Shown: one piece after another, positions 1 through 64,000 of the stretch | Layout of the letters: each line of letters starts with the position of its first letter | Numbering within the stretch: position 1 is the first letter of the stretch | Assembly (NCBI GenBank): GCA_015207195.1 | Contig: JADEXJ010000007.1 | Coordinates: 1-64,000 of the forward strand | DNA length: 64,000 nt | Direction of reading: 5' to 3' | Source of the DNA: Pleurocapsales cyanobacterium LEGE 10410 | Lineage (GTDB): Bacteria; Cyanobacteriota; Cyanobacteriia; Cyanobacteriales; Xenococcaceae | Translations under genes and position numbers: made by a program | The notes under the pieces: generated by a model | Told to the model about the DNA's origin: nothing | Database searches by the model: none | The model's input: the letters and a program-made list of their open reading frames with translations, nothing else

Positions 1-83
1 TACTGCTGTTGATTACGATAGTAAAGTTTCTGCCACTTGTCGGCATCAAAAGGCTGTTTCTTTAACGCTTTTGTTTGATTCAT
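1..83 (-). CDS. Partial CDS (5' end only), possibly an HTH/transposase-type protein
   Basis: A reading frame enters from the left edge on the minus strand. Its ATG is at 81-83 and a GAGG/AGGAAG ribosome-binding site lies just upstream (88-94). Only 27 residues are visible, beginning MNQTKALKKQPFDADKW and ending in a YYRNQQQ stretch. The lysine-rich start followed by a KLYYRNQQ segment reminds me of the N-terminus of cyanobacterial IS630-type helix-turn-helix proteins. That is a recollection, not an alignment. The gene is truncated by the window edge, so nothing can be said about its catalytic part. I am fairly sure it is coding and unsure of the function. Confidence 0.45.
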   Translation of the reverse strand, partial: MNQTKALKKQPFDADKWQKLYYRNQQQ

Positions 84-653
84 TACGCTTCCTCTGTATT
101 ACCTGATTTTACAGTGGGAAGGGAGTAAGTAAAATTACAAATAAACAGAATATATTTAAGCAAATATACCAAAGTATAATCATTCCAAATAAGAACTATA
201 CGAAAGTATGTACTACCTTTGGCTCACACTAATCCCTAGTCTCCAATCCCTAGTCCCTCGAATAACGAAGTGTAACCTTTAGGACAAATAACTTAGGGAA
301 TACGGAAATTAATTAGAACGACTATAGTTTGAAGTTGCTGTTGCGATCGCACTTCAATCTGCCGATTTTCTCTCAAAGCGATCGCATCTCTAAATCTAAA
401 ATTATTGTTTAACTTAAATTAAAAAGGCACTAATAAATCTTGTTTTGGTGGGCAATAATTCCAATTCTGAAATAATATTTATTCTATTGATCTTTTGCCC
501 ACCCTACAGGCGATCGCACTAAATTAACGAGGTTCATCGAGCAATCTTACAAATCCCAGACAAATCCTACCTATCATAGCTAGCCCATTTATCATTTTGA
601 TTGGCAAAACATCACTATAATATTTGTGGAAATCGTGTTGTAATTAATTGTTA
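84..653. other. Intergenic region with dispersed repeats upstream of speA
   Basis: No gene seen in about 570 bases. It holds a two-copy AATCCCTAGTC repeat (about 230-257), a degenerate copy of the 24-nt element (about 261-283) and a palindromic TGGGCA element (447-508). HIP1-type GCGATCGC sites are present. The stretch from 160 to 285 resembles the extreme right end of the window (63870-63980) in order of motifs. Confidence 0.6.
447..508. repeat. Palindromic TGTAGGGTGGGCA-type element
   Basis: GGTGGGCAA at 447-455 is matched in inverse by TTGCCCACC at 495-503, which is followed by CTACA. The ends match those of two elements after carA (28121-28178 and 28301-28359), while the middles differ. 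It looks like a small non-autonomous palindromic repeat able to fold into a hairpin. No coding capacity. Confidence 0.6.
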
Positions 654-2642
654 ATGGTCAATAGCCAGTCTAAGTCTAGTCCTCAACCGCAACAGCCTCA
701 ACCTGTTATTGATGCCAAATCATCGGCTGACCAAGATGGTTGGACAGTCGCCGACAGCACTAAACTATACAATATTGAAGGTTGGGGAGAACCCTATTTT
801 AGGATTAATAAAGCAGGTAATGTATCTGTCTCACTTCAGGGAAGAAATTCTTTAGACTTAACAGAGTTGGTAGAGTCTCTCAAAAGACGCAACATCAATT
901 TACCCTTATTAATTCGGTTTCCCGACATTTTAGCCGATCGCCTGGCGAGGCTACATAGCTGTATGGAACAAGCGATCGCCCGCTACGGCTACAGGGGAAG
1001 ATATCAGGGTGTTTTTCCAATTAAATGCAATCAAAATCGCCATCTAATCGAAGCCATAGTCGATCATGGTAAACCCTATCAGTTTGGTTTGGAAGCAGGT
1101 TCTAAGCCAGAATTAATTATTGCCTTGGCTAGTTTAAAATCTGAGACGGACAGCAAACCTCTGTTAATCTGCAATGGCTATAAAGATCGTGAATATATTG
1201 AAACCGCCCTACTCGCCACCAAGCTGGGGCAAAAACCAATAATTGTGATCGAACAGCCTCAAGAATTAAATTTGGTGTTGGCGATCGCCCAAGAGTTAAA
1301 GATCAAGCCAATTTTAGGAGTGCGTGCCAAGCTGGATACCAAAGGAACTGGCAGATGGGGGAATTCTACAGGCGATCGCGCCAAGTTCGGTTTGACTATT
1401 ACCGAAATCTTACAGGTAGTGCGTCAGCTAGAAACAGTAGATCGGCTAGATTGTTTGCAACTATTACATTTTCATATCGGTTCGCAAATTTCTGCCATTG
1501 GAGTTATCAAAGATGCAATCCGCGAAGCCAGTCAGATTTATGTGCAGCTAGTTCTTTTGGGCGCAAAAATGCAGTATCTCGATGTGGGGGGAGGGTTAGG
1601 CATAGACTACGCTGGTTCAAAAACCAATTTTCAAGCTTCAAAAAACTATAATATGCAAAACTATGCCAACGATATTGTGGCACAGGTAAAAGATGCCTGC
1701 GATCAAGGGAATGTACCCCATCCCGTTTTGGTTAGTGAAAGCGGTAGAGCGATCGCTGCTCATCAATCCGTATTAGTTTTTGATGTGTTAGCTGCTAGCA
1801 GCGCACCTTCTCTTAACCTACAGTTATTAGCACCAGATGCCCCTCTAATCGTGCGTAACTTTTGGGAAACTTATCAGGGAATCGATCGCCATAATCTCCA
1901 AGAAAGCTACCATGATGCGATTCAATTTAAACAGGAAGCTTTGAGTTTGTTTAACTTCGGTTATTTAAGCTTGAGCGATCGCGCCATAGCAGAAGAATTG
2001 TATTGGGCTTGTTGTTATAAGATTTCCGCGCTGATTGATGATAGTGATGATATTCCCAATGACTTAGACAATTTACAGCAAATTATGGCAGCTACCTATC
2101 ACGTTAACTTGTCGATCTTTCAGTCTGTTCCCGACGCTTGGGCGATCGATCAGCTATTTCCCATCATGCCGATTCATCGTCTTCACCAAAAGCCTACGGT
2201 TAAAGGAGTTCTTGCCGATATTACCTGTGATAGTGATGGCAAAATCGATCGGTTTATCAATCGCAAAGAAACTAAAAACGTTTTGGAACTGCACCCTCTA
2301 AATACTTCGCAACCATCTCCTTATTATCTGGGAATGTTCTTAGTCGGGGCTTATCAAGAGGTCATGGGCAACTTACACAATTTGTTCGGCGATACTAATG
2401 TGGTACATATTACAATTACCTCTTCGGGTTATCAGGTAGAGTCGGTGGTGCAGGGAGATACGATCGAAGAAGTTTTGAGCTACGTGCAGTATAACAGCGA
2501 AAACTTGTTGGAAACGATGCGCCGACGTACTGAGGTGGCTTTACAGAGTCAAAGTATCACCTTAGAAGAAGCCCGCAGGTTGCTGCAAAACTATCACAAC
2601 AGTCTCAATAGCTATACATATTTAAACCAATACAACCAGTAG
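654..2642 (+). CDS. speA: Biosynthetic arginine decarboxylase SpeA
   Basis: Pyridoxal-phosphate enzyme that decarboxylates arginine to agmatine, the first step of cyanobacterial polyamine synthesis. The protein is 662 residues from ATG 654, the usual length for the long SpeA family. An in-frame TTG at 648 would add only two residues. The PLP lysine lies in GVFPIKCNQNRHLIEA near residue 125, as expected for the alanine-racemase-like barrel. The LQLLHFHIGSQ and YLDVGGGLGIDY segments are typical of the family. The C-terminal half carries the SpeA-specific extension. A TATAAT hexamer lies at 616-621. The gene stands alone and faces mutM tail to tail. An agmatinase-family gene (9129-10052) lies 6.5 kb away and could use the product. 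Confidence 0.95.
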   Translation: MVNSQSKSSPQPQQPQPVIDAKSSADQDGWTVADSTKLYNIEGWGEPYFRINKAGNVSVSLQGRNSLDLTELVESLKRRNINLPLLIRFPDILADRLARLHSCMEQAIARYGYRGRYQGVFPIKCNQNRHLIEAIVDHGKPYQFGLEAGSKPELIIALASLKSETDSKPLLICNGYKDREYIETALLATKLGQKPIIVIEQPQELNLVLAIAQELKIKPILGVRAKLDTKGTGRWGNSTGDRAKFGLTITEILQVVRQLETVDRLDCLQLLHFHIGSQISAIGVIKDAIREASQIYVQLVLLGAKMQYLDVGGGLGIDYAGSKTNFQASKNYNMQNYANDIVAQVKDACDQGNVPHPVLVSESGRAIAAHQSVLVFDVLAASSAPSLNLQLLAPDAPLIVRNFWETYQGIDRHNLQESYHDAIQFKQEALSLFNFGYLSLSDRAIAEELYWACCYKISALIDDSDDIPNDLDNLQQIMAATYHVNLSIFQSVPDAWAIDQLFPIMPIHRLHQKPTVKGVLADITCDSDGKIDRFINRKETKNVLELHPLNTSQPSPYYLGMFLVGAYQEVMGNLHNLFGDTNVVHITITSSGYQVESVVQGDTIEEVLSYVQYNSENLLETMRRRTEVALQSQSITLEEARRLLQNYHNSLNSYTYLNQYNQ

Positions 2643-2723
2643 ATTGCTGGCATATTCTACCTTGGTGAGGAGATTGGGCGGTGGGGAAATAGAAAGCAAT
2701 AAAATAAGTAATCTACTTGCTAC

Positions 2724-3563
2724 TCAATTTTGGCAGCTAGGACAAAAATGGGACGATCGCCCGCCTAATTTGATCTTCTCAATCGGCGTGCCACAGACGC
2801 GACAGGGTTCGCCTGTTCTACCATAAACCAAAGCTGCATCGCCATAGTTACCGCTGACACCCAATAAGTTGAGGAAATCGCTAAAGGTAGTACCTCCCCG
2901 ATCTATGGAAGTTTGTAAAACATCGATAATTGCCTGATGCAAGTCGGCTATTTGCTTTGCTGTTAAGTCCGTTGCGATCGTGTCGGGTAAAATTTGGCTT
3001 TTAAACAGGGCTTCGTCAGCGTATATATTACCAATGCCTGCCACAATACTTTGATCTAGCAGCAGCGTTTTGATGTGGCGACGACGATTGCTTAGTTTTC
3101 GAGCAAAATATTCGGTGGAAAAATCCGCAGCAAAAGGTTCTGGACCCAGTTTTTGTAATCCTGTAATAATTGACTGCACTTCTGTTTTGGGAGGAACATA
3201 CCAAAATTTGCCAAAGGTACGAGTATCGACAAATCGCAACTCCCGATTGTTGTCGAAGAAGAGACGGACACGAGTATGTTTTTGGAGGGGAGAATCTTGC
3301 GATAGCCACAGTAATTGCCCTGTCATGCGTAGATGTACTCCCAACCACCCCCCAGATTGAGATTCTAACTGGGCTAAAAGATATTTTCCCCTTCTTTGCC
3401 AACAGGCGATCGCCTTTCCCGTAACCCCCTGCCAAAATTGTTCGATATCAGCAGGATAAGCAAGAGTCCTGGCTAATAAAACTTCTCCACCTTGAATTGG
3501 CTGTTGAAGCGTTAGTTGATTTAATCCTCGTCGGACTGTTTCTACTTCTGGTAGTTCTGGCAA
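2724..3563 (-). CDS. mutM: Formamidopyrimidine-DNA glycosylase MutM (Fpg)
   Basis: Bifunctional DNA glycosylase/AP lyase of base-excision repair that removes 8-oxoguanine and ring-opened purines. It starts MPELPEVETVRRGL, so the catalytic Pro2 and Glu3 are present once the initiator Met is removed. The helix-two-turn-helix region contains LLLDQSIVAGIGNIYADEALF. The C-terminus is a zinc finger, CRVCG...FCPSCQ, intact to the last residues. At 279 residues the length is normal. The gene is convergent with speA, 81 bases away. No clear terminator separates them. Confidence 0.96.
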   Translation of the reverse strand: MPELPEVETVRRGLNQLTLQQPIQGGEVLLARTLAYPADIEQFWQGVTGKAIACWQRRGKYLLAQLESQSGGWLGVHLRMTGQLLWLSQDSPLQKHTRVRLFFDNNRELRFVDTRTFGKFWYVPPKTEVQSIITGLQKLGPEPFAADFSTEYFARKLSNRRRHIKTLLLDQSIVAGIGNIYADEALFKSQILPDTIATDLTAKQIADLHQAIIDVLQTSIDRGGTTFSDFLNLLGVSGNYGDAALVYGRTGEPCRVCGTPIEKIKLGGRSSHFCPSCQN

Positions 3564-3627
3564 GATGTTGACTGTTCCTGAGTTTAATGTAGTTCAAGAA
3601 CAGTTTATCAGTCTGACCAAGATAAAC

Positions 3628-4239
3628 CTACGACGGGCTTTGATCTGGGGCGAGAGTTACCTCCTCAGCAAAACTCTTGACGGGTGTAAACTCAAATGGT
3701 CCAGCGATCGAGCCCCAGATTAGTTCATCTGTTTCAGGATCCCGTCCGCGATCGTAACTAGTTAGTTTGTCGTTGGTAATTTCAAAACTATTATCTAAAT
3801 AAGTTATTTTCCCTTTGCGTTCAACAATACAGGCTTTTCCTGGCTTGATTTGACCTTGGAAACTATTACCCGTCCAGGTGACATCCATATCGCAACCCTG
3901 CATTTTTTCAATTAGATCGGGCGTGAGAGTATCTAATAATTCTAAGTTGCGCGATGCACCATAAAATTTTTCTTGTTCTTTTACCTTATAGTTTTCCAAT
4001 TCAATGCGATCGTCTACCACGCTTAGTCTAATTACCCGCAGGCGATAGGGCTGGTTCAGCATAAAGTCATAAGCCTGTTCGAGAAATAAGCTGATACCAT
4101 CTAGTAAATCGTCGGGCAAAGGACGCATACAAACGCGAATATGAGCAAAGAATGGTGGGTTAGCGTAGGCTTGCGCCTGGTTACTAAAGTCCGATGCCAT
4201 CCAGCGGGCAAGGGTGGTTACATCTTGAGAATGAGTCAT
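3628..4239 (-). CDS. cpcT: Phycocyanin beta-subunit chromophore lyase CpcT (CpeT/CpcT family)
   Basis: Attaches phycocyanobilin to the second (Cys-153/155 type) site of the phycocyanin beta subunit, so it serves phycobilisome assembly. I chose the ATG at 4237-4239 (MTHSQDVTTLARWMASDF), giving 203 residues. The frame stays open to 4341, but the extra 34 residues do not look like the family. Family-typical stretches are NPPFFAHIRVCMRPLP, FLEQAYDFML and the C-terminal SYDRGRDPETDELIWGS. It is transcribed away from uvrC and not linked to other phycobiliprotein genes here. CpeT, the phycoerythrin relative, is the main alternative; the sequence reads as CpcT to me. Confidence 0.88.
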   Translation of the reverse strand: MTHSQDVTTLARWMASDFSNQAQAYANPPFFAHIRVCMRPLPDDLLDGISLFLEQAYDFMLNQPYRLRVIRLSVVDDRIELENYKVKEQEKFYGASRNLELLDTLTPDLIEKMQGCDMDVTWTGNSFQGQIKPGKACIVERKGKITYLDNSFEITNDKLTSYDRGRDPETDELIWGSIAGPFEFTPVKSFAEEVTLAPDQSPS

Positions 4240-4558
4240 TGATATTTTTCTATCAAAATGAGCATGGCTGTTTTTTGATTTTATAGTTATATCGGATAGA
4301 AACTGTACATTGTGTCTATTGGCTAGTTTGTCAACCAGCAAGGAAAAAGGATTGATCGATCTGTTTGCTTACCTTATTAAATCGTTGATTTCTCGTTATT
4401 ATGCGTAATGTCAGTGAGTGATGGAAAAACTCCACAGATGAACACAGATAGTTTTTGTTCTTCGCGATAGTTTGTTACACTATTTTAAACTTGACACGCC
4501 ACCAGAATTTGTAAGATGAACGCAGATGGTTTTTGGGCGTGGCATCGTTAGTTGAATT
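4240..4558. other. Intergenic region between cpcT and uvrC, with a partial dispersed repeat
   Basis: About 320 bases with no gene. The stretch 4428-4504 (CCACAGATGAACACAGAT and what follows) aligns by eye with the right half of the MITE-like element at 40538-40713. A second, related copy of the ATGAAC(A/G)CAGAT motif lies at about 4515-4529. Confidence 0.5.
4428..4504. repeat. Partial copy of the CACAGATGAACACAGAT dispersed repeat
   Basis: Shares CCACAGATGAACACAGAT with 28200-28300 and 40585-40640. It also shares the downstream series TTTTTGTTC, TTACACTATTTTA and a ...GACACGCCAC end, which resembles the right end of the element at 40713. The left terminal inverted repeat is absent, so this is a decayed or truncated copy. 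Confidence 0.5.
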
Positions 4559-6451
4559 TTAATTTGGATGGAAATAGTTGTAGATTTCTTGGGCTAAACT
4601 TCTACCGATACCAGGGGCTTCGGTTAGCTTGGCTACGGACGCTTCACGAATATAGTCAATGGAGTGAAAATGAGCTAGGAGTTGTTTTTGACGATTGAAT
4701 CCTAAACCTGGAATTTCTGCCAGACGCGATCGCCTGCTGCTTTTTAGTCGCTGTTGACGGTGGAAGCTAACGGCAAAACGGTGAGATTCGTCTCGTACTC
4801 TTCTTAGTAACTGGACTCCTGGTTGTTCGGAGTCGGTGTCTAAAGGATTAGATTCTCCTGGTAAAAAGATTTCTTCTCTTTTTTTTGCCAAGCTAACTAC
4901 CTTGACTACCTCTAATAGATTCATGTCTTGTAGTGCCTTGACTACCGAAGATAGTTGTCCTTTGCCCCCATCAATCATCAGCAGATCGGGAAAATCTGGT
5001 TCGCCCTTGAAGTCCCAAGTCGTGTTTTCGCCGTCTGCTCGTTTATACTTGCGGAAGCGACGGCTAATCACCTCCGCCATGCTAGCAAAATCATCAGAAC
5101 GCCCTATTTTGATATCGGGATTTTTGATTTTGTAATGACGGTAGTGCTGTTTGGCGGGGACACCATCGACAAAGACTACCTGGGAAGCTACGGCGTTTGA
5201 ACCTTGGATGTGGGAGATGTCATAGCCTTCGATGCGTTTGGGTAGTTCGGGTAAATCGAGAATGGTGGCTAAATCTTGTAAAGCTTCGGTGTTGCGATCG
5301 CTTACTCGTTGTGTTCGTTCGAGTTCGTAGTTAGCGTTGCGTTCGACCATTTCGATTAGTTCGGCTTTGATCTGTCTTTGAGGATTGATTAGGCTAACTT
5401 TTCTGGCTTTTTTATCACTCAGCCATTCGGTTAGGATGTCTCCTTCGGGTAGTTCGTGCTGTACTATAATCTCTGTGGGGATTTCTACCGCCTCAACGGT
5501 GGCGTAATGTTCTTCTAGTACTCGCTGTAAAATTGCCCCAGGCGTACCAGATTTAGCATCGGCAAAAAAGCCCAAACGTCCTACTAGTTTACCCGCACGG
5601 ATTTGGAATAATTGAATGCAGCAATGTTTGTCGTCCGCAGCCAAAGCGATCGCATCGCGGGAGACGGTGTCGTCGGGGAGGGACACTTTTTGATCCGCAT
5701 TGAGATTATATAAGGCTTTGATCTGGTCGCGATACTTGGCAGCTTTCTCAAAGTCCAATCTTTCTACTGCTTTCTCCATCTGGGTTTTGAGAGTGCCTAC
5801 CAGTTCGTCACTCCTTCCCTGGAATACCATCGCCACTTTTTGCACGATTTTTTTGTAATCTTCGGGAGTAATCATTGACTGGCAGACCCCAGGACATTTG
5901 CCCAGATCGTAGTTGAGACAGGGGCGGTCTTTAAATAGGGGTTGGCGACGCTGACGCAGGGGAAAAACCCGCTTAATTATATGTAAGGTGTAGCGCAGCA
6001 GGCGAGTATCTACGTAAGGACCATAGTAGCGATCGCGTTTATTTTTTGCCCGACGTTTACGGGTAATAAAGATCCGAGGGTAGTCTTCCGACCAGGTAAT
6101 ACACACGTAGGGATATTTTTTGTCGTCTTTAAGCAGTACGTTGTAGTAAGGCTGGTGTTTTTTGATTAAATTAGCTTCTAAAGCTAAAGCTTCTGCTTCG
6201 GTGTCGGTAACGATAAACTCAATTTCCATTACCTGACGCACCATCATGGCAATGCGATCGCTCAGTTTTTGAGAGTCGCGAAAATAGGAACGAACCCGCG
6301 ATCGCAATTTCTTGGACTTTCCGATATATAAAATATCTCCATTACTACTCCGCATGAAGTAGACTCCAGGTTCGGGGGGAATCTCTTTGAGACGGGCTTC
6401 TAGGCGTTCTGGTTGTTTTAGTAGTGGTCTAATCTCTGTCGATGCACTCAT
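4559..6451 (-). CDS. uvrC: Excinuclease ABC subunit C
   Basis: Makes both incisions around bulky lesions in nucleotide excision repair, working with UvrA and UvrB. The N-terminal GIY-YIG nuclease is visible ([20 protein letters not shown], about residues 29-48), with RVRSYF after it. [14 protein letters not shown] cysteine cluster follows, then a UVR domain (about 200-240) that contacts UvrB. The RNase H-like second nuclease contains [21 protein letters not shown] and [12 protein letters not shown]. The C-terminal helix-hairpin-helix pair reads IPGLGFNRQ and [11 protein letters not shown]. Length, 630 residues, is normal. It has its own upstream region, so it is probably monocistronic. Confidence 0.97.
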
Positions 6452-6670
6452 AGGTAAAAATTACTCCCTATATGATGATAGAGAATTTTTGACCAGTCTT
6501 GCCTATGGAGAAAACTTTAATAAACAAAAGACCAAAAAAATATCGGTCATAGACGACCGAATTACCAAGAATTTATTTGACCAGCGTTCTTACGGGTAAT
6601 AACCGCAATTTGAAAACTATAGCAGTTGTTATACCAAATCCGATTGATGAAGTTCAAGATCGCCGTTCTT

Positions 6671-6775
6671 CAAGTCCCCCAGAATTGGAGAGCGACCCCG
6701 CGTGCGTTTTACGCGCTTGGGAATGCGCGGTGGGATTTCCTAAAGGATACCGCTCCGCATATAGGGGGCTTTTTT
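6671..6775. repeat. AGTCCCCCAGAATTGG repeat interrupted by two smaller insertions
   Basis: The outer parts, CAAGTCCCCCAGAATTGG (6671-6688), GGGATTT (6732-6738) and AGGGGGCTTTTTT (6763-6775), read together as one C-rich/G-rich palindromic repeat. They are separated by about 43 bases (6689-6731), including a GCGTTTTACGC palindrome, and by a 24-nt element (6739-6762). Confidence 0.6.
6739..6762 (-). repeat. 24-nt dispersed element, copy in minus orientation
   Basis: Reverse complement of the element seen at 15049-15072 and 63949-63972 (core GCGGAGCGGTATCCTTTAGG). It lies exactly between GGGATTT and AGGGGGC of the surrounding C/G-rich repeat. Removing 24 bases restores a continuous host repeat. 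Confidence 0.7.
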
Positions 6776-6886
6776 AAAGTAACTTATATGAACAGGATTT
6801 AGTATTAGTTGTACCTTACCAATTTAAGAAAGGCGATAACACTGTCAAAATATAGTGCTATTTTTATGTAAGTTAAAATTTAATTT

Positions 6887-7435
6887 TTATACAGTCATAA
6901 TGTCTTTTTCTTTTACAGCCAACAATTCATCGATTTTGCGATTAAAATTATCTGTAATGCTTTGAATTTCGTCTTGTAAATCTCTAGACTCATCTTCAGA
7001 AATCTCGCTGTTTTTTTCTTGTTTTCGGATCTCTTCGATCGCATCACGCCGAATATTGCGAATACCCACCTTACCTTCCTCGCCTAGTTTACCTGCTGTT
7101 TTGACTAGTTCTTGGCGACGCTCTTTAGTTAAAGGAGGAATATTTAGCCTAATCAAATTTCCGTCATTGTTGGGAGTCAAGCCAATATCAGACATGGAAA
7201 TTGCCTTTTCAATCTGACCCATGCTTCCTTTATCGTAGGGCTGAATCATAATTGTCGTAGCGTCGGGGGTACTCAGATTAGCCAATGATTTTAGGGGGGT
7301 GTCTGAGCCATAATAATCCACCATTACACGGTCTAACAAAGAAGTACTTGCTCTTCCTGTCCGAATGGTGTTGAAAGACCTTTGAGTCGCCTCAACGGTC
7401 TTTTGCATACGTTCTTTTACATCAGATAACTTCAC
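6887..7435 (-). CDS. frr: Ribosome recycling factor
   Basis: Splits the post-termination ribosome together with EF-G. It has 182 residues, the standard length, with the characteristic [17 protein letters not shown] near the N-terminus and [17 protein letters not shown] in the long helical bundle. The start is a GTG at 7433-7435, set by a perfect AGGAGG five bases upstream (7441-7446), inside the end of pyrH. The two genes overlap by 14 bases, so translation is probably coupled. The pyrH-frr order is common in bacteria and supports both calls. Confidence 0.97.
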
Positions 7436-8144
7436 AATTTCCTCCTACAATAGTGCCAACAGGTTCGCCTTTAGTAGCACGCATAATATTATTGCTAACA
7501 GAAAGATCGAAAACTAAGATAGGTATATCATTTTCTTTACATAAAGCGATCGCCGTACTGTCCATTACTCTCAAATCATTGGTCAGAACATGATTGTAGG
7601 TCAAACTTTGATAGCGATGAGCATCAGGATTTTTTTGAGGATCGCAATCGTAAATTCCATCAACTTTGGTAGCTTTAAAAATAATCTCCGCATCAATTTC
7701 CGCAGCCCTCAAAGCAGCGGTAGTATCAGTAGTAAAAAAGGGATTTCCCGAACCTGCACCAAAGATAACTACTCGACCTTTTTCTAAATGGCGAATAGCA
7801 CGACGGCGAATATATGGTTCTGCTACCTCCTGCATCGAAATTGCAGTTTGCAATCGATTGGGAATACCAATTCTTTCCAAAGCATCTTGTAAAGTCATGG
7901 CATTCATGACTGTAGCAATCATGCCAATGTAATCAGCAGTTGCCCGATCCATACCCGCAGCAGAGGCTTTCATTCCGCGAAAAATGTTTCCACCACCAAC
8001 AACAATGGCGATCTGCACTCCGCTTTTTACCACGTCTGCTACTTCACGAGCAATCTCGGCAACTACCGCAGGATCGATGCCGTAGCCCAAGTTGCCCATC
8101 AAGGCTTCGCCACTTAGTTTTAATAAAACCCTCTGGTAACTCAT
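7422..8144 (-). CDS. pyrH: UMP kinase
   Basis: Phosphorylates UMP to UDP in pyrimidine nucleotide synthesis; bacterial UMP kinases belong to the amino-acid kinase fold. The protein is 240 residues, with the N-terminal [21 protein letters not shown], the [15 protein letters not shown] region and [18 protein letters not shown], all diagnostic. Its last codons contain the frr Shine-Dalgarno and start. Upstream (8145-8302) is a 158-base gap to the next gene, so the promoter is likely there. Confidence 0.97.
7441..7446 (-). promoter_or_regulatory. Ribosome-binding site of frr inside pyrH
   Basis: AGGAGG on the minus strand, five bases before the GTG start at 7435. It decides the frr start and lies within the pyrH coding sequence. 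Confidence 0.85.
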
Positions 8145-8302
8145 TCCTAGAAAAGTAAACCTCGATCTTTCATGTTATTACGAAGTAAACGTAGTCCCTG
8201 TTCCATTCGAGAATGAATCAAACGATTGGGTACTGTTCACCTCCCCATAACATAGCAGTTTTCTGCACTTTGTCATCAAATTGATCGTTGTTGAGGTATT
8301 AA

Positions 8303-8839
8303 CTATCGAACTCTCCATTTGATGTTGGTTCCCACAGGTTTAACGTAATCTTGAGAAATTGTTCCCCCGTTAAGCATTGCCAAGACACTATCGCGAAGAT
8401 AATGTTTTTTAACCTGTTCTATTGATTCGGCACAATCATCAATTCTGCCTTGATAGCGAATTACTGCGTCACTATCTAGTAAATAAGCAGTAGGCTCAAC
8501 TTTGGCTTTGAAAGATTTAGCGACATCTTGAGTAGGATCGCGTAAATAAGGAAAATTAAGCTCTGTTTCCTCAGCATATTTTTTCATTGCTTCGATGCTG
8601 TCAGCAATAGGTTCAGTACGATAATTTGAATCTATTCCCATCACGGTAAAGCCTTGAGCATTAAATTCAGCCTGAATATTTTTGAGACGTTCGGTATATT
8701 GAGAGACTTCGGGGCTATCTTTGCTCATAAAGACTACGGCGATCGCTTTGAATTTTCGGCGATAACTACCCAAATGATAAACTTCCCGATCGATACCTGG
8801 AATTTCAAAATCGGGAGCGTAATTACCTATGGTGTTCAT
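8303..8839 (-). CDS. Thioredoxin/AhpC-TSA-like protein lacking the active-site cysteines
   Basis: A 178-residue thioredoxin-fold protein of the cyanobacterial redoxin family (APDFEIPGIDREVYHLG, LNFPYLRDPTQDVAKSF, TAYLLDSDAVIRYQGRIDD). Family members normally have FxCNHCP at the active site; here the same position reads FMSKDSP (residues 37-43), with both cysteines replaced by serine. The cysteine I expect near the C-terminus (PVGCxIKW) is also gone (PVGTNIKW). The only cysteine left is in GRIDDCAES, about residue 136. The start is supported by an AGGAAA ribosome-binding site. The fold is probably kept, but normal disulfide chemistry is unlikely. No signal peptide is seen. Confidence 0.8.
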   Translation of the reverse strand: MNTIGNYAPDFEIPGIDREVYHLGSYRRKFKAIAVVFMSKDSPEVSQYTERLKNIQAEFNAQGFTVMGIDSNYRTEPIADSIEAMKKYAEETELNFPYLRDPTQDVAKSFKAKVEPTAYLLDSDAVIRYQGRIDDCAESIEQVKKHYLRDSVLAMLNGGTISQDYVKPVGTNIKWRVR

Positions 8840-9041
8840 TAATACTATTTCCTATAATAATAAGTTTTCCTCAACATAGAAGAGCAATAATTCTTCTATA
8901 AACACCCAATTTTATCAATTTTAATTTGGATCTGAGTGTGAGTAAGATCTAAAAAACCGCACCACCACAGCGTTACGACACAATATAGTCTTTCAAGTTT
9001 GAAAGGCAAAGCCTCATAATCCTATAGTTCTACGCACTTTG

Positions 9042-9133
9042 GTTAGGACATTCTCTAACTGCACCGTCAAGCAATATGGACTTACGTGTTTAACACTTAT
9101 TACTTACGAGCAATAAAATAAACTTGTCCTAAC
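9042..9133. repeat. 92-base segment bounded by a perfect 9-bp inverted repeat
   Basis: GTTAGGACA at 9042-9050 is repeated inverted as TGTCCTAAC at 9125-9133. The right arm contains the speB stop codon (minus-strand TAG at 9131-9129). The interior is non-coding. It could be a small mobile repeat or a chance dyad. Confidence 0.4.
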
Positions 9134-10052
9134 ATAACTTTGTACGGCTATAGTAACGTTGTTGAGAGTAGCCAATCAACTTATAAACTAATTTGGCAGC
9201 GGTAAATTCTGAGACAACTGAGTCTGATGCTGGTGCTAATTCCATCACGTCGCAACCGATCACCTGAAAATTAGTAAATACTGCGCGTAAAAATTTAGTT
9301 AAGGCGTACCAGTTTAATCCTCCAGGTTCGGGAGTTCCCACCCCAGGCAATAAACTAGGGTCTAATCCATCTAGATCGATAGTAATAAATACTTGTTTAG
9401 TCTTAATCAGTGCGATCGCTTTGTCGATCCAGTTTGAGTCTCGATAAATATCTTTTGCCCAAATTACGGGAATTTGCTGCTGCTTAATTAACTCTGCTTC
9501 TTCCAAACAAATACTCCGAATGCCTACCCCAAGAGTCGGCAAGTCCATCTCTAACACTCGGCGCATCACGCAAGCATGATTGTAAATAGAGCCTTCATAA
9601 CTATGGCGCAGATCCCCGTGAGCATCGATCTGAATTACTGTAAATGGCTGATTCAACGCTTGCTGATAGGCTCTAACTACTCCTGCGGTAATGCTATGTT
9701 CTCCCCCCAAAGCGATAACAAATTTACCATCGGCAATTAGTTTTGATACCCTAGACGTAGTAATTTCCAACATCGCTTCTGGGGTCAAAGCGGGATTAGT
9801 TCTGGTGTCGGCGATCGCTTCAACAGTAAAAATTGCCGTTTCCTGACATATTTCTTGCTCTAGCTCAATATCGTAGGCTTCTAGCTGGTCTGAAGCCAGA
9901 ATAATCGCTGTCGATCCATGCTGACACCCTTTACGATAGGTAGTGGTTTTTTCGTAAGGAATAGGCAGAATGACTACTTTAGCCTGTTCATAAGTAGCCT
10001 GTGCTTCTGAACCAATAAATTGTTTGGGAATCATACAATTAGTCCGTAACAT
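9129..10052 (-). CDS. speB: Agmatinase-family ureohydrolase SpeB
   Basis: Mn-dependent ureohydrolase of about 307 residues. The metal-binding motifs are all present: GGEHS, IDAHGDLRHSYEGS and IDLDGLDPSLLPG. The likely reaction is agmatine to putrescine plus urea, following SpeA at 654-2642. Cyanobacteria also have ureohydrolase paralogues acting on guanidine or other substrates, so substrate is less certain than chemistry. ATG at 10052 and ATG at 10034 are both possible starts; neither has a strong ribosome-binding site. Only seven bases separate it from the upstream DCC-family gene, which suggests an operon. Its stop codon lies in an inverted-repeat arm. Confidence 0.85.
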   Translation of the reverse strand: MLRTNCMIPKQFIGSEAQATYEQAKVVILPIPYEKTTTYRKGCQHGSTAIILASDQLEAYDIELEQEICQETAIFTVEAIADTRTNPALTPEAMLEITTSRVSKLIADGKFVIALGGEHSITAGVVRAYQQALNQPFTVIQIDAHGDLRHSYEGSIYNHACVMRRVLEMDLPTLGVGIRSICLEEAELIKQQQIPVIWAKDIYRDSNWIDKAIALIKTKQVFITIDLDGLDPSLLPGVGTPEPGGLNWYALTKFLRAVFTNFQVIGCDVMELAPASDSVVSEFTAAKLVYKLIGYSQQRYYSRTKLC

Positions 10053-10059
10053 CAGTTAT

Positions 10060-10434
10060 TTAGATCGGCTCGGATTCTTTTCTTTCACCAAACCACTGAT
10101 AACGATTATCGCGTATTTGTTCGTAACTGCGATCGCCCAACCATTTCATCCCTGGAATAGCACGGTAAGCAGCAATAAACGGTTCTCCCAAAGGCAACAA
10201 ACGAGCAATTTCTTCGGCTGCATCACTACCTTGCCATCTTTTGTTGGGTTGTTCTGCATTAATCAAAATCATTCCCGCTTCGCAACCTGTGGGAGTAATG
10301 CCAAATTTTGCTAAGGCAGATTCATCCTGCATCGGAATATAGTCAAACATTGCTTCGCGATCAAATTGTTTGAGCAATTTGGCAAAAGTAGTACAGAGGT
10401 TGCATTTGCTATCGTAAACAACGTAATATTTCAT
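10060..10434 (-). CDS. DCC-family (DUF393) thiol-disulfide oxidoreductase-like protein
   Basis: A 124-residue protein starting MKYYVVYDSKCNLC, the DxxCxxC signature of the DCC family (Asp8, Cys11, Cys14). The family has a thioredoxin-like fold and is inferred to do thiol-disulfide exchange, but its physiological role is not established. The ending WLGDRSYEQIRDNRYQWFG is typical. It lies between nfi (57 bases upstream) and speB (7 bases downstream) on one strand. The three may be co-transcribed, though no functional link is obvious. Confidence 0.85.
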   Translation of the reverse strand: MKYYVVYDSKCNLCTTFAKLLKQFDREAMFDYIPMQDESALAKFGITPTGCEAGMILINAEQPNKRWQGSDAAEEIARLLPLGEPFIAAYRAIPGMKWLGDRSYEQIRDNRYQWFGERKESEPI

Positions 10435-10491
10435 CTTAAAGTTTTTGATTATCTTAACAAAAGCTTTTGATTTTTGATTTTATAGTCGCAG

Positions 10492-11157
10492 TTATTTTTT
10501 GCTTGAGGCTAATTTATCTGCCCATCTAGTTGTTTCTGGGAGACGATATTTAGTCAGACAGCCCATTACATAGTCGATCGCCGTCGGCAAACTGATTTTA
10601 TGTCCGATGGAGACATAGATTGGCTTGACCTTAGTGCGCGATCGCAAGACAACTCCAATAGTTTCATCCTTATCTAATAAAGGTTGCCAATTTCCCTTTT
10701 CTAAGGGAACTTCTTCATGTTTACCAATTAACAAAGACTTGGCCACCCCAATAGTAGGCAGATCTAGCAATACTCCCAAATGACAGGCTAATCCCAGACG
10801 ACGCGGATGAGCTAAACCCTGACCATCACATAAAATCAAATCTGGAGTAATCTTCAACTGGGGTAAAGCTGCCAAAATTGCGGGGATTTCTCGAAACGAG
10901 AGATATCCAGGTACATAGGGAAAAGCAGTAGGAATACGGGCGATCGCTGTTTCAACCAACTCTAATTTTGGATAACTCAATACTGCTACTGCTGCTTTAG
11001 AAATTGCATAGTTGTCCTCAAAACCAATATCAACCCCCGCTACATATTTCACCTCCCCCAAACAGTCGGAAGCGACTACTTTGTTGCTTAATTGCTGTTG
11101 AATTTCTTTAGCTTCGGCTACAGACTTGACCCAGGGATGAATTGAATTAATTTGCAA
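10492..11157 (-). CDS. nfi: Endonuclease V (deoxyinosine 3'-endonuclease)
   Basis: Repairs deaminated adenine by cutting one phosphodiester bond 3' of deoxyinosine. The protein is 221 residues. The catalytic metal ligands are expected in AGVDIGF, in LILCDGQGLAHPRRLGLA and in the TIGVAKSLLIGK region. PYVPGYLSFREIPAI is the conserved stretch that includes the wedge. It is probably first in an operon with the DCC-family gene and speB. Length and motifs are normal. Confidence 0.94.
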   Translation of the reverse strand: MQINSIHPWVKSVAEAKEIQQQLSNKVVASDCLGEVKYVAGVDIGFEDNYAISKAAVAVLSYPKLELVETAIARIPTAFPYVPGYLSFREIPAILAALPQLKITPDLILCDGQGLAHPRRLGLACHLGVLLDLPTIGVAKSLLIGKHEEVPLEKGNWQPLLDKDETIGVVLRSRTKVKPIYVSIGHKISLPTAIDYVMGCLTKYRLPETTRWADKLASSKK

Positions 11158-11519
11158 TTTGCTCTCGATAGTTGATCGTCAATTGTTACTAAGTAATTTT
11201 ACCAGACTAAATTGTAACTAAACTATCAGTAAAGCTAAAGCTTGTTAATGCAATGTTTAGAATAACGTTGCCAAAAATACAAAAAGCGTATAGCAAAGGA
11301 AATAAAAAACTGATACATACTTAGTCAATATGCTTAACAAATATATCAAATTGAGAAATATTGCTATGTCTCAACTGCCATGATTATTTATTAATTTACT
11401 ACATCGCTTGAGTAGTTTCACCTAAAAAATAGCCAACTAAAATATTGATGTCTAGTTGTTATAATATATGAGACATTTTCAATAGGTATAAATTTTTTAC
11501 GCTTGTTTTTAGTAACTCA
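11158..11519. other. AT-rich intergenic region
   Basis: About 360 bases between the divergent nfi and the pentapeptide-fusion gene. No repeat, RNA or credible small gene seen. It presumably carries the promoters of both neighbours. Confidence 0.5.
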
Positions 11520-12434
11520 ATGTACGATTCCCCTAGCAGTAATGAACAGTTGAATTTTAAAAAAAATAAGCCTTTAGGAGAAATTTTAATTGAGGCAGGA
11601 TTAATTTCACCTAGCCAAATAGAGTTTGCTTTACAAGAACAGCTCAACAGCAGCTCGAAAATTGGTGAAATTCTAGCTTCTCATCGCTGGATTAAGCAAC
11701 AAACCGCCGATTTTTTTGCCGAACAGTGGTCAACCCTAATCAAGCAGAAGCAAAAAAAACCTCTGGTATATTATCTCCGCTGTTCGGGGCTACTAGACGA
11801 ACAGCAAATTGCTCAATTATTGCGAGAGCAACAACAGCAGTCAAAACCAACTAGATTTCATCGCCTGGCAGTAGAAAGAGGCTATATCAAACAAATTACC
11901 TTAGACTTTTTTCTGGCAAATATTTTTAATATTTACAACACCAATAATTTTTCGTTTGCCAAACCCTATGAAATAATAAGTAGATACACCAAAGGAAAAA
12001 CCAACTTTCGTCGCATGGAATTGAGCAAAGCCCCATTAATGGGTGTTAGTCTCAAAGGAATTCAACTAGATGGTTCCAATCTCCGAGAAGCTAATTTAAA
12101 TAGCTGTAACTTAAGCGATTCTAGCTTGATTCAAACCAATTTAGCTTTGGTAGATCTAGTCAAGGCAATTTTGACTAAGGCAAATTTTGAAAGAGCTAAT
12201 TTGTGTCAGGCTAATTTAAGAGAAGCTCATTTAAAAGAGGCTAATTTTGCTAAGGCTAATCTACAGGAAGCAGATTTAAGAGAAGCTTATTTATTTAATA
12301 CTGTTTTTGCAGGAGCAAACTTAAAAGGAGCTAAATTAGGCTCCGAATATTCCTACGAAGTGTATTACGACTCAGATACTACTTTTGATCGCAGCTTTAA
12401 CCCGCAACGAGCTGGATGGAAGCAAATTGACTAA
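11520..12434 (+). CDS. MshEN-like N-terminal domain fused to pentapeptide repeats
   Basis: A 304-residue two-part protein. Residues 17-75 read PLGEILIEAGLISPSQIEF and onward, matching the LGxx(L/I)(L/I)xxG(L/I)(L/I) pattern of the MshEN/GspE N-terminal domain. A second, weaker copy follows at about 82-137 (YYLRCSGLLDEQQIAQLL). Residues from about 175 to 280 are pentapeptide repeats of the A(N/D)LxX type (LREANLNSCNLSDSSL, ANFERANLCQANLREAHL), forming a right-handed beta-helix. MshEN domains of pilus ATPases can bind c-di-GMP; here the motif's first Arg is Pro18. No ATPase domain, signal peptide or membrane segment. No good ribosome-binding site. Function unknown; a regulator or scaffold is plausible. 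Confidence 0.8.
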   Translation: MYDSPSSNEQLNFKKNKPLGEILIEAGLISPSQIEFALQEQLNSSSKIGEILASHRWIKQQTADFFAEQWSTLIKQKQKKPLVYYLRCSGLLDEQQIAQLLREQQQQSKPTRFHRLAVERGYIKQITLDFFLANIFNIYNTNNFSFAKPYEIISRYTKGKTNFRRMELSKAPLMGVSLKGIQLDGSNLREANLNSCNLSDSSLIQTNLALVDLVKAILTKANFERANLCQANLREAHLKEANFAKANLQEADLREAYLFNTVFAGANLKGAKLGSEYSYEVYYDSDTTFDRSFNPQRAGWKQID

Positions 12435-12839
12435 TACCGCTTCGAGACCGAAGAGAATCCTTTGGGGCTTAGGTAGTAAGTAGGAAGTAGGAAGTAGGAA
12501 GTAGTAAGTAGCAAGTAACAGATAGTAGGAGTTTTGGGTAAACCAAATGGTGTTGTCTTTACTTAAGCCTTCATCTACTAGCTGTAAAAGGTGTTTAAAA
12601 TAATAATTCAGGCAATCAAGGCATTAATGTTTTGATTCGCCTAAAGAATAATGCTTAACAAATAAGCCAGGATTTTGCCACTATTAACTATCGGTAAAAA
12701 ACTATTGCTTCAAATAACTTAAATAATAGATACAAAACTATAGCCCAATACTTCTTGTAGCTAAGGGATTTAACAATTCAGATAGTGCTAGGATCGAACT
12801 ACGAGAAAAAGAAGCGAAAAAATAAGGAAAATATAGTTG
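12435..12839. other. Intergenic region upstream of pnp with a heptamer repeat
   Basis: About 400 bases. It contains the tandem heptamer array at 12476-12517 and, before it, TACCGCTTCG plus AATCCTTTGG (12435-12466), which look like decayed pieces of the 24-nt element. The last 300 bases are AT-rich 5' space for pnp, ending in an AAGGAAA ribosome-binding site (12825-12830). Confidence 0.5.
12476..12517. repeat. Heptanucleotide tandem repeat (STRR type)
   Basis: Six consecutive 7-base units of form GNAAGTA: GTAAGTA, then GGAAGTA three times, GTAAGTA and GCAAGTA. A degenerate seventh unit (ACAGATA) follows. Short tandemly repeated heptamers are well known in cyanobacterial intergenic DNA. Confidence 0.8.
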
Positions 12840-14990
12840 ATGCAAGAATTTGACAAGTCAATATCCTTTGATGGTCGTGATATTCGACTTAAAGTAGGCT
12901 TGCTCGCACCACAGGCAGGCGGTTCGGTATTAGTACAGTCAGGGGATACGGCAGTTTTAGTTACTGCTACGAGGGCGAAAGGAAGAGAAGGCATTGATTT
13001 TTTACCTTTAACCGTAGATTATGAAGAACGGCAGTATGCAGCAGGACGCATCCCTGGAGGATTTTTTAGAAGGGAAGGTAGACCAGGAGAAAAAGCAACC
13101 CTGACTAGCAGATTAATCGATCGCCCGATCCGTCCCCTATTTCCCAACTGGTTGCGAGACGATATTCAGATAGTTGCTACAACTTTATCCATGGATGAGG
13201 ATGTACCACCAGATGTCTTGGCAGTGACGGGGGCTTCGGTAGCAGTTTTACTGGCAGAAATACCTTTTTATGGTCCGATGGCTGCGGTCAGAGTAGGTTT
13301 AGTCGGGGATGATTTTATTCTTAACCCCACCTATAGAGAGATCAAAAAAGGAGACCTGGATGTTGTTGTAGCAGGTAGTCCCGACGGGATTGTCATGGTG
13401 GAAGCTGGAGCAAATCAATTACCAGAACAGGATATGATTGAGGCGATTGATTTTGCCTACGAAGCAATTCAAGAGTTGATTCAAGCTCAGCGCGAATTGA
13501 TTAAGGAACTGGAGATTGAGATAGTGACCCCTCAACCTCTAGAAGAAGATGAGAGTGTCAACGCCTTTATCAGCGATCGCGTTACCGAAGATATTAAGCA
13601 AATTCTTTCGCAATACGATCTCGATAAAAAGAGTCGGGATGAAGCCTTAGATGAGATTAAGAAGACCAAGATTGAAGATGTAATTGCCGAACTTCCAGAA
13701 GACGACCCGATCGCCGTGGCTACTGCTGAAGACTCCAAAGCAGTGGGCAAAGCTTTTAAAAGCCTGACCAAAAAACTGATGCGGAATCAAATCCTCGAAG
13801 AAGGTATCAGAGTAGATGGTCGCAAGTTAGACCAGGTAAGACCAATTTCTTCCCGTGTTGGCGTTTTGCCCAATCGCGTTCATGGTAGTGGTTTATTTAG
13901 AAGAGGTTTGACCCAGGTACTTTCCATCGCCACCTTAGGGACATCAGGAGATGCTCAGGATACGAGAGACGACCTTAATATTCAAGATGAAAAACGCTAT
14001 CTGCATCACTACAACTTTCCTCCCTATTCTGTAGGTGAAACTCGCCCTATGCGATCGCCTGGACGTAGAGAAATTGGTCACGGCGCGCTAGCGGAAAGGG
14101 CTTTAATTCCCGTGTTGCCTAGTACGGAAGATTTTCCTTATGTATTACGGGTAGTTTCCGAAGTCCTGTCTTCCAACGGTTCGACCTCCATGGGTTCGGT
14201 ATGTGGCTCGACTCTTTCCTTGATGGATGCAGGAGTTCCTCTGGCTAAACCCGTCAGTGGCGCAGCGATGGGCTTGATTAAAGAAGGAGAAGAAATCAGA
14301 ATTCTCACTGATATTCAGGGAATTGAAGACTTTTTAGGTGACATGGACTTCAAGGTGGCAGGAACTGATAAAGGGATTACTGCCTTGCAGATGGACATGA
14401 AAATTACTGGTCTGTCCATGGAGGTGATTTCTAAAGCCATCCAACAAGCTTTACCAGCGCGGATCTATATTTTAGAGGAAATGCTTAAGGCGATCGCCGA
14501 ACCGAGAGAAGAGCTATCTCCTTATGCCCCCAGACTATTAACCATGAATATCGACCCCGATCTAATTGGGATGGTAATCGGTCCTTCAGGTAAAACAATT
14601 AAGGCAATTACTGAGCAAACGGGAGCAAAAATTGATATTGAAGATGATGGAAAAGTAATCATCGCTGCGGTGGAGGCAGAAAAAGCAGACATGGCGCGGA
14701 AGATGGTCTACAACATCACTCGTAAACTAAACGAAGGGGATGTGTATTTAGGCAAAGTTACCAGAATTATCGATATTGGTGCTTTTGTGGAGATTTTGCC
14801 AGGAAAAGAAGGCATGATTCACATATCCCAGTTAGCTGAGGGTAGGGTAGGCAAAGTGGATGATGAGGTGGCAGTAGGAGACGAGATTGTCGTCAAAATA
14901 CGTGGCTTTGACCAGAAAAACCGCCTTAACTTGACTCGGTTAGGTATTCATCCTGACGAAGCTGCCGAAGCCAGAGCATCTGCGGTCTAG
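12840..14990 (+). CDS. pnp: Polyribonucleotide nucleotidyltransferase (PNPase)
   Basis: Phosphorolytic 3'-to-5' exoribonuclease and RNA tailing enzyme; in cyanobacteria PNPase is also the main polyadenylating activity. Two RNase PH domains (about 1-220 and 315-545) flank a helical linker. [20 protein letters not shown] and [18 protein letters not shown] are visible in the two halves. A KH domain ([19 protein letters not shown]) and an S1 domain ([20 protein letters not shown]) complete it. From ATG 12840 it is 716 residues, normal length. The TTG immediately before could also be read as a start. It stands alone and converges on the chemosensory locus. Confidence 0.97.
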
Positions 14991-15033
14991 TAAAGTTGAG
15001 AATAGCAGTAGGAAAAGTAACCAATCAACTAGT

Positions 15034-15085
15034 TACTTCCTACTTCCTATAGGCGAAGCTGTATCCTTTAGGACTTCCTACTTCC
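15034..15085. repeat. ACTTCCT heptamer array interrupted by a 24-nt element
   Basis: TTACTTCCTACTTCCT is followed by a 24-nt element (15049-15072), then ACTTCCTACTTCCTACTT. The heptamer is the complement of the GGAAGTA unit at 12476. Just before it, AAGTAAC (15015-15021) and GTTACTT (15032-15038) form a hairpin that may lie at the end of the pnp transcript. Confidence 0.7.
15049..15072 (+). repeat. 24-nt dispersed element inside a heptamer array
   Basis: Core GGCGAAGCTGTATCCTTTAGG, related to the copies at 6739-6762 (inverted) and 63949-63972. Both flanks are the same heptamer, ACTTCCT. Confidence 0.7.
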
Positions 15086-15088
15086 TAC

Positions 15089-15514
15089 TTATCCCAAAGG
15101 AATTGCCTTGACTTTCTTAGTTGCCAAAACCCTAATTTTCACTACTAGTTCATTCTGCATCGATTCGCTGCTTCCTCCCATGGCTGTTTGAGGTTTTGCC
15201 ATCACGTCTACCGCCCCAGCTTTCATCACTTCATAAATATTGTCAATATCAGACTTTTGCACGGCGTTGCTCAATACTAAAATTGGTGTGGGATGATGCG
15301 CCATCACTTGTTTGGTAAATTCCAAACCGTCCATCTGAGGCATCTGGAGGTCGGTACAAATTACGTCAGGATTTAGTTGTGAAACAAACTCTAGTCCTTG
15401 TTTACCGTCGCCTGCTTTACCAATTACCTCAATATGAGGAGAGGAGTTGAGCATCTTCTCATAGATGTTCATTGCTACAGCGGAATCTTCAACTAATAAA
15501 ACTCTAATTGCCAT
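15089..15514 (-). CDS. Single-domain response regulator resembling the CheB receiver (copy 2)
   Basis: A 141-residue receiver. The acidic pair is E9-D10, the phospho-acceptor Asp55 lies in DVICTDLQMPQMDGLEF, and the lysine in VMAKPQ. The pattern HIEVIGKAGDGKQGL, HPTPILVLSN and GAVDVMAKP is that of CheB receivers rather than CheY. The sequence also continues into a CheB-like linker (MQNELVVKIRVLATKK) and then stops where the methylesterase domain would begin. It is nearly a duplicate of the next gene upstream (15598-16023) and is the last gene of locus 1. It probably takes phosphate from the CheA at 16144-18513. Confidence 0.85.
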   Translation of the reverse strand: MAIRVLLVEDSAVAMNIYEKMLNSSPHIEVIGKAGDGKQGLEFVSQLNPDVICTDLQMPQMDGLEFTKQVMAHHPTPILVLSNAVQKSDIDNIYEVMKAGAVDVMAKPQTAMGGSSESMQNELVVKIRVLATKKVKAIPLG

Positions 15515-15597
15515 GATAATTTTTTGTGTTTGATTTATGTTTTGATTTTTGGAGGAGAAAACTGAAAAACTTGAATATTGGATAATCTATGCCTAGA

Positions 15598-16023
15598 CTA
15601 ACTTAGAGGAATAGCGGAAACTTTTTTGGTTGCCAAAACCCTAATTTTTACTATCAGTTCGTTCTGCATCGATTCAGAACTACCACCCATAGCAGTTTGT
15701 GGTTTTGCCATCACGTCTACCGCTCCAGCTTTCATCACTTCATAAATATTGTCCACGTCGGTTTGTTGTACGCCATTACTTAGAACTAAGATTGGCGTAG
15801 GATAGTGTGCCATAACCTGCTTAGTAAACTCCAAGCCGTCCATCTGAGGCATTTGGAGGTCGGTGCAAATTACGTCAGGATTGAGTTGTGAAACTAACTC
15901 TAGTCCTTCTTTACCATTTTTAGCTTTGCCAACTACTTCGATACGAGAAGAAGAGTTGAGCATTTTTTCGTAGATGTTAATTGCTACATCGGAATCTTCT
16001 ACTAGTAGAACTTTGATTGCCAT
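15598..16023 (-). CDS. Single-domain response regulator resembling the CheB receiver (copy 1)
   Basis: Same length (141) and domain plan as its downstream neighbour, with most positions identical over the whole protein. Asp55 in DVICTDLQMPQMDGLEF is the phospho-acceptor, and the KP loop reads VMAKPQTAMGG. It lacks any CheB catalytic domain. Differences are spread along the chain (KAKNGKEGLEL against KAGDGKQGLEF), which suggests an older tandem duplication rather than an assembly artefact. It lies 83 bases from copy 2 and 120 bases after the CheA gene. It could act as a phosphate sink or as a second output; this is inference. Confidence 0.85.
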   Translation of the reverse strand: MAIKVLLVEDSDVAINIYEKMLNSSSRIEVVGKAKNGKEGLELVSQLNPDVICTDLQMPQMDGLEFTKQVMAHYPTPILVLSNGVQQTDVDNIYEVMKAGAVDVMAKPQTAMGGSSESMQNELIVKIRVLATKKVSAIPLS

Positions 16024-16143
16024 AATTTTTACAGAAATTGATTTTATAGGTGTTGAATTGTGTTGTTAGAGAAAAATTAATTCACGGTGGTTTTCCGCCC
16101 ACACTAGTGAAGTAGTCGATTGTTACTGGTTTGAACTGCATAT

Positions 16144-18513
16144 TTATTGAGAATTAACCAATCGTTTGAGAGTATCAAATAAAAGCTGCTGGTCGAAATC
16201 ACCTTTGGTTAAATAGGCGTTCGCCCCCGCTTCCTCGCCACGGCGTTTATCTTCTGGTGATGCTAGGGTAGTAATTAGTACGATGGGCAAGCGGTCGTAT
16301 TGACTGTATGAACGAATATTGGCAGTCATTTCCAAACCACTCATGTTAGGCATTTCCACATCGGACAGGATAATATCAAAATTCTCTGTCTGGACTTTTA
16401 ATAGACCTTGCAAACCATCCTCGGCAACGGTAACATCGTAACCAGCACCTTTTAATAGACGCTGCATTTGGGTACGGATGATAATTGAGTCTTCTACCAG
16501 CAATAGTTTGTTTTTGACCGTGGCTGATTCCACTGAACGAGCTACGTTTTGCCAGCTGCCATTTCTGATTGAATGCAGCAGATCGGCGGGATTGAGAATC
16601 ATACATACCGAACCACTACCCAAAATAGTCGCTCCAGTAATGTTGGGAACACGCTTGAGTAATTTACTTTGGGGTTTGAGAACTACGTCCTGTTGGTCTA
16701 CCAAGTCATCGACAATTACGCCAAAAGATTCGCTGCCGACTTGAAGAATAATACAGGCAAGATTATTTCTACCTTGAGTGTAGTTATCTGGGGTAGGTAA
16801 CTGAAGCAATTTACTCAGCCAAGCTATGGATAGAGGTCGATCTTCAAAGGTAATAGTTGAATTATTCTCTATCTCATAAATATCCCTCGATGAGATAGTA
16901 ATCATAGTTTGGATAAATTCTAGAGGCAGGGCATAAAGAGTGCGGTCTAGATCTACAATTAAAACTTTGGTAGTCGCCAAGCTAGTGTTGAGGCGAACCT
17001 GAAACTTACAGCCATTACCAGGAGTAGAAGTTACCTCAATTGAACCTTTAAGCCGTTCCACGTTGGCTCGAACTACATCTAAACCTACTCCCCTGCCCGA
17101 AAGCTCGGTAACCTCAGTGCGGGTAGAAAATCCCGAAGCAAAGATTAATGACTGAATCTCGGACTCACTCATGGCAGCTAATTCCGCTTCAGTACGTACC
17201 TTGCGTCTGATTGCGGTGTGTTGGATGCTGTCTAGATTTAAACCTCTGCCATCATCGCTAATCTCAATACCAATACTGCCACCAATTTGATAACCCCGTA
17301 GGATCAAGGTGGCGGTTTGTGGTTTACCCTGACTAATTCTTTCGGCTGGAGTTTCAATCCCATGGTCGATCGCATTACGAATTAAATGCAGCAGGGGGTC
17401 TTTGATTTCTTCTAAAATCCGTTTGTCGGCTTTAGTGTCTCCACCTTCGATTACCAATTCAATTTCTTTGCCCTGTTGTCTGGCTAGATCCCGCACCATA
17501 CGAGGATAGATATTAAATACCGTAGATAGGGGTAACTGTCTTAAACCCTGAATTCCCGATTCTAGGCGATCGCTAATAATATTTAAGCTAGCAATATCTT
17601 CATCCGCTCTGGCTTTTAGATTGTTGGCAAGATTACCAAGAGTCTCGATCTGCTGTTGGCTATTATCAAGAAAATATTTTAGAGGCTGAAATTGTTCTGG
17701 AGTGAGTTTATGCTCTATTTCGGTAAAAATCTGGCGATCGATTGAGCCATACTTGTCCCAACCCGACCACAGAGCCAATATTTCGTTTATTTCCGTCATC
17801 TGCTGGGAAATTCGCAGCTTGGTAACCGCCAACTCACTCGCCTGAGTCATCAGGGTATCTAGCTTTTGTGGCTCTACCCGAATCGTATCAATTTTATAGT
17901 CTTTACTGACTTCAGGAGTTTTGATTTTGCTCTGGGATGCAGCTACGTTGGCAACTACTGGTGCTGTTGCAATAGTGTCTTGATCATCATCAAACAAATC
18001 TGCTTCCAAGCTAGATGGCGGTGAAGCGTCGGCATCGTCATCAAACAGATCCGCTTCCCCGTCGGAACTACTACCAAAGAAATCATCATCACCAAACAAA
18101 TCTGCTTCCGAATTAGTAGCAGGCTTGGGATCTTGTCCTACCCCCATCAGTAACGCCAACACTTCAACAGTATTAACCTCTGCTGCTTCTCCAGTAATTG
18201 CTTGGTGGGAAAGGCGATCGATCGCATCAATGCCTTGGTACAGGCGATCGCACAATTCGGGGGTTATTGCGCCGTGTCCCGCTTTGATTTGCTCAACACA
18301 GTCTTCTAGATGATGCACCAGCATTTCAATATCATCTAAGCCCAGCATTCGAGAATCCCCTTTTAGGGTGTGTGCTTCCCGCAAAAACTCCTCAATTGCT
18401 GCCGTATCCTGGGGATTTTTCTCCAAGATCATTAGATCGGTTTCTAGCTTTTGCAGGTGTTCGCTGCTGGAGGTTTTATAAAGCTCTCTTAGCTCTTCGT
18501 CTTCAATGATCAT
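16144..18513 (-). CDS. Chemotaxis hybrid histidine kinase CheA (locus 1)
   Basis: A 789-residue CheA-type kinase with a C-terminal receiver. Order: Hpt domain (about 1-110, phospho-His48 in REAHTLKGDSRMLG); acidic linker with three (E)ADLF(G/D)DD units (about 138-185); dimer/helical region; GHKL ATPase (N box LLHLIRNAIDHGIETP, ISDDGRGLNLDSI, GRGVGLDVVRANVERLKG); CheW-like domain (about 505-650); receiver (about 670-789, LLLVEDSIIIR, IILSDVEMPNMSG, LTKGDF). All catalytic motifs look intact. It would autophosphorylate in response to the adjacent transducer and feed its own receiver and the regulators at 15089-16023. No membrane segment. Confidence 0.94.
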   Translation of the reverse strand: MIIEDEELRELYKTSSSEHLQKLETDLMILEKNPQDTAAIEEFLREAHTLKGDSRMLGLDDIEMLVHHLEDCVEQIKAGHGAITPELCDRLYQGIDAIDRLSHQAITGEAAEVNTVEVLALLMGVGQDPKPATNSEADLFGDDDFFGSSSDGEADLFDDDADASPPSSLEADLFDDDQDTIATAPVVANVAASQSKIKTPEVSKDYKIDTIRVEPQKLDTLMTQASELAVTKLRISQQMTEINEILALWSGWDKYGSIDRQIFTEIEHKLTPEQFQPLKYFLDNSQQQIETLGNLANNLKARADEDIASLNIISDRLESGIQGLRQLPLSTVFNIYPRMVRDLARQQGKEIELVIEGGDTKADKRILEEIKDPLLHLIRNAIDHGIETPAERISQGKPQTATLILRGYQIGGSIGIEISDDGRGLNLDSIQHTAIRRKVRTEAELAAMSESEIQSLIFASGFSTRTEVTELSGRGVGLDVVRANVERLKGSIEVTSTPGNGCKFQVRLNTSLATTKVLIVDLDRTLYALPLEFIQTMITISSRDIYEIENNSTITFEDRPLSIAWLSKLLQLPTPDNYTQGRNNLACIILQVGSESFGVIVDDLVDQQDVVLKPQSKLLKRVPNITGATILGSGSVCMILNPADLLHSIRNGSWQNVARSVESATVKNKLLLVEDSIIIRTQMQRLLKGAGYDVTVAEDGLQGLLKVQTENFDIILSDVEMPNMSGLEMTANIRSYSQYDRLPIVLITTLASPEDKRRGEEAGANAYLTKGDFDQQLLFDTLKRLVNSQ

Positions 18514-18605
18514 AGTTTTGCTATTTAAGAAATCCTTTTAAAATAGTCATTGGCTATGGAAACTCCAACACAGAAAGCTTAGAGCTTATAGCTTTTGGCT
18601 TCAAA

Positions 18606-19963
18606 TTAAATAATTGCTTTTAGTTCTTCAGTAGATTTTTTCAGTTGAATGGTAGAACTTTTAACATCTTGCATATCAGCAGCGGTATCCATCGCTCCTA
18701 AGTTGAGGGCATTAACCGCAGCCAAAATTTCCTGAATCCCTACCGCCTGTTGTTTTGCTGTGCTGGAAATTTCTGAAGTATTGGCAAACACGCTGTTGAC
18801 CGCATCTTTCACCCCAATAAAGGACTCCGCGGTATCAATGCCAACTCAATACTAGACTCGGCGGTTTTCTTACCTTCGTCCGTTACCATAACCGCACTGT
18901 TCATCGCTGCCTGGACATCTGTTACTAGGTTGTTAATCTTGTCAGCAGATTTACGACTTTGATCCGCCAGTTTCCGAATCTCACCAGCAACTACCCCAAA
19001 ACCTTTACCGTATTCTCCAGCACGAGCAGCCTCAACCGCTGCGTTTAGAGCCAGCATGTTGGTTTGATTCGCTAAGTCCCCTACCAGTTCCGATACCCCT
19101 GCAATTTGTTCTGTTTGTTCGCTAAGGTTAATAATTTGTTCGGCAATTTCTCTAACCCTTTCTTTAAGGCTTTCCATACCGACCCTGGTTTGCTCTACCG
19201 TTTGCGCTCCAGTTTCTGCTAGAGACAGGGCTTGACTGGCACTTTTTGCTGATTCTTCTGCCTGAACCGCCGAACGACGAGAAGTTTCTCCTAATAAATC
19301 CACTGTAGAAGTAGTTTGGCTGACAGAACTCGACTGTTCGTTAGCTACCTTCTCTTGGTTTTCCACCTTAGAAGCAATATCATCGGAAGATTGGGCAATA
19401 TTACTAGTAAATTGGTTTAAGGTATTGTTGATTCGCAGCGCACCAGCAAGGATCGCAGCTACGATTGATATACCAATGACCGCCACAAACAGCTCGATTA
19501 TTTTTAATCGGCGTAGATTCTCTTCGGCATATAATTCGACTTCTTCTACCGCTTCGTTGGCTAAGCCAAATAATTCTTCGCTTCGCTCTGTCAACAAACT
19601 TTGGTTGCTTTCTGTAGGATTGTTACGATACCGAACTATCACAGCTCTTAGCTCGTTCCATTTGCCTTGAACCTCCTGCATTTGTTCGATAAAGTCGGGA
19701 TGACTCGACCTTTCTAGGTTAAATTCTTCGCTACCGTTAATCAAACCTTCAATGATTCGGTCAATTTGGTCAATCAACTGCTCGTCGGGTTTGTTTACCA
19801 GTTCGAGTTTGACCGCCCTTTGGGTTCCCCCCCGAACCGCACCAGCAAAGTTAATCCCTCTAGTATCGTTTTCATTTGATAGGAAGAAAATAACGCCAGA
19901 GTTAGCGACCACAATAGTACCAATTCCGATCGCCCCTGCGATTAACTGAGTTCCGATTTTCAT
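18606..19963 (-). pseudogene. Methyl-accepting chemotaxis protein broken by a one-base frameshift (locus 1)
   Basis: Frame one (19963 to 18809, 384 residues) encodes an N-terminal membrane segment (about 7-28), a PilJ-like periplasmic domain ([18 protein letters not shown]), a second membrane segment (about 158-178) and most of the MCP signalling domain with its tip ([20 protein letters not shown]). It then runs into junk (LIPRSPLLG) and stops. The remainder continues in another frame ([16 protein letters not shown]... to ELKAII, ending at 18606). Restoring one base near 18838 gives ELA-I-DTAES, the expected heptad sequence. The rest of both frames is clean. It is either a recent mutation, a phase-variable state or a sequencing error. 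The truncated product would still hold the CheA-contact tip. Confidence 0.88.
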
Positions 19964-20006
19964 AATATTTTTACCTGTAAATTAATTTAGTGAATAAATA
20001 TCTGGA

Positions 20007-21035
20007 TTACGCTGAAAGTTCTACCGTCATTTGTCCTTGTTGGAGTAGTTTAGCTAAGTCAATGATGTTTAATGACTGACCTTGATAATCTGCCATACCT
20101 TTGAGATAGGCAGCGGTCTTAGGATTCATCGCTACGGGAACGGGTTTGAGTTCTTCACGACGGAGTTCAACTACGTCAAATACTTCCTCTACGACAATTC
20201 CCCCGACGATGTCATCGACTTCAATAACTACTGCTTTGGTAGGTCGTTGACGTTTGGCTATGGTTAAATTTAAAGATTGACAAATATCTACCAGAGTTAA
20301 AACTTCTCCCCGCAGGTTCATGTTGCCGACAATATGACTGGGACAGCAAGGAATGGTCGTAACTCGCTCGATTTTGATAAATTCCCTAACTGCATCCAAA
20401 TCTAAACCAAAATAACTGCCGTTGATGCTAACTACGGCAACAGAGATTAATTCTGTAGCTTCGGCATCATCTGTAGTTTCCTTGAGGTTGGCAGCACGTT
20501 GATGGAGAATTGCTTTGGCGTTGGCGGTGGCATCGGCAAAATATTGAGCATAAAAGTTATCCGTGGTTTCTGGCTCGGATTCGACTAATGCTTCCAAAGC
20601 ATCGGGATGACGTACCAGATTATCTACGTCGAGCAGGATAATAATCTCGTCATCGAGATCGATCGCCCCCTGGACAAAAGCCCGCTCAATTCTGTCTCGT
20701 CCGTAGGATAAATCTAAATCTGCTTGAATATAGCGATCGTCGATATCAACAACAGTCTCAACCTGATGAACAATTACCCCCACCTGTAAATCTCTAGACT
20801 CGACTACAATGACGCTATCGGTTAGACGACAGCGATCGAATTTGTGTCCAAAACGCAGATCTAGGTGCATTGCTGGCACAAATTTAGAGTGCAAATTAAG
20901 CAATCCAACAATATCGCCTGGTGCTTCGGCTACGGGCTTTAGTTCGGGTAATAAAAATATTTCTCTCACCAGTTTAGCTGCGATCGCATATCGCGTATCG
21001 TGTAGGCTAAAAATTAAATAGGGCTTAATTGCCAT
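20007..21035 (-). CDS. Double-domain CheW adaptor (locus 1)
   Basis: A 342-residue protein made of two CheW domains in tandem. The first covers about 1-145 (YLIFSLHDTRYAIAAKLVREIF, GLLNLHSKFVPAMHLDLRF). The second covers about 185-335 (VVSINGSYFGLDLDAVREFI, GNMNLRGEVLTLVDICQSL, NIIDLAKLL). CheW couples transducers to CheA. A double CheW could bridge two receptor or kinase units in an array. It lies between the PATAN regulator (17 bases upstream) and the transducer (43 bases downstream), clearly in one operon. A CheV-like protein is excluded because there is no receiver. Confidence 0.92.
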   Translation of the reverse strand: MAIKPYLIFSLHDTRYAIAAKLVREIFLLPELKPVAEAPGDIVGLLNLHSKFVPAMHLDLRFGHKFDRCRLTDSVIVVESRDLQVGVIVHQVETVVDIDDRYIQADLDLSYGRDRIERAFVQGAIDLDDEIIILLDVDNLVRHPDALEALVESEPETTDNFYAQYFADATANAKAILHQRAANLKETTDDAEATELISVAVVSINGSYFGLDLDAVREFIKIERVTTIPCCPSHIVGNMNLRGEVLTLVDICQSLNLTIAKRQRPTKAVVIEVDDIVGGIVVEEVFDVVELRREELKPVPVAMNPKTAAYLKGMADYQGQSLNIIDLAKLLQQGQMTVELSA

Positions 21036-21052
21036 AATTGGTTTCTCAATTT

Positions 21053-22279
21053 TTATTTAGCTATTAATTGACGAACAATTTCTCTTAGTTCCTCTGGCTT
21101 AAACGGCTTGGTAAGATATTTACTCGTACCAGCAATATGTCCTTTCATCTTGTTTACTAAACCATCCCGCGCCGTTACCATCACAATCGGCAAGTCTCGA
21201 AACTTAGAAATTTGGCGAATTGACTGACAAAACTCTAAGCCATCCACATCGGGCATAGTTAAGTCTAGTAATAGTAGCTTGACTGAGTTCTGATTGAGAA
21301 TATCGAGAGCTTTGGCTGCATTGTTTGCTAATAAGACGTTGTAGTGTTCCTGCAAGGCTCGTTTAATCGAAATTTGAATGATTGGACTATCATCCACAGA
21401 TAACACTATGGGCAAGTTTGAATTACTTGGGGATTGAGTAGATACAGGAGCTGCATTTCTCACACCAACTTTTTCGTGATCGTGAATTGCAGCTATGTTC
21501 GCCGAAATTTTAGCTTTTACTTGACTGATGGCTTGGCTTGCCTGAGGGGTTGTCTCAAAACTTACCCAGCCGTTATTTACCCAGTTAAAGTAGTTTTTGG
21601 ACACTTTTAGGGGATCTTTGCCGATTTTTTCGGCAATATCTATCAGGGTTTTTTTGCCGTCTACTGATTTTCTAAAGTGATCTCTAACCTGGTGATTGTC
21701 GATTAGCGCAAGTTGTTGGGGAGTGACCACAGGAATAGCATCCATGCTAGGAATTTTGGGGGCAAAACTTTGCCATTGATGCTGACGCTGCTCTAATTCC
21801 CGTTGGATATTTGACCAATTTAAACCATGACCATCTTTGCCATAACTAAGATCGATACTATTAGTTGCCTGCCACTGGGCTTCCCCTGGATAGGACAAGA
21901 ATTTTTCTAAAGTCAAGACGATTTTGTTGGTCATTAAAGCTTCTACTTCTTGCCAAGTAAAAACTCTCATTTTAGTCAATAACTCCAGAAGCTCTCGGAA
22001 TGATTCTGGGTTATTGACCTTTTCATTAGCTACTGATAGGGCAGCTTCAATAAGATCGGGTTTTAATGCCTGCCCTAGCTTTCTACAAAATTCCTCGCTA
22101 CTAGGAATTTGAATACCGCCATAGACTAATGCCCCATTATATAAAGCTAAAACACAAGAACGTTGGTTTTGCCAAGAAGGGACTTTGGTTTTTAAATTTA
22201 AAATTCCCCTGCCCTTCCTTTGAAACAGGGAATCAAGAATAGAATTTAATTGATTTGATTGATAAGTTTTTGATGGCAT
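21053..22279 (-). CDS. PATAN-domain response regulator, PatA/PixG type (locus 1)
   Basis: A 408-residue regulator and first gene of locus 1. The N-terminal 270 residues resemble the PATAN region of PatA/PixG proteins (GRGILNLKTKVPSWQNQRSC, LYNGALVYGG, FRKSVDGKKTLIDIAEKIGK). The C-terminal receiver (about 285-408) has VLSVDDSPIIQIS, LLLLDLTMPDVDG, VTARDG and LTKPF, so its phospho-acceptor Asp and Lys are present. PATAN regulators act as outputs of cyanobacterial pilus chemosensory systems, probably by contacting motility components. The 490-base region upstream should hold the operon promoter. Confidence 0.9.
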   Translation of the reverse strand: MPSKTYQSNQLNSILDSLFQRKGRGILNLKTKVPSWQNQRSCVLALYNGALVYGGIQIPSSEEFCRKLGQALKPDLIEAALSVANEKVNNPESFRELLELLTKMRVFTWQEVEALMTNKIVLTLEKFLSYPGEAQWQATNSIDLSYGKDGHGLNWSNIQRELEQRQHQWQSFAPKIPSMDAIPVVTPQQLALIDNHQVRDHFRKSVDGKKTLIDIAEKIGKDPLKVSKNYFNWVNNGWVSFETTPQASQAISQVKAKISANIAAIHDHEKVGVRNAAPVSTQSPSNSNLPIVLSVDDSPIIQISIKRALQEHYNVLLANNAAKALDILNQNSVKLLLLDLTMPDVDGLEFCQSIRQISKFRDLPIVMVTARDGLVNKMKGHIAGTSKYLTKPFKPEELREIVRQLIAK

Positions 22280-22768
22280 GAGCTTTTTGGACTATTGCAA
22301 GCGCAAACCAATGTTAATTGGTGTGGAATAAAATTATCATTCCCGAAAAAGCTATAAAACTAACATTTGTCAGGTTAAATAATTGATGAATTACTTGTGA
22401 TTGTTGCCCAAAGAAAGCTTCGATCAAAAATAGTTACAGTTGCCTATAAGATGTAACTTTACTATTGTTCTAATTTTGGAGCTTCTATAGAGTGTTATTT
22501 GTTTGTCAAATTGTTGCTATCGGTACGTTGTGCCTAACTTGAAATCATTTAAAGTCAATCGAAATGACTGTAACAACATGCTCACAAAGCGATCGCCTTT
22601 AATAAATTTAAATCTAATAAACCTTACTATCTAATACAATCAAGCACCAAAAGTTATACTTAGCGACAGTTACTTTGGCTGCAAAAATCAGCGTAATAGG
22701 TGCAAGCGGTAAATGTTTGCCCTATTCGTTGATGAAGAGTATTTAGCCCACTGTTGTTGTAAAGCAAG
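22280..22768. other. Intergenic region upstream of locus 1 and downstream of tRNA-His
   Basis: About 490 bases, AT-rich, with one HIP1 site near 22590. No small gene, repeat or hairpin stands out. It must contain the locus 1 promoter, but no confident -35/-10 pair was found. Confidence 0.5.
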
Positions 22769-22842
22769 GGCGGACGATGGGACTTGAACCCACGAATGGT
22801 GGTACCACAAACCACTGCCTTAACCACTTGGCTACGCCCGCC
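22769..22842 (-). tRNA. tRNA-His (anticodon GTG)
   Basis: The minus strand folds as a cloverleaf. The acceptor stem is GCGGGCG (22841-22835) with CGTCCGC (22776-22770). The anticodon loop TTGTGGT carries GTG. The T-arm reads GTGGGTTCAAGTCCCAT. The extra 5' G(-1) at 22842 pairs with C73 at 22769, the hallmark of tRNA-His. CCA is not encoded. Confidence 0.95.
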
Positions 22843-22917
22843 ATACATATCGCTTAGATATTATAACACTATCGATCGCTATTTCTGTCTCATAGTTTAA
22901 AATTAGGAGAAAATTGT

Positions 22918-23301
22918 TTGAACTACATGACCCTGAAAAATATTGGTATTGGTGGGATTATTACCGTTGGGATCGCTGCGATCGCTTTTTTAACTAATCC
23001 AGGAGAACAAAAATATCAGAGATATGCTGATTCGGCAATCAAAACACACTTTAGAGAGCGGATCTGCACTCAAGTTAGTCAAGATTTGGGAGTATGGTTA
23101 GAAAGCCAGTGTCATATTTTGATTAATACTACTAGTCCCTATTTAGCCGAGGTAGTTAATCAGCAAACGACCAGACAAAACTTTTTATTATTTAGTATTT
23201 ATCAAGCAGATCTTGCTTTGCCTTCTCCTTTACCAAAATATCATCTAGAAACTATCGGAATCTTAGGAAATTTCTATACTTATCAAGCTAAAAAACTTTA
23301 A
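22918..23301 (+). CDS. Small membrane-anchored or secreted protein, DUF4359-like
   Basis: A 127-residue protein. The TTG start at 22918 is supported by AGGAGA seven bases upstream (22905-22910); an ATG at 22927 is too far from it for good spacing. Residues about 9-26 form one hydrophobic segment (GIGGIITVGIAAIAFL), followed by TNPGEQKYQRYADSAI. This hydrophobic start and the NP...YQ.YA signature match my memory of the cyanobacterial DUF4359 family, whose function is unknown. The rest is probably extracytoplasmic. Two cysteines (RICTQV and SQCHIL) could form a disulfide. It is followed 62 bases later by a cupin gene. Confidence 0.7.
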   Translation: MNYMTLKNIGIGGIITVGIAAIAFLTNPGEQKYQRYADSAIKTHFRERICTQVSQDLGVWLESQCHILINTTSPYLAEVVNQQTTRQNFLLFSIYQADLALPSPLPKYHLETIGILGNFYTYQAKKL

Positions 23302-23363
23302 TTGGCTAAGAAGATAGTGTTTATTTAAACTGGAAACAGGAATCTTATAAATCTACTTTAATT

Positions 23364-23747
23364 ATGCAAGAAGAAAACAGCAAACAAAATAGTAATGATA
23401 CTTCCACTACACCCAATCGTGAAGCAACTCGAACTCCTCCCTACGGAATAGTCAAACCTTTAGACAAGGGTGCTAGGTATTGCATCAACAAAATAGAAAT
23501 AAAACCAGGGGAACACATGAGTACCCAAATGCACTATCATCGAAGTGAACACTGGATTGTAGTTTCTGGTACAGCCAAGGTAATCTGTGATGGTAAAGAA
23601 ACCTTAGTAATGCAAAATCAGTCTACCTATGTTCCCATGAACACTGCCCATCGAGTAGAAAATCCTGGGGTAATTCCTTTGGTAATGATTGAGGTACAAA
23701 ACGGGGAATATTTGGGAGACGACGATATTATTCGCTTTAATGATTGA
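23364..23747 (+). CDS. Cupin protein, mannose-6-phosphate isomerase type II C-terminal domain
   Basis: A 127-residue single cupin. The first 25 residues are polar and probably disordered. Then come RTPPYGIVKPLDKGARYCI and the metal-binding core GEHMSTQMHYHRSEHWIVVSG, with TAKVICDGKE. The pattern equals the isomerase part of bifunctional mannose-1-phosphate guanylyltransferase/phosphomannose isomerase, here as a stand-alone domain. It may interconvert mannose-6-phosphate and fructose-6-phosphate for polysaccharide or GDP-mannose supply. Stand-alone forms are common in cyanobacteria, and their activity is inferred. It converges on cutA. Confidence 0.82.
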   Translation: MQEENSKQNSNDTSTTPNREATRTPPYGIVKPLDKGARYCINKIEIKPGEHMSTQMHYHRSEHWIVVSGTAKVICDGKETLVMQNQSTYVPMNTAHRVENPGVIPLVMIEVQNGEYLGDDDIIRFND

Positions 23748-23878
23748 TCTTGGAGAAAGTTAGAAACTTCATCCCTTGCCTCTAGTTAAAAATGCTTGTA
23801 TCAAACATAATTTGTATCTGTGCTAGCTCGATCTAACTTTGAATTAATATTTGGCGAAATAAAAACTATGCTGGCTAA

Positions 23879-24211
23879 TTATTGTTGCGCCAGACTTTCA
23901 TCAATCCAGCCGAGATATGACTCTGAACCTGTAACAACGGGTAAAGCAATAATTTCAGGCACTTCATAATTGTGGAGCGTCTCAATCCTGGTAGCCAATT
24001 CAGTAAATTTATTCAAGTCGGTTTTAATTACTAACTGGTATTCTCGATCTTGATTTACTTTTCCCTGCCATAAATATAGGGAAGTGACGGGAAACAGATT
24101 GACACAGGCTACTAATCTTTCATTTAATAGTGAACTTGCTATAGCTTCTCCTGGTTCTAATGAAGCGACGGTTACTAAGACTACACCATGATTTGCTGAT
24201 TTAGATTTCAT
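23879..24211 (-). CDS. cutA: Divalent-cation tolerance protein CutA
   Basis: A small trimeric, ferredoxin-like-fold protein linked to copper tolerance in Escherichia coli; its wider role is unclear. Family marks are VLVTVASLEPGEAIASSLL, RLVACVNLFPVTSLYLW and HNYEVPEIIALPV. I place the start at ATG 24211 (MKSKSANHG), giving 110 residues, the normal size. The frame extends upstream to a TTG at 24253, but that would run into the preceding gene. It follows the pentapeptide gene by 13 bases, so the two are likely co-transcribed. Confidence 0.9.
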   Translation of the reverse strand: MKSKSANHGVVLVTVASLEPGEAIASSLLNERLVACVNLFPVTSLYLWQGKVNQDREYQLVIKTDLNKFTELATRIETLHNYEVPEIIALPVVTGSESYLGWIDESLAQQ

Positions 24212-24224
24212 AGCTTGTTTAGTT

Positions 24225-25133
24225 TTAGGCAATTTGAATTTGATGGTCACCAAGCAAAGAATGCCCGATGGAATTAGCTCGGTTGATTATGGCTGTTTGA
24301 GGTACCAATGTTTCTTTAAGTTCAGCAGCATCGAGAATAGTATTGTGCAAAACTGCAAATTCAAAATTAGCTCGATGTAAATTTGTTTGAGATAAATCGG
24401 CACTAGTCAAATTTGCTTGTCTCAGCGAGGCTTCACCCAAATCTGCATAATTTAAATTAGCATTACTCAAGTTGGCATGATTCAAATTTCCTTTTCTAAG
24501 TCGAGCATGATTTAAATTAGCATGACTCAAGTTGGCGTTGCTTAAATTAGCCCTGGTCAATTTAGCCTGACTAAGATTGATACCTGCCAGGTCAGCACCA
24601 CTAAGCTCGACATCGATTAAAAATGCTTGGCTGAGATTTACCCCAATAAAAGAAGCATTTTGTAAGTGCGCCCCTGTTAATCTACCCTCGCGTAAATTTG
24701 CCCAATTCAAGTTGGCATGATTCAAATTTGCCTGTCTCAAATTAACTTTTTGTAATTTGGCTCCACAAATATTGGCACTAAACAAGTTTGATGCCCTGAG
24801 ATTAGTATAGGAAAGATTTGCTCCGCTAAGTTTTGCCTTGAGTAATTGGGACTTAACCATAAATGCCCCTGTAAAGTTAGCTTTAGTTAAGTTAGCCGAG
24901 TTAAAATCAGTCTCACTCATTTTAGCGTAGCTGAGATTTGCCCAGTTGAGATTAGCCTGGCTGAAATTCGACTTAGTTAGAAAAGCTCTGCTCAAGTTAG
25001 CACCTATCAAATTGGCACCTGTCAAGTTGACCGAAATCAGCATAGCTCCTGATAAATCTGCTCCCCTCAAATCTACTCCAGTAAAGTCTCTATAACCCTG
25101 CTCATAAAACTTTAGTAGTTGAGTTGCTTTCAT
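24225..25133 (-). CDS. Pentapeptide-repeat protein
   Basis: A 302-residue protein almost wholly made of pentapeptide repeats of A(N/D)LxX type from about residue 18 to 275 (LRGADLSGAMLISVNLTGAN and on). These form a right-handed quadrilateral beta-helix. The first residues (MKATQLLKFYEQGYRDFTGV) are the common cyanobacterial cap that precedes such arrays. There is no signal peptide or membrane segment. Roles of these proteins are mostly unknown; some mimic DNA, others are regulatory. It shares its transcription unit with cutA. Unlike the gene at 11520 there is no N-terminal MshEN-like domain. Confidence 0.9.
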   Translation of the reverse strand: MKATQLLKFYEQGYRDFTGVDLRGADLSGAMLISVNLTGANLIGANLSRAFLTKSNFSQANLNWANLSYAKMSETDFNSANLTKANFTGAFMVKSQLLKAKLSGANLSYTNLRASNLFSANICGAKLQKVNLRQANLNHANLNWANLREGRLTGAHLQNASFIGVNLSQAFLIDVELSGADLAGINLSQAKLTRANLSNANLSHANLNHARLRKGNLNHANLSNANLNYADLGEASLRQANLTSADLSQTNLHRANFEFAVLHNTILDAAELKETLVPQTAIINRANSIGHSLLGDHQIQIA

Positions 25134-25565
25134 AATATTTGTCAGATTAAATTGTCAGCAGATATGGCTAAATTGATTATCAAATGCTTAAATAGCCTTT
25201 CATATTATTACCTGCAATTTAATAAGTAGCTAGCCAATAATAATTTTTGTGTTGATATATTTCAATCTGTATAATTATCTTTTATTTTTGTTTACGTAAA
25301 GAAAAATGCTTTACTTCATTGATTGATTCAAAACAAAAACCTGAGAAGAATATAGTTGAAACTTAATGCCATTAGTATAAATATTTATGTTGTATTAATA
25401 GTAAGCCAACTAACTAAATCGATTAAAAGCCAAGGCTTAATATTGATATTATGTTTTAGCTTAATTAGTCCTAGAAAATGCTTGTTTACTCAAAATCTCT
25501 GGTAATTTTTTTAGGATGAGCGAGTCATCCTAAAGAAATTGTAAGACTAAAAATTACGATCAGAC
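25134..25565. other. AT-rich intergenic region with a strong hairpin
   Basis: About 430 bases. The only structure seen is a 16-bp inverted repeat (25504-25519 with 25525-25540, loop GCGAG, one mismatch) just beyond the stop of the HTH-protein gene. It may protect or end that transcript, but no T-run follows it on either strand. Otherwise AT-rich promoter space for the pentapeptide gene. Confidence 0.55.
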
Positions 25566-26714
25566 TTAGTTAGACAGGGAGTAAACTTGTCCATCCATCA
25601 GCAGTCTAGTAATTCCTTTATCTTGAAGATGGTGAGAAGTTTTTTGTAACATACGACCATCGGGAACTTTGATCACGCGCTCACGGCGATGAGAAAAACG
25701 TTTAGCAATACGATGATTATCAAATATAGGAAGAGTCCTTTGTCTAACTTCTTCTTCAGGAATTGCGCCCAAATCGGCAAAGTCAGCTAAGGGCTTAACA
25801 ATTAATTCTGCTGAACGATCAATCACTAAATAGCAAGTTCTGGGAAAAGACGCTTGAGAAAGAGGAAGAATTTGAATATCACTTAAACCTGTTCGGCGAT
25901 CGGGGTAGGAGGCACTTTCTTCTTGTTCCCAGTCATCATCCTCATCCTCATCCTCATCATCGTTAATATCTTCTAGGTCTTCTCCTAACATTTCTTTGAG
26001 AGTAATGAGATCCATGGCATCATCCTCTTCATCTTCTTCTGGTTCGAGGCGATCGCTTTTCAGAATCAGGCGATCGCTCTTACTAGAATCTGCCGAATCC
26101 TCCGCGCTACTAGTTTTTTTATCGAGAACTAGCTTGGCGGGTTTCTGTTCTGCCTCATTTTCGTCGTATAACTCTTCTATTTCAGGCTGGGCTTCTGGGG
26201 CAATAGTCTCGGCGATCAGTTCAGATATAGCAGAAGAACGACGACGACGACGAGGAATTCGCTTGGGTTCTTCAGACTTTGCTTCACCCCTGGGCAAATC
26301 CACATTAGCCGACGTTGGTTCAGCTGGAGCGATCGGGTTTTGCTCTTTTAGTTCTCTTGGTGCAGTATCATTACTTAAAATCTCTGTTGCTGTCTCAGTT
26401 TTTGTCTGCTTGACTTTAGGCTGAGATTTTTTCTTGATCTTAGCCTTAGCCTTAGCCTTAGTCTTAGTCTTAGTTTTAGTCTTAGTTTTTTGAGAACTGT
26501 CAGACGACTTTTCTCCTCTAGGAGTACGCGCCAAGCGTTTTTGCTGGATTAAATCCTCATATTCTGAGGAAGACAGTTTATTTTTTAGAAAGCGACTAAT
26601 CGTAGAACTACTGACCTCATAACTAGTTGCTAGGGTTGAAGTGGTTGCTTCAGAGTTACGATACAAATGAAGAATCTCTTGCTTATCATCTTCGGTTAAT
26701 TTTCTAGGACTCAT
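25566..26714 (-). CDS. Cyanobacterial HTH protein with long acidic/lysine-rich linker
   Basis: A 382-residue protein of three parts. Residues 1-65 are a helix-turn-helix of the Hin/transposase-like kind (KLTEDDKQEILHLYR, TLATSYEVSSSTISRFLK), likely DNA-binding. Residues about 66-280 are low complexity: a lysine-rich stretch with alternating KT and KA, then acidic runs (EPEEDEEDDAMD, DEDEDEDDDWEQ). The last 100 residues are a compact conserved domain (RTCYLVIDRSAELIVKPL, NHRIAKRFSHRRERVIKVPD, KGITRLLMDGQVYSL). I recall this architecture as cyanobacteria-specific with no assigned function. A nucleoid or transcription role is plausible. Confidence 0.8.
   Translation of the reverse strand: MSPRKLTEDDKQEILHLYRNSEATTSTLATSYEVSSSTISRFLKNKLSSSEYEDLIQQKRLARTPRGEKSSDSSQKTKTKTKTKTKAKAKAKIKKKSQPKVKQTKTETATEILSNDTAPRELKEQNPIAPAEPTSANVDLPRGEAKSEEPKRIPRRRRRSSAISELIAETIAPEAQPEIEELYDENEAEQKPAKLVLDKKTSSAEDSADSSKSDRLILKSDRLEPEEDEEDDAMDLITLKEMLGEDLEDINDDEDEDEDDDWEQEESASYPDRRTGLSDIQILPLSQASFPRTCYLVIDRSAELIVKPLADFADLGAIPEEEVRQRTLPIFDNHRIAKRFSHRRERVIKVPDGRMLQKTSHHLQDKGITRLLMDGQVYSLSN
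26440..26487. repeat. Hexanucleotide repeat inside the HTH-protein gene
   Basis: Eight units of TTAG(C/T)(C/T) on the plus strand, encoding alternating Lys with Ala or Thr in the minus-strand protein. In frame, so copy-number change would lengthen or shorten the basic linker without a frameshift. Confidence 0.75.
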
Positions 26715-26967
26715 GCTTTCTTAATCTAACTTGCGCTTTTGGTGGTTTCTGCTGCTGACAACACAGCGTTCTAACCTAATCTTTGGGGTTGGCTTGAACA
26801 ACTAATGTCATTAATACATTTAAACAGTCTATCTTGTCAGGCTGAACTTGGTAACGTTAACTACAGTCTAGATTACAATTTTTTTGCAACAATAATTTAT
26901 CTTCTGCTGACCAATAGCTGATAGATTGTTCTGTGATTGGAAAAATTTAGTCAGGATCGATAACCTC

Positions 26968-28125
26968 ATGGTGAATATGCTCAGACTTAATGCCAAACCT
27001 GCCTTACTTGTTTTAGCCGATGGAACTACTTATCGCGGTTGGTCTTTTGGTGCTGCGGGAACTGCGGTGGGGGAAGTGGTTTTTAATACTGGTATGACAG
27101 GATATCAGGAGGTTTTAACCGATCCGAGCTATTCTGGGCAAATCATTACCTTTACCTACCCCGAACTAGGAAACACAGGGGTCAATTCAGCTGATGAAGA
27201 ATCTAGCACAGTTCAAGCAAGAGCGGTAGTTGCTCGCAATATTACCTATCGTCCTAGTAATTGGCGTTCGACCCAATCGTTGCCCGACTATCTAAAAGAA
27301 AGAAAGATCCCAGGAATCTATGGCATTGACACTCGCTCTTTGACCCGTAAATTGCGAGACTATGGGGCAATTAATGGCGGAGTTTCTACAGAAATACTCG
27401 ACCCTGAAAGATTACTCGATCTCATACAGCAAGCACCAGATATGGCGGGACTAAATTTAGTCAAGGAGGTGACTACAGGAGAAGTTTATCAATGGTCGGA
27501 AAAAACTGAGGGAGAGTGGCAGTTTAATTCGGGCAACAATCAAGATAATCCGTTAACGGTGGTGGCGCTCGACTTTGGGATTAAACGCAACATTCTCCGC
27601 CGTTTAGCAAGCTATGGCTGCAAAGTAATTGTAGTTCCTGCCGATACACCTAGTGAAGAGATTCTAGCTCATAATCCTGACGGGATTTTTCTGTCCAACG
27701 GTCCTGGAGATCCCGCAGCAGTTACCGAAGGTATTGCGACGACTAAAGAACTATTGCAGGCAGGAAAGCCGACTTTTGGCATCTGTATGGGACATCAAAT
27801 TTTAGGGCTATCTCTCGGTGCAGAAACATTTAAGCTAAAGTTCGGACATCGTGGCTTGAATCAACCCGCAGGACTGCAAAAACAAATAGAAATTACCAGC
27901 CAAAATCATGGATTTGCGATCGCCGAAAAATCTCTGGGGGCAGATGTGGAAATAACTCACCTCAATCTTAACGATCGCACTGTTGCAGGATTACAGCATA
28001 AGACATTACCCTTCTTTTCTGTACAGTATCACCCCGAAGCGAGTCCTGGACCTCATGATGCTGATTATTTGTTTGAAAAGTTTGTCAAATTGATGCGAGA
28101 AGAAAAGGGAGTTAGTAGATTGTAG
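26968..28125 (+). CDS. carA: Carbamoyl-phosphate synthase small subunit
   Basis: Glutaminase subunit that supplies ammonia to CarB for carbamoyl phosphate, feeding arginine and pyrimidine synthesis. An N-terminal CarA domain ([36 protein letters not shown]) is followed by a class I glutamine amidotransferase. The nucleophile Cys lies in [15 protein letters not shown] and the His-Glu pair in [15 protein letters not shown] chose ATG 26968, which has AGGA 11 bases upstream; ATG 26977 is nearly as good. From 26968 it is 385 residues. Its stop codon lies in the first bases of a palindromic repeat (28121-28178). carB is not in the window. Confidence 0.95.
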
Positions 28126-28178
28126 GGTGGGCATCTGAATCAATCGCGCTACTAGCGTAAATACTGGCAATGCCCACC
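28121..28178. repeat. Palindromic TGTAGGGTGGGCA element, copy A
   Basis: Begins TGTAGGGTGGGCAT and ends ATGCCCACC; the centre is ATCGCGCTACTAGCGTAA. Nearly identical to copy B at 28301-28359. The carA stop codon (28123-28125) is inside its left end. Confidence 0.8.
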
Positions 28179-28187
28179 TTTGAGATT

Positions 28188-28298
28188 GTAGTAGACTGAC
28201 ACGCTTTAAATGTTGCATTAGAAGAGACCAGTCCACAGATGAACACAGATGAACACAGATGATTTGCTTGCTTACCAACAAATGATTGGGTTTTTAAG
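28188..28298. repeat. Truncated copy of the CACAGATGAACACAGATG element
   Basis: Starts GTAGTAGACTGACAC, like the left terminal repeat of the element at 40538. It continues through GCATTAGAAGAGA, CAGTCCACAGATGAACACAG and TTTGCTTGCTTACC to ATGATTGGGTTTTT. The right part is missing and copy B of the TGTAGGG element begins at once. The CAGATGAACA unit is repeated once more here than at 40585. Confidence 0.75.
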
Positions 28299-28300
28299 AT

Positions 28301-28359
28301 TGTAGGGTGGGCATCTAAATCGATCGCGCTACTAGCGTAAGTATCTGACAATGCCCACC
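28301..28359. repeat. Palindromic TGTAGGGTGGGCA element, copy B
   Basis: Same ends and centre as copy A (28121-28178), with a few substitutions and one or two indels. It ends 9 bases before the shc stop codon. Confidence 0.8.
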
Positions 28360-28368
28360 AATACTTAA

Positions 28369-30273
28369 TTACAGTCGCGAATACCGAGCAAGTGCCTGGA
28401 GTGGAAAATATTGTTGATAGAGATGATATTTGAGATAGAAGTGGCGGGGAAAACCCGTGCCAGTAAACCAGGCTTCGTCCCAAGTTCCGTCAGACTGTTG
28501 AGTATTGAGTAAATATTCTATTCCGCCCTCGATTGATGCCTGTCCTGCAAATTGAGTCCCCGACTTTGCTGCCATTATGCCGATTAATGCCCAAGCCGTT
28601 TGGGAAGCAGTACTGTCCCCCGTACCTTTAAGAGTGGGGTCATCATAACTAGCGCAGGTTTCGCCCCATCCGCCATCGGAATTTTGACAGCCAACCAGCC
28701 AGGCTGCACCATGGTGGATTTGTTCCCGACAACGAGTAGGAGCAATTAAGCTCAGGGCAGAAAGTACTCCACTTGTACCGTAAATATAGTTTACGCCCCA
28801 GCGTCCAAACCAGCTACCGTCTGCTGATTGTTCTTGAATTAAATAGGCGATCGCTCTTTCCACCCGTCTTCGATCCATAGTTAAGCCACATTCCCCCAGC
28901 ATTTCTAATACTCTAGCGGTAACGTCGGCGGTGTTGGGATCGATCATTGCTTTTAGATCGCCATAGGGAATCAGGTTAATCCAGTCTTGGTCGTTGTCGA
29001 GGTCGAATGCTGCCCAGCCTCCAGGTTGACACTGCATCGATGCGATCCAGTTGAGACAACGGGCGATCGCCTGCTGTTTTGGAGCTTCGTCGGCTAATTT
29101 TACCTGGGATAAACCCATGACCACCACTGCCGAATCATCCAGATCGGGATAGAAGCGATTGTCAAACTCAAATGCCCAGCCTCCAGGGGTTACACCCTGG
29201 TTTTTGATCGCCCAGTCACCATAGTCTAAAATTTGCTTATCTAACAGCCATTTTCCAGCTTTAACTAAATCAGGATGGTCGGCAGCTATGCCCGACTCGA
29301 CCAAAGCCCGCAAACACCAAGCAGTGTCCCAGACAGGGGAAACGCAGGGCTGGATACGATAGCTAGATTCCGTTTCAATCGCAAAATTATCGACGGCGGT
29401 TAAACCACGCTGGATAATCGGATCGTTGACGTGGTAGTCAAGAGTACGTAAAGCCAATAAAGAGTTGAGCATGGCAGGAATAATTCCCCCCCAGTCTCCC
29501 GTAGCTTCTTGTCTTTCTAGTACCCATTTTTCCGCAGCAGCGATCCCCTGTTCCCGAAACGGTACTAAATTAAAATTTTCTGCCAACTTGAAAGCATAAT
29601 CTAAAGCGACAAATATATCTGTCCAGTCATTATTTTTTGGCAACTCATAACGGACATTAGCAATACCTTCGGCGTATAGCTCATCTAAATTAATTGGCGT
29701 ATCTAGCTTGAATACGTGCTGGCGGTCGAGGACAATTAACAAAGGTACGGTACTGCCCCTTGCCCAGCTAGACATTTCATAGATCGTGAAGGGTGAGTTC
29801 TCTGGCAACAGCATAATTGAGGGGGGGATTGAGGGGAGTCCCCGCCAGTCATAACAACCGATTAAGGCAAGATGGAGTTTGGTAAAAATGCGCGTTTGGC
29901 TAATGCCACCGTGGCATAGGATAAACTTTTTTGCTTGAACTAATGCTGGATCTGTTGCCGAGACACCCAACAAGCGCAGTGCCATATAAGCTTCAACAGT
30001 TGTAGAAAGCTCGCCACCGTCACCGTAATATAGTTCCCAACCACCATGTTCGCGCTGTTGCGATCGCAAATAGGCTTCCGCTTTATCTAGGGGTCTAGCA
30101 CGATCCGTCTGCCAGATTTTGTGCAATAGAACAACCTCAGCCGTTATGCTAACGTTAGACTCCAGTTCTCCCCACCAATAACCTGCGGGATCTTGAATTG
30201 ATAGAAGATATTCTTGACTGCGGGCGATCGCTTGTTGAATTTTTGTCTGAATTGTTTCTGTTGCTAATGTCAC
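28369..30273 (-). CDS. shc: Squalene-hopene cyclase
   Basis: Cyclises squalene to hopene/hopanol, the first committed step of hopanoid membrane lipids. The protein is 634 residues, normal length. The catalytic DxDD motif is DLDD at about 377-380, within RFYPDLDDSAVVVMG. Several QW repeats are visible (QDPAGYWWGE, QREHGGWELYY, QPGGWAAFD, QSADGSWFGRWG, QNSDGGWGE, QQSDGTWDE). It is a monotopic membrane enzyme. It converges on carA across a cluster of repeats. No other hopanoid genes are adjacent. Confidence 0.97.
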   Translation of the reverse strand: MTLATETIQTKIQQAIARSQEYLLSIQDPAGYWWGELESNVSITAEVVLLHKIWQTDRARPLDKAEAYLRSQQREHGGWELYYGDGGELSTTVEAYMALRLLGVSATDPALVQAKKFILCHGGISQTRIFTKLHLALIGCYDWRGLPSIPPSIMLLPENSPFTIYEMSSWARGSTVPLLIVLDRQHVFKLDTPINLDELYAEGIANVRYELPKNNDWTDIFVALDYAFKLAENFNLVPFREQGIAAAEKWVLERQEATGDWGGIIPAMLNSLLALRTLDYHVNDPIIQRGLTAVDNFAIETESSYRIQPCVSPVWDTAWCLRALVESGIAADHPDLVKAGKWLLDKQILDYGDWAIKNQGVTPGGWAFEFDNRFYPDLDDSAVVVMGLSQVKLADEAPKQQAIARCLNWIASMQCQPGGWAAFDLDNDQDWINLIPYGDLKAMIDPNTADVTARVLEMLGECGLTMDRRRVERAIAYLIQEQSADGSWFGRWGVNYIYGTSGVLSALSLIAPTRCREQIHHGAAWLVGCQNSDGGWGETCASYDDPTLKGTGDSTASQTAWALIGIMAAKSGTQFAGQASIEGGIEYLLNTQQSDGTWDEAWFTGTGFPRHFYLKYHLYQQYFPLQALARYSRL

Positions 30274-30546
30274 TCTTATTTACCTCTACCACCTAAGCTG
30301 ATAATTTTAAAAAACCAAGTTTGATTTTGACAAGATCGATAGTAGTATAGATCTTGCGGTAGGGTAGTATTGAGATTTGCTTTTAACAATTAGACTTTAA
30401 ACCACTACGAACAGCGAGTACTTTTTAAGCGGTAAGTGATAGATCGACCGATACAATTGGTTATATATTTAAAGAAAACCAGAAAGATCGCTCGATTTTT
30501 GCCGTCGAAATCATCAATTGGTTCGGTTAACCAGATAGTATTATCT

Positions 30547-33519
30547 CTAAGAAAAATACTGTTGAACTTTGCCAATTAGCTCTCCAGTAGAAAATCCTTT
30601 GGTGAGGAAATCAGTTCCCCCAAGACGACGAGCTTCTTGTCCCCATTCCTCTGCCAGACGGGAAGAGACAACTATAATCGGAAAATTCCAGTTGTTCTGG
30701 CGACAGCGATCGATTAAAGTAAACCCATCTAAATTGGGCATTTCAATATCTGTAATCATTAAGTTTGGGTGAGGATTAATCTGCAACCAGTTCCACGCTT
30801 CTAGACCATCAGAGCAAGCGTGAGTAGTGTATCCATAAGCTGAAAGACTGGCTTCAATACGGCGACGGATCAAAGCTGCATCGTCTACGATTAAGATTGT
30901 CTGAGATTGCTCTTCAGCAGCAGAGAAATTTACAGTATCTGATTCGCGATCGCCCGCGATACTAAAACCAGGACTTTCTGGAGTTGGTACTAAGTATTCC
31001 ATCAAGGAACTTAGTTCTAGAATAGGCATTAGAGTACTATCTGCTTGCAAACTCACTCCCATGATTCCTTGGGGCGCAACCAGGGGTGTAGGAATTGGCT
31101 GAATTTTCAATTCTAATTTGCCGAGCAATTTATCGGCGAGCAACCAAATGCCAGGCTGTTCTGGCTGTAGTCGAACATAAATGCCAATATTACCTGGGTT
31201 TAAAGAGCGATCGCGGAATCGAGGATACCAATAGCCCAGTAAATCCAAACCTGGTAGGGTTGATCCATCCTGAGTAATTTCCCAAGTATATCTAACCTGT
31301 GAACCCTCGGTTCTAACCGCAGCCAAATTTTCCCAAAGACTCGTCATGATTACGCGATCGGTAGGAATAGCAAAACTGCGATCGCCAGCCTGTAACAAGA
31401 TGCAAGGCACTAATAAATGAGGAACGGGGAAATGAATACTAAACGTTGTTCCTGTTCCTGGATTGGTTGATAAACTTAAAGAACCATTGAGCAAGGATAT
31501 TTGTTCTGCTACAACATCCATACCCACTCCTCTGCCAGAAACTTCGCTAACTTCATTTCGAGAACTAAAGCCAGGCTGACAGATTACAGACAATAATTCT
31601 TCATCGGTATCGGTGCGAGTTAGAGGGAATTTTAACTGTTGTGCTTTAGCTCGAACTTTTTGGGGGTCAATCCCTTTGCCGTCATCCTGGATAGTTAGAA
31701 CATAGGAACTACCATGCCGTTGTAAATTCAGGCTAAGAATACCTCGAACTGGTTTCCCTTGGGAAATTCTCTCTGCTGTTGTCTCTAAACCGTGGTCGAA
31801 AGCATTGCGAACTATGTGGAGCAAAATTGGCTCTAATCTTTTGCTGGTTCCGACATCAAGTTCAATTTGTTCTCCTTGAACTTTCAATTCTACGGGCTTA
31901 TCGTAGCGATTGATTAAATCTCTTAAAATCGCTCTCACTCTGAAAGACAAATTTTTGAAGGGAACAAGACGACTATCTTCGACAACATCTTTAAGCTCTG
32001 TGACGTGGCTATTAAGTTTTTCTAATCTTGCTGCGGTTTTTTTTGCCGTTTGCTCTGCTTCTGTACCTAATTCAGAAAGACGTAAACTATTTTCCAGTAA
32101 GCGATTGATTGTAATATAACCTTTGCGATATCTTTCAGGTGTAGGACTCTGGGAATTTTGAAGAGCTTTTCTGTCCAAGTTTTCTAGTAGAGCATAGTCA
32201 TCCTGAATTTGTCGTAGTTGAGTGATGTACTGAACGTTATCTTTAGCCAAATTAACTAACTTGAGCAAGTCTTGATGAAGATCCTGATAAAAATGCTCTA
32301 CGGTACGGGCGGAGATTAAAGTATCGACAATCGATTGGGCAGACTTATCTAGCCTCCTTAAAGGAATTGGAATTTGAATATTGCGATCAGACTGAGTATC
32401 TACCGTAGCAGGTGAACGAGAAGGTTTGGCTGATTTAATTGGTTTTGATATTGGTTTTGGAGGATCTGGTTGAGCTTCGCTCTCCTCAGATTCGAGATTA
32501 TCCAAGAGACTATCGATGCCTCCCAAATCTAAAGCATCCCCTGAAGAAGATGTCTTGGGCTGGGATAGTTCCAACTCTGGCTCTGGTTCTTCAGATTCGA
32601 GATTATCCAAGAGACTATCAATGTCTCCTAAATCTAAAGCATCCCCAGAAGAAGATGTCTTGGGCGGGGATAGTTCCAACTCTGCCTCTGGTTCTTCAGA
32701 TTCGAGATTATCCAAGAGACTATCGATGTCTCCTAAATCGGCAACCTCGGCGGTATTTTCTTCAGTAGTATCGGAATCGATGAACTTACCACCCTGTTTA
32801 GCAGAAGCCTTTAAACGGCAAAAATAATCATGCCACCGAGTTGTCCACAAGGAAGCATCAGGCTCGTTCAGCAGTAGAGCTGCTTCTTGCAATAGTGTTT
32901 GCCAACCTGAATCTAGTTCCAACTCTCGACCAATTTCTGCTAATTCTTCAATTAACTGGGTTGCTAGTTCGATAGTCGCTTGAGGAACTACTTCCTCAGA
33001 TAACTTATTGAGAGCGATATCTAAATCTAAAACCACCAAATCGAAACCTTCTTCAGCGAACTCGATTTGAACTTGAGCTTGTTCGTTCCAATCTTGGAGA
33101 TAGCTTTGTTGAATGTGCTGCTGAAGAACCTTAATTCGCTCTACTTTTGAGCGCACATCTCCTTCTTGATTGCCCAAGACACTGGCAATAATTTCTCCTC
33201 CTTCTTGAAGTATTTGTCGCAGTTGTCCATCTTCTAATGACGGAATTGTCTCAAGATAGCGTAATTCCGAGAGTAAATCCTCCAAAACCGTAGCTACGTC
33301 TAGAATCGCATCTGCTTTAACGGTTACCGAACCTCCTTTAATAGTATGAACAGCACGATACATTTTTTGAATATCTGCTGCCCAAGATTCATCTTCGAGA
33401 TTATCAACACAGGCAAGATAAGTTTCTAGATCTTTCTGAGAATCTAGCTCAAACATTTGGCGTAGTTCTCGTTCGAGCTGTAGTTCCGCAAGATCGAGAG
33501 GATCGGAAGGATGAGACAT
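30547..33519 (-). CDS. Chemotaxis hybrid histidine kinase CheA (locus 2, PilL/HmpE-like)
   Basis: A 990-residue kinase and last gene of locus 2. Order: Hpt domain (about 1-125, phospho-His58 in YRAVHTIKGGSV); a second helical region; an acidic linker with three 35-residue repeats (LGDIDSLLDNLESEE); dimer helices; GHKL ATPase (ILLHIVRNAFDHGLE, IQDDGKGIDP, GRGVGMDVVAEQ); CheW-like domain; receiver (about 865-990, TILIVDDAALIRR, LMITDIEMPNLDG, LTKGF). All expected motifs are present. It belongs with the PilJ/HmpD-type transducer upstream and probably controls type IV pilus function. Confidence 0.94.
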   Translation of the reverse strand: MSHPSDPLDLAELQLERELRQMFELDSQKDLETYLACVDNLEDESWAADIQKMYRAVHTIKGGSVTVKADAILDVATVLEDLLSELRYLETIPSLEDGQLRQILQEGGEIIASVLGNQEGDVRSKVERIKVLQQHIQQSYLQDWNEQAQVQIEFAEEGFDLVVLDLDIALNKLSEEVVPQATIELATQLIEELAEIGRELELDSGWQTLLQEAALLLNEPDASLWTTRWHDYFCRLKASAKQGGKFIDSDTTEENTAEVADLGDIDSLLDNLESEEPEAELELSPPKTSSSGDALDLGDIDSLLDNLESEEPEPELELSQPKTSSSGDALDLGGIDSLLDNLESEESEAQPDPPKPISKPIKSAKPSRSPATVDTQSDRNIQIPIPLRRLDKSAQSIVDTLISARTVEHFYQDLHQDLLKLVNLAKDNVQYITQLRQIQDDYALLENLDRKALQNSQSPTPERYRKGYITINRLLENSLRLSELGTEAEQTAKKTAARLEKLNSHVTELKDVVEDSRLVPFKNLSFRVRAILRDLINRYDKPVELKVQGEQIELDVGTSKRLEPILLHIVRNAFDHGLETTAERISQGKPVRGILSLNLQRHGSSYVLTIQDDGKGIDPQKVRAKAQQLKFPLTRTDTDEELLSVICQPGFSSRNEVSEVSGRGVGMDVVAEQISLLNGSLSLSTNPGTGTTFSIHFPVPHLLVPCILLQAGDRSFAIPTDRVIMTSLWENLAAVRTEGSQVRYTWEITQDGSTLPGLDLLGYWYPRFRDRSLNPGNIGIYVRLQPEQPGIWLLADKLLGKLELKIQPIPTPLVAPQGIMGVSLQADSTLMPILELSSLMEYLVPTPESPGFSIAGDRESDTVNFSAAEEQSQTILIVDDAALIRRRIEASLSAYGYTTHACSDGLEAWNWLQINPHPNLMITDIEMPNLDGFTLIDRCRQNNWNFPIIVVSSRLAEEWGQEARRLGGTDFLTKGFSTGELIGKVQQYFS
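32487..32740. repeat. Three 105-base in-frame tandem repeats in the locus 2 CheA gene
   Basis: The segment beginning CAGATTCGAGATTATCC recurs at 32487, 32592 and 32697, exactly 105 bases apart. It encodes a 35-residue unit (D-L-G-D/G-I-D-S-L-L-D-N-L-E-S-E-E plus a PKTSSSGDAL linker). Near-identity of the DNA points to recent expansion. Confidence 0.85.
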
Positions 33520-33579
33520 GGTTAAGTAGGAAAGATTAGGGACGAAGAGAGAAAATACTGAGCTTCTGGAGATGAATGG

Positions 33580-35454
33580 CTATACCGACTCTAATTTGGC
33601 AGAATTATTATCCCGAACAATTTCTGAGGAATTGGGGATAACATCTACTGTTGCTGTTTCTTGTCCGCTGCTAGGTAAACGGAAGAATCGGATAGTGCTG
33701 AGTAGATCTTGGGAGAGAGTTTCCATTTGTTGCGATTGTGCCAACGTTTTTTGAGTCAATTCTTCGGTTTTTTCGGCAAGATCGGCAATTTCTTCCATAA
33801 CCTTGGTAGTTGACTGTGCCGAGTTGATAATTTCTTGACTGGATAGAGCAACTACTTGTCCAGTGCGGACGGCTTCTTGAGTCGTATCTTGAACATTCTC
33901 AAAGATTTGACTAGATTGTTCGACACCTTGGGTAAATTCTCGTACCAATCCTCCTAAATTCTGCACGTTGGCATCGATAGAAGTCACTACGTTATGAATC
34001 TGGCTACTACGCTGTTCTAAACTAACCAAACCACCGCTAGTTCTTTGTGCCAAACTACTTACTTGATTGGCAATAGACTCAAATTCTCGCGCCACCACCA
34101 CAAACTGAGTTGGGTCTTTTTGTTCTGAAGCTCTTGCTGCTACCAAAGAAGCGTTCATCGCCAATACTTGGGTCATGCCCGAAATTTGGTTTTGCTCTTG
34201 GAGGAACTGATCGGTCAGTCCGACAAACTCTCCCAAGGTTTTCATTTGTTGTACGATCTGATCCGTTCCCTGTTGCAGTACGCCGATCCCTTTGTTTAGC
34301 GTCAAACTGGAATCACGTCCTTGTTCTACCGCCGACTGCAAATTTTGCAGAGAAGCAATTGAAGCCTGAGTTTGCTCGGCAGAATCTAGGGCAGACTTCA
34401 TAACTTTATCGGTTAATTCTAAAATCTGACGTACTGACTGCGCTTCTTTTTGAGCATAACCTGCTACTTGATTGGTCACTGTGTCCAACTGTTGCGTCTC
34501 TCGATTCACTCTGTCGGTAGCTCGAAAAACCTGTGCTAGAACTCCAGCTAGTTCTTCAATTAGACGATTTAGGGTATCAGAAACCAAACCCGTAACGCGA
34601 TCGCTAACTGGTGCTTCTACGGTAAAATCTCCCTCTTCAATTGCCGAAACCACGTCTAATAGCTGTCCTACATCTTGTTGCAAGACTTCGCTTTCCTGAC
34701 GAGACTCTAGTTCTTTGGCTGCTAATTCTTTAGTTCTTTCTTTGATTCGACCTTCTAAATCTAGATTGGCTTGTTCCAAAGACTGCTGAATTTGATTTAA
34801 ACGAAGAGTGTAGCTACGCAGCAGGATTAAAACCAGCACCCAACTAACTACTAAAATTGCAAAACTAACCCCTGCTAAAATCGCCGAGCGAGATAGGCGA
34901 TCGCCATAGGTTTCTATTTGTTCGGCTACTGATTGCTGAATATTTTCTAAGGTTGCTTCAACTCCCTCACTGTAGATTTGTTTTTGGATGCTGTATTCTT
35001 CACCCAAAAGTAGGCTTAGTGCCTCTGCCGAATTTCCTTGTCGGACTAACTCAAAGGCACGTTCTTCCATCTCAATCAGCTTGATGTTTGCTTCGTCTGT
35101 TTGACTGGCGTTTGCCTGTTGTTCTGGAGCAATAGACAAAACTTGATTAATCGCCTCATCTAAAGGAGGAACGTGTTCTAAATAACGCTCTTCCCATGCT
35201 AGGTTCCCCGTACTCGCTGCCATCCGTGCCGACATTGTAAGTACTTCATCCAAGTGAACAATTTGACCACTTAAATCCTGTAGCTTGAAGTTCTTGGTAA
35301 TTGCAGATTGAAAATTTTGATAGACACTCCAGGTATTTTTAGCAGAAATACCTACCATGACCGTACTGACAGCAGCCAAAATTGAAAACGTCGGAATCAA
35401 ACTCTGCTGAAACCTATTTTTCCCTGTATTTATTCGCTTAGAAGATAGAGTCAT
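33580..35454 (-). CDS. Methyl-accepting chemotaxis-like transducer (locus 2, PilJ/HmpD type)
   Basis: A 624-residue transducer with two membrane segments (about 19-37 and 188-212) around a helical periplasmic domain, then a HAMP-like region (about 250-305) and a signalling domain. The usual tip (QTNxLALNAAxEAARAGE) is divergent: MTQVLAMNASLVAARASEQ, then FVVVAREFESIANQV. I recall this form from cyanobacterial PilJ/HmpD proteins. It also ends in IRFFRLPSS. These transducers sit with type IV pili and are needed for motility or hormogonium formation. Ligand unknown. It lies 27 bases after the CheW gene in the operon. Confidence 0.92.
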   Translation of the reverse strand: MTLSSKRINTGKNRFQQSLIPTFSILAAVSTVMVGISAKNTWSVYQNFQSAITKNFKLQDLSGQIVHLDEVLTMSARMAASTGNLAWEERYLEHVPPLDEAINQVLSIAPEQQANASQTDEANIKLIEMEERAFELVRQGNSAEALSLLLGEEYSIQKQIYSEGVEATLENIQQSVAEQIETYGDRLSRSAILAGVSFAILVVSWVLVLILLRSYTLRLNQIQQSLEQANLDLEGRIKERTKELAAKELESRQESEVLQQDVGQLLDVVSAIEEGDFTVEAPVSDRVTGLVSDTLNRLIEELAGVLAQVFRATDRVNRETQQLDTVTNQVAGYAQKEAQSVRQILELTDKVMKSALDSAEQTQASIASLQNLQSAVEQGRDSSLTLNKGIGVLQQGTDQIVQQMKTLGEFVGLTDQFLQEQNQISGMTQVLAMNASLVAARASEQKDPTQFVVVAREFESIANQVSSLAQRTSGGLVSLEQRSSQIHNVVTSIDANVQNLGGLVREFTQGVEQSSQIFENVQDTTQEAVRTGQVVALSSQEIINSAQSTTKVMEEIADLAEKTEELTQKTLAQSQQMETLSQDLLSTIRFFRLPSSGQETATVDVIPNSSEIVRDNNSAKLESV

Positions 35455-35481
35455 AATTTTTACAATATAAAGTTGAAGTTT

Positions 35482-35895
35482 TTAACGCTGTGGTTGCCAG
35501 ATTTGTTGGGGAATATCTGAAAGCTGAAACTGGTGTTCTTGGGATAGCTCCTCGGCAGCCAAACTTCTTTCCATACGGTCTACGACTATTGCTACTCCTG
35601 CAAGATGCTCGGCAGACTTGTTGAGTCTGACGGCAGTAAGAGTCGAGCGCAACACTTTATTTTCTGTCGTCCCCAGAATTTTCTCGACCGAGACTAGGGG
35701 AACAATTTCATTTTGATAATGATAAATTCCCAAACAAGCAGCATCGTAAAAAGGTAAGGCTAATATTTGCGATCGCTCGACAATCAAAATATCTCTCACT
35801 AAATAAGCCGAAAAAGCTAGTTTTTTAGTACTTAGTAAAGCTATTAGATAGCGGTTTTGTAAAATTAAGCTAGAAGTTTTATTGTCATAGTCCAT
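35482..35895 (-). CDS. CheW-like adaptor (locus 2)
   Basis: A 137-residue single CheW domain (LQNRYLIALLSTKKLAFSAY, AACLGIYHYQNEIVPLVSVE, GVAIVVDRMERS). It couples the transducer at 33580-35454 to the CheA at 30547-33519. The position directly after the CheY gene (4 bases) and before the transducer fits pilI/hmpC in related loci. Sequence conservation with classical CheW is weak but the fold pattern is clear. Confidence 0.85.
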   Translation of the reverse strand: MDYDNKTSSLILQNRYLIALLSTKKLAFSAYLVRDILIVERSQILALPFYDAACLGIYHYQNEIVPLVSVEKILGTTENKVLRSTLTAVRLNKSAEHLAGVAIVVDRMERSLAAEELSQEHQFQLSDIPQQIWQPQR

Positions 35896-35899
35896 GTAC

Positions 35900-36256
35900 T
35901 TAAACCTTTTGTAAAGCCTTTGTTAAACTTTCTGGAGTAACTGGCTTAGTGATATAGTCGTTTGCCCCAGCCCGCTTAATTCCATAGTTGACTTCTACTG
36001 GAGTCTTTTTACTAGAACAAAAAATTACGTATTGATCGGCAGTAGCAGAATTACTTCTTAGCTGTCGTAAAAATTTATATCCATCTTGTTCTGGCATCAC
36101 AATGTCCAAAATTACCGCAGCATAGTTTTCTTCAGTTACTTTAGCTAATAGGTTAGTAGTATCTTCGCAATCATCAACCTGGTGACCCATTTTTTCCAAC
36201 ATAGAAACGATAAAATGGCGATCAACTGAACTATCATCAACAACTAAAAATTTCAT
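35900..36256 (-). CDS. CheY-type response regulator (locus 2, PilH/HmpB-like)
   Basis: A 118-residue receiver with no output domain. The acidic pair is D7-D8, the phospho-acceptor Asp51 is in AVILDIVMPEQDGYKFL, Ser in FCSSKK and Lys in YITKPV. It is the second gene of locus 2, four bases before the CheW gene. By analogy to PilH it receives phosphate from the local CheA. Intact. Confidence 0.93.
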   Translation of the reverse strand: MKFLVVDDSSVDRHFIVSMLEKMGHQVDDCEDTTNLLAKVTEENYAAVILDIVMPEQDGYKFLRQLRSNSATADQYVIFCSSKKTPVEVNYGIKRAGANDYITKPVTPESLTKALQKV

Positions 36257-36316
36257 GATTTTTCCCTTTAAATTTACTAATTAATCTGTTAACTTTTTTG
36301 AGGGCTAATATTCCTC

Positions 36317-37522
36317 TTATTGTTTGGCTGGAGCCAAATTTTGCAAGATGGTTTTCAACTCTAAAACAAACCTCTGATTGTCTTGTGAATTAAGTGGCTT
36401 ACTTAAAAACTCACTTTTAGACCACTTGGCACGTTGCTTGTTCATCATGGTTTTTTCGGCAGTTAGAATAACTAAGGGAATCGACGAAAGTTCGGGAACA
36501 ATCCGAATCTGCTTCATCAATTGAAATCCTGATATTTCAGGCATATTAATATCAATAAAAATAACGCTAGGTCTATATTTCAACAAAAAATTTAGTGCTT
36601 CTAAAGCATTACTACAGCATTCTACTCGATAACCCAAAGCTCGAACTACTGACGAAAATTGCTTAAGCAGCACGGGTGAATCATCAACGATCGCAATTTT
36701 AGAGGTATCAGACTTTGCTGATTTTTCAGCAACTGAAGGTTCATTTTCTTTTGGCAATAATTTGCAAGCTTCGCCAATGGATACTAACTCTTGTTTGATC
36801 AGCTTGCTAAACGTTTTAGCAATTCTTAAATTATCTTCTCCTAATCTATAACGAACCTCTTCTAAAGTACTACCAGAATTAACTAGCTTTTCTAGTTTGG
36901 CTCTTTCTACTACAGAAAGTCTTTTCCATTGCGAAGACTTAACATTACATTGAACATGACAATCAAAAGAAGGAATAAAATTTTCTATTTCTTTCCATTG
37001 ATTTCTACGCAACGCTATTTCAGATAAAACTTGCTCTATATCTAATCCTACAATCGGACGTAATTTGTCTATTTGGTTATTACTAATTAGTTTTACTTGC
37101 TGAATATTATAAGATAGATATTTTTCTAGCTCTGCAATAATATGAGAGCGAATAGCTTCAGAAAATTGTCGATAATTCAATATCTTGTTACTCAAAGCCA
37201 ACTCACCAAGCAAACCCACTATTAAAATATCGCTTTCAGTTTCAGATCGATGGATCAATTTTTTGATTATTTCTGGTGAAACTAATGTATTATTCCTTAG
37301 ACTGAGAATATAGTTTCTGAGAACATTTAAAATATCAGAAAAATTAATCAATTGATGATTTGAAAAAACGATTTTACCTCGGGAAAAGAATAAGTACCAT
37401 GCCCCTGAATTACTTGATTGATGGCTTTGATCGAACTTGATCTCAAGATATCCAGTAAAATTTAGCTTGTCTGTATTAATTTTCTGAATAATTAATAACA
37501 AGTTGTTTGAGGAAAGGTTCAT
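36317..37522 (-). CDS. PATAN-domain response regulator (locus 2, PilG/HmpA-like)
   Basis: A 401-residue regulator and first gene of locus 2. The N-terminal PATAN-like part includes NFTGYLEIKFDQS, WYLFFSRGKIVFSNHQL and the degenerate NSGSTLEEVRYRLGEDNLRI. The C-terminal receiver (about 273-395) has IAIVDDSPVLLK, VIFIDINMPEISGF, LTAEKT and LSKPL, so it should be phosphorylatable. Its N-terminal half is more divergent and AT-richer than the PATAN proteins of loci 1 and 3. It probably conveys CheA output to the pilus machinery. The 270-base gap upstream is the likely promoter region. Confidence 0.9.
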   Translation of the reverse strand: MNLSSNNLLLIIQKINTDKLNFTGYLEIKFDQSHQSSNSGAWYLFFSRGKIVFSNHQLINFSDILNVLRNYILSLRNNTLVSPEIIKKLIHRSETESDILIVGLLGELALSNKILNYRQFSEAIRSHIIAELEKYLSYNIQQVKLISNNQIDKLRPIVGLDIEQVLSEIALRRNQWKEIENFIPSFDCHVQCNVKSSQWKRLSVVERAKLEKLVNSGSTLEEVRYRLGEDNLRIAKTFSKLIKQELVSIGEACKLLPKENEPSVAEKSAKSDTSKIAIVDDSPVLLKQFSSVVRALGYRVECCSNALEALNFLLKYRPSVIFIDINMPEISGFQLMKQIRIVPELSSIPLVILTAEKTMMNKQRAKWSKSEFLSKPLNSQDNQRFVLELKTILQNLAPAKQ

Positions 37523-37795
37523 AAAAATTCTTTTATCATACTTTAATATATATTTAATGTAACAATAGATTGGTCAAAAAATAACAATACAATTTGTCTA
37601 TTTTGAGCAATAATATTTCGCATAGTAACTACTTTTTTTGCGTTCAGCATCGGAAAAAATACGGTATCTTTACGACCAGAGATTTTTAGCACTACAGTTT
37701 TGCTAAATTACGTCTTCAATCATTAGTCAGATTTTATTTACAGGGCGATCGCTATAGACTAAAAAATTACCGTTATTTCTACACTGCCTGAAGCT

Positions 37796-40462
37796 ATGTT
37801 TGAACAGCGACAGCTTACCCAAGAAGAAATTAGATTAAAGGAGGATAGAGAACGAACAGCGTATTGGCGCAGATGGGGTTGCTATCTCAGCAACCGTCAG
37901 TGGGGAACAGTAAGAGAAGACTATAGCAAAGATGGTTCTGCCTGGGAACATTTTAGTTTTGAACAGTCTCACTATCGGGCATATCGTTGGGGCGAAGATG
38001 GTATTGCAGGACTTTCTGATAACCATCAGCGGATTTGCTTTTCTCTGGCTTTGTGGAACGAACGCGATCCTTTGTTGAAAGAAAGATTATATGGTCTGAC
38101 CAACACCCAAGGTAATCATGGGGAAGATGTCAAAGAGTATTATTTCCATCTCGATAATACGCCAACCCATTCTTACATGAAGTTTCTCTATAAATATCCC
38201 CAAAAAGCATTTCCTTATTGGCAACTAGAAAAAGAAAACCAAAAAAGAGGTCTAAAAGACAGAGAATATGAATTAATTCAAACAGGTATCTTTGATGACG
38301 ATCAATATTTTGATGTCACCGTGGAATATGCCAAAGCCAGGGATGAAGATGTTTTAATTTATATTCAGGTAACCAACCGCAGTAGCGAAACCGCAACCAT
38401 ACATCTACTTCCTACCCTGTGGTTTCGTAATATTTGGTCGTGGGGTTACGAAGTAGAAAAGCCCCAGTTAAAAATATGCGATCGCACCGAAAACTATAGC
38501 GTAATCGAGGCACAACATCCCGACTTAGATAAACGCTGGCTGTATTGTACCAATGAAAAGTCATTGTTATTTACCGAAAATAACACCAATCATCAACGTC
38601 TATCCCGCAACGAAAATGATTCACCCTACGTCAAAGATGCTTTTCATCGATATGTAGTGGAAGGACAAGAGGATGCAGTTAACCCAAATAAAGTCGGTAC
38701 TAAATTCGCTGCCTACTACACCTTGGAAATAGGTGGAGGTGAAACCACGGGTATACAGCTAAGATTCTGCGATCGATCTGATTTGGCAGACCCTTTTGGG
38801 CAGGAGTTCAACGATACGTTTCAGATACGTCAGCAAGAAGCCGATGAATTTTATCAGCGCGTTTCTCCCCACAACAAGAGTTCAGAATTGCAAAATGTCG
38901 AACGCCAAGCATTTGCAGAATTGCTGTGGAACAAACAGTATTATCACTACGTAGTCGATACCTGGCTAGAAGGTGATCCAGGGCAACCAGAACCACCCGA
39001 ACAGCGTAAACAGGGGACAAATAGTAACTGGATACATCTGCATACCGATGATGTTGTCTCGATGCCCGACAAATGGGAATATCCTTATTTTGCTGCCTGG
39101 GATTTAGCTTTTCATATGATTCCCCTAGCTGCGATCGATCCCGACTTTGCTAAAAAACAGCTAGAACGTTTAACTCGCGAATGGTATATGCACCCCAACG
39201 GGCAAATGCCTTCTTATGAATGGGATTTTGATGGGGTTAATCCCCCCGTTCATGCTTGGGCAGCTTGGCGTGTTTATACGATTGAACAGGAAATGTATGG
39301 GCGTTCTGATAAAAAATTTCTCGAACGGGTATTTCAAAAGCTCTTGCTCAATTTTACCTGGTGGGTGAATCAGCATGATGATGATGACAACAATGTTTTT
39401 CAAGGGGGTTTTCTGGGCTTAGACAATATCGGGATCTTCAATCGTGGTGGTGACTTACCGACAGGAGGTAAACTATCCCAGTCCGACGGTACTAGCTGGA
39501 TGGCAATGTATTGTTTAGATTTGTTAACCATTGCCCTAGAATTAGCCATAGACAATGATGTTTATGAAGACATTGCCAGTAAATTCTTTGAACATTTCCT
39601 GTATATCGTCGATGCGATGAACCACATGGGTACAGAAGGTACTGATTTGTGGAATGAAGAAGATGGCTTTTATTATGATGTCCTCCATCTTCCTACTGGA
39701 GAAAAGATCGATCTTAAAGTGCGATCTATGGTGGGTTTGATTCCCCTATTTGCTGTAACTACCATCGACCAAAAAACTTTAGATAAACTCAAAGGATTCA
39801 ATCAACGTATTGAATGGTTTGTTAACGAACGTCCACAATTAAGTCGCAACCTCGCCTGTATGGAAGGATGCGATAATAATTCTCGTCGTTTGCTGGCAGT
39901 AGTCAACGAAGAAAGACTGCGCCTAGTGTTGCAAAAAATGCTTGATGAAACCGAATTTCTCAGCGACTACGGTATACGTTCGGTTTCTAAATATCATCAA
40001 GAACATCCTTATGTTTTTGAGACTGACGATGAAGAATACGACGTTACCTATGAACCTGCCGAGTCTCCTACCGCTATGTTTGGTGGTAACTCCAACTGGC
40101 GAGGACCAATTTGGTTTCCCGTTAATTATCTCTTGATCGAAGCATTGCAGCGATTCGATTATTACTATGACGGGAATTTTAAAGTCGAATGTCCTACAGG
40201 TTCGGGCAAGATGATGACTCTTTGGGAGGTAGCAGGAGAATTAGAAAGACGTTTAATTAGTATTTTCTTACCCAAGAAAACTGGATTTCGCCCAATTTAC
40301 GGTGATTTTGCCAAGTTGAACTTCGATCCTCATTGGAAAAATTTGTTGCTGTTTAACGAATACTTTCACGGCGATAATGGGGCGGGTTTGGGCGCATCTC
40401 ATCAAAGCTGGACTGGTTTAGTTGCCAAATTAATCATGCAGCGTAGTGAGTATGGCAATTAA
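37796..40462 (+). CDS. GH63-type glucosidase family protein
   Basis: An 888-residue cytoplasmic-looking protein (no signal peptide) of the MGH1-like/GH63 glucosidase family. An N-terminal beta-sandwich (ERTAYWRRWGCYLSNRQWGT, LSDNHQRICFSLALWN) precedes an (alpha/alpha)6 barrel. YFAAWDLAFHMIPLA, NGQMPSYEWDFDGVNPPVHA and GGNSNWRGPIWFPVNYLLIE are the strongest marks, and catalytic acids are expected in the first two and near the third. Such bacterial proteins are usually annotated as glucosidase; some relatives hydrolyse glucosylglycerate or mannosylglycerate, so a compatible-solute substrate is possible. Start ATG is clear. It is monocistronic and divergent from locus 2. Confidence 0.87.
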   Translation: MFEQRQLTQEEIRLKEDRERTAYWRRWGCYLSNRQWGTVREDYSKDGSAWEHFSFEQSHYRAYRWGEDGIAGLSDNHQRICFSLALWNERDPLLKERLYGLTNTQGNHGEDVKEYYFHLDNTPTHSYMKFLYKYPQKAFPYWQLEKENQKRGLKDREYELIQTGIFDDDQYFDVTVEYAKARDEDVLIYIQVTNRSSETATIHLLPTLWFRNIWSWGYEVEKPQLKICDRTENYSVIEAQHPDLDKRWLYCTNEKSLLFTENNTNHQRLSRNENDSPYVKDAFHRYVVEGQEDAVNPNKVGTKFAAYYTLEIGGGETTGIQLRFCDRSDLADPFGQEFNDTFQIRQQEADEFYQRVSPHNKSSELQNVERQAFAELLWNKQYYHYVVDTWLEGDPGQPEPPEQRKQGTNSNWIHLHTDDVVSMPDKWEYPYFAAWDLAFHMIPLAAIDPDFAKKQLERLTREWYMHPNGQMPSYEWDFDGVNPPVHAWAAWRVYTIEQEMYGRSDKKFLERVFQKLLLNFTWWVNQHDDDDNNVFQGGFLGLDNIGIFNRGGDLPTGGKLSQSDGTSWMAMYCLDLLTIALELAIDNDVYEDIASKFFEHFLYIVDAMNHMGTEGTDLWNEEDGFYYDVLHLPTGEKIDLKVRSMVGLIPLFAVTTIDQKTLDKLKGFNQRIEWFVNERPQLSRNLACMEGCDNNSRRLLAVVNEERLRLVLQKMLDETEFLSDYGIRSVSKYHQEHPYVFETDDEEYDVTYEPAESPTAMFGGNSNWRGPIWFPVNYLLIEALQRFDYYYDGNFKVECPTGSGKMMTLWEVAGELERRLISIFLPKKTGFRPIYGDFAKLNFDPHWKNLLLFNEYFHGDNGAGLGASHQSWTGLVAKLIMQRSEYGN

Positions 40463-41288
40463 TTGATCGAATTTATTGGTTGGTCGTTAGTCCTTTAGGG
40501 GACGAGTTTAATTCCTCAATTAAAGCTTGACGGGCTACTACTAGACTGACACAGCTAATTTGATAATTTGATGCATTAGAAGAGAACAGTCCACAGATGA
40601 ACACAGATGATTTGCTTGCTTACCAACAAATGATTGGGTTTTTGAGATGCAGCAGATAGTTCTTGTTTTTCCCGCTCGTTTATTGCACTATTTTAGCTAT
40701 GTCAGTCCACTAGGTGCGATCGCCTTCAATAAAGGATTTGATTGAAATTCGGGCGATCGCTCTTCGGGAATAACGGTGATGTATGGCTGTAGTGAACTAT
40801 GGGAGAAGAAATTTCAGGCTCGCCTAACTCGATACCTGCTTGTGCCTGCTTAGTCTGTTCTAAGGTATACAGTATTTGCTGTCGCGATCGATTAGATTCA
40901 GGTATTGTTAAATTCTTCGGACAAATTACAACTACTAAGTAATGTCAAATCTAATAAGATCTTAATCATACATCTCATAGATTTTTTTTGCCAGCTTAAT
41001 TCAAATTATTACATTGTATTTAAATGGAAGTTACTAGGCTCTATGGATAAATATTTGCGTTTACTAATTAAGTTTGCTCGAACTCTAATGGCAATTATAA
41101 GACTAGAATAACTCTATCTCAAGATGTATCATTATATTTAAAATTAAGGTAGCATTCTATTAATAATTTTGGTTGGCTATCTGTAAACTTATTGTTAATA
41201 TTTTTATCAATCAAAATCGTCAAAAAGCTTTTAATTTTCATGGTTACCAGAAGGTTTTTCCTGGGAGCAGATCGGGGTTTTTGAGAGT
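40463..41288. other. Long intergenic region with a MITE-like element
   Basis: About 825 bases without a convincing gene. It contains the 176-bp inverted-repeat element (40538-40713), HIP1 sites, and AT-rich DNA from 40900 that presumably carries the promoter of the K+ uptake pair. A 68-codon open frame at 40905-41111 has no family resemblance and was not accepted. Confidence 0.6.
40538..40713. mobile_element. MITE-like element with 19-bp imperfect terminal inverted repeats
   Basis: The left end CTACTAGACTGACACAGCT (40538-40556) and the right end AGCTATGTCAGTCCACTAG (40695-40713) are inverted repeats matching at 16 of 19 positions. The interior (GCATTAGAAGAGAACAG, CCACAGATGAACACAGATG and so on) recurs at 28188-28298 and partly at 4428-4504. 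There is no coding capacity, so any movement would need a transposase elsewhere. Confidence 0.65.
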
Positions 41289-41693
41289 ATGTATCTAATC
41301 ATTGTCGGTGCGGGGGCTGTTACTAAACAGCTTATTTCAACAGCAAAAGAACAAGGACATAAAGTTGCGGTAATCGAAAAAAATCCACAGCGCGCCAGAG
41401 ATATTATGCAGGAGTTTGACGTGAACATATTTCATGCTGATATTGCTGAGGGAAAAATTCTTGAAGAAGCAGGTGTCACTCACGCTGATGCGATTATTGC
41501 TACCACCAATGATGATTCAGTCAATTTGATGGCAATGGTCTTGGGCAAACAATATGGGGTCAAAAGTCTGATTACCCTGTTGCAAGAAAGGGAGCAACAA
41601 GCCATGTTTGAGAAGCTAGGTATTCGAGTTTTAAGCGATCCAGAAAAGCTCATAGCTCAAAAACTCTACAGCTTGATCGATTTAGAAAAATAA
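41289..41693 (+). CDS. TrkA-N (RCK_N) domain protein, K+ uptake regulatory subunit
   Basis: A 134-residue Rossmann domain (MYLIIVGAGAVTKQLISTAKEQGHKVAVIEKN, D and E positions for NAD(H)/ATP binding, then HADAIIATTNDDSVNLMAMVLG). It equals one RCK_N half; there is no RCK_C (TrkA-C) domain, which KtrA and TrkA normally carry. The glycine motif reads GAGAVT, with the third glycine replaced. It lies 12 bases before a TrkH-family channel gene, so the two form an operon and presumably a gated K+ transporter at the plasma membrane. Confidence 0.88.
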   Translation: MYLIIVGAGAVTKQLISTAKEQGHKVAVIEKNPQRARDIMQEFDVNIFHADIAEGKILEEAGVTHADAIIATTNDDSVNLMAMVLGKQYGVKSLITLLQEREQQAMFEKLGIRVLSDPEKLIAQKLYSLIDLEK

Positions 41694-41705
41694 AGCAAAT
41701 TTGCA

Positions 41706-43214
41706 ATGGGAATCTCTAAGAACAGTCAATCTATCAGAACCGTCTTACGAGATATTGGTTTATTGCTACACGTGCCAGGAGTTATGGCATTGGTTTCTCT
41801 ACCTGTATGTTGGTTGTCTGGAGAGACTTACGCCCTCGTTCCTTTGTTGACCTGCGCGATCGCCTCATTAGCAGTTGGTCAGTTGCTGTATCGTCAAACC
41901 AAATCTCAAGCTAGCAATCGCATTCCCTATGCTATGGCTACTGCTGCTTTGGGGTGGTTACTCGTTCCTCTGTTCGCCTCTATTCCTCTGTTGATGACGG
42001 CTAATGCTCCTAACCTCGCTCCCGATTTATCCACGACGATCTTGATGTTTCAAAATCCTTGGAACTCGATCTTTGAGGCTTTTTCTGGCTTTACCAGTAC
42101 GGGGTTATCGATGGCGTTTAATTATAGTGAGCTGCCCCATACTATTCAATGGTGGCGATCGCTAATGGAGTGGGTAGGTGGTGTAGGTGTAATCGTCCTA
42201 GTCATATCTTTGCTCGAACCAACTACTGAACCTTACCAACTTTATAACGCTGAAGGCAGAAGTCAAAGAATTGGTTTAACTCTGAGTCAGACAGTCAAGC
42301 GAATCTGGTGGATTTATGTAATTTATACAATAGGAAGCATCTTATTATTTCGCATTGTCGGGATGAACTGGTGGGAAGCCCTCAATCATGGTATGACAGG
42401 TATCGCTACAGGAGGCTTTAGCGTCAGTGAAAGCAGCATTGCTAACTATGGAATTGCAGTCAAGCTGGCAGTAATTTTAGTAATGACTTTGGGTGCAATT
42501 AGCTTTTCGGCTCATTATGAAGTTTTGCGGTACCGTAAACTGTCCGCTTTTTGGGCAGATAACCAACATCAGGCATTGTGGATCTTGCTGTCCCTCGGCA
42601 CAATACTGCTTTGGGGTTTTCATCGTCTAGCAAACCGAGATGTAGCATTTATTGATGTTCTGTTTCAGTGGTCTTCAGCCTTGGGTACTTGTGGCTTTAG
42701 TACTGTTTCAGTTAGTGATTGGGATGGTGGAGCAAAATTACTTATGACCTTAATTATGGCTATTGGTGGTGCTGCTGGTTCGACCGCAGGAGGAATTAAG
42801 TTAAGTCGTTTTGTAATTATCTTCAAGGCGATTGTGTGGCGTTTTCGGCGGGTTACCCTCTTACCTCACGAAATGATGCGTTATCAGCTAAACGGAAAAA
42901 TCTTGAAAGAGGCTGAAGCTAGTCGTCGTGTAGATGCAGCAGCAGTATTAGCTATTTTGTGGTTGAGTATATCTATTACTGGGGTTTTTATTCTGCAATA
43001 TTTAAAGCTACCTAATTACAATCTGAGCGATGTCATTTTTGAAGTAGCTTCGGCAACCAGTGGCGTTGGTCTGTCTACAGGGATTACTCACCCTGACTTA
43101 CCGTGGTTAGGCAAACTGACCCTGATTCTTTTAATGTGGATGGGACGTTTGGAAATTATTTCCGCATTATTATTGTTATCTTTACCACTCAAAATTCTTG
43201 CTAATCGCAAGTAA
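41706..43214 (+). CDS. trkH: TrkH/KtrB-family potassium uptake protein
   Basis: A 502-residue polytopic membrane protein. Four pseudo-repeats each carry a filter glycine: FTSTGLS, TGIATGGFS, LGTCGFST and TSGVGLSTG. WWRSLMEWVGGVGVIVLVI after the first filter is typical of TrkH. Uses the RCK_N protein encoded 12 bases upstream as its likely cytoplasmic gate. It should import K+ for turgor and osmotic control. Whether it is TrkH or KtrB in the strict sense depends on Na+ dependence, which sequence does not show; length favours TrkH-like. It is convergent with the MOSC gene, only 17 bases away. Confidence 0.92.
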   Translation: MGISKNSQSIRTVLRDIGLLLHVPGVMALVSLPVCWLSGETYALVPLLTCAIASLAVGQLLYRQTKSQASNRIPYAMATAALGWLLVPLFASIPLLMTANAPNLAPDLSTTILMFQNPWNSIFEAFSGFTSTGLSMAFNYSELPHTIQWWRSLMEWVGGVGVIVLVISLLEPTTEPYQLYNAEGRSQRIGLTLSQTVKRIWWIYVIYTIGSILLFRIVGMNWWEALNHGMTGIATGGFSVSESSIANYGIAVKLAVILVMTLGAISFSAHYEVLRYRKLSAFWADNQHQALWILLSLGTILLWGFHRLANRDVAFIDVLFQWSSALGTCGFSTVSVSDWDGGAKLLMTLIMAIGGAAGSTAGGIKLSRFVIIFKAIVWRFRRVTLLPHEMMRYQLNGKILKEAEASRRVDAAAVLAILWLSISITGVFILQYLKLPNYNLSDVIFEVASATSGVGLSTGITHPDLPWLGKLTLILLMWMGRLEIISALLLLSLPLKILANRK

Positions 43215-43231
43215 ACTCTATAGTCGTTCTA

Positions 43232-44023
43232 TTATTCTTTAAATACTCGATCGCCAATTCGGATGATCTTTCCTGCCTCGCTAGGAGACAATTGAGTATT
43301 TACTGCCAATCGAAAAAAGTGATTAAAGCGCGATCGCTCTGTCCATTCAGGCAAAGTTTGTTGGCGATGCTTGACAAAAGTTTTTTGAAACTGGGGATAA
43401 GGTTGTCCCGTACGGGGGTCGCGGGTAACAACAATACAGCGTTGACAGGGATTGACTCCCATGAATTTAACCTCACCAACCCCAAACTCAACCGTTTGCT
43501 CTGAAGTAGTAAACAGACGATCTTCCCAGAAAGCAGGTACGCCAGCAATCTCAATGTTGGCACGAAAACGCAGACGAATATCTTCCGTATCTAATTCAGG
43601 ATACCAAGAGGCGATCGCTTCTAATGTAGCAGTACTGACTATAGTTGGTCCAGGAGAAACCGTATCATCGGGAAACCCCATCTTTAAATTTTGTTCGATC
43701 TCTACGGGGAAGCCGAAGTATTCGCCTAACCAATTACAGACTGCTTTTGGTTCTTCAACTAAATTGAACTGGGCGGTTCTATTTGTTCCCTGTATTCCTA
43801 AGGAAAGGTTGTAGGTTTCTAAATCCAATCTCGAACGTAAGGCGTGAATCTTTTGATTGCGTTTACCATTAACAAAATTACCAGCTAAATCGAAAATCGC
43901 CCAGGTGCGATCGCCTTCGATTGCTCCAGATTCTAAAATTTTTAGGCGATCGCTTGCCACACGGTCTAAAGACTTGACTGGGTAGCTAAATAGCTTGGCA
44001 ACATATGCGTTAACCGAAGACAT
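43232..44023 (-). CDS. MOSC domain protein with beta-barrel N-terminal domain
   Basis: A 263-residue protein with the MOSC N-terminal barrel (AKLFSYPVKSLDRVASDRL, IEGDRTWAIFD) and a MOSC domain (FMGVNPCQRCIVVTRDPRTG). The conserved cysteine of the sulfur-carrier family is in NPCQRC. Relatives are the mARC-type and YcbX-type molybdenum proteins, which reduce N-hydroxylated bases. An N-hydroxylamine reductase role is possible but unproved. There is no ferredoxin domain, so an external electron donor would be needed. No operon partner. Confidence 0.87.
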   Translation of the reverse strand: MSSVNAYVAKLFSYPVKSLDRVASDRLKILESGAIEGDRTWAIFDLAGNFVNGKRNQKIHALRSRLDLETYNLSLGIQGTNRTAQFNLVEEPKAVCNWLGEYFGFPVEIEQNLKMGFPDDTVSPGPTIVSTATLEAIASWYPELDTEDIRLRFRANIEIAGVPAFWEDRLFTTSEQTVEFGVGEVKFMGVNPCQRCIVVTRDPRTGQPYPQFQKTFVKHRQQTLPEWTERSRFNHFFRLAVNTQLSPSEAGKIIRIGDRVFKE

Positions 44024-44083
44024 AAGAAAATATTGTTTGTTTATACATCAAGTTTATAAGCTGATGGCGGAACACTTGCAGCT

Positions 44084-44123
44084 AAAAAAAAAGGCTGAAC
44101 CAAGAGATCATTTGATTCAGCCT
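44084..44123 (-). terminator. Intrinsic terminator of the CysQ-like gene
   Basis: On the minus strand AGGCTGAA (44123-44116) pairs with TTCAGCCT (44099-44092), immediately followed by a run of nine T (44092-44084). It lies about 90 bases past the stop at 44210. Confidence 0.85.
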
Positions 44124-44209
44124 GTTAACAACCTTCGCAAGCAAAATGTAACTAGTCCAAGGTACTCCGCCTTGCAACGACGGAATCTGCTTCGACTTCG
44201 TCAAATATA

Positions 44210-45076
44210 TTACGCCTTATCAATTTCGTCGATAATTGCAGCAGCTTTTTCACAAATAGCTTCGTGACACTTGCCATTAGTAGCCACAATGCAGCCCCAA
44301 CGCTTTACGTCTCCTTGGTTGTAATATACGGGTTCACCGTTAACATAACTAAACTTACCCCCTGCTTCGGTAAGAATTAATTCTGGTGCAGCAAAATCCC
44401 AATCTTTGGCAGCCGACTTGCCAGATAAAGAGAGATAAACGTCAGATTCTCCTTCCAACAGAGTAGAAATTTTTCCACCAACGCCACCCATGTATTTTTT
44501 TCCTGCAAAGGGTAGACGCTCGATTAGTTCTTTAAAGCGATCGTCGCGGTGGGAACGACTAACAATTAAATACAGCTCCTCAATTTTATGGCGATCGGAA
44601 ACTTTGAGCGGTGTCACAGTTCCATCTTTGGTTTCTACAAAAGTCCCGTTACCTTTAGAAGCAAAATACACCTTGCCCGCTTCGGGAATAGCCACAATAC
44701 CAATTATCGGACGACCCTGATAAGCCAAAGCAATGTGCATGCCGTATTCCCCAGTCTTATCGATAAAATCTCTCGTTCCATCTAGAGGATCGATAATCCA
44801 AACCCACTCTTTAGCTACTGGTTCAGCTTTTTTGACATCAAAAGTTTCCTCGGACAAATAACCAAAATCTTCTGTACCCAGTTTTTCTCGTAACCTGCCC
44901 AAAATGTGTTTATTAGCTGCTAAATCGGCTTCAGTGACGGGACCATCTTTTTTATCTTTAATATCCAAATCTGAAGTATTTTTGTGATAAAAAGAACTGA
45001 GAATATCGGCTGCACCCCAAGCGACAGAGCGAGCTATTTTGAGAATTTCTGCTAATTCAGCCTGATTTTTGTCCAA
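44210..45076 (-). CDS. cysQ: Inositol monophosphatase-family protein, 3'(2'),5'-bisphosphate nucleotidase-like (CysQ)
   Basis: A 288-residue lithium-sensitive-type phosphatase. The metal sites are present: DGPVTEADLAAN, LSEETFD, WIIDPLDGTRDFIDKTGEYG and KDWDFAAPELILTEAGG. The likely substrate is PAP (adenosine 3',5'-bisphosphate) from sulfate assimilation; inositol phosphate or fructose bisphosphate are alternatives for this superfamily. The start is TTG at 45076, supported by GGGAG six bases upstream (45083-45087). A strong terminator follows. It is 115 bases downstream of cobM on the same strand but has no functional link to it. Confidence 0.87.
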   Translation of the reverse strand: MDKNQAELAEILKIARSVAWGAADILSSFYHKNTSDLDIKDKKDGPVTEADLAANKHILGRLREKLGTEDFGYLSEETFDVKKAEPVAKEWVWIIDPLDGTRDFIDKTGEYGMHIALAYQGRPIIGIVAIPEAGKVYFASKGNGTFVETKDGTVTPLKVSDRHKIEELYLIVSRSHRDDRFKELIERLPFAGKKYMGGVGGKISTLLEGESDVYLSLSGKSAAKDWDFAAPELILTEAGGKFSYVNGEPVYYNQGDVKRWGCIVATNGKCHEAICEKAAAIIDEIDKA

Positions 45077-45191
45077 AGCTATCTCCCAATATTATTGCTT
45101 AATAATTCTAATCAACAACTATATCTTTATATCTCAGTTAGTGCAGCATGACACTTTAGAGATTATCGAGCTGTGGTTAGATGTTTAAGAG

Positions 45192-45986
45192 TCAGTTCTT
45201 AACCTCTGTTCTCGGTCTGAATAAGTGAGAATGTTCGGGATGATATAAGCGGGAACGGGTAGTTATTGCTTGTTGTAGGGCAGGGCTAATGATATATAAA
45301 GTAGTTCTAATCAAATTATTCTGGCGAGTAACCGCAGCCATTTCTGATAGGGGAACTACCCAAATCTGTTCGTCTGACCAGCCGACACGATAACAAACTG
45401 CCACGGAAGTATCTTGAGGATAATGTTGCAACAGCTTGGCTTGAGCTTTTTCAATATGACGGGCAGCTAAATAAAGGCACAAACTAGCTTTGTGGGCAGC
45501 TAAAGAAGCTAATTCTTCGGCTTCGGGTACAGATGAAGCTTTCCCACTAATCCTCGTTAAAATAATTGTCTGTACCAGTTCTGGAATAGTTAACTCTGTG
45601 CTTAGTTTGGCAGCAGCAGCTTGAAAAGCACTAATTCCTGGGATTAATTCAAAGGGAATATCTGCTTCAGTAAATGCCTGCATCTGCTCGCCGATCGCAC
45701 TATATAAAGTAAGATCTCCAGAGTGTAACCGTACAACTGATTTGCTTTCTCTAACCCGTTCAATTATCAGGGGGATAATTTGCTCTAGGGTTTTATTGCC
45801 CGTGGCGACTAATTCAGCATCTTCTCGAACATCCTGCAAGATTTGTTTGGGTACTAGAGAATCTGCATAAAGAATTGTATCTGCTTGAGACAAAATTCTA
45901 TAAGCTTTCAGGGTCAACAATTCTGGATCTCCTGGTCCTGCGCCGATAATATAAACAGCAGGCTTAAGAGTAGATTTTGATTTCAT
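45192..45986 (-). CDS. cobM: Precorrin-4 C11-methyltransferase
   Basis: SAM-dependent methylase of corrin (B12) synthesis. It is a 264-residue tetrapyrrole methylase: YIIGAGPGDPELLTLKAYRIL at the SAM site, ADTILYADSLV, VVRLHSGDLTLYSAIGEQM and ELIPGISAFQAAAAKL are CobM-like. Precorrin-3B methylase (CobJ) is the nearest alternative, but the ADSLV and SGDLTLYSA segments favour CobM/CbiF. It follows lgt by 21 bases, an operon without a functional tie. No cobalamin riboswitch was recognised upstream. Confidence 0.93.
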   Translation of the reverse strand: MKSKSTLKPAVYIIGAGPGDPELLTLKAYRILSQADTILYADSLVPKQILQDVREDAELVATGNKTLEQIIPLIIERVRESKSVVRLHSGDLTLYSAIGEQMQAFTEADIPFELIPGISAFQAAAAKLSTELTIPELVQTIILTRISGKASSVPEAEELASLAAHKASLCLYLAARHIEKAQAKLLQHYPQDTSVAVCYRVGWSDEQIWVVPLSEMAAVTRQNNLIRTTLYIISPALQQAITTRSRLYHPEHSHLFRPRTEVKN

Positions 45987-46007
45987 TAAAATAAATTTAG
46001 GTTTAAT

Positions 46008-46868
46008 TTATGGTCTGTGGCTCATGGTTTTGGCATCCCTTGAAGCAGGAACTACGTCAGGTAAAGACCGCTTGAACCAATATAGCCAAGCCAGGATGAT
46101 TAGACCCAAAGCGATCGCCCCCAAGCTAACTGCTTGAGCCACTTTCAACGGACCGAGCATCAGGCTGTCAGTACGCAACCATTCGATCCAGACTCGACCC
46201 AAACTATAGCCAATTAAATAAACTGCTGCGATCGTGCCAACTTTGAGGCGGTTGTATTTCTTTAGTCCCCAAAAAAACAATGACAACAACAGTATCAAGA
46301 CCCCTATATTCCACAAAGATTCATAGAGGAAGGTGGGATGAAAATACTCAAAATTCATCAATTCCAAGGGACGATAACGAGGAGCAATATAGAGTTTCCA
46401 AGGTAAATCTGTCGGCTTACCAAAGGCTTCAGAGTTGAAGAAATTACCCCAGCGTCCGATCGCCTGTCCTAAAATTAAAGAAGGCGCGACCAAATCTGCT
46501 AATTGCCAAAAAGAAATACGTTTCAAACGAGCAAAAATAATCGTGGCGATCGTTCCCCCAATTATCGCCCCATGAATCGCAATCCCCCCTTTCCAAATAG
46601 CGATGATATCTCCAGGGCGTTGAGCATATTCCTGCCATTCAAACAAAACATAATAGAGTCTGGCACAGGGAATAGCCGAAACAACTAGCCAAATAGCTAG
46701 ATCTCCCAGCAAATCTGGATCTACCCGACGGCGTTTGGCTAAATACTGCGATAGAGTAAGACCGATTAAAACTGCCGAGGCAATTAAAAGACCGTACCAA
46801 CGAACCACAATTGGACCCGCTTCAAAAATAGTTGGACCAGGAGATTGAAACTGAAAAGCAAAGATCAT
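46008..46868 (-). CDS. lgt: Prolipoprotein diacylglyceryl transferase
   Basis: Inner-membrane enzyme that transfers a diacylglyceryl group from phosphatidylglycerol to the lipobox cysteine of prolipoproteins. It has seven hydrophobic segments. [15 protein letters not shown] and the signature region [17 protein letters not shown] are conserved, as are [14 protein letters not shown] and [16 protein letters not shown] chose ATG 46868 ([12 protein letters not shown]), which fits the family; a TTG at 46886 would add six residues. It is probably co-transcribed with cobM. Confidence 0.94.
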
Positions 46869-46960
46869 AGTTGTGTAAGTCGGCAAGATGTTGTAGCCAA
46901 CAGATTTTCTAATCGCTGATTATTATCTCAGGTTTATCAGTTTATGTATATCAGATTTTA

Positions 46961-47004
46961 ATAAAAATTCCAGGCAAGATACGACTAGATATCTCCCTGG
47001 AATT
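46961..47004 (-). terminator. Probable intrinsic terminator of locus 3
   Basis: The inverted repeat AATTCCAGG (46966-46974) with CCTGGAATT (46996-47004) is followed on the minus strand by a T-rich run (complement of ATAAAAA, 46961-46967). It lies about 50 bases past the CheA stop. Confidence 0.7.
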
Positions 47005-47051
47005 AAAAAGAGCGCGAAAATTATGATTCAATCTTGTATGGTGTTGAAGAT

Positions 47052-50000
47052 CTATTTAGACGGCATAATGCGATTGATAGTAGCGATCAATTCCTGTTCG
47101 GGACAAGGTTTTACTAAGTAGGCTGCTGCACCCAATTCCATGGCTAATTTACGATGTTTATCGCTATCGCGGGAAGTCAGAATAATAATTGGCAGGTCAC
47201 TATATTCAGGATCGTTTTTAACAGCTTTCAAAAATTGGAACCCAGTCATCATCGGCATTTCCAAATCGCATACCACTAATTCAACTTTCCCCGATTTCTT
47301 TAATTCGGTTAGAGCATTAATCCCATTATCAGCTTGAAGCACCTGCTGACTAACTTTCTCCAAAGACATAGCAATAGTTCGGCGTAGACTATTAGAATCA
47401 TCAACTACCAAAAGGGTTTGGGGCATTGAAGACGTAGCAGGAGGAAGTTGCTGTGTACTGTTAAAATCGCTGCTGGGTAAAGCTTGGAAATTAGACCCGC
47501 CTAAAAAGGCTCGTTGGCTCATAGTATTGCTACGATATTGAGAATCTTTGAGCAATGCTGCACCATCAATTACCAAAGTAAAGCTGCTGTCTTTTAGGAC
47601 ACTACAGCCATAGACATATCGTGGAGGTATGATTGCACTACCAAGAGGTCTAATTACCAACTCTTGTTCTCCTAATACGCGATCTACTTCTAATCCGATA
47701 AAGCCATTTTGACGACGCAACAGTAAAATCGGATTGTTCAAGCTAGATTCTGAATCTTCCAATTGAGCAAGAGTGCGAGGATACTCGATCATGCTGGATA
47801 GCTGACGCACTGGAACCATTTCTACATCATCTTGAGTAGGCCAATGTAAAACTTTTTGTCCCTCAAAAATCTGAACCTCTTTGGAAGTTGGCAGAATAAT
47901 TCTCTCAATCGCATCAATCAACAAGGCATAAGTCATGCCTGAAGCCTGAGCCAGCATCAATTTAGCAATGGTCAGAGTAAGAGGGATTTGTAGCGAAAAC
48001 GTCGTGCCTTTTCCTGGGGTAGACTCAATGGAAATGGTGCCGTTCATTTCTTCAATTTGCGAACGAACTACATCCATACCTACACCTCTACCAGATAAGT
48101 CACTTAGTTTTTCGGCAGTAGAAAAGCCTGGTTCAAATAATAGCTCTAATAACTGTGATGGTGGAGTAACGGCTGCTTGTTGAGCGGAAATCAGTCCCTT
48201 TTCGATACCAGTCTGTTTGATTCTCTCGATATTAATGCCTTTACCATCATCACCGACTTCAATTACGGTTTGGCTACCTTGATAATATGCCCGTAAGAAT
48301 ACCGTACCTGTTTCTGGTTTATTAGTCCGCGCTCTTTCCTCTGGTTTTTCTAAACCATGATCGAAGGAGTTACGCACCAAATGCAGCAGAGGATCGTAGA
48401 GTTTTTCTTCAATAGTTTTGTCAATGAGAATATGGCTACCAGTAATATTCAGTTCGGCGTTTTTGTCGTGAGTTACCGAAAGCTGCTTGAGCAAACGAGG
48501 AAAGCGGTTAAATAGTCTACCAATGGGAGACATTCTGGTTTCAATTAGCTCATCTCTCATGTTTAACAGCATTCGCTGTTGTTTTTGAGTGTCTCTTCTA
48601 GTCTGCTTGTTGTGATTTTTGATCTTCTCGGCAATATTTGCTAGTTCAGAATTACTAGCAGTAGTCAAATTTAAAAGTTCATTTAGCCTGGCGTCGGGGT
48701 TTTCTGGAGTGGCAGAAGGTAATACGGATTTATAATTTGTAGCTTGAGATTGAGTTATATTGTTTAATTTTACGGGTAATTCTTGTAATAATTGCTGTTG
48801 CTGGGGCGAGAGACAGACCTCATCGACCACTTCAATCAGCTCGTTAACTATTTGCTCGCTATAGCTAATTTTATCTAGTAGCTGCTGTACAAACTGACCA
48901 ATTTGCTCGTCTTTTAGAATATTTCTATTTTGATTGATTAATAGTTCTCCAACTAAATCGTTTAGTTTTTCCAGAGATTCTAAATTGACCCTGACTGTTT
49001 TATTAGCTTTAGTTTTGGCAGTTTGTTTATTACTTTGTTTAGATGAACCAAATCGAGATTTTCTAACATCTCTGGTGGATATTTCTTGTGGAGGAACAGC
49101 TTTTTGTTTAAATGATTCTGGGGGAGTCAGAGGAACTAAAGATGCTTCTACTTCAATTCTTTCTGGTTCACCTGATGATGTCTGTTGCTCTTTTAGCTGT
49201 TCGACAGCAGTGTCTTCGCCCCAGATCTGGGTCATTAATTCACTTGAATCTTCATCATTTTCAAACTCAAATTGACCAGACTCGGATTCAGTATCTTCGT
49301 CAAATTCTTCGGTTAGATCGCTACCAAAAATATCAGCAGCGTCTTGGTCATCATCATCATCGTCATCTCGATCTATAGCTGCCATCGGCTCGCCAAACAT
49401 ATCTTCAGTCATGGACTCGGCATCTAACTGTGCTGGGTTGCCTTCTTCGTCCAAATCAGCTTGATCTACTGACCAAAATGCTCCCGCATCTTCAGAATCT
49501 TCTTCGGTTCTCTCAGTCGGCTCTACCGTTCCCGTAAATTTTTGCAATTGAGCAGAAGGTTCGCCACCCCGTTCGCGATCGCCCTCCATCACCTGCTTTT
49601 GCGCCTGTTTGAAGTTGTCGATCGCAGCTTTGGTAATTTCTTCAACTAGATCGGGGTTGACCTGTAGGGCGGTCAGAATTGTTTGCGCGATATCACCTAA
49701 ACCAGATAAATTCAGCGATTGAGATAAACCTAGGAATATTTCTGCCTGAGATTGCAATACCTCAGTCATGATGGCGGGATCGCCTTCGGCTAAAGCTACA
49801 GATAGTTCCTGAATCCTTTCGGGAACAACAGATTCAAAAAAGGATTCTACTACATCTAATCCTAGTTCTTCTGAGGTCGGGAAAGCATCCTGATCGCTGA
49901 GGTAATCACCAAAGATTTCAGTTAGTTCGGCAAAAATCCCCGCAGCACGATTGAGAATTTCTTCACGGTCGATGGGAGCTTTGCTAAATTCTGCCGTCAG

Positions 50001-50324
50001 AGGAATCCTGAGACAATCGTAGCTGGCGTAGAGTAGTTTTTTGGTCTGGCGATCAATTTCTAGTTCGGGATTGTAAAGAGCCTTAAAGACATCTTCCATC
50101 GAATGAGCTACGGTTTTGATCGTCTCCAACCCCACATTAGCTGCGCCACCTTTGAGGGTGTGAGTAGCACGCATTAGCTTATTAACTCTCAGAGGGCGAT
50201 CGCTAAGTTCGATATCGCCGTCGTTAATAGCAAACAATTCCTGTTCGATAGTTTCTAATAATTCGGGGGCTTCTTCTAAAAAGTATTGATAGGCTTGGTC
50301 GCGAATGCTGGGGTCGGTAATCAT
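47052..50324 (-). CDS. Chemotaxis hybrid histidine kinase CheA (locus 3, PixL/PtxE-like)
   Basis: A 1090-residue kinase. Order: Hpt domain (about 1-130, phospho-His55 in MRATHTLKGGAANVG); a second region resembling an Hpt without the His; a very acidic linker (DRDDDDDDDQDAAD and similar, about 270-400); dimer helices (VNLESLEKLNDLVGELLI); GHKL ATPase (LLHLVRNSFDHGLEKP, VGDDGKGINIERI, GRGVGMDVVRSQIEEM); CheW-like domain; receiver (about 970-1090, LLVVDDSNSLRR, VVCDLEMPMMTGF, LVKPCP). All active-site motifs are intact. It is paired with the GAF-rich transducer upstream, so it is the likely kinase of a light-responsive pathway. Confidence 0.94.
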   Translation of the reverse strand: MITDPSIRDQAYQYFLEEAPELLETIEQELFAINDGDIELSDRPLRVNKLMRATHTLKGGAANVGLETIKTVAHSMEDVFKALYNPELEIDRQTKKLLYASYDCLRIPLTAEFSKAPIDREEILNRAAGIFAELTEIFGDYLSDQDAFPTSEELGLDVVESFFESVVPERIQELSVALAEGDPAIMTEVLQSQAEIFLGLSQSLNLSGLGDIAQTILTALQVNPDLVEEITKAAIDNFKQAQKQVMEGDRERGGEPSAQLQKFTGTVEPTERTEEDSEDAGAFWSVDQADLDEEGNPAQLDAESMTEDMFGEPMAAIDRDDDDDDDQDAADIFGSDLTEEFDEDTESESGQFEFENDEDSSELMTQIWGEDTAVEQLKEQQTSSGEPERIEVEASLVPLTPPESFKQKAVPPQEISTRDVRKSRFGSSKQSNKQTAKTKANKTVRVNLESLEKLNDLVGELLINQNRNILKDEQIGQFVQQLLDKISYSEQIVNELIEVVDEVCLSPQQQQLLQELPVKLNNITQSQATNYKSVLPSATPENPDARLNELLNLTTASNSELANIAEKIKNHNKQTRRDTQKQQRMLLNMRDELIETRMSPIGRLFNRFPRLLKQLSVTHDKNAELNITGSHILIDKTIEEKLYDPLLHLVRNSFDHGLEKPEERARTNKPETGTVFLRAYYQGSQTVIEVGDDGKGINIERIKQTGIEKGLISAQQAAVTPPSQLLELLFEPGFSTAEKLSDLSGRGVGMDVVRSQIEEMNGTISIESTPGKGTTFSLQIPLTLTIAKLMLAQASGMTYALLIDAIERIILPTSKEVQIFEGQKVLHWPTQDDVEMVPVRQLSSMIEYPRTLAQLEDSESSLNNPILLLRRQNGFIGLEVDRVLGEQELVIRPLGSAIIPPRYVYGCSVLKDSSFTLVIDGAALLKDSQYRSNTMSQRAFLGGSNFQALPSSDFNSTQQLPPATSSMPQTLLVVDDSNSLRRTIAMSLEKVSQQVLQADNGINALTELKKSGKVELVVCDLEMPMMTGFQFLKAVKNDPEYSDLPIIILTSRDSDKHRKLAMELGAAAYLVKPCPEQELIATINRIMPSK

Positions 50325-50425
50325 CGTCTAATAGTTTTATAAATATAATTGCGAATCTTGTAATAAAAATCTGAATTCTGAAATAGACCAAAATCTACTT
50401 CAGAATTCAAGACACTTGCAGACGC

Positions 50426-53400
50426 TTACTTGACTTTGAACTTAGATACGCTAGATTGTAAATTTTGCGCCAGTTGTTCTAGCTGCTCAAAAGAAACAGA
50501 AATTTTACCTGAATCTTGAGAGGTTTCGTTAGCAATTTCCGCAACCTGTCCCATTACCTGGGTTACAGAAGCAGCCTCTTGAGTTTGGGCATTGGCAGCA
50601 CTAGTAATCCCCTGAACCAACTCTTTAATTTCAGCGGTGGCAGCCACAATTTCATTCAAACTATCGCGGGTTTCGTTTACCAAATTTGTACCTTCGGCAA
50701 CCTGTTCCACACCAGCTTCCATCGCAGCAGCCACTTCTTTAGTCTCTTCTTGGATTTCTCTAACCAATTTCTCAATCTCAGTAGTCGCTTCAGTAGACTG
50801 CAATGATAGGTTACGGACTTCATCGGCTACTACCGCGAAACCTTTACCATATTCCCCAGCGCGAGTTGCCTCAAGTGCAGCGTTCAACGCTAGCAGGTTG
50901 GTTTGGGTCGCAAAACTGCTAATCAGACTGACCACCTTGGAGATCTTTTGGGAAGAATCGCTCAGGCGTTTAACCCGTTTTCCTGCATCGGCTACGGTTT
51001 CTCGAATACTGACAATACTATCAACCGTATTGTTCATGGCGCGATCGCCAGTCTGGACGGTTTGATTTGCTAGTTCGATCGCCACCTCTACTTTTTGGGC
51101 GTTTTCGGTAGTTACTGTAGAAGCATCGATCATCGACTGTACCCGATCTAAAGCTTCCTGTAGCTCCATCAACTGTCTTTCCGACTGTAAGGACAAGCCT
51201 TTAATTGCCGAACTACTAGAGCCTGTAGTTTCTGTTACCTGGGAAGCAGCAGTCTGTACCTGTTCTACAATATCCTTAAGTGAATCGAGAGTAGTATTAT
51301 AAGCTCCAGCTACTGTACCAATTTCAGTTTCTGTAACCTTGGCTCTAACGGTTAAATCTCCGCTAAATGCAGGTCTGACCGTTTTTAAAATATCTAAAGC
51401 TTGCTTTTGTAATTCTTCTCTGGCTGCTTTTTCTCTGGCTACTGTTTCAGCCAAGCTTTCTGACTGAACCCGTAACTGCTCGTAATAGTCAATTTGCTGA
51501 ATAGCGATACCCAACTGACTGGCTAACTGGGCGATTTGTTCGGCTTCCATAGTTTGCCAGTTTCTCGCACCAGAATTTTGATAAACCCCTAGCAGTCCCC
51601 AAAGTTTTTCATCCTGGAAAATAGGCGCGATGATGTAGGCTTTTGCCTGATATCTCTCTAGAGATTTGATATAGCAATCGGGGAACTTTTGGGTATAAAT
51701 ATCATCTACTACGGTGTATTTCTTTCCTTCGCTAGTATACTTACCCCCTTTAGTTTCTTCCATGTAGGTGTCGTTGAAGGTAATATTATCGGTTGCGCCC
51801 CACTTGCGGAGAACACAGCGAGCGTTTTCCGTGCGACTGCTACTGATATCGTCATCTTTCTTTTGCGCTACTAATAAAGAAACCCAATCACCAGCTATAG
51901 TTTCTGCCAAGACCTGACCTGTAAAATCTTCATTGAACTGATAGACAATAGTGCGGTCAACCTCTAAAGCTCGATTGACTTCTTGAGTAGTAATCTCAAA
52001 TACCTCGTCAATATTTTTTGCTTTACGGATTTGTTCGCTGATTTTGCTACTAGTTTTATCTAGTTTTGACTGCCTTTTGAGGGTAGTTGTATAGTTGATC
52101 TGCTGCATCGCCACCCCTACCTGTAAACCAAGCTGTCTGAGGGTTTCAACTTCAAATTCTTGCCAGCGACGCGCCCCTTTGTTTTGATAACAGCCGATTA
52201 GACCCCAGAGTCTTTTGCTGCCAAACATATCGCTATCGGCAATAAAGATCGGAGCGAGGGCGTAGGCTCTTGCCTGCATCTGCTCTAACAGTTCGACATG
52301 ACACTGTTTATGACCTTGCGTATAAATATCTTCGACGCTAAAGGTCTCGCCGTTTTTATAGCGACCGCCTTTAGTATTCTGAAGGAAGGTATCTTCAATA
52401 AAGGGAATAATTTTGGTCAAGCTAGACCAACCAGGAGCAACCGAATCGGCGACAAAGTTTCCGCTATAGTCTGGGTTAAAGCGATAGATAGCGACGCGAT
52501 CCACGTCTAAAATTTCTCGTCCTTTATCTGTGGCAATCTGCCAGACTGCCTTTTCATCTCTGGATAAGCGCAGTTTTTCCAAACTTTTAGACAGGCTTTT
52601 TTCTCGTTTAAACGCTCGTTCCATTTGCTTGCTTTGGAACTCGGCATTGCGGAAATAAGCAGTTTGTTGCAGGGGTTTGACAAAACGAGTCGCATATCCT
52701 TGAAGCTGGGTAATTTCGCTCTCCTGCCAGTTACGAGTAGTAGAGTTTTGATAAACTCCTATTACCCCCATTAACTGATTGTTAGCATGAATCGGTACGA
52801 TGATATATGCTTTGGCTTCTATCTCCTCAAATTTTTCGAGTACGGAAATAGATAGCCCTTTGGTTTGTAAGTCATTAGCAACGTAGTAAGGCTCAAACTC
52901 TCCCCCTTTAAAGTGGAAGTCATAATCTAGCGTCGAACCAATAGGCTGCCACTTTTCTCCCTTCGATTCGGCTAATATCTGACCGCTCCAGTCGGGATAA
53001 AAGGCACAAACTGCTACGCGATCGACCTTCATCGAGGCACGAATTTTGTCCGCCCACCCCTGCATCATACGTTCGGCATTCTGATTGATTGAAGTTAGAA
53101 AATCTCGTTCGGTAATCAGCTCTGCTTGTTTTGCTTTAAACTTCAAATCACGAATCGAGCTTGTTTGTTCTAGAGGTGAACTAAATTTGGGTGCAGATTG
53201 TACCACTAGATCGACTTCGGTTTGTTGCCAATTGCGAGTCCCTGAATTTTGATATATTCCTAACATTCCCAACAGGCGATCGCCAGATTTAATCGGAACT
53301 ATGATATAAGCCTTGGCTTCTAAGGACTCAATCTGTTCGACAAAGCAGGGCGAAATATCCATGTCATTGATGTCACGGCAAACATACTGTGATTTACAGT

Positions 53401-54256
53401 TATCTGGCGTAATAAAGCAGTCATTATCAAAGGAGTTAGACCCTTTTTTCCACATCGAATCTACAGATTCAGCTAGAATTGCCCCACTGCCGTCAGGATT
53501 AAAGCCGTAGACTAAAGCCCGATCTGCCTTGAGATTGTGACGTAATTCTTGCAGCATTTCTGCCATCGACTGCTCCATCGACTGCTCCATGGTAGACACC
53601 AAGTCTTTCGCTGCGCTAGTTTTGGAGCTTAACAGGGGCGACTGCAATACGCGAGTTATTTCTACTGTTAGCTGATAGAGTAAATTAATTTCGTCTTCTT
53701 GCCATGAGCGAGGTTGTTGACACTGTTGAACTACCAGTAACCCCCAAGCTTGATTCAGTTGATATCCACTGCTTTGAGCAAAGGAATCTAACAAAATGGG
53801 CAAAGCTAAAGAAGCTTGAATCTGGAATTTTTCAAATAGCTGCTTTTGGTAGGGTGTAACGCGATCGCTATCGGGATGCTCGATCGCTACATATCCCTGA
53901 GCTTGGAAATCGACTGCTTTGAGTGCGCCAAAACAATTACAGGAAAGGGTTTCGTTCATTGCTGGAGTCCATCCTGGAACTAGAGCTTCGGCAATAACTT
54001 TACCGATATCGCTACTATCAAAACGGTAAATCAGCACCCTGTCGGCTACAAATTCTTGCTGCACCACTTTGACTAGGTTACTAAAAAACTCCTCCTGCTC
54101 GGCAGATTGACGCACCTGTTTGACGACCTTCCACAGGCGATCGCGTTCTTGTTTGTACAGACTTTTTTTAATTTTCTGCACTAAGTCTGATTTTGGGCTA
54201 CTTGCTTCTGTAGCTCCGTTGGAAGTTTGCTCTTGATAAGTACTTGATGAATCCAT
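50426..54256 (-). CDS. Five-GAF phototaxis-type transducer (cyanobacteriochrome/MCP fusion, locus 3)
   Basis: A 1276-residue soluble transducer; no membrane segment. Five GAF domains occupy about 50-205, 230-365, 395-535, 560-722 and 750-922. At the canonical bilin-cysteine position GAF4 has Cys652-His653 ([10 protein letters not shown]), GAF5 has Cys861-Tyr862 ([10 protein letters not shown]) and GAF2 has Cys304-Phe305 (SPCFVEQI). GAF1 and GAF3 lack it. GAF1 and GAF2 have an extra Cys-Phe (C108, C280) where DXCF-type cyanobacteriochromes carry a second cysteine. A HAMP-like stretch and an MCP domain follow, with tip [20 protein letters not shown]. It resembles PixJ/TaxD1 and Nostoc PtxD. Bilin binding is inferred. 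Confidence 0.92.
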
Positions 54257-54331
54257 AATATCTACTTGATTTCTCTATTATTTGGTACGAATAATTAGTT
54301 AAAACTACGGAGTTAGCTATAAATTTTCTTC

Positions 54332-54913
54332 TTACTGAGAGTAGTTAAACTCAGTTTTTATAGAAAAGAAATTAAAAATTTCTTCTGAATCGATCAGCAT
54401 AATAATGTCGTTGTCAGAACTTGTAAAATATCCATGTAGAAAGGGCAGGACATCTTCGGAAAATATTTCTGCTGAAGAAGATTTAAACTTTGATAAATCG
54501 TGTTCTATTAAATTGTCAATCCCCGAAACAACTAATCCTATTGATTGCCCCTGAACTTGAACTACCATGACTAATAGATCTTTCTGGAAGTTATTGCTAT
54601 CCAACGGTGGTGGATATCCTAATAGGTTTTCCAAGTCTACAATCCACAACATTTCACTGCGCCAACCATAGATTCCCAAGACACAATAAAACATCTGTGG
54701 AACGGGTAAAATATCCTCTGGAGAAATAGTAATTACTTCTGTAACTATTTCTGCATCTAATAGGGCAATATCTCCCTGAACAGTTGACTTGTGACTCTTT
54801 TCCGACTTACCTAGTTGAAACTGTAAAAATTTGCGGACTTGTTTGGAATTAGACTGAATATCAGAATTTGCACCAATATTCAAAGATAAAGAATTAGCAG
54901 ATGTGCTTAACAT
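54332..54913 (-). CDS. CheW-like adaptor (locus 3)
   Basis: A 193-residue protein with a polar N-terminal stretch and one divergent CheW domain (KFLQFQLGKSEKS, LGIYGWRSEMLWIVDLENLLG, MVVQVQGQSIGLVVSGI). It should link the GAF transducer to CheA. The position, 18 bases after the CheY gene and about 75 before the transducer, matches pixI/ptxC in related loci. Conservation is low, so the call rests on fold pattern plus context. Confidence 0.85.
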   Translation of the reverse strand: MLSTSANSLSLNIGANSDIQSNSKQVRKFLQFQLGKSEKSHKSTVQGDIALLDAEIVTEVITISPEDILPVPQMFYCVLGIYGWRSEMLWIVDLENLLGYPPPLDSNNFQKDLLVMVVQVQGQSIGLVVSGIDNLIEHDLSKFKSSSAEIFSEDVLPFLHGYFTSSDNDIIMLIDSEEIFNFFSIKTEFNYSQ

Positions 54914-54931
54914 TGTGTTGTTGAAATAAGT

Positions 54932-55297
54932 TTAACTAGCAATAAGTTGCTGCACCTTGTCGATCAATTCGTCGCGGTTTACTGGTTTGGCAAGATAGGC
55001 ATCTGCCCCTACTACATCTCCCCACATCTTGTCGGCTTCCGTAGACTTGGAAGAACATAAAATAACTGGAATTGTTTTGGTTGCTGTATCTGCTTTTAAG
55101 GTACGACATAGTTCAAAACCACTCTTCCCCCCCATAACTACATCTAAAACGATTACGTTGGGCTGATATTGACCTACTTTTTCTAAAGCCTCCTCCGCGC
55201 TTTCTACATCCATAACGCTCAAGCCAGCTTGTTCTAAGTATGTAGTAGTGGTTCTACGATCAGTTAGACTATCATCGACTACCAGGACTTTACTCAT
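54932..55297 (-). CDS. CheY-type response regulator (locus 3, PixH/PtxB-like)
   Basis: A 121-residue receiver. The acidic pair is D8-D9, the phospho-acceptor Asp52 is in NVIVLDVVMGGKSGFEL, Ser in LCSSKS and Lys in LAKPV. The usual MPxxDG loop after the Asp reads MGGKSG. It is followed closely by the CheW gene. By analogy to PixH it takes phosphate from the local CheA. Confidence 0.93.
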   Translation of the reverse strand: MSKVLVVDDSLTDRRTTTTYLEQAGLSVMDVESAEEALEKVGQYQPNVIVLDVVMGGKSGFELCRTLKADTATKTIPVILCSSKSTEADKMWGDVVGADAYLAKPVNRDELIDKVQQLIAS

Positions 55298-55540
55298 AAT
55301 TTAAGCGTTCTCCAGAACAAAAATAAAATAATACTCTTAGATAAATAGTTCCCAAAAAAAAGCCTAAAATAACACCGAGTTTAATAAAAACTAAAATAAA
55401 TAATAGAAAATATAAGTGTTTTTTCGGATTTTCAGTGTTCTTCAATCTGATCGATAATTTGAATGATAATAAGCAAATTAAAATTACCGATTTAATAAAA
55501 AGCTTTATAATTCTTCGTCACAATAATTGTTTTAATACAA

Positions 55541-56806
55541 TTAAGTAACCAGATTGGGCTTGGCAGATAGTTGCGAATCTTCTAAAGACTTATGAGCAAT
55601 ATACTTGTTTACAACATTGGTTATCTTATCTATTTCTATAGGCTTGGGAACGAAAGCATCTGCGCCAGAAACTTTAGCTCTCACTCGGTCAATAATCCCA
55701 TCGTTACCAGTTAAAAAAACAATAGGTATATGTTTCAATTTGCCAACTCTTCTTATCTGAGTACAAATCTCATAGCCGTTAACAATAGGCATGCCAATAT
55801 CTAAAAATATCAGGTTGGGATTGGCTTTGATAAGAGAGGGTAAAGCTTGCAGAGGTTCTTGAATGGTGATGCAACGATACCCATGCTTAGTAATAATTTG
55901 CTCTAGAACTTTACAAACTTGCGGGCTATCATCGACACAAGCAATTAGAGGTTTACTTGAATCTTTAATTTCTTTAGTAGTTGGGAACTTCTTACTATTT
56001 CTAGGAGCAGGAAGATCTTCAACTTCAATGATGTCTAATAAATCTTGCTGAATATAAGGAATAAGTGAGGACGTTAATTGGCGAACATCTTTTCCCATTC
56101 TCGAACTTAAGTCTCTTAAAGTACGCTGACCATCTAACAAGCGTACAAAGTTTTGATAAACAATACTCGATACTTTTTCGCGCATTCGACCTTGTTTGCG
56201 CAATACGGGAGCTAGGTTGGGTGACCATTTTGCTAATCCTTTTTGCTGCCAAATTAACCATGCTTGACTGGCTTCATCAAGAACTTGCTCGATGTTTACT
56301 AGGGAAATAGACATTTGTGAGCCAGAAGTCAAAAACGAAGATGTAGAAGCCTCTTTTTGGGTTACTCTTAGCTGTTGCTTATTTTCCAACTGTAGTAAAT
56401 CGAACAAAATTTCTCTAGCTCTGGTTTTGACCAATTCAATTGCTTGCTCGCGTCCAACTAGTTTTCGTTCCAATAAAGCTTTTAGAGCGTGATAATCTCC
56501 GCCATCTGATTTGCTAGAAAAATCGATATCTGTTCTATACCAGTCAATTTTGGGACAGTATTTATCAGTTAATCTTTTCCAAGAACGAAATGGATGAGTT
56601 CCTCCATCAGCCCAAACTAACCTACCTAGGCAAAAATGTATTTTCCAAACAGTTTGACTGCTTCCTTTAATAATAATTTGCCCAGTAAAATGTTTTTGCT
56701 TAAAGTATATTAACTGATTAGATAGCTTACTTAAGCCTGGATTGCTCATGTCTTTTGGGGGTTTAGATTGTGGAAATAATTCACAATAAAGTTTATCAAG
56801 AACCAT
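55541..56806 (-). CDS. PATAN-domain response regulator (locus 3, copy 2)
   Basis: A 421-residue PatA/PixG-type regulator. PATAN region: KHFTGQIIIKGSSQTVWKIH, CLGRLVWADGGTHPFRSWKR and VYQNFVRLLDGQRTLRDLS. The receiver (about 287-405) has IACVDDSPQVCKV, LIFLDIGMPIVNGYE, LTGNDG and VPKPIEI. All phosphorylation residues are present. It is a clear paralogue of the next gene upstream (57077-58255). A 243-base AT-rich gap separates it from the CheY gene, so locus 3 may have an internal promoter. Confidence 0.9.
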   Translation of the reverse strand: MVLDKLYCELFPQSKPPKDMSNPGLSKLSNQLIYFKQKHFTGQIIIKGSSQTVWKIHFCLGRLVWADGGTHPFRSWKRLTDKYCPKIDWYRTDIDFSSKSDGGDYHALKALLERKLVGREQAIELVKTRAREILFDLLQLENKQQLRVTQKEASTSSFLTSGSQMSISLVNIEQVLDEASQAWLIWQQKGLAKWSPNLAPVLRKQGRMREKVSSIVYQNFVRLLDGQRTLRDLSSRMGKDVRQLTSSLIPYIQQDLLDIIEVEDLPAPRNSKKFPTTKEIKDSSKPLIACVDDSPQVCKVLEQIITKHGYRCITIQEPLQALPSLIKANPNLIFLDIGMPIVNGYEICTQIRRVGKLKHIPIVFLTGNDGIIDRVRAKVSGADAFVPKPIEIDKITNVVNKYIAHKSLEDSQLSAKPNLVT

Positions 56807-57076
56807 TATTGACTATATAGCTCAAGCAAATGTTACAGGCAGCAAACCTGTAAAGAAAGAGATGATTATAGTAGTATTTGTCAGACTACAGACAGATATA
56901 TTTCAGCTATATAAGTATTTCTAAGCTTTGATTGTATAAGATAGTTGCTCTCTATTTATTCTTGCTATTTAATACTTGATGTTCGCTATAGTTGGCAAAT
57001 TGACAATAAAATGTTGTGTTCTGAGTTTCAACTTGTAGTTATCGATAACAGGTAGTAAAAATAATTTTGAGTACAA

Positions 57077-58255
57077 TTAACTAGATATCATCATAGTAGG
57101 TGCGTTAGCAGCAGAAAATTTGTCTATGGTTTGGAGAATTTTATCTACCTCAATCGGTTTGGAGAGAAAATCGGATGCGCCACAAACTTTTGCCTTGACT
57201 CGGTCAAATACGCCATCATTACCCGTTAGCATAATAATTGGTACTTCTTGTAGTTTGGAAACACGTCTAATTTGAGTGCAAACCTCATAACCATTCAAAA
57301 TAGGCATTCCTATATCTAGGAAAATCATCTTCGGGTTAACGCCAATAAGTTTAGGGACAGCTTGTATTGGCTGTTGAATACCCAAAAATCTATAGCCAGC
57401 TTTGACGATAATTTGGTTCATTATTTGGCAGATTTGCGGACTATCATCAATACAGGCAATGAGGTGATTATTTCCTGAAGCTATCGGTTTGTTTGCAGAA
57501 TTGGTCTTAGAATTAACTGAGTTTTGATCGGGAACTTTGACCAACTCCAGTAATCCTTTATGAACATAAGGATAAATAGACTTGGTAAGTAGTAGCAAAT
57601 CCTTGTTCATTCCTACTGCTAAATCTCTAAGACTTCTACGACCGTCTAGTAATTTAACAAAATTTTGGTAAACAACTGTGGGAACTGCTTTTTCTAATTG
57701 TTCTCGGCTTTTAATTTTAGGCGCATGGTCGGGATATACCGAGGTAAAACCACTTTGAATCCAAGCAGACCACTGCTGTTGCATTTGTTTAAAAGCAGAT
57801 TCAATATTAATACTAATCAAAGAATGGTTGCTAGTCTCGCCTATTAAGGTGGAGAGAGATGCTTTTTCTGCCTCTAATTCTAAAGGAGTTGACTTTTCTT
57901 GCTGGAAAATATCAAAAAATACTTCGATAATTTTACTTACAACAAGCCGTTGGATATTCTCAGGGGTAGATAGATTCTGCTTTAGTAAAACAATTAGGCT
58001 GCTGTATTCTGAACATTTGTATTTTTCACTATCACGGAAGTTAACTTGCTTTAAATCAACCTTGGGACAATATTTGCTCAAATGCCTTTGCCAAGAACGG
58101 TGAGAGTGAATACCGCCACTTGCCCAAAATAACTTACCTTCGTTAAAATATATTTGCCAATTAGTGTTGTTGCTTACTTTAGTTTTGATATGAGCAATAC
58201 CAGTAAAAGATTGCTTTTTAAGATTATTAAGTAAAGCAAATATCATATTCTTCAA
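57077..58255 (-). CDS. PATAN-domain response regulator (locus 3, copy 1)
   Basis: A 392-residue regulator with the same domain order as its neighbour: PATAN part (QSFTGIAHIKTKVSNNTNWQ, FNEGKLFWASGGIHSHRSWQ, VYQNFVKLLDGRRSLRDLA) and receiver (LIACIDDSPQICQIM, MIFLDIGMPILNGYE, LTGNDG, LSKPIEVDKI). Similarity runs along the whole length but many positions differ, so the duplication is not recent. A 270-base gap separates the two copies. Having two outputs could allow opposite or graded responses to light; this is inference. Confidence 0.9.
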   Translation of the reverse strand: MKNMIFALLNNLKKQSFTGIAHIKTKVSNNTNWQIYFNEGKLFWASGGIHSHRSWQRHLSKYCPKVDLKQVNFRDSEKYKCSEYSSLIVLLKQNLSTPENIQRLVVSKIIEVFFDIFQQEKSTPLELEAEKASLSTLIGETSNHSLISINIESAFKQMQQQWSAWIQSGFTSVYPDHAPKIKSREQLEKAVPTVVYQNFVKLLDGRRSLRDLAVGMNKDLLLLTKSIYPYVHKGLLELVKVPDQNSVNSKTNSANKPIASGNNHLIACIDDSPQICQIMNQIIVKAGYRFLGIQQPIQAVPKLIGVNPKMIFLDIGMPILNGYEVCTQIRRVSKLQEVPIIMLTGNDGVFDRVKAKVCGASDFLSKPIEVDKILQTIDKFSAANAPTMMISS

Positions 58256-58410
58256 AATATAAAATTATCTATTTACATAAAACTATAAAATTTTTGTCCT
58301 CAGTTGGCATCGGTGTATATAAGTAAAATCATTTATATTGGCATCTATAAATCCCTCGATGCACTGTAATTCTCAGGCAAGGCAACCAAACAATCTAAGT
58401 AATTTTTTAA

Positions 58411-59247
58411 ATGGTAAGTAATTCAAACTTGGGCAAACTTTATTTGGTAGGAACACCTATTGGCAATTTAGAAGATATTACTTTAAGAGCAATTCGGACT
58501 CTCAAGGAGGTCGATTTAATTGCAGCAGAAGATACTCGACGTACAGGAAAATTGCTTAAACATCTACAGATTGAAACGCCTCAGATCAGCTATCACGAAC
58601 ATAACCATGACTCTCGAATTCAGGATATGATAGCTTATTGGCAACAGGAAAAAAATATTGCTCTAGTTACAGATGCGGGGATGCCGAGTATCTCCGATCC
58701 TGGAGTTAAATTGGTGCAGAGTGCGATCGCCCTAGACATCACGGTAATTCCTATACCAGGAGGGACGGCGGTTATTAGTGCTTTGGCTGCATCGGGTATG
58801 CCAACTAATAGATTTGCTTTTGAAGGTTTTCTGCCACAAAAAGACAGCGATCGCACTTCTAGGTTAGAGCTATTGCGCAGCGAAACCAGAACAATAGTTT
58901 TATATGAAGCTCCTCACCGTATAGTGAAAACTTTAACCGATTTAGCCTCGGTGATGGGTGCAGAACGAGAAATTGTCTTGGCACGTGAACTAACCAAGAT
59001 ATACGAAGAATTTTGGCGTGGCAGTATTGGGGAGGCGATCGCCATGTATGCAGAACGTCAACCCAAGGGAGAATATACTTTAGTCTTGAAAGGTGCAGCA
59101 GAGGGTGACTTAATTACCTCAGAGGCAGAGCTAAAAAATGAATTGCAGCAGTTATTAGATCGGGGAATGACGCGATCGCAAGCTAGCAGTCATTTGGCAA
59201 AGTTGACCTCTATGTCACGCAGAGAAATCTATCAATTGGATTTGTAG
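58411..59247 (+). CDS. rsmI: 16S rRNA (cytidine(1402)-2'-O)-methyltransferase
   Basis: SAM-dependent methylase of the tetrapyrrole-methylase fold that 2'-O-methylates C1402 in the ribosomal decoding centre. The protein is 278 residues, normal. Marks are LYLVGTPIGNLEDITLRAI, DLIAAEDTRRTGKLLKHL, SYHEHN, VTDAGMPSISDPG and VLYEAPHRIVKTL. It is monocistronic, divergent from locus 3 and convergent with gap2. Downstream are a heptamer repeat and the gap2 terminator. Confidence 0.97.
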   Translation: MVSNSNLGKLYLVGTPIGNLEDITLRAIRTLKEVDLIAAEDTRRTGKLLKHLQIETPQISYHEHNHDSRIQDMIAYWQQEKNIALVTDAGMPSISDPGVKLVQSAIALDITVIPIPGGTAVISALAASGMPTNRFAFEGFLPQKDSDRTSRLELLRSETRTIVLYEAPHRIVKTLTDLASVMGAEREIVLARELTKIYEEFWRGSIGEAIAMYAERQPKGEYTLVLKGAAEGDLITSEAELKNELQQLLDRGMTRSQASSHLAKLTSMSRREIYQLDL

Positions 59248-59286
59248 CCGTACCAGTTTAGATTTGGAGCAACAAAAAATAGGCTC

Positions 59287-59321
59287 GTAAGTAGTAAGTA
59301 ATAAGTAATAAGTAGCAGGTA
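59287..59321. repeat. Heptanucleotide tandem repeat (STRR type)
   Basis: Five 7-base units: GTAAGTA twice, ATAAGTA twice and GCAGGTA. Same family as the arrays at 12476-12517 and 15034-15085. Confidence 0.75.
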
Positions 59322-59353
59322 TTTATTGGGACAAGCAACGCCCAAAACCACAC

Positions 59354-59390
59354 AAAAAAGCATCTCGCCTAACTATAGTTAGGGAGATGC
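59354..59390 (-). terminator. Intrinsic terminator of gap2
   Basis: On the minus strand GCATCTC and CCTAACT pair with AGTTAGG and GAGATGC (one bulged base), followed by six T (complement of 59354-59359). A long, stable stem about 40 bases after the gap2 stop. Confidence 0.85.
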
Positions 59391-59430
59391 CTGCAAAAAA
59401 AACTAATTATATTAATTCAACTTAGTTAAA

Positions 59431-60450
59431 CTAGCCTTGTATACCGCCAGCAACTATTTGAGCTAGATCGACAACACGCTGAGAATAACCCCACTCGTTG
59501 TCATACCAAGCGATTACTTTAACCATATCGCCATCTAGAACTAGGGTAAGATCTCCATCAACAGTAGAAGATACGTTAGTCCCTTTAAAATCGGAGGATA
59601 CTAAAGGTAGGTCTGTGAAACCTAAAATGCCTTTGAGAGATCCTTCAGCAGCTTTTTTGAGTGCGTCATTGACTTCCTCGGCGATAGTATTCTTCTCGAC
59701 TTGAGCAACCAGGTCAACCACAGAAACGTTAGGAGTAGGTACACGCATGGCAATACCATTTAGTTTTCCTTTTAATTGAGGCAGGACTAAGGCGACTGCT
59801 TGAGCTGCACCAGTGGAAGTGGGTACAATATTAACTGCTGCTGCTCTTGCTCTTCTTAAGTCGCGATGGCTAGCATCTAAAATACGTTGGTCACCAGTGT
59901 AACTGTGAACGGTAGTCATCGTACCTTTGATGATGCCGAAGTGTTCGTCAATAACTTTAGCAATGGGAGCTAAACAGTTAGTAGTACAGCTAGCGTTGCT
60001 GACAATATCAAATTCATCAGGCTTATAATCTTTATCGTTAACGCCAACCACATAAGTACCAATATTAGGACCACGACCAGGAGCAGTGATCACTACTTTT
60101 TTTGCGCCAGCTTGGAGATGTTTGCCTGCACCCTCGGCATCGCGGAAAACACCAGTAGCTTCAATGACAAGATCGACATCCCACTCTTTCCAAGGCAAGT
60201 TCAAAGGATTGCGATCGGATACGCACTTGACTGTTTTACCGTTGACGATTAGGGAATTAGTGTCATGATCAATATCTGCATCTAAAACACCCAGCATAGT
60301 GTCATACTTCAATAGCAGAGAATTAGTTTTAGGGTCGGAAGTATCATTGATACCTACCAACTCCAGATTGGTATCTCCCCCCCTACTTAGTAAGCATCTG
60401 ACAAAATTACGACCGATACGTCCAAAACCGTTGATTGCTACTCTAACCAC
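59431..60450 (-). CDS. gap2: Glyceraldehyde-3-phosphate dehydrogenase, Gap2 type
   Basis: Tetrameric dehydrogenase of the Calvin cycle, and of gluconeogenesis, in cyanobacteria; Gap2 uses NADP(H) as well as NAD(H). It has 339 residues. The NAD(P) fold starts [15 protein letters not shown], the catalytic cysteine is in [15 protein letters not shown] and the S-loop region reads [35 protein letters not shown] fits Gap2 better than glycolytic Gap1. The start is a GTG at 60448-60450. It has its own promoter space (shared with murC) and a strong terminator. It lacks the CP12-like tail of plant GapB. Confidence 0.96.
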
Positions 60451-60844
60451 TATTCTCTTGCCCTCTATTTTATTAGGTTAATAGATTAAAACATTCTTAA
60501 TAAGACTCATCATATCGTAAAGTAAGCACAATTCAAGACCTTACCCAGAATCAATATTGCACCTCAATCAGAGCAAAAATCTGAACCCAATATATTGCTT
60601 CCCACGGAAAATATTACGAAAATCTTACGGCGTTGTCTTAATAGCAATTAAACAGTAGATTTATCAGCCAATTTTCTAAAATATATAAATCTTAAACACA
60701 AATTTAACTGTTTATTCTCTGTAGTTTGTACCTAAGTTAAAAAAAATACTGTTATCATAGCCCGTATTGTTTAGAGCGATGGGAAACAGGATACTTTACC
60801 TCAAGACAAAAAAGTAGTCTGGAATCCTGGAAGATATTTGTGCT
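60451..60844. other. Divergent promoter region between gap2 and murC
   Basis: About 390 AT-rich bases. No repeat or small gene seen. It must carry the promoters for both flanking genes, but no confident -35/-10 or NtcA-type site (GTA-N8-TAC) was identified. Confidence 0.5.
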
Positions 60845-62332
60845 ATGGCAGGAGACAAAATGGCGAGAGTAGATTTAAATGGTAGACCATTTCACTTTAT
60901 TGGTATTGGCGGAATTGGAATGTCGGCTTTAGCTCAGATTCTCGCTCAACGCCAGCTGTCAGTTTCGGGTTCCGATCTGCGTTCTAGTCATATTACCGAT
61001 CGCCTAGAAGCATTAGGAGTTAAGATTTTTTATCAGCAAGAGGCAAACAATCTTAATTTCTTTGGGAGCGATCGCCAGCAACGCCGACCATTAAGAGTAT
61101 TAGCAGGAGGTGAATCTGCTCTTGAGGAAGTGAAAGGCTCAACTACCAAGACTTATTCCTTACCGCAAATCATTTGTTCCACAGCGATCGCTCCGACTAA
61201 TCCTGAATATCAGGCAGCAGTGAAACTCGGTTGTCCTATATTTCATCGTTCAGATCTGTTGGCAGCTTTGATCGAGCAGTATGAAAGTATTGCTGTTTCG
61301 GGGACACATGGAAAAACTACTACCAGTAGCTTGATCGGCTACATGATGTATCAAAGTAATCTTGACCCCACAATTATTGTCGGTGGGGAGGTAGATGCTT
61401 GGGATGGCAACGCTAGAAGTGGACAGGGAAAGTATTTAGTAGCAGAAGCAGATGAGTCGGATGGTTCTTTGGTTAAGCATCATCCCAGTATTGGCGTAAT
61501 TACCAATATTGAATTAGACCATCCCGATCGCTATCAAAACATTCAACAGGTAATTGATATTTTCCAGACTTTTGCTAGTCAATGCCAAACTTTAATCGGC
61601 TGTATCGACGATCCAATTGTCCGTAATAAATTAACTGTAGACATCAGCTATAGTTTAAATCCAGACTCAGAAGCAGACTATACCGCCAAAAACGTTAGCT
61701 ATCACGATCGCGGAACTACTGCTGAAATTTGGGAACGAGGGGTAAGTTTAGGATCATTACGGCTACCACTGTTAGGAGAACATAACCTAAGTAATGCCCT
61801 AGCTGCGATCGCCGTTGGCAGACAGGCTGGTTTAGAATTTGCCACTATTTCTCAGTCTATAGCTACTTTTGCAGGAACTAAAAGACGGTTCGAGCATCGT
61901 GGAGAAGCCAATGACATTACTTTTATTGATGACTATGCCCATCATCCCAAAGAAATAGAAGTTACTTTGGCTGCTGCTAAACTAAGAGTAGCAGGGAATA
62001 AATCGTTAAAAAGAGTCGTAGCGATTTTTCAGCCCCACCGCTACAGTCGTACCAAAACTTTTTTAACTGAATTTGCCGATGTCCTCCAAAATGCCGATGT
62101 CGTAATAATTACTGATATTTACAGTGCAGGAGAAAAAAATATCTTTGGCATTAGTGGAGAAGATTTAGTCAAGGCGATCGCCCTCAAGCATCATCATGTC
62201 CACTATCATGCTGCGGTAGATTCTATTGCCGAGTTTCTGCATCGAGAAATATTACAGCCTGGAGATTTAGCCATGTTTTTGGGTGCGGGCAATCTCAATC
62301 AGGCTATTGCTCAAACTATTGCTTTATATTAA
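60845..62332 (+). CDS. murC: UDP-N-acetylmuramate--L-alanine ligase
   Basis: Adds L-alanine to UDP-MurNAc, the first peptide step of peptidoglycan. The protein is 495 residues. The N-terminal Rossmann motif is FHFIGIGGIGMSALAQ, the ATP P-loop is AVSGTHGKTTTSSLIG, and central marks are VAEADESDGSLVKH and NIELDHPDRY. The C-terminal domain has FIDDYAHHPKEIEVTL and FQPHRYSRTKTF. There is a variable insert near residues 75-105 before LPQIICSTAI. murB follows 122 bases downstream, the usual cyanobacterial pairing. Confidence 0.97.
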   Translation: MAGDKMARVDLNGRPFHFIGIGGIGMSALAQILAQRQLSVSGSDLRSSHITDRLEALGVKIFYQQEANNLNFFGSDRQQRRPLRVLAGGESALEEVKGSTTKTYSLPQIICSTAIAPTNPEYQAAVKLGCPIFHRSDLLAALIEQYESIAVSGTHGKTTTSSLIGYMMYQSNLDPTIIVGGEVDAWDGNARSGQGKYLVAEADESDGSLVKHHPSIGVITNIELDHPDRYQNIQQVIDIFQTFASQCQTLIGCIDDPIVRNKLTVDISYSLNPDSEADYTAKNVSYHDRGTTAEIWERGVSLGSLRLPLLGEHNLSNALAAIAVGRQAGLEFATISQSIATFAGTKRRFEHRGEANDITFIDDYAHHPKEIEVTLAAAKLRVAGNKSLKRVVAIFQPHRYSRTKTFLTEFADVLQNADVVIITDIYSAGEKNIFGISGEDLVKAIALKHHHVHYHAAVDSIAEFLHREILQPGDLAMFLGAGNLNQAIAQTIALY

Positions 62333-62454
62333 GTCGATCTCGATTGGCTTCACTACCTGACAACTTCAGTATGACGACACTAGCCAAATGATGTTTGAAG
62401 AGATATTATCGAACGACCCTAATGATTAATTGTGAACGAGCAATTATTGATTAA

Positions 62455-63339
62455 ATGAATAGCGACAAATTAATTCAGTCTGGCATATCTTTGGCAAGCC
62501 AAACTTCCTACAAAGTTGGGGGAGACGCTCAATGGTACGCTGCGCCGAGAAATTGGGAGGAACTGGAGGCAAGCTTTGAATGGTATCAGGCTCAAGATGT
62601 TCCCTTAACCTTGTTGGGGGCTGGTTCTAATTTACTGATCAGCGATCGCGGTATACCAGGGTTAGTACTGTCAACTCGCTATTTTCGCGGTTATGAATTC
62701 AATCCAGAAACGGGTGTTTTAATTGCGGATGCGGGAGAAGCGATCGCCAAACTAGCCTGGAAAGCTGCCAAACGGGGTTTTAAAGGGCTGGAATGGGCGG
62801 TGGGAATTCCTGGTACTGTTGGGGGTGGAGTGGTAATGAATGCAGGCGCACACGCTGCTTGTATGGCAGATATTTTGGTCAGTGCTACGATATTATCTCC
62901 TAATGGTACGGTAACTGAATTAAAGCCTGAGGATTTAGCCTATAGCTACCGTAGTTCCAATTTACAGGGGGGCAAAAATTTAGTAGTTAAAGCTACCATG
63001 CAGCTAGAACCTGGCTATGCCAAAGCCGAAATTATGGAACTTTCTCAGCAAAATTGGACACAGCGCAAGACGACTCAACCCTATCATCTTCCTAGCTGTG
63101 GTAGTGTTTTCCGCAATCCTCAACCTCACGCAGCAGGGAAACTAATCGAACAGTTAGGTTTAAAAGGCTATAAGATTGGTGATGCTCAGATAGCTCACCG
63201 CCATGCCAACTTCATTCTTAACTGTGGTACGGCTACCGCCAAAGATATATTTGAATTAATTCGTTATGCTCAAGAAAAAGTAGAATATCATTGGTCAGTA
63301 ACTTTAGAGCCAGAAGTTAAGCTGCTTGGAGAGTTTTAA
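62455..63339 (+). CDS. murB: UDP-N-acetylenolpyruvoylglucosamine reductase
   Basis: FAD enzyme that reduces UDP-enolpyruvyl-GlcNAc to UDP-MurNAc, the step directly before MurC. The protein is 294 residues. The FAD-binding motif is LTLLGAGSNLLISDRGIPG; AVGIPGTVGGGVVMNAGAHA and the catalytic SCGSVFRNP region follow; the C-terminus has GDAQIAHRHANFILN. It looks like a type II (short) MurB. It lies between murC and the YbaB-like gene on one strand, with 122 and 75 bases between. Confidence 0.97.
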   Translation: MNSDKLIQSGISLASQTSYKVGGDAQWYAAPRNWEELEASFEWYQAQDVPLTLLGAGSNLLISDRGIPGLVLSTRYFRGYEFNPETGVLIADAGEAIAKLAWKAAKRGFKGLEWAVGIPGTVGGGVVMNAGAHAACMADILVSATILSPNGTVTELKPEDLAYSYRSSNLQGGKNLVVKATMQLEPGYAKAEIMELSQQNWTQRKTTQPYHLPSCGSVFRNPQPHAAGKLIEQLGLKGYKIGDAQIAHRHANFILNCGTATAKDIFELIRYAQEKVEYHWSVTLEPEVKLLGEF

Positions 63340-63414
63340 ATAGCCGATCTCTAGGTTATGCTAATTGTTCTAATAGATTTTGTAGTCACTAATAAACAAA
63401 CTAACTAAACAGAT

Positions 63415-63753
63415 ATGGCAGGAAAAGGATTTGGTCCATTAGGAAAAATGAGAGAACTTGCTGATGCTTTCAAAAAAGCTCAGGAGGTGCAAGCAGGAGC
63501 GCAACAACTCCAAAATGAATTGGAGCAGATGGAAATTGAAGGAACAAGCGAAGATGGCTTGGTTAAAGTAGTTATGAGTGGCAACCAAGAACCCCGTCGC
63601 GTAGAGATTTCTCCTGATGCGATGTCTCAGGAAGCAGAGGCTCTTTCTGCATCTGTTTCCGCAGCCATGAAATCTGCTTACGAACAGTCTACCGACTTAA
63701 TGCGGGGACGCATGGAAGAATTGACCAGTGGTTTGAATCTTCCTGGAATGTAA
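63415..63753 (+). CDS. YbaB/EbfC-family nucleoid-associated protein
   Basis: A 112-residue dimeric tweezer-like DNA-binding protein. [20 protein letters not shown] forms the first long helix, [20 protein letters not shown] the beta-sheet and [20 protein letters not shown] the last helix. The family binds DNA broadly and affects nucleoid structure. A terminator follows 36 bases later. Length is normal. Confidence 0.93.
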
Positions 63754-63788
63754 ATTGGGGTAATTTTTGCTTGGTCGTTGAATTGCTG

Positions 63789-63818
63789 ATAGGGGGACTA
63801 AAAAACCTCCTATTTTTT
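63789..63818 (+). terminator. Intrinsic terminator of the YbaB gene
   Basis: ATAGGGGG (63789-63796) pairs with CCTCCTAT (63806-63813, one G-U pair), followed by a T-run to 63818. It lies on the plus strand, ending the murC-murB-ybaB direction. Confidence 0.75.
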
Positions 63819-63948
63819 GTGGCAATTTTTGGTATGGACTCGGCTGGAATAAAAGTAATCTGAAATACTTATAGTCATTCCAAAAAAACCAAAGGTATAA
63901 TCGACTGAACCAAAATCGTTTTTAGCCCTATTTAACGACTAACGACTA

Positions 63949-63972
63949 ATATGCGAAGCGGTATCCTTTAGG
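63949..63972 (+). repeat. 24-nt dispersed element inside an ACGACTA array
   Basis: Core GCGAAGCGGTATCCTTTAGG preceded by ATAT. ACGACTA stands twice before it (63935-63948) and once directly after it (63973-63979). Related copies are at 15049-15072 and, inverted, 6739-6762. Confidence 0.7.
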
Positions 63973-64000
63973 ACGACTATAAAAGTTGCGATCGCTCGTT

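Follow-up and report, generated by a model that had tools for sequence, protein, structure and literature searches.

A predicted soluble five-GAF phototransducer of the PixJ/PtxD kind from a Pleurocapsales cyanobacterium, with an insert-Cys GAF5 and an unusual set of cysteines in GAF2

Results

In the 64,000-nucleotide stretch of the Pleurocapsales cyanobacterium LEGE 10410 genome analyzed here (hereafter the window), the open reading frame at 50426-54256 encodes a methyl-accepting transducer that, judged by its domain make-up, adds a new member to the PixJ/PtxD kind. Its violet/UV-type sensor is most likely GAF5, an insert-Cys domain, whereas the part that does look unusual is the cysteine set of GAF2, and not the overall combination of cysteines in which the original prediction had placed the novelty. 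GAF2 and its sister GAF3 belong to a divergent clade that, together with its cysteine pattern, appears to be the unstudied part of this receptor. All features of the window described below lie on the reverse strand.

The reading frame is genuine: over its 1276 aa, Pfam finds five GAF stretches (E 1.7e-71) and one MCPsignal match (E 3.5e-42), the MCP signalling domain spanning aa 1086-1241 (50534-51001). Domain limits were set at aa 40-209 for GAF1, 215-367 for GAF2, 382-534 for GAF3, 554-722 for GAF4 and 735-924 for GAF5. Kyte-Doolittle hydropathy in 19-residue windows peaks at only 1.18, so that no transmembrane helix is predicted, the receptor is soluble by prediction and the expectation of a soluble five-GAF transducer is borne out. 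Searches of NCBIfam returned nothing specific for it, with nine families each far under the cut-off.

The sequence shows two marks of the PixJ/PtxD type, namely bilin-type GAFs fused to an MCP signalling domain and a cluster with CheW, CheA, CheY and PATAN-receiver genes. In the order of the one-strand run, Pfam identifies two PATAN-like proteins with receivers (PixG-like, 57077-58255 and 55541-56806), a CheY-like receiver (PixH-like, 54932-55297), a CheW-like protein (PixI-like, 54332-54913), the five-GAF MCP itself, and a CheA-like kinase with Hpt, ATPase, CheW-like and receiver domains (PixL-like, 47052-50324). The PATAN assignment was inferred from near-cut-off matches to DUF4388, which we take to be the same domain; against a cut-off of 25 bits, the protein at 57077-58255 scores just above (26.5 bits) and that at 55541-56806 just below (24.5 bits). 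Around the relatives, a scan that covered the PATAN-like, CheW, MCP and CheA genes found this order kept wholly or partly. For the GAF2-GAF3 stretch, the named relatives are from Myxosarcina sp. (77% identity), Waterburya agarophytonicola (71%), Pleurocapsa sp., Hyella patelloides and genomes of Xenococcaceae, and by these matches the window belongs with that group. All five GAFs recur in the Myxosarcina protein (L050), while six are found in that of Waterburya (L051) and in three others (L052, L053 and L054), the extra one being a second GAF2-type domain. Elsewhere in the LEGE 10410 genome we found four matches to bilin reductase and three to T2SSE-family (PilB/PilT-type) ATPases, two of them adjacent; since the T2SSE family is present in 14 of 14 control genomes, it is on its own weak evidence for pili.

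A tree of 113 GAFs was built by a quick method, which left 39 of its 110 inner branches open and joined the long rows L081_g1 and L139_g1. The domains of the receptor are spread over separate lineages, with the exception of the sisterhood of GAF2 and GAF3, and the "graded loss" of bilin cysteines that had been read from the protein finds no footing in this arrangement; GAF3, the sister of GAF2, did on the tree lose the canonical cysteine. Synonymous sites were saturated and 4 of 12 comparisons gave an infinite dS; dN/dS was therefore dropped in favor of pN against pS alone. In all five GAFs pN lies far under pS, and for GAF1 and GAF3 the values (pN 0.13-0.18 vs pS 0.67-0.81, from two relatives) fall within the range of GAF2 and GAF5, which indicates that these two domains are constrained even though they lack chromophore cysteines.

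For GAF4, GAF2 and GAF5, the top matches among solved structures are cyanobacteriochrome GAFs, for example 6bhn (NpR6012g4) and 3w2z (AnPixJg2). GAF4 (52091-52597) is of cyanobacteriochrome type and has C652-His at the canonical position, just as predicted. It keeps the key Asp, with Ile for Trp in the WXD motif, so that the WXDXXL of XRG domains reads I-E-D-T-F-L here, and it falls into a 17-row clade (support 98) apart from that of AnPixJg2. The Trp of WXDXXL is missing throughout the GAF4 clade, and, compared with AnPixJg2, the GAF4 of the window also has seven residues inserted ahead of KRLWGL.

GAF5 (51485-52054) likewise has the expected Cys-Tyr pair (C861-Tyr) at the canonical position, but its reading as a plain, red/green-like Cys-Tyr domain had missed C814 (codon 51815-51817), which lies in a loop insertion before D-T-Y. 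With this cysteine and the canonical C861, GAF5 is, as far as sequence can tell, an insert-Cys cyanobacteriochrome. In the set compared, all 35 GAFs that exceed 180 aa have a cysteine in the insertion stretch, several of these rows being close copies; in L065 and L073 the loop is built differently. In the tree, GAF5 shares a 21-row group (support 94) with the third GAF of a seven-GAF MCP of Nostoc linckia (L135), and it is this grouping, together with the insert cysteine, that makes it most likely the violet/UV-type sensor of the receptor. Set beside the characterized insert-Cys cyanobacteriochromes NpF2164g3, NpR1597g2, Mbr3854g4 and Mbl3738g2 by their descriptions, GAF5 shares the Cys insertion before D-T-Y and has Tyr after its canonical Cys; the spacing from insert Cys to Tyr is 17 residues in GAF5, compared with 28 in UG1 and 16 in UG2 as counted from the residue numbers in the consulted part of that report (PMC5240096).

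GAF1 (53630-54139) is the first GAF of PixJ-type receptors and has Tyr at the canonical position, along with C106 and C108. It falls into a clade of 16 rows (support 99) made up of first GAFs of PixJ-like proteins, Nostoc included, in which the canonical cysteine is found in 0 of 16 rows, Tyr or His standing there instead. The DXCF-like cysteine ascribed to GAF1 exists insofar as C108 occupies the DXCF column; the Asp of a DXCF domain, however, is replaced by C106, and cysteine recurs at the C108 site in just 6 of the 16 clade rows, against 10 of 16 for the C106 site. A survey picked by the TPYQ motif and its variants (27 rows, from which the false row L105 was removed) gave cysteine at the C106 site in 16 of 26 and at the C108 site in 12 of 26. 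Because this motif spans the canonical site, the lack of a canonical cysteine in the survey is circular, and the 16-row clade was used for that count. As a side observation, Cys in the place of the key Asp (codon 53939-53941 for C106) comes largely from one family, 14 of the 16 such first GAFs among the 26 belonging to that of the window.

GAF2 (53156-53614) has canonical C304 followed by Phe (codon 53345-53347) and three further cysteines, namely C280 in an Asp-Cys-Phe motif (53417-53419), C287 after Asn in the loop of the alpha3 region (53396-53398) and C293. In the phmmer alignment, D279-C280-F281 is set against D-T-H of AnPixJg2, and the column of Asp279 is invariant across 23 aligned GAFs; C280, which follows it directly, is therefore one residue before the DXCF cysteine, the motif being Asp-Cys-Phe and not Asp-Xaa-Cys-Phe. 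Of the two Cys-Phe pairs that had been predicted here, one canonical and one at the DXCF position, the first is thus where it was expected, the second is one column early, and C287 and C293 had been passed over. No His follows the canonical cysteine, and the loop is shortened, with C287 falling there. C293 is unique to the LEGE 10410 copy among 14 aligned rows, and this copy also has Asn for the Tyr of NDIY ahead of the canonical cysteine.

Up to E 0.01, GAF2 matches 25 distinct sequences of solved structures, which come from other cyanobacteriochromes and from phytochromes. A structural model of the domain reached pLDDT 86.7 and pTM 0.84, with about 65 locally at aa 275-284, the least certain part, which holds C280, and 88 at aa 285-294, which holds C287. 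The model matches miRFP670nano (Z 22.0), AnPixJg2 (5zoh, Z 20.3; 3w2z, Z 19.4), Slr1393g3 (Z 19.5) and TePixJ (Z 19.4), followed by bacteriophytochromes at about Z 17; since non-bilin GAFs are matched as well, at about Z 16, the comparison speaks for the fold only.

GAF3 (52655-53113) was said to be free of cysteines, which is right for the chromophore position, occupied by Ser here and by Ala in the same-slot relatives, though C417 is present. With GAF2 it forms one clade of 20 rows in the 113-GAF tree (support 100, stem length 0.95). Among the matches listed, a GAF2-type profile scored strongly in 34 of the 388 genomes that represent the order, under five family codes; the edge of the clade is a chosen score gap (at least 177 bits inside, 143 bits for the next match), and the tree placement covered part of these 34 genomes. 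From the clade we extracted 50 distinct domains. Of these, 36 have the canonical cysteine, and in every case the next residue is Leu or Phe. Among these 36, the alpha3-region cysteine (C287 site) occurs in 23 and the D-C-F cysteine (C280 site) in 11, vs 0 of 14 at either site in the domains that lack the canonical cysteine; 24 of the 36 have at least one of these two cysteines, 10 have both, and 12 have neither. In relatives of the L061 and L071 type, Tyr occupies both sites. When these columns were left out of the tree building, two changes were needed for the D-C-F cysteine, four for the alpha3-region cysteine and two for the canonical one. An independent-pairs test of whether the extra cysteines depend on the canonical one was not significant (2 pairs, median p 1), and with only two changes of the canonical cysteine on the tree, such pairs cannot reach significance.

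Within a 15-row Xenococcaceae group (support 100/99), cysteine stands at the C280 site in 10 of 10 main-slot rows and in 1 of 5 duplicated-slot rows, the main-slot GAF2 group itself having a support of 93/82 and no star. In the extra GAF2 slot (L051, L052, L053, L054 and L056), Gly or Asp stands at the D-C-F cysteine site in four of the five, and the alpha3-region cysteine is present in all five.

Discussion

What the cysteines of GAF2 do is the point on which several explanations have to be weighed. We tentatively propose, as a possibility well short of an even chance, that the GAF2 lineage is a separate dual- or triple-Cys class, marked by canonical Cys-Leu/Phe, a second cysteine that recurs in the alpha3 loop and, in Xenococcaceae, a further cysteine after the key Asp, and standing beside the Cys-less sister GAF3; a thiol-based color switch would then act from the A-ring/alpha3 side and not from the DXCF position or an insertion. 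A known domain with some likeness is AM1_1186g2, a red/blue dual-Cys XRG domain, whose second cysteine, C2510, is described as part of the alpha3 helix and stands seven positions ahead of Gln2517, which comes immediately after the equivalent of Phe308 (PMC6628166). By residue count, C2510 would fall at about position 302 of AnPixJ if no gap intervenes, while phmmer places C287 of GAF2 two residues beyond it, after a 5-residue gap of ambiguous placement. C287 lies in the loop that matches the alpha3 region, and the GAF2 model has no helix there. The two domains may be alike in having the second cysteine in this region, with a register uncertain by about two residues and AM1_1186g2 known to us by description, and they differ in that GAF2 also has C280.

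It is quite conceivable, though still on the lower side of even, that GAF2 binds its bilin through C304 alone, with C280 and C287 as tuning residues or bystanders (making contacts with the A-ring, for example) and with no second thioether. In the parts of the report on an XRG cyanobacteriochrome that we drew on, the residue after the Asp, Val1018 of MCC3606390g2, is described as lying near the A-ring and supporting isomerization of phycocyanobilin to phycoviolobilin, without ligating C10 (PMC11284453); from the CXDXXL motif, we infer that Val1018 would be the equivalent of C280. The position of C280 off the DXCF column and the 12 of 36 domains with neither extra cysteine also fit such a role. 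Weighing against it are the presence of cysteine at the C280 site in every main-slot row, as opposed to one duplicated-slot row out of five, and the recurrence of the alpha3-region cysteine in 23 of the 36 canonical-Cys domains.

Alternatively, GAF2 may no longer bind bilin at all, its cysteines being redox or metal ligands or the result of neutral drift, which we regard as doubtful but about as deserving of attention as our own proposal. The missing His, the shortened loop and the long stem of the clade point in this direction, as do the further alterations ahead of the canonical cysteine in the LEGE 10410 copy (C293 and the Asn for Tyr of NDIY). Against it, the canonical cysteine is kept in 36 of 50 domains, and the 14 domains without it have neither extra cysteine, a pattern that nevertheless rests on few events, given the two changes on the tree.

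The original reading of GAF2 as a DXCF-type violet/blue sensor, with GAF1 as a remnant of one, is very improbable: C108 does occupy the DXCF column, which C280 misses by a single residue, but the register against the invariant Asp279 and the tree speak against it for GAF2, which is far from the DPCF-type GAFs of the same genome (L081), and the missing Asp, the Tyr at the canonical position, its own clade and the poorly conserved C108 speak against it for GAF1.

The proposal of a separate dual- or triple-Cys class would be of interest because the position of the second cysteine sets the colors that a bilin GAF senses. If it is true, the lineage would be one where extra cysteines turn up repeatedly at unusual places; members with zero, one or two of them, next to a Cys-less sister, would form a natural series for the evolution of dual-Cys photoswitches, and new optical tools might be drawn from it. 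We found no study of the GAF2/3 lineage in the literature, which is a weak absence given that most subscription papers lay outside the scope of the search.

For the receptor as a whole, the combination of single- and dual-Cys modules with GAFs devoid of the canonical cysteine holds up in the alignments, apart from the roles given to GAF2 as DXCF and to GAF5 as red/green-like. That this combination is distinctive, as had been suggested, finds no support, for the joining of single- and dual-Cys GAFs is already known from PtxD (NpF2164) of Nostoc punctiforme, which, according to the sections consulted, is a single MCP with dual-Cys GAFs alongside further bilin-binding ones (PMC5812497). Among 37 listed proteins with at least two GAFs, a set chosen by similarity to the LEGE 10410 receptor, 25 contain a Cys-His GAF as well as an insert-Cys one. 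As described, PtxD also resembles our protein in being a multi-GAF MCP in a che cluster with insert-Cys GAFs next to bilin GAFs of other types, and differs in having seven GAFs, at least six of them reported to bind bilin, where five are found here (PMC5812497, PMC5240096). We took the Nostoc linckia protein L135 as a PtxD relative on account of its seven GAFs, its cysteine-bearing insertions in the second and third GAFs, and the insert cysteine of the third at position 542 (counted from a start codon of our choosing), vs C546 as reported for NpF2164g3 (PMC5240096). L135 shares with the LEGE 10410 receptor a same-clade GAF1 without canonical cysteine and has two insert-Cys GAFs, but no domain in the GAF2/3 clade. 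PixJ1 of Synechocystis, from what its description offers, is likewise an MCP from a pix gene cluster with a bilin-free first GAF, the bilin being bound by the second GAF only; it contains two GAFs, the second one blue/green, along with two transmembrane domains, in contrast to the five GAFs without a predicted transmembrane helix or a DXCF motif here (PMC5812497).

Taken together, we consider it highly probable that the five-GAF protein serves a phototaxis system of the Pix/Ptx type as its photoreceptor and transducer, with the following roles for its GAFs and the path from CheA to the pili; bilin binding, colors, phosphorylation and motility output would follow from what is known of the family. 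The second GAF of PixJ1, in this family, is presumably of DXCF type. Light would be sensed most likely by GAF4 and GAF5, and possibly by GAF2. GAF4 would bind phycocyanobilin through C652 with a dark state that is probably red-absorbing, although its color is no safe guess from sequence, and GAF5 would bind it with a dark state probably in the near-UV/violet and a green-to-orange switched state. GAF2 may hold a bilin via C304, with C287 and/or C280 tuning it or forming a reversible bond to it. GAF1 and GAF3, which would carry no covalent bilin, may serve as relays or dimer spacers, and could bind bilin non-covalently. The light-driven change would pass down the GAF chain and alter the MCP tip, which would control the CheA-CheW complex, and phosphoryl groups would be passed on to CheY and to both PATAN-type regulators, steering type IV pili. 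For the relative Waterburya agarophytonicola, the genome report, in the portion available, lists homologues of PixG, H, I, J and L together with type IV pilus genes (PMC8580901). These observations suggest that Xenococcaceae have PtxD-like receptors for multi-color taxis.

The genome of LEGE 10410 also encodes another multi-GAF protein, L081 (contig C225), with DPCF-type GAFs and one TAG within one matched stretch (L015). Besides the run described above, two more chemotaxis-type clusters lie in the window, making three within 64 kb. One, at 16144-22279, comprises a CheA with receiver (789 aa), a 384-aa MCP with a weak match to the PilJ N-domain, a protein with two CheW domains and a receiver protein. 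The other, at 30547-37522, is diverged and comprises a CheA-like kinase, CheW, a PATAN-like receiver and a 624-aa MCP whose signalling domain scores under the Pfam cut-off.
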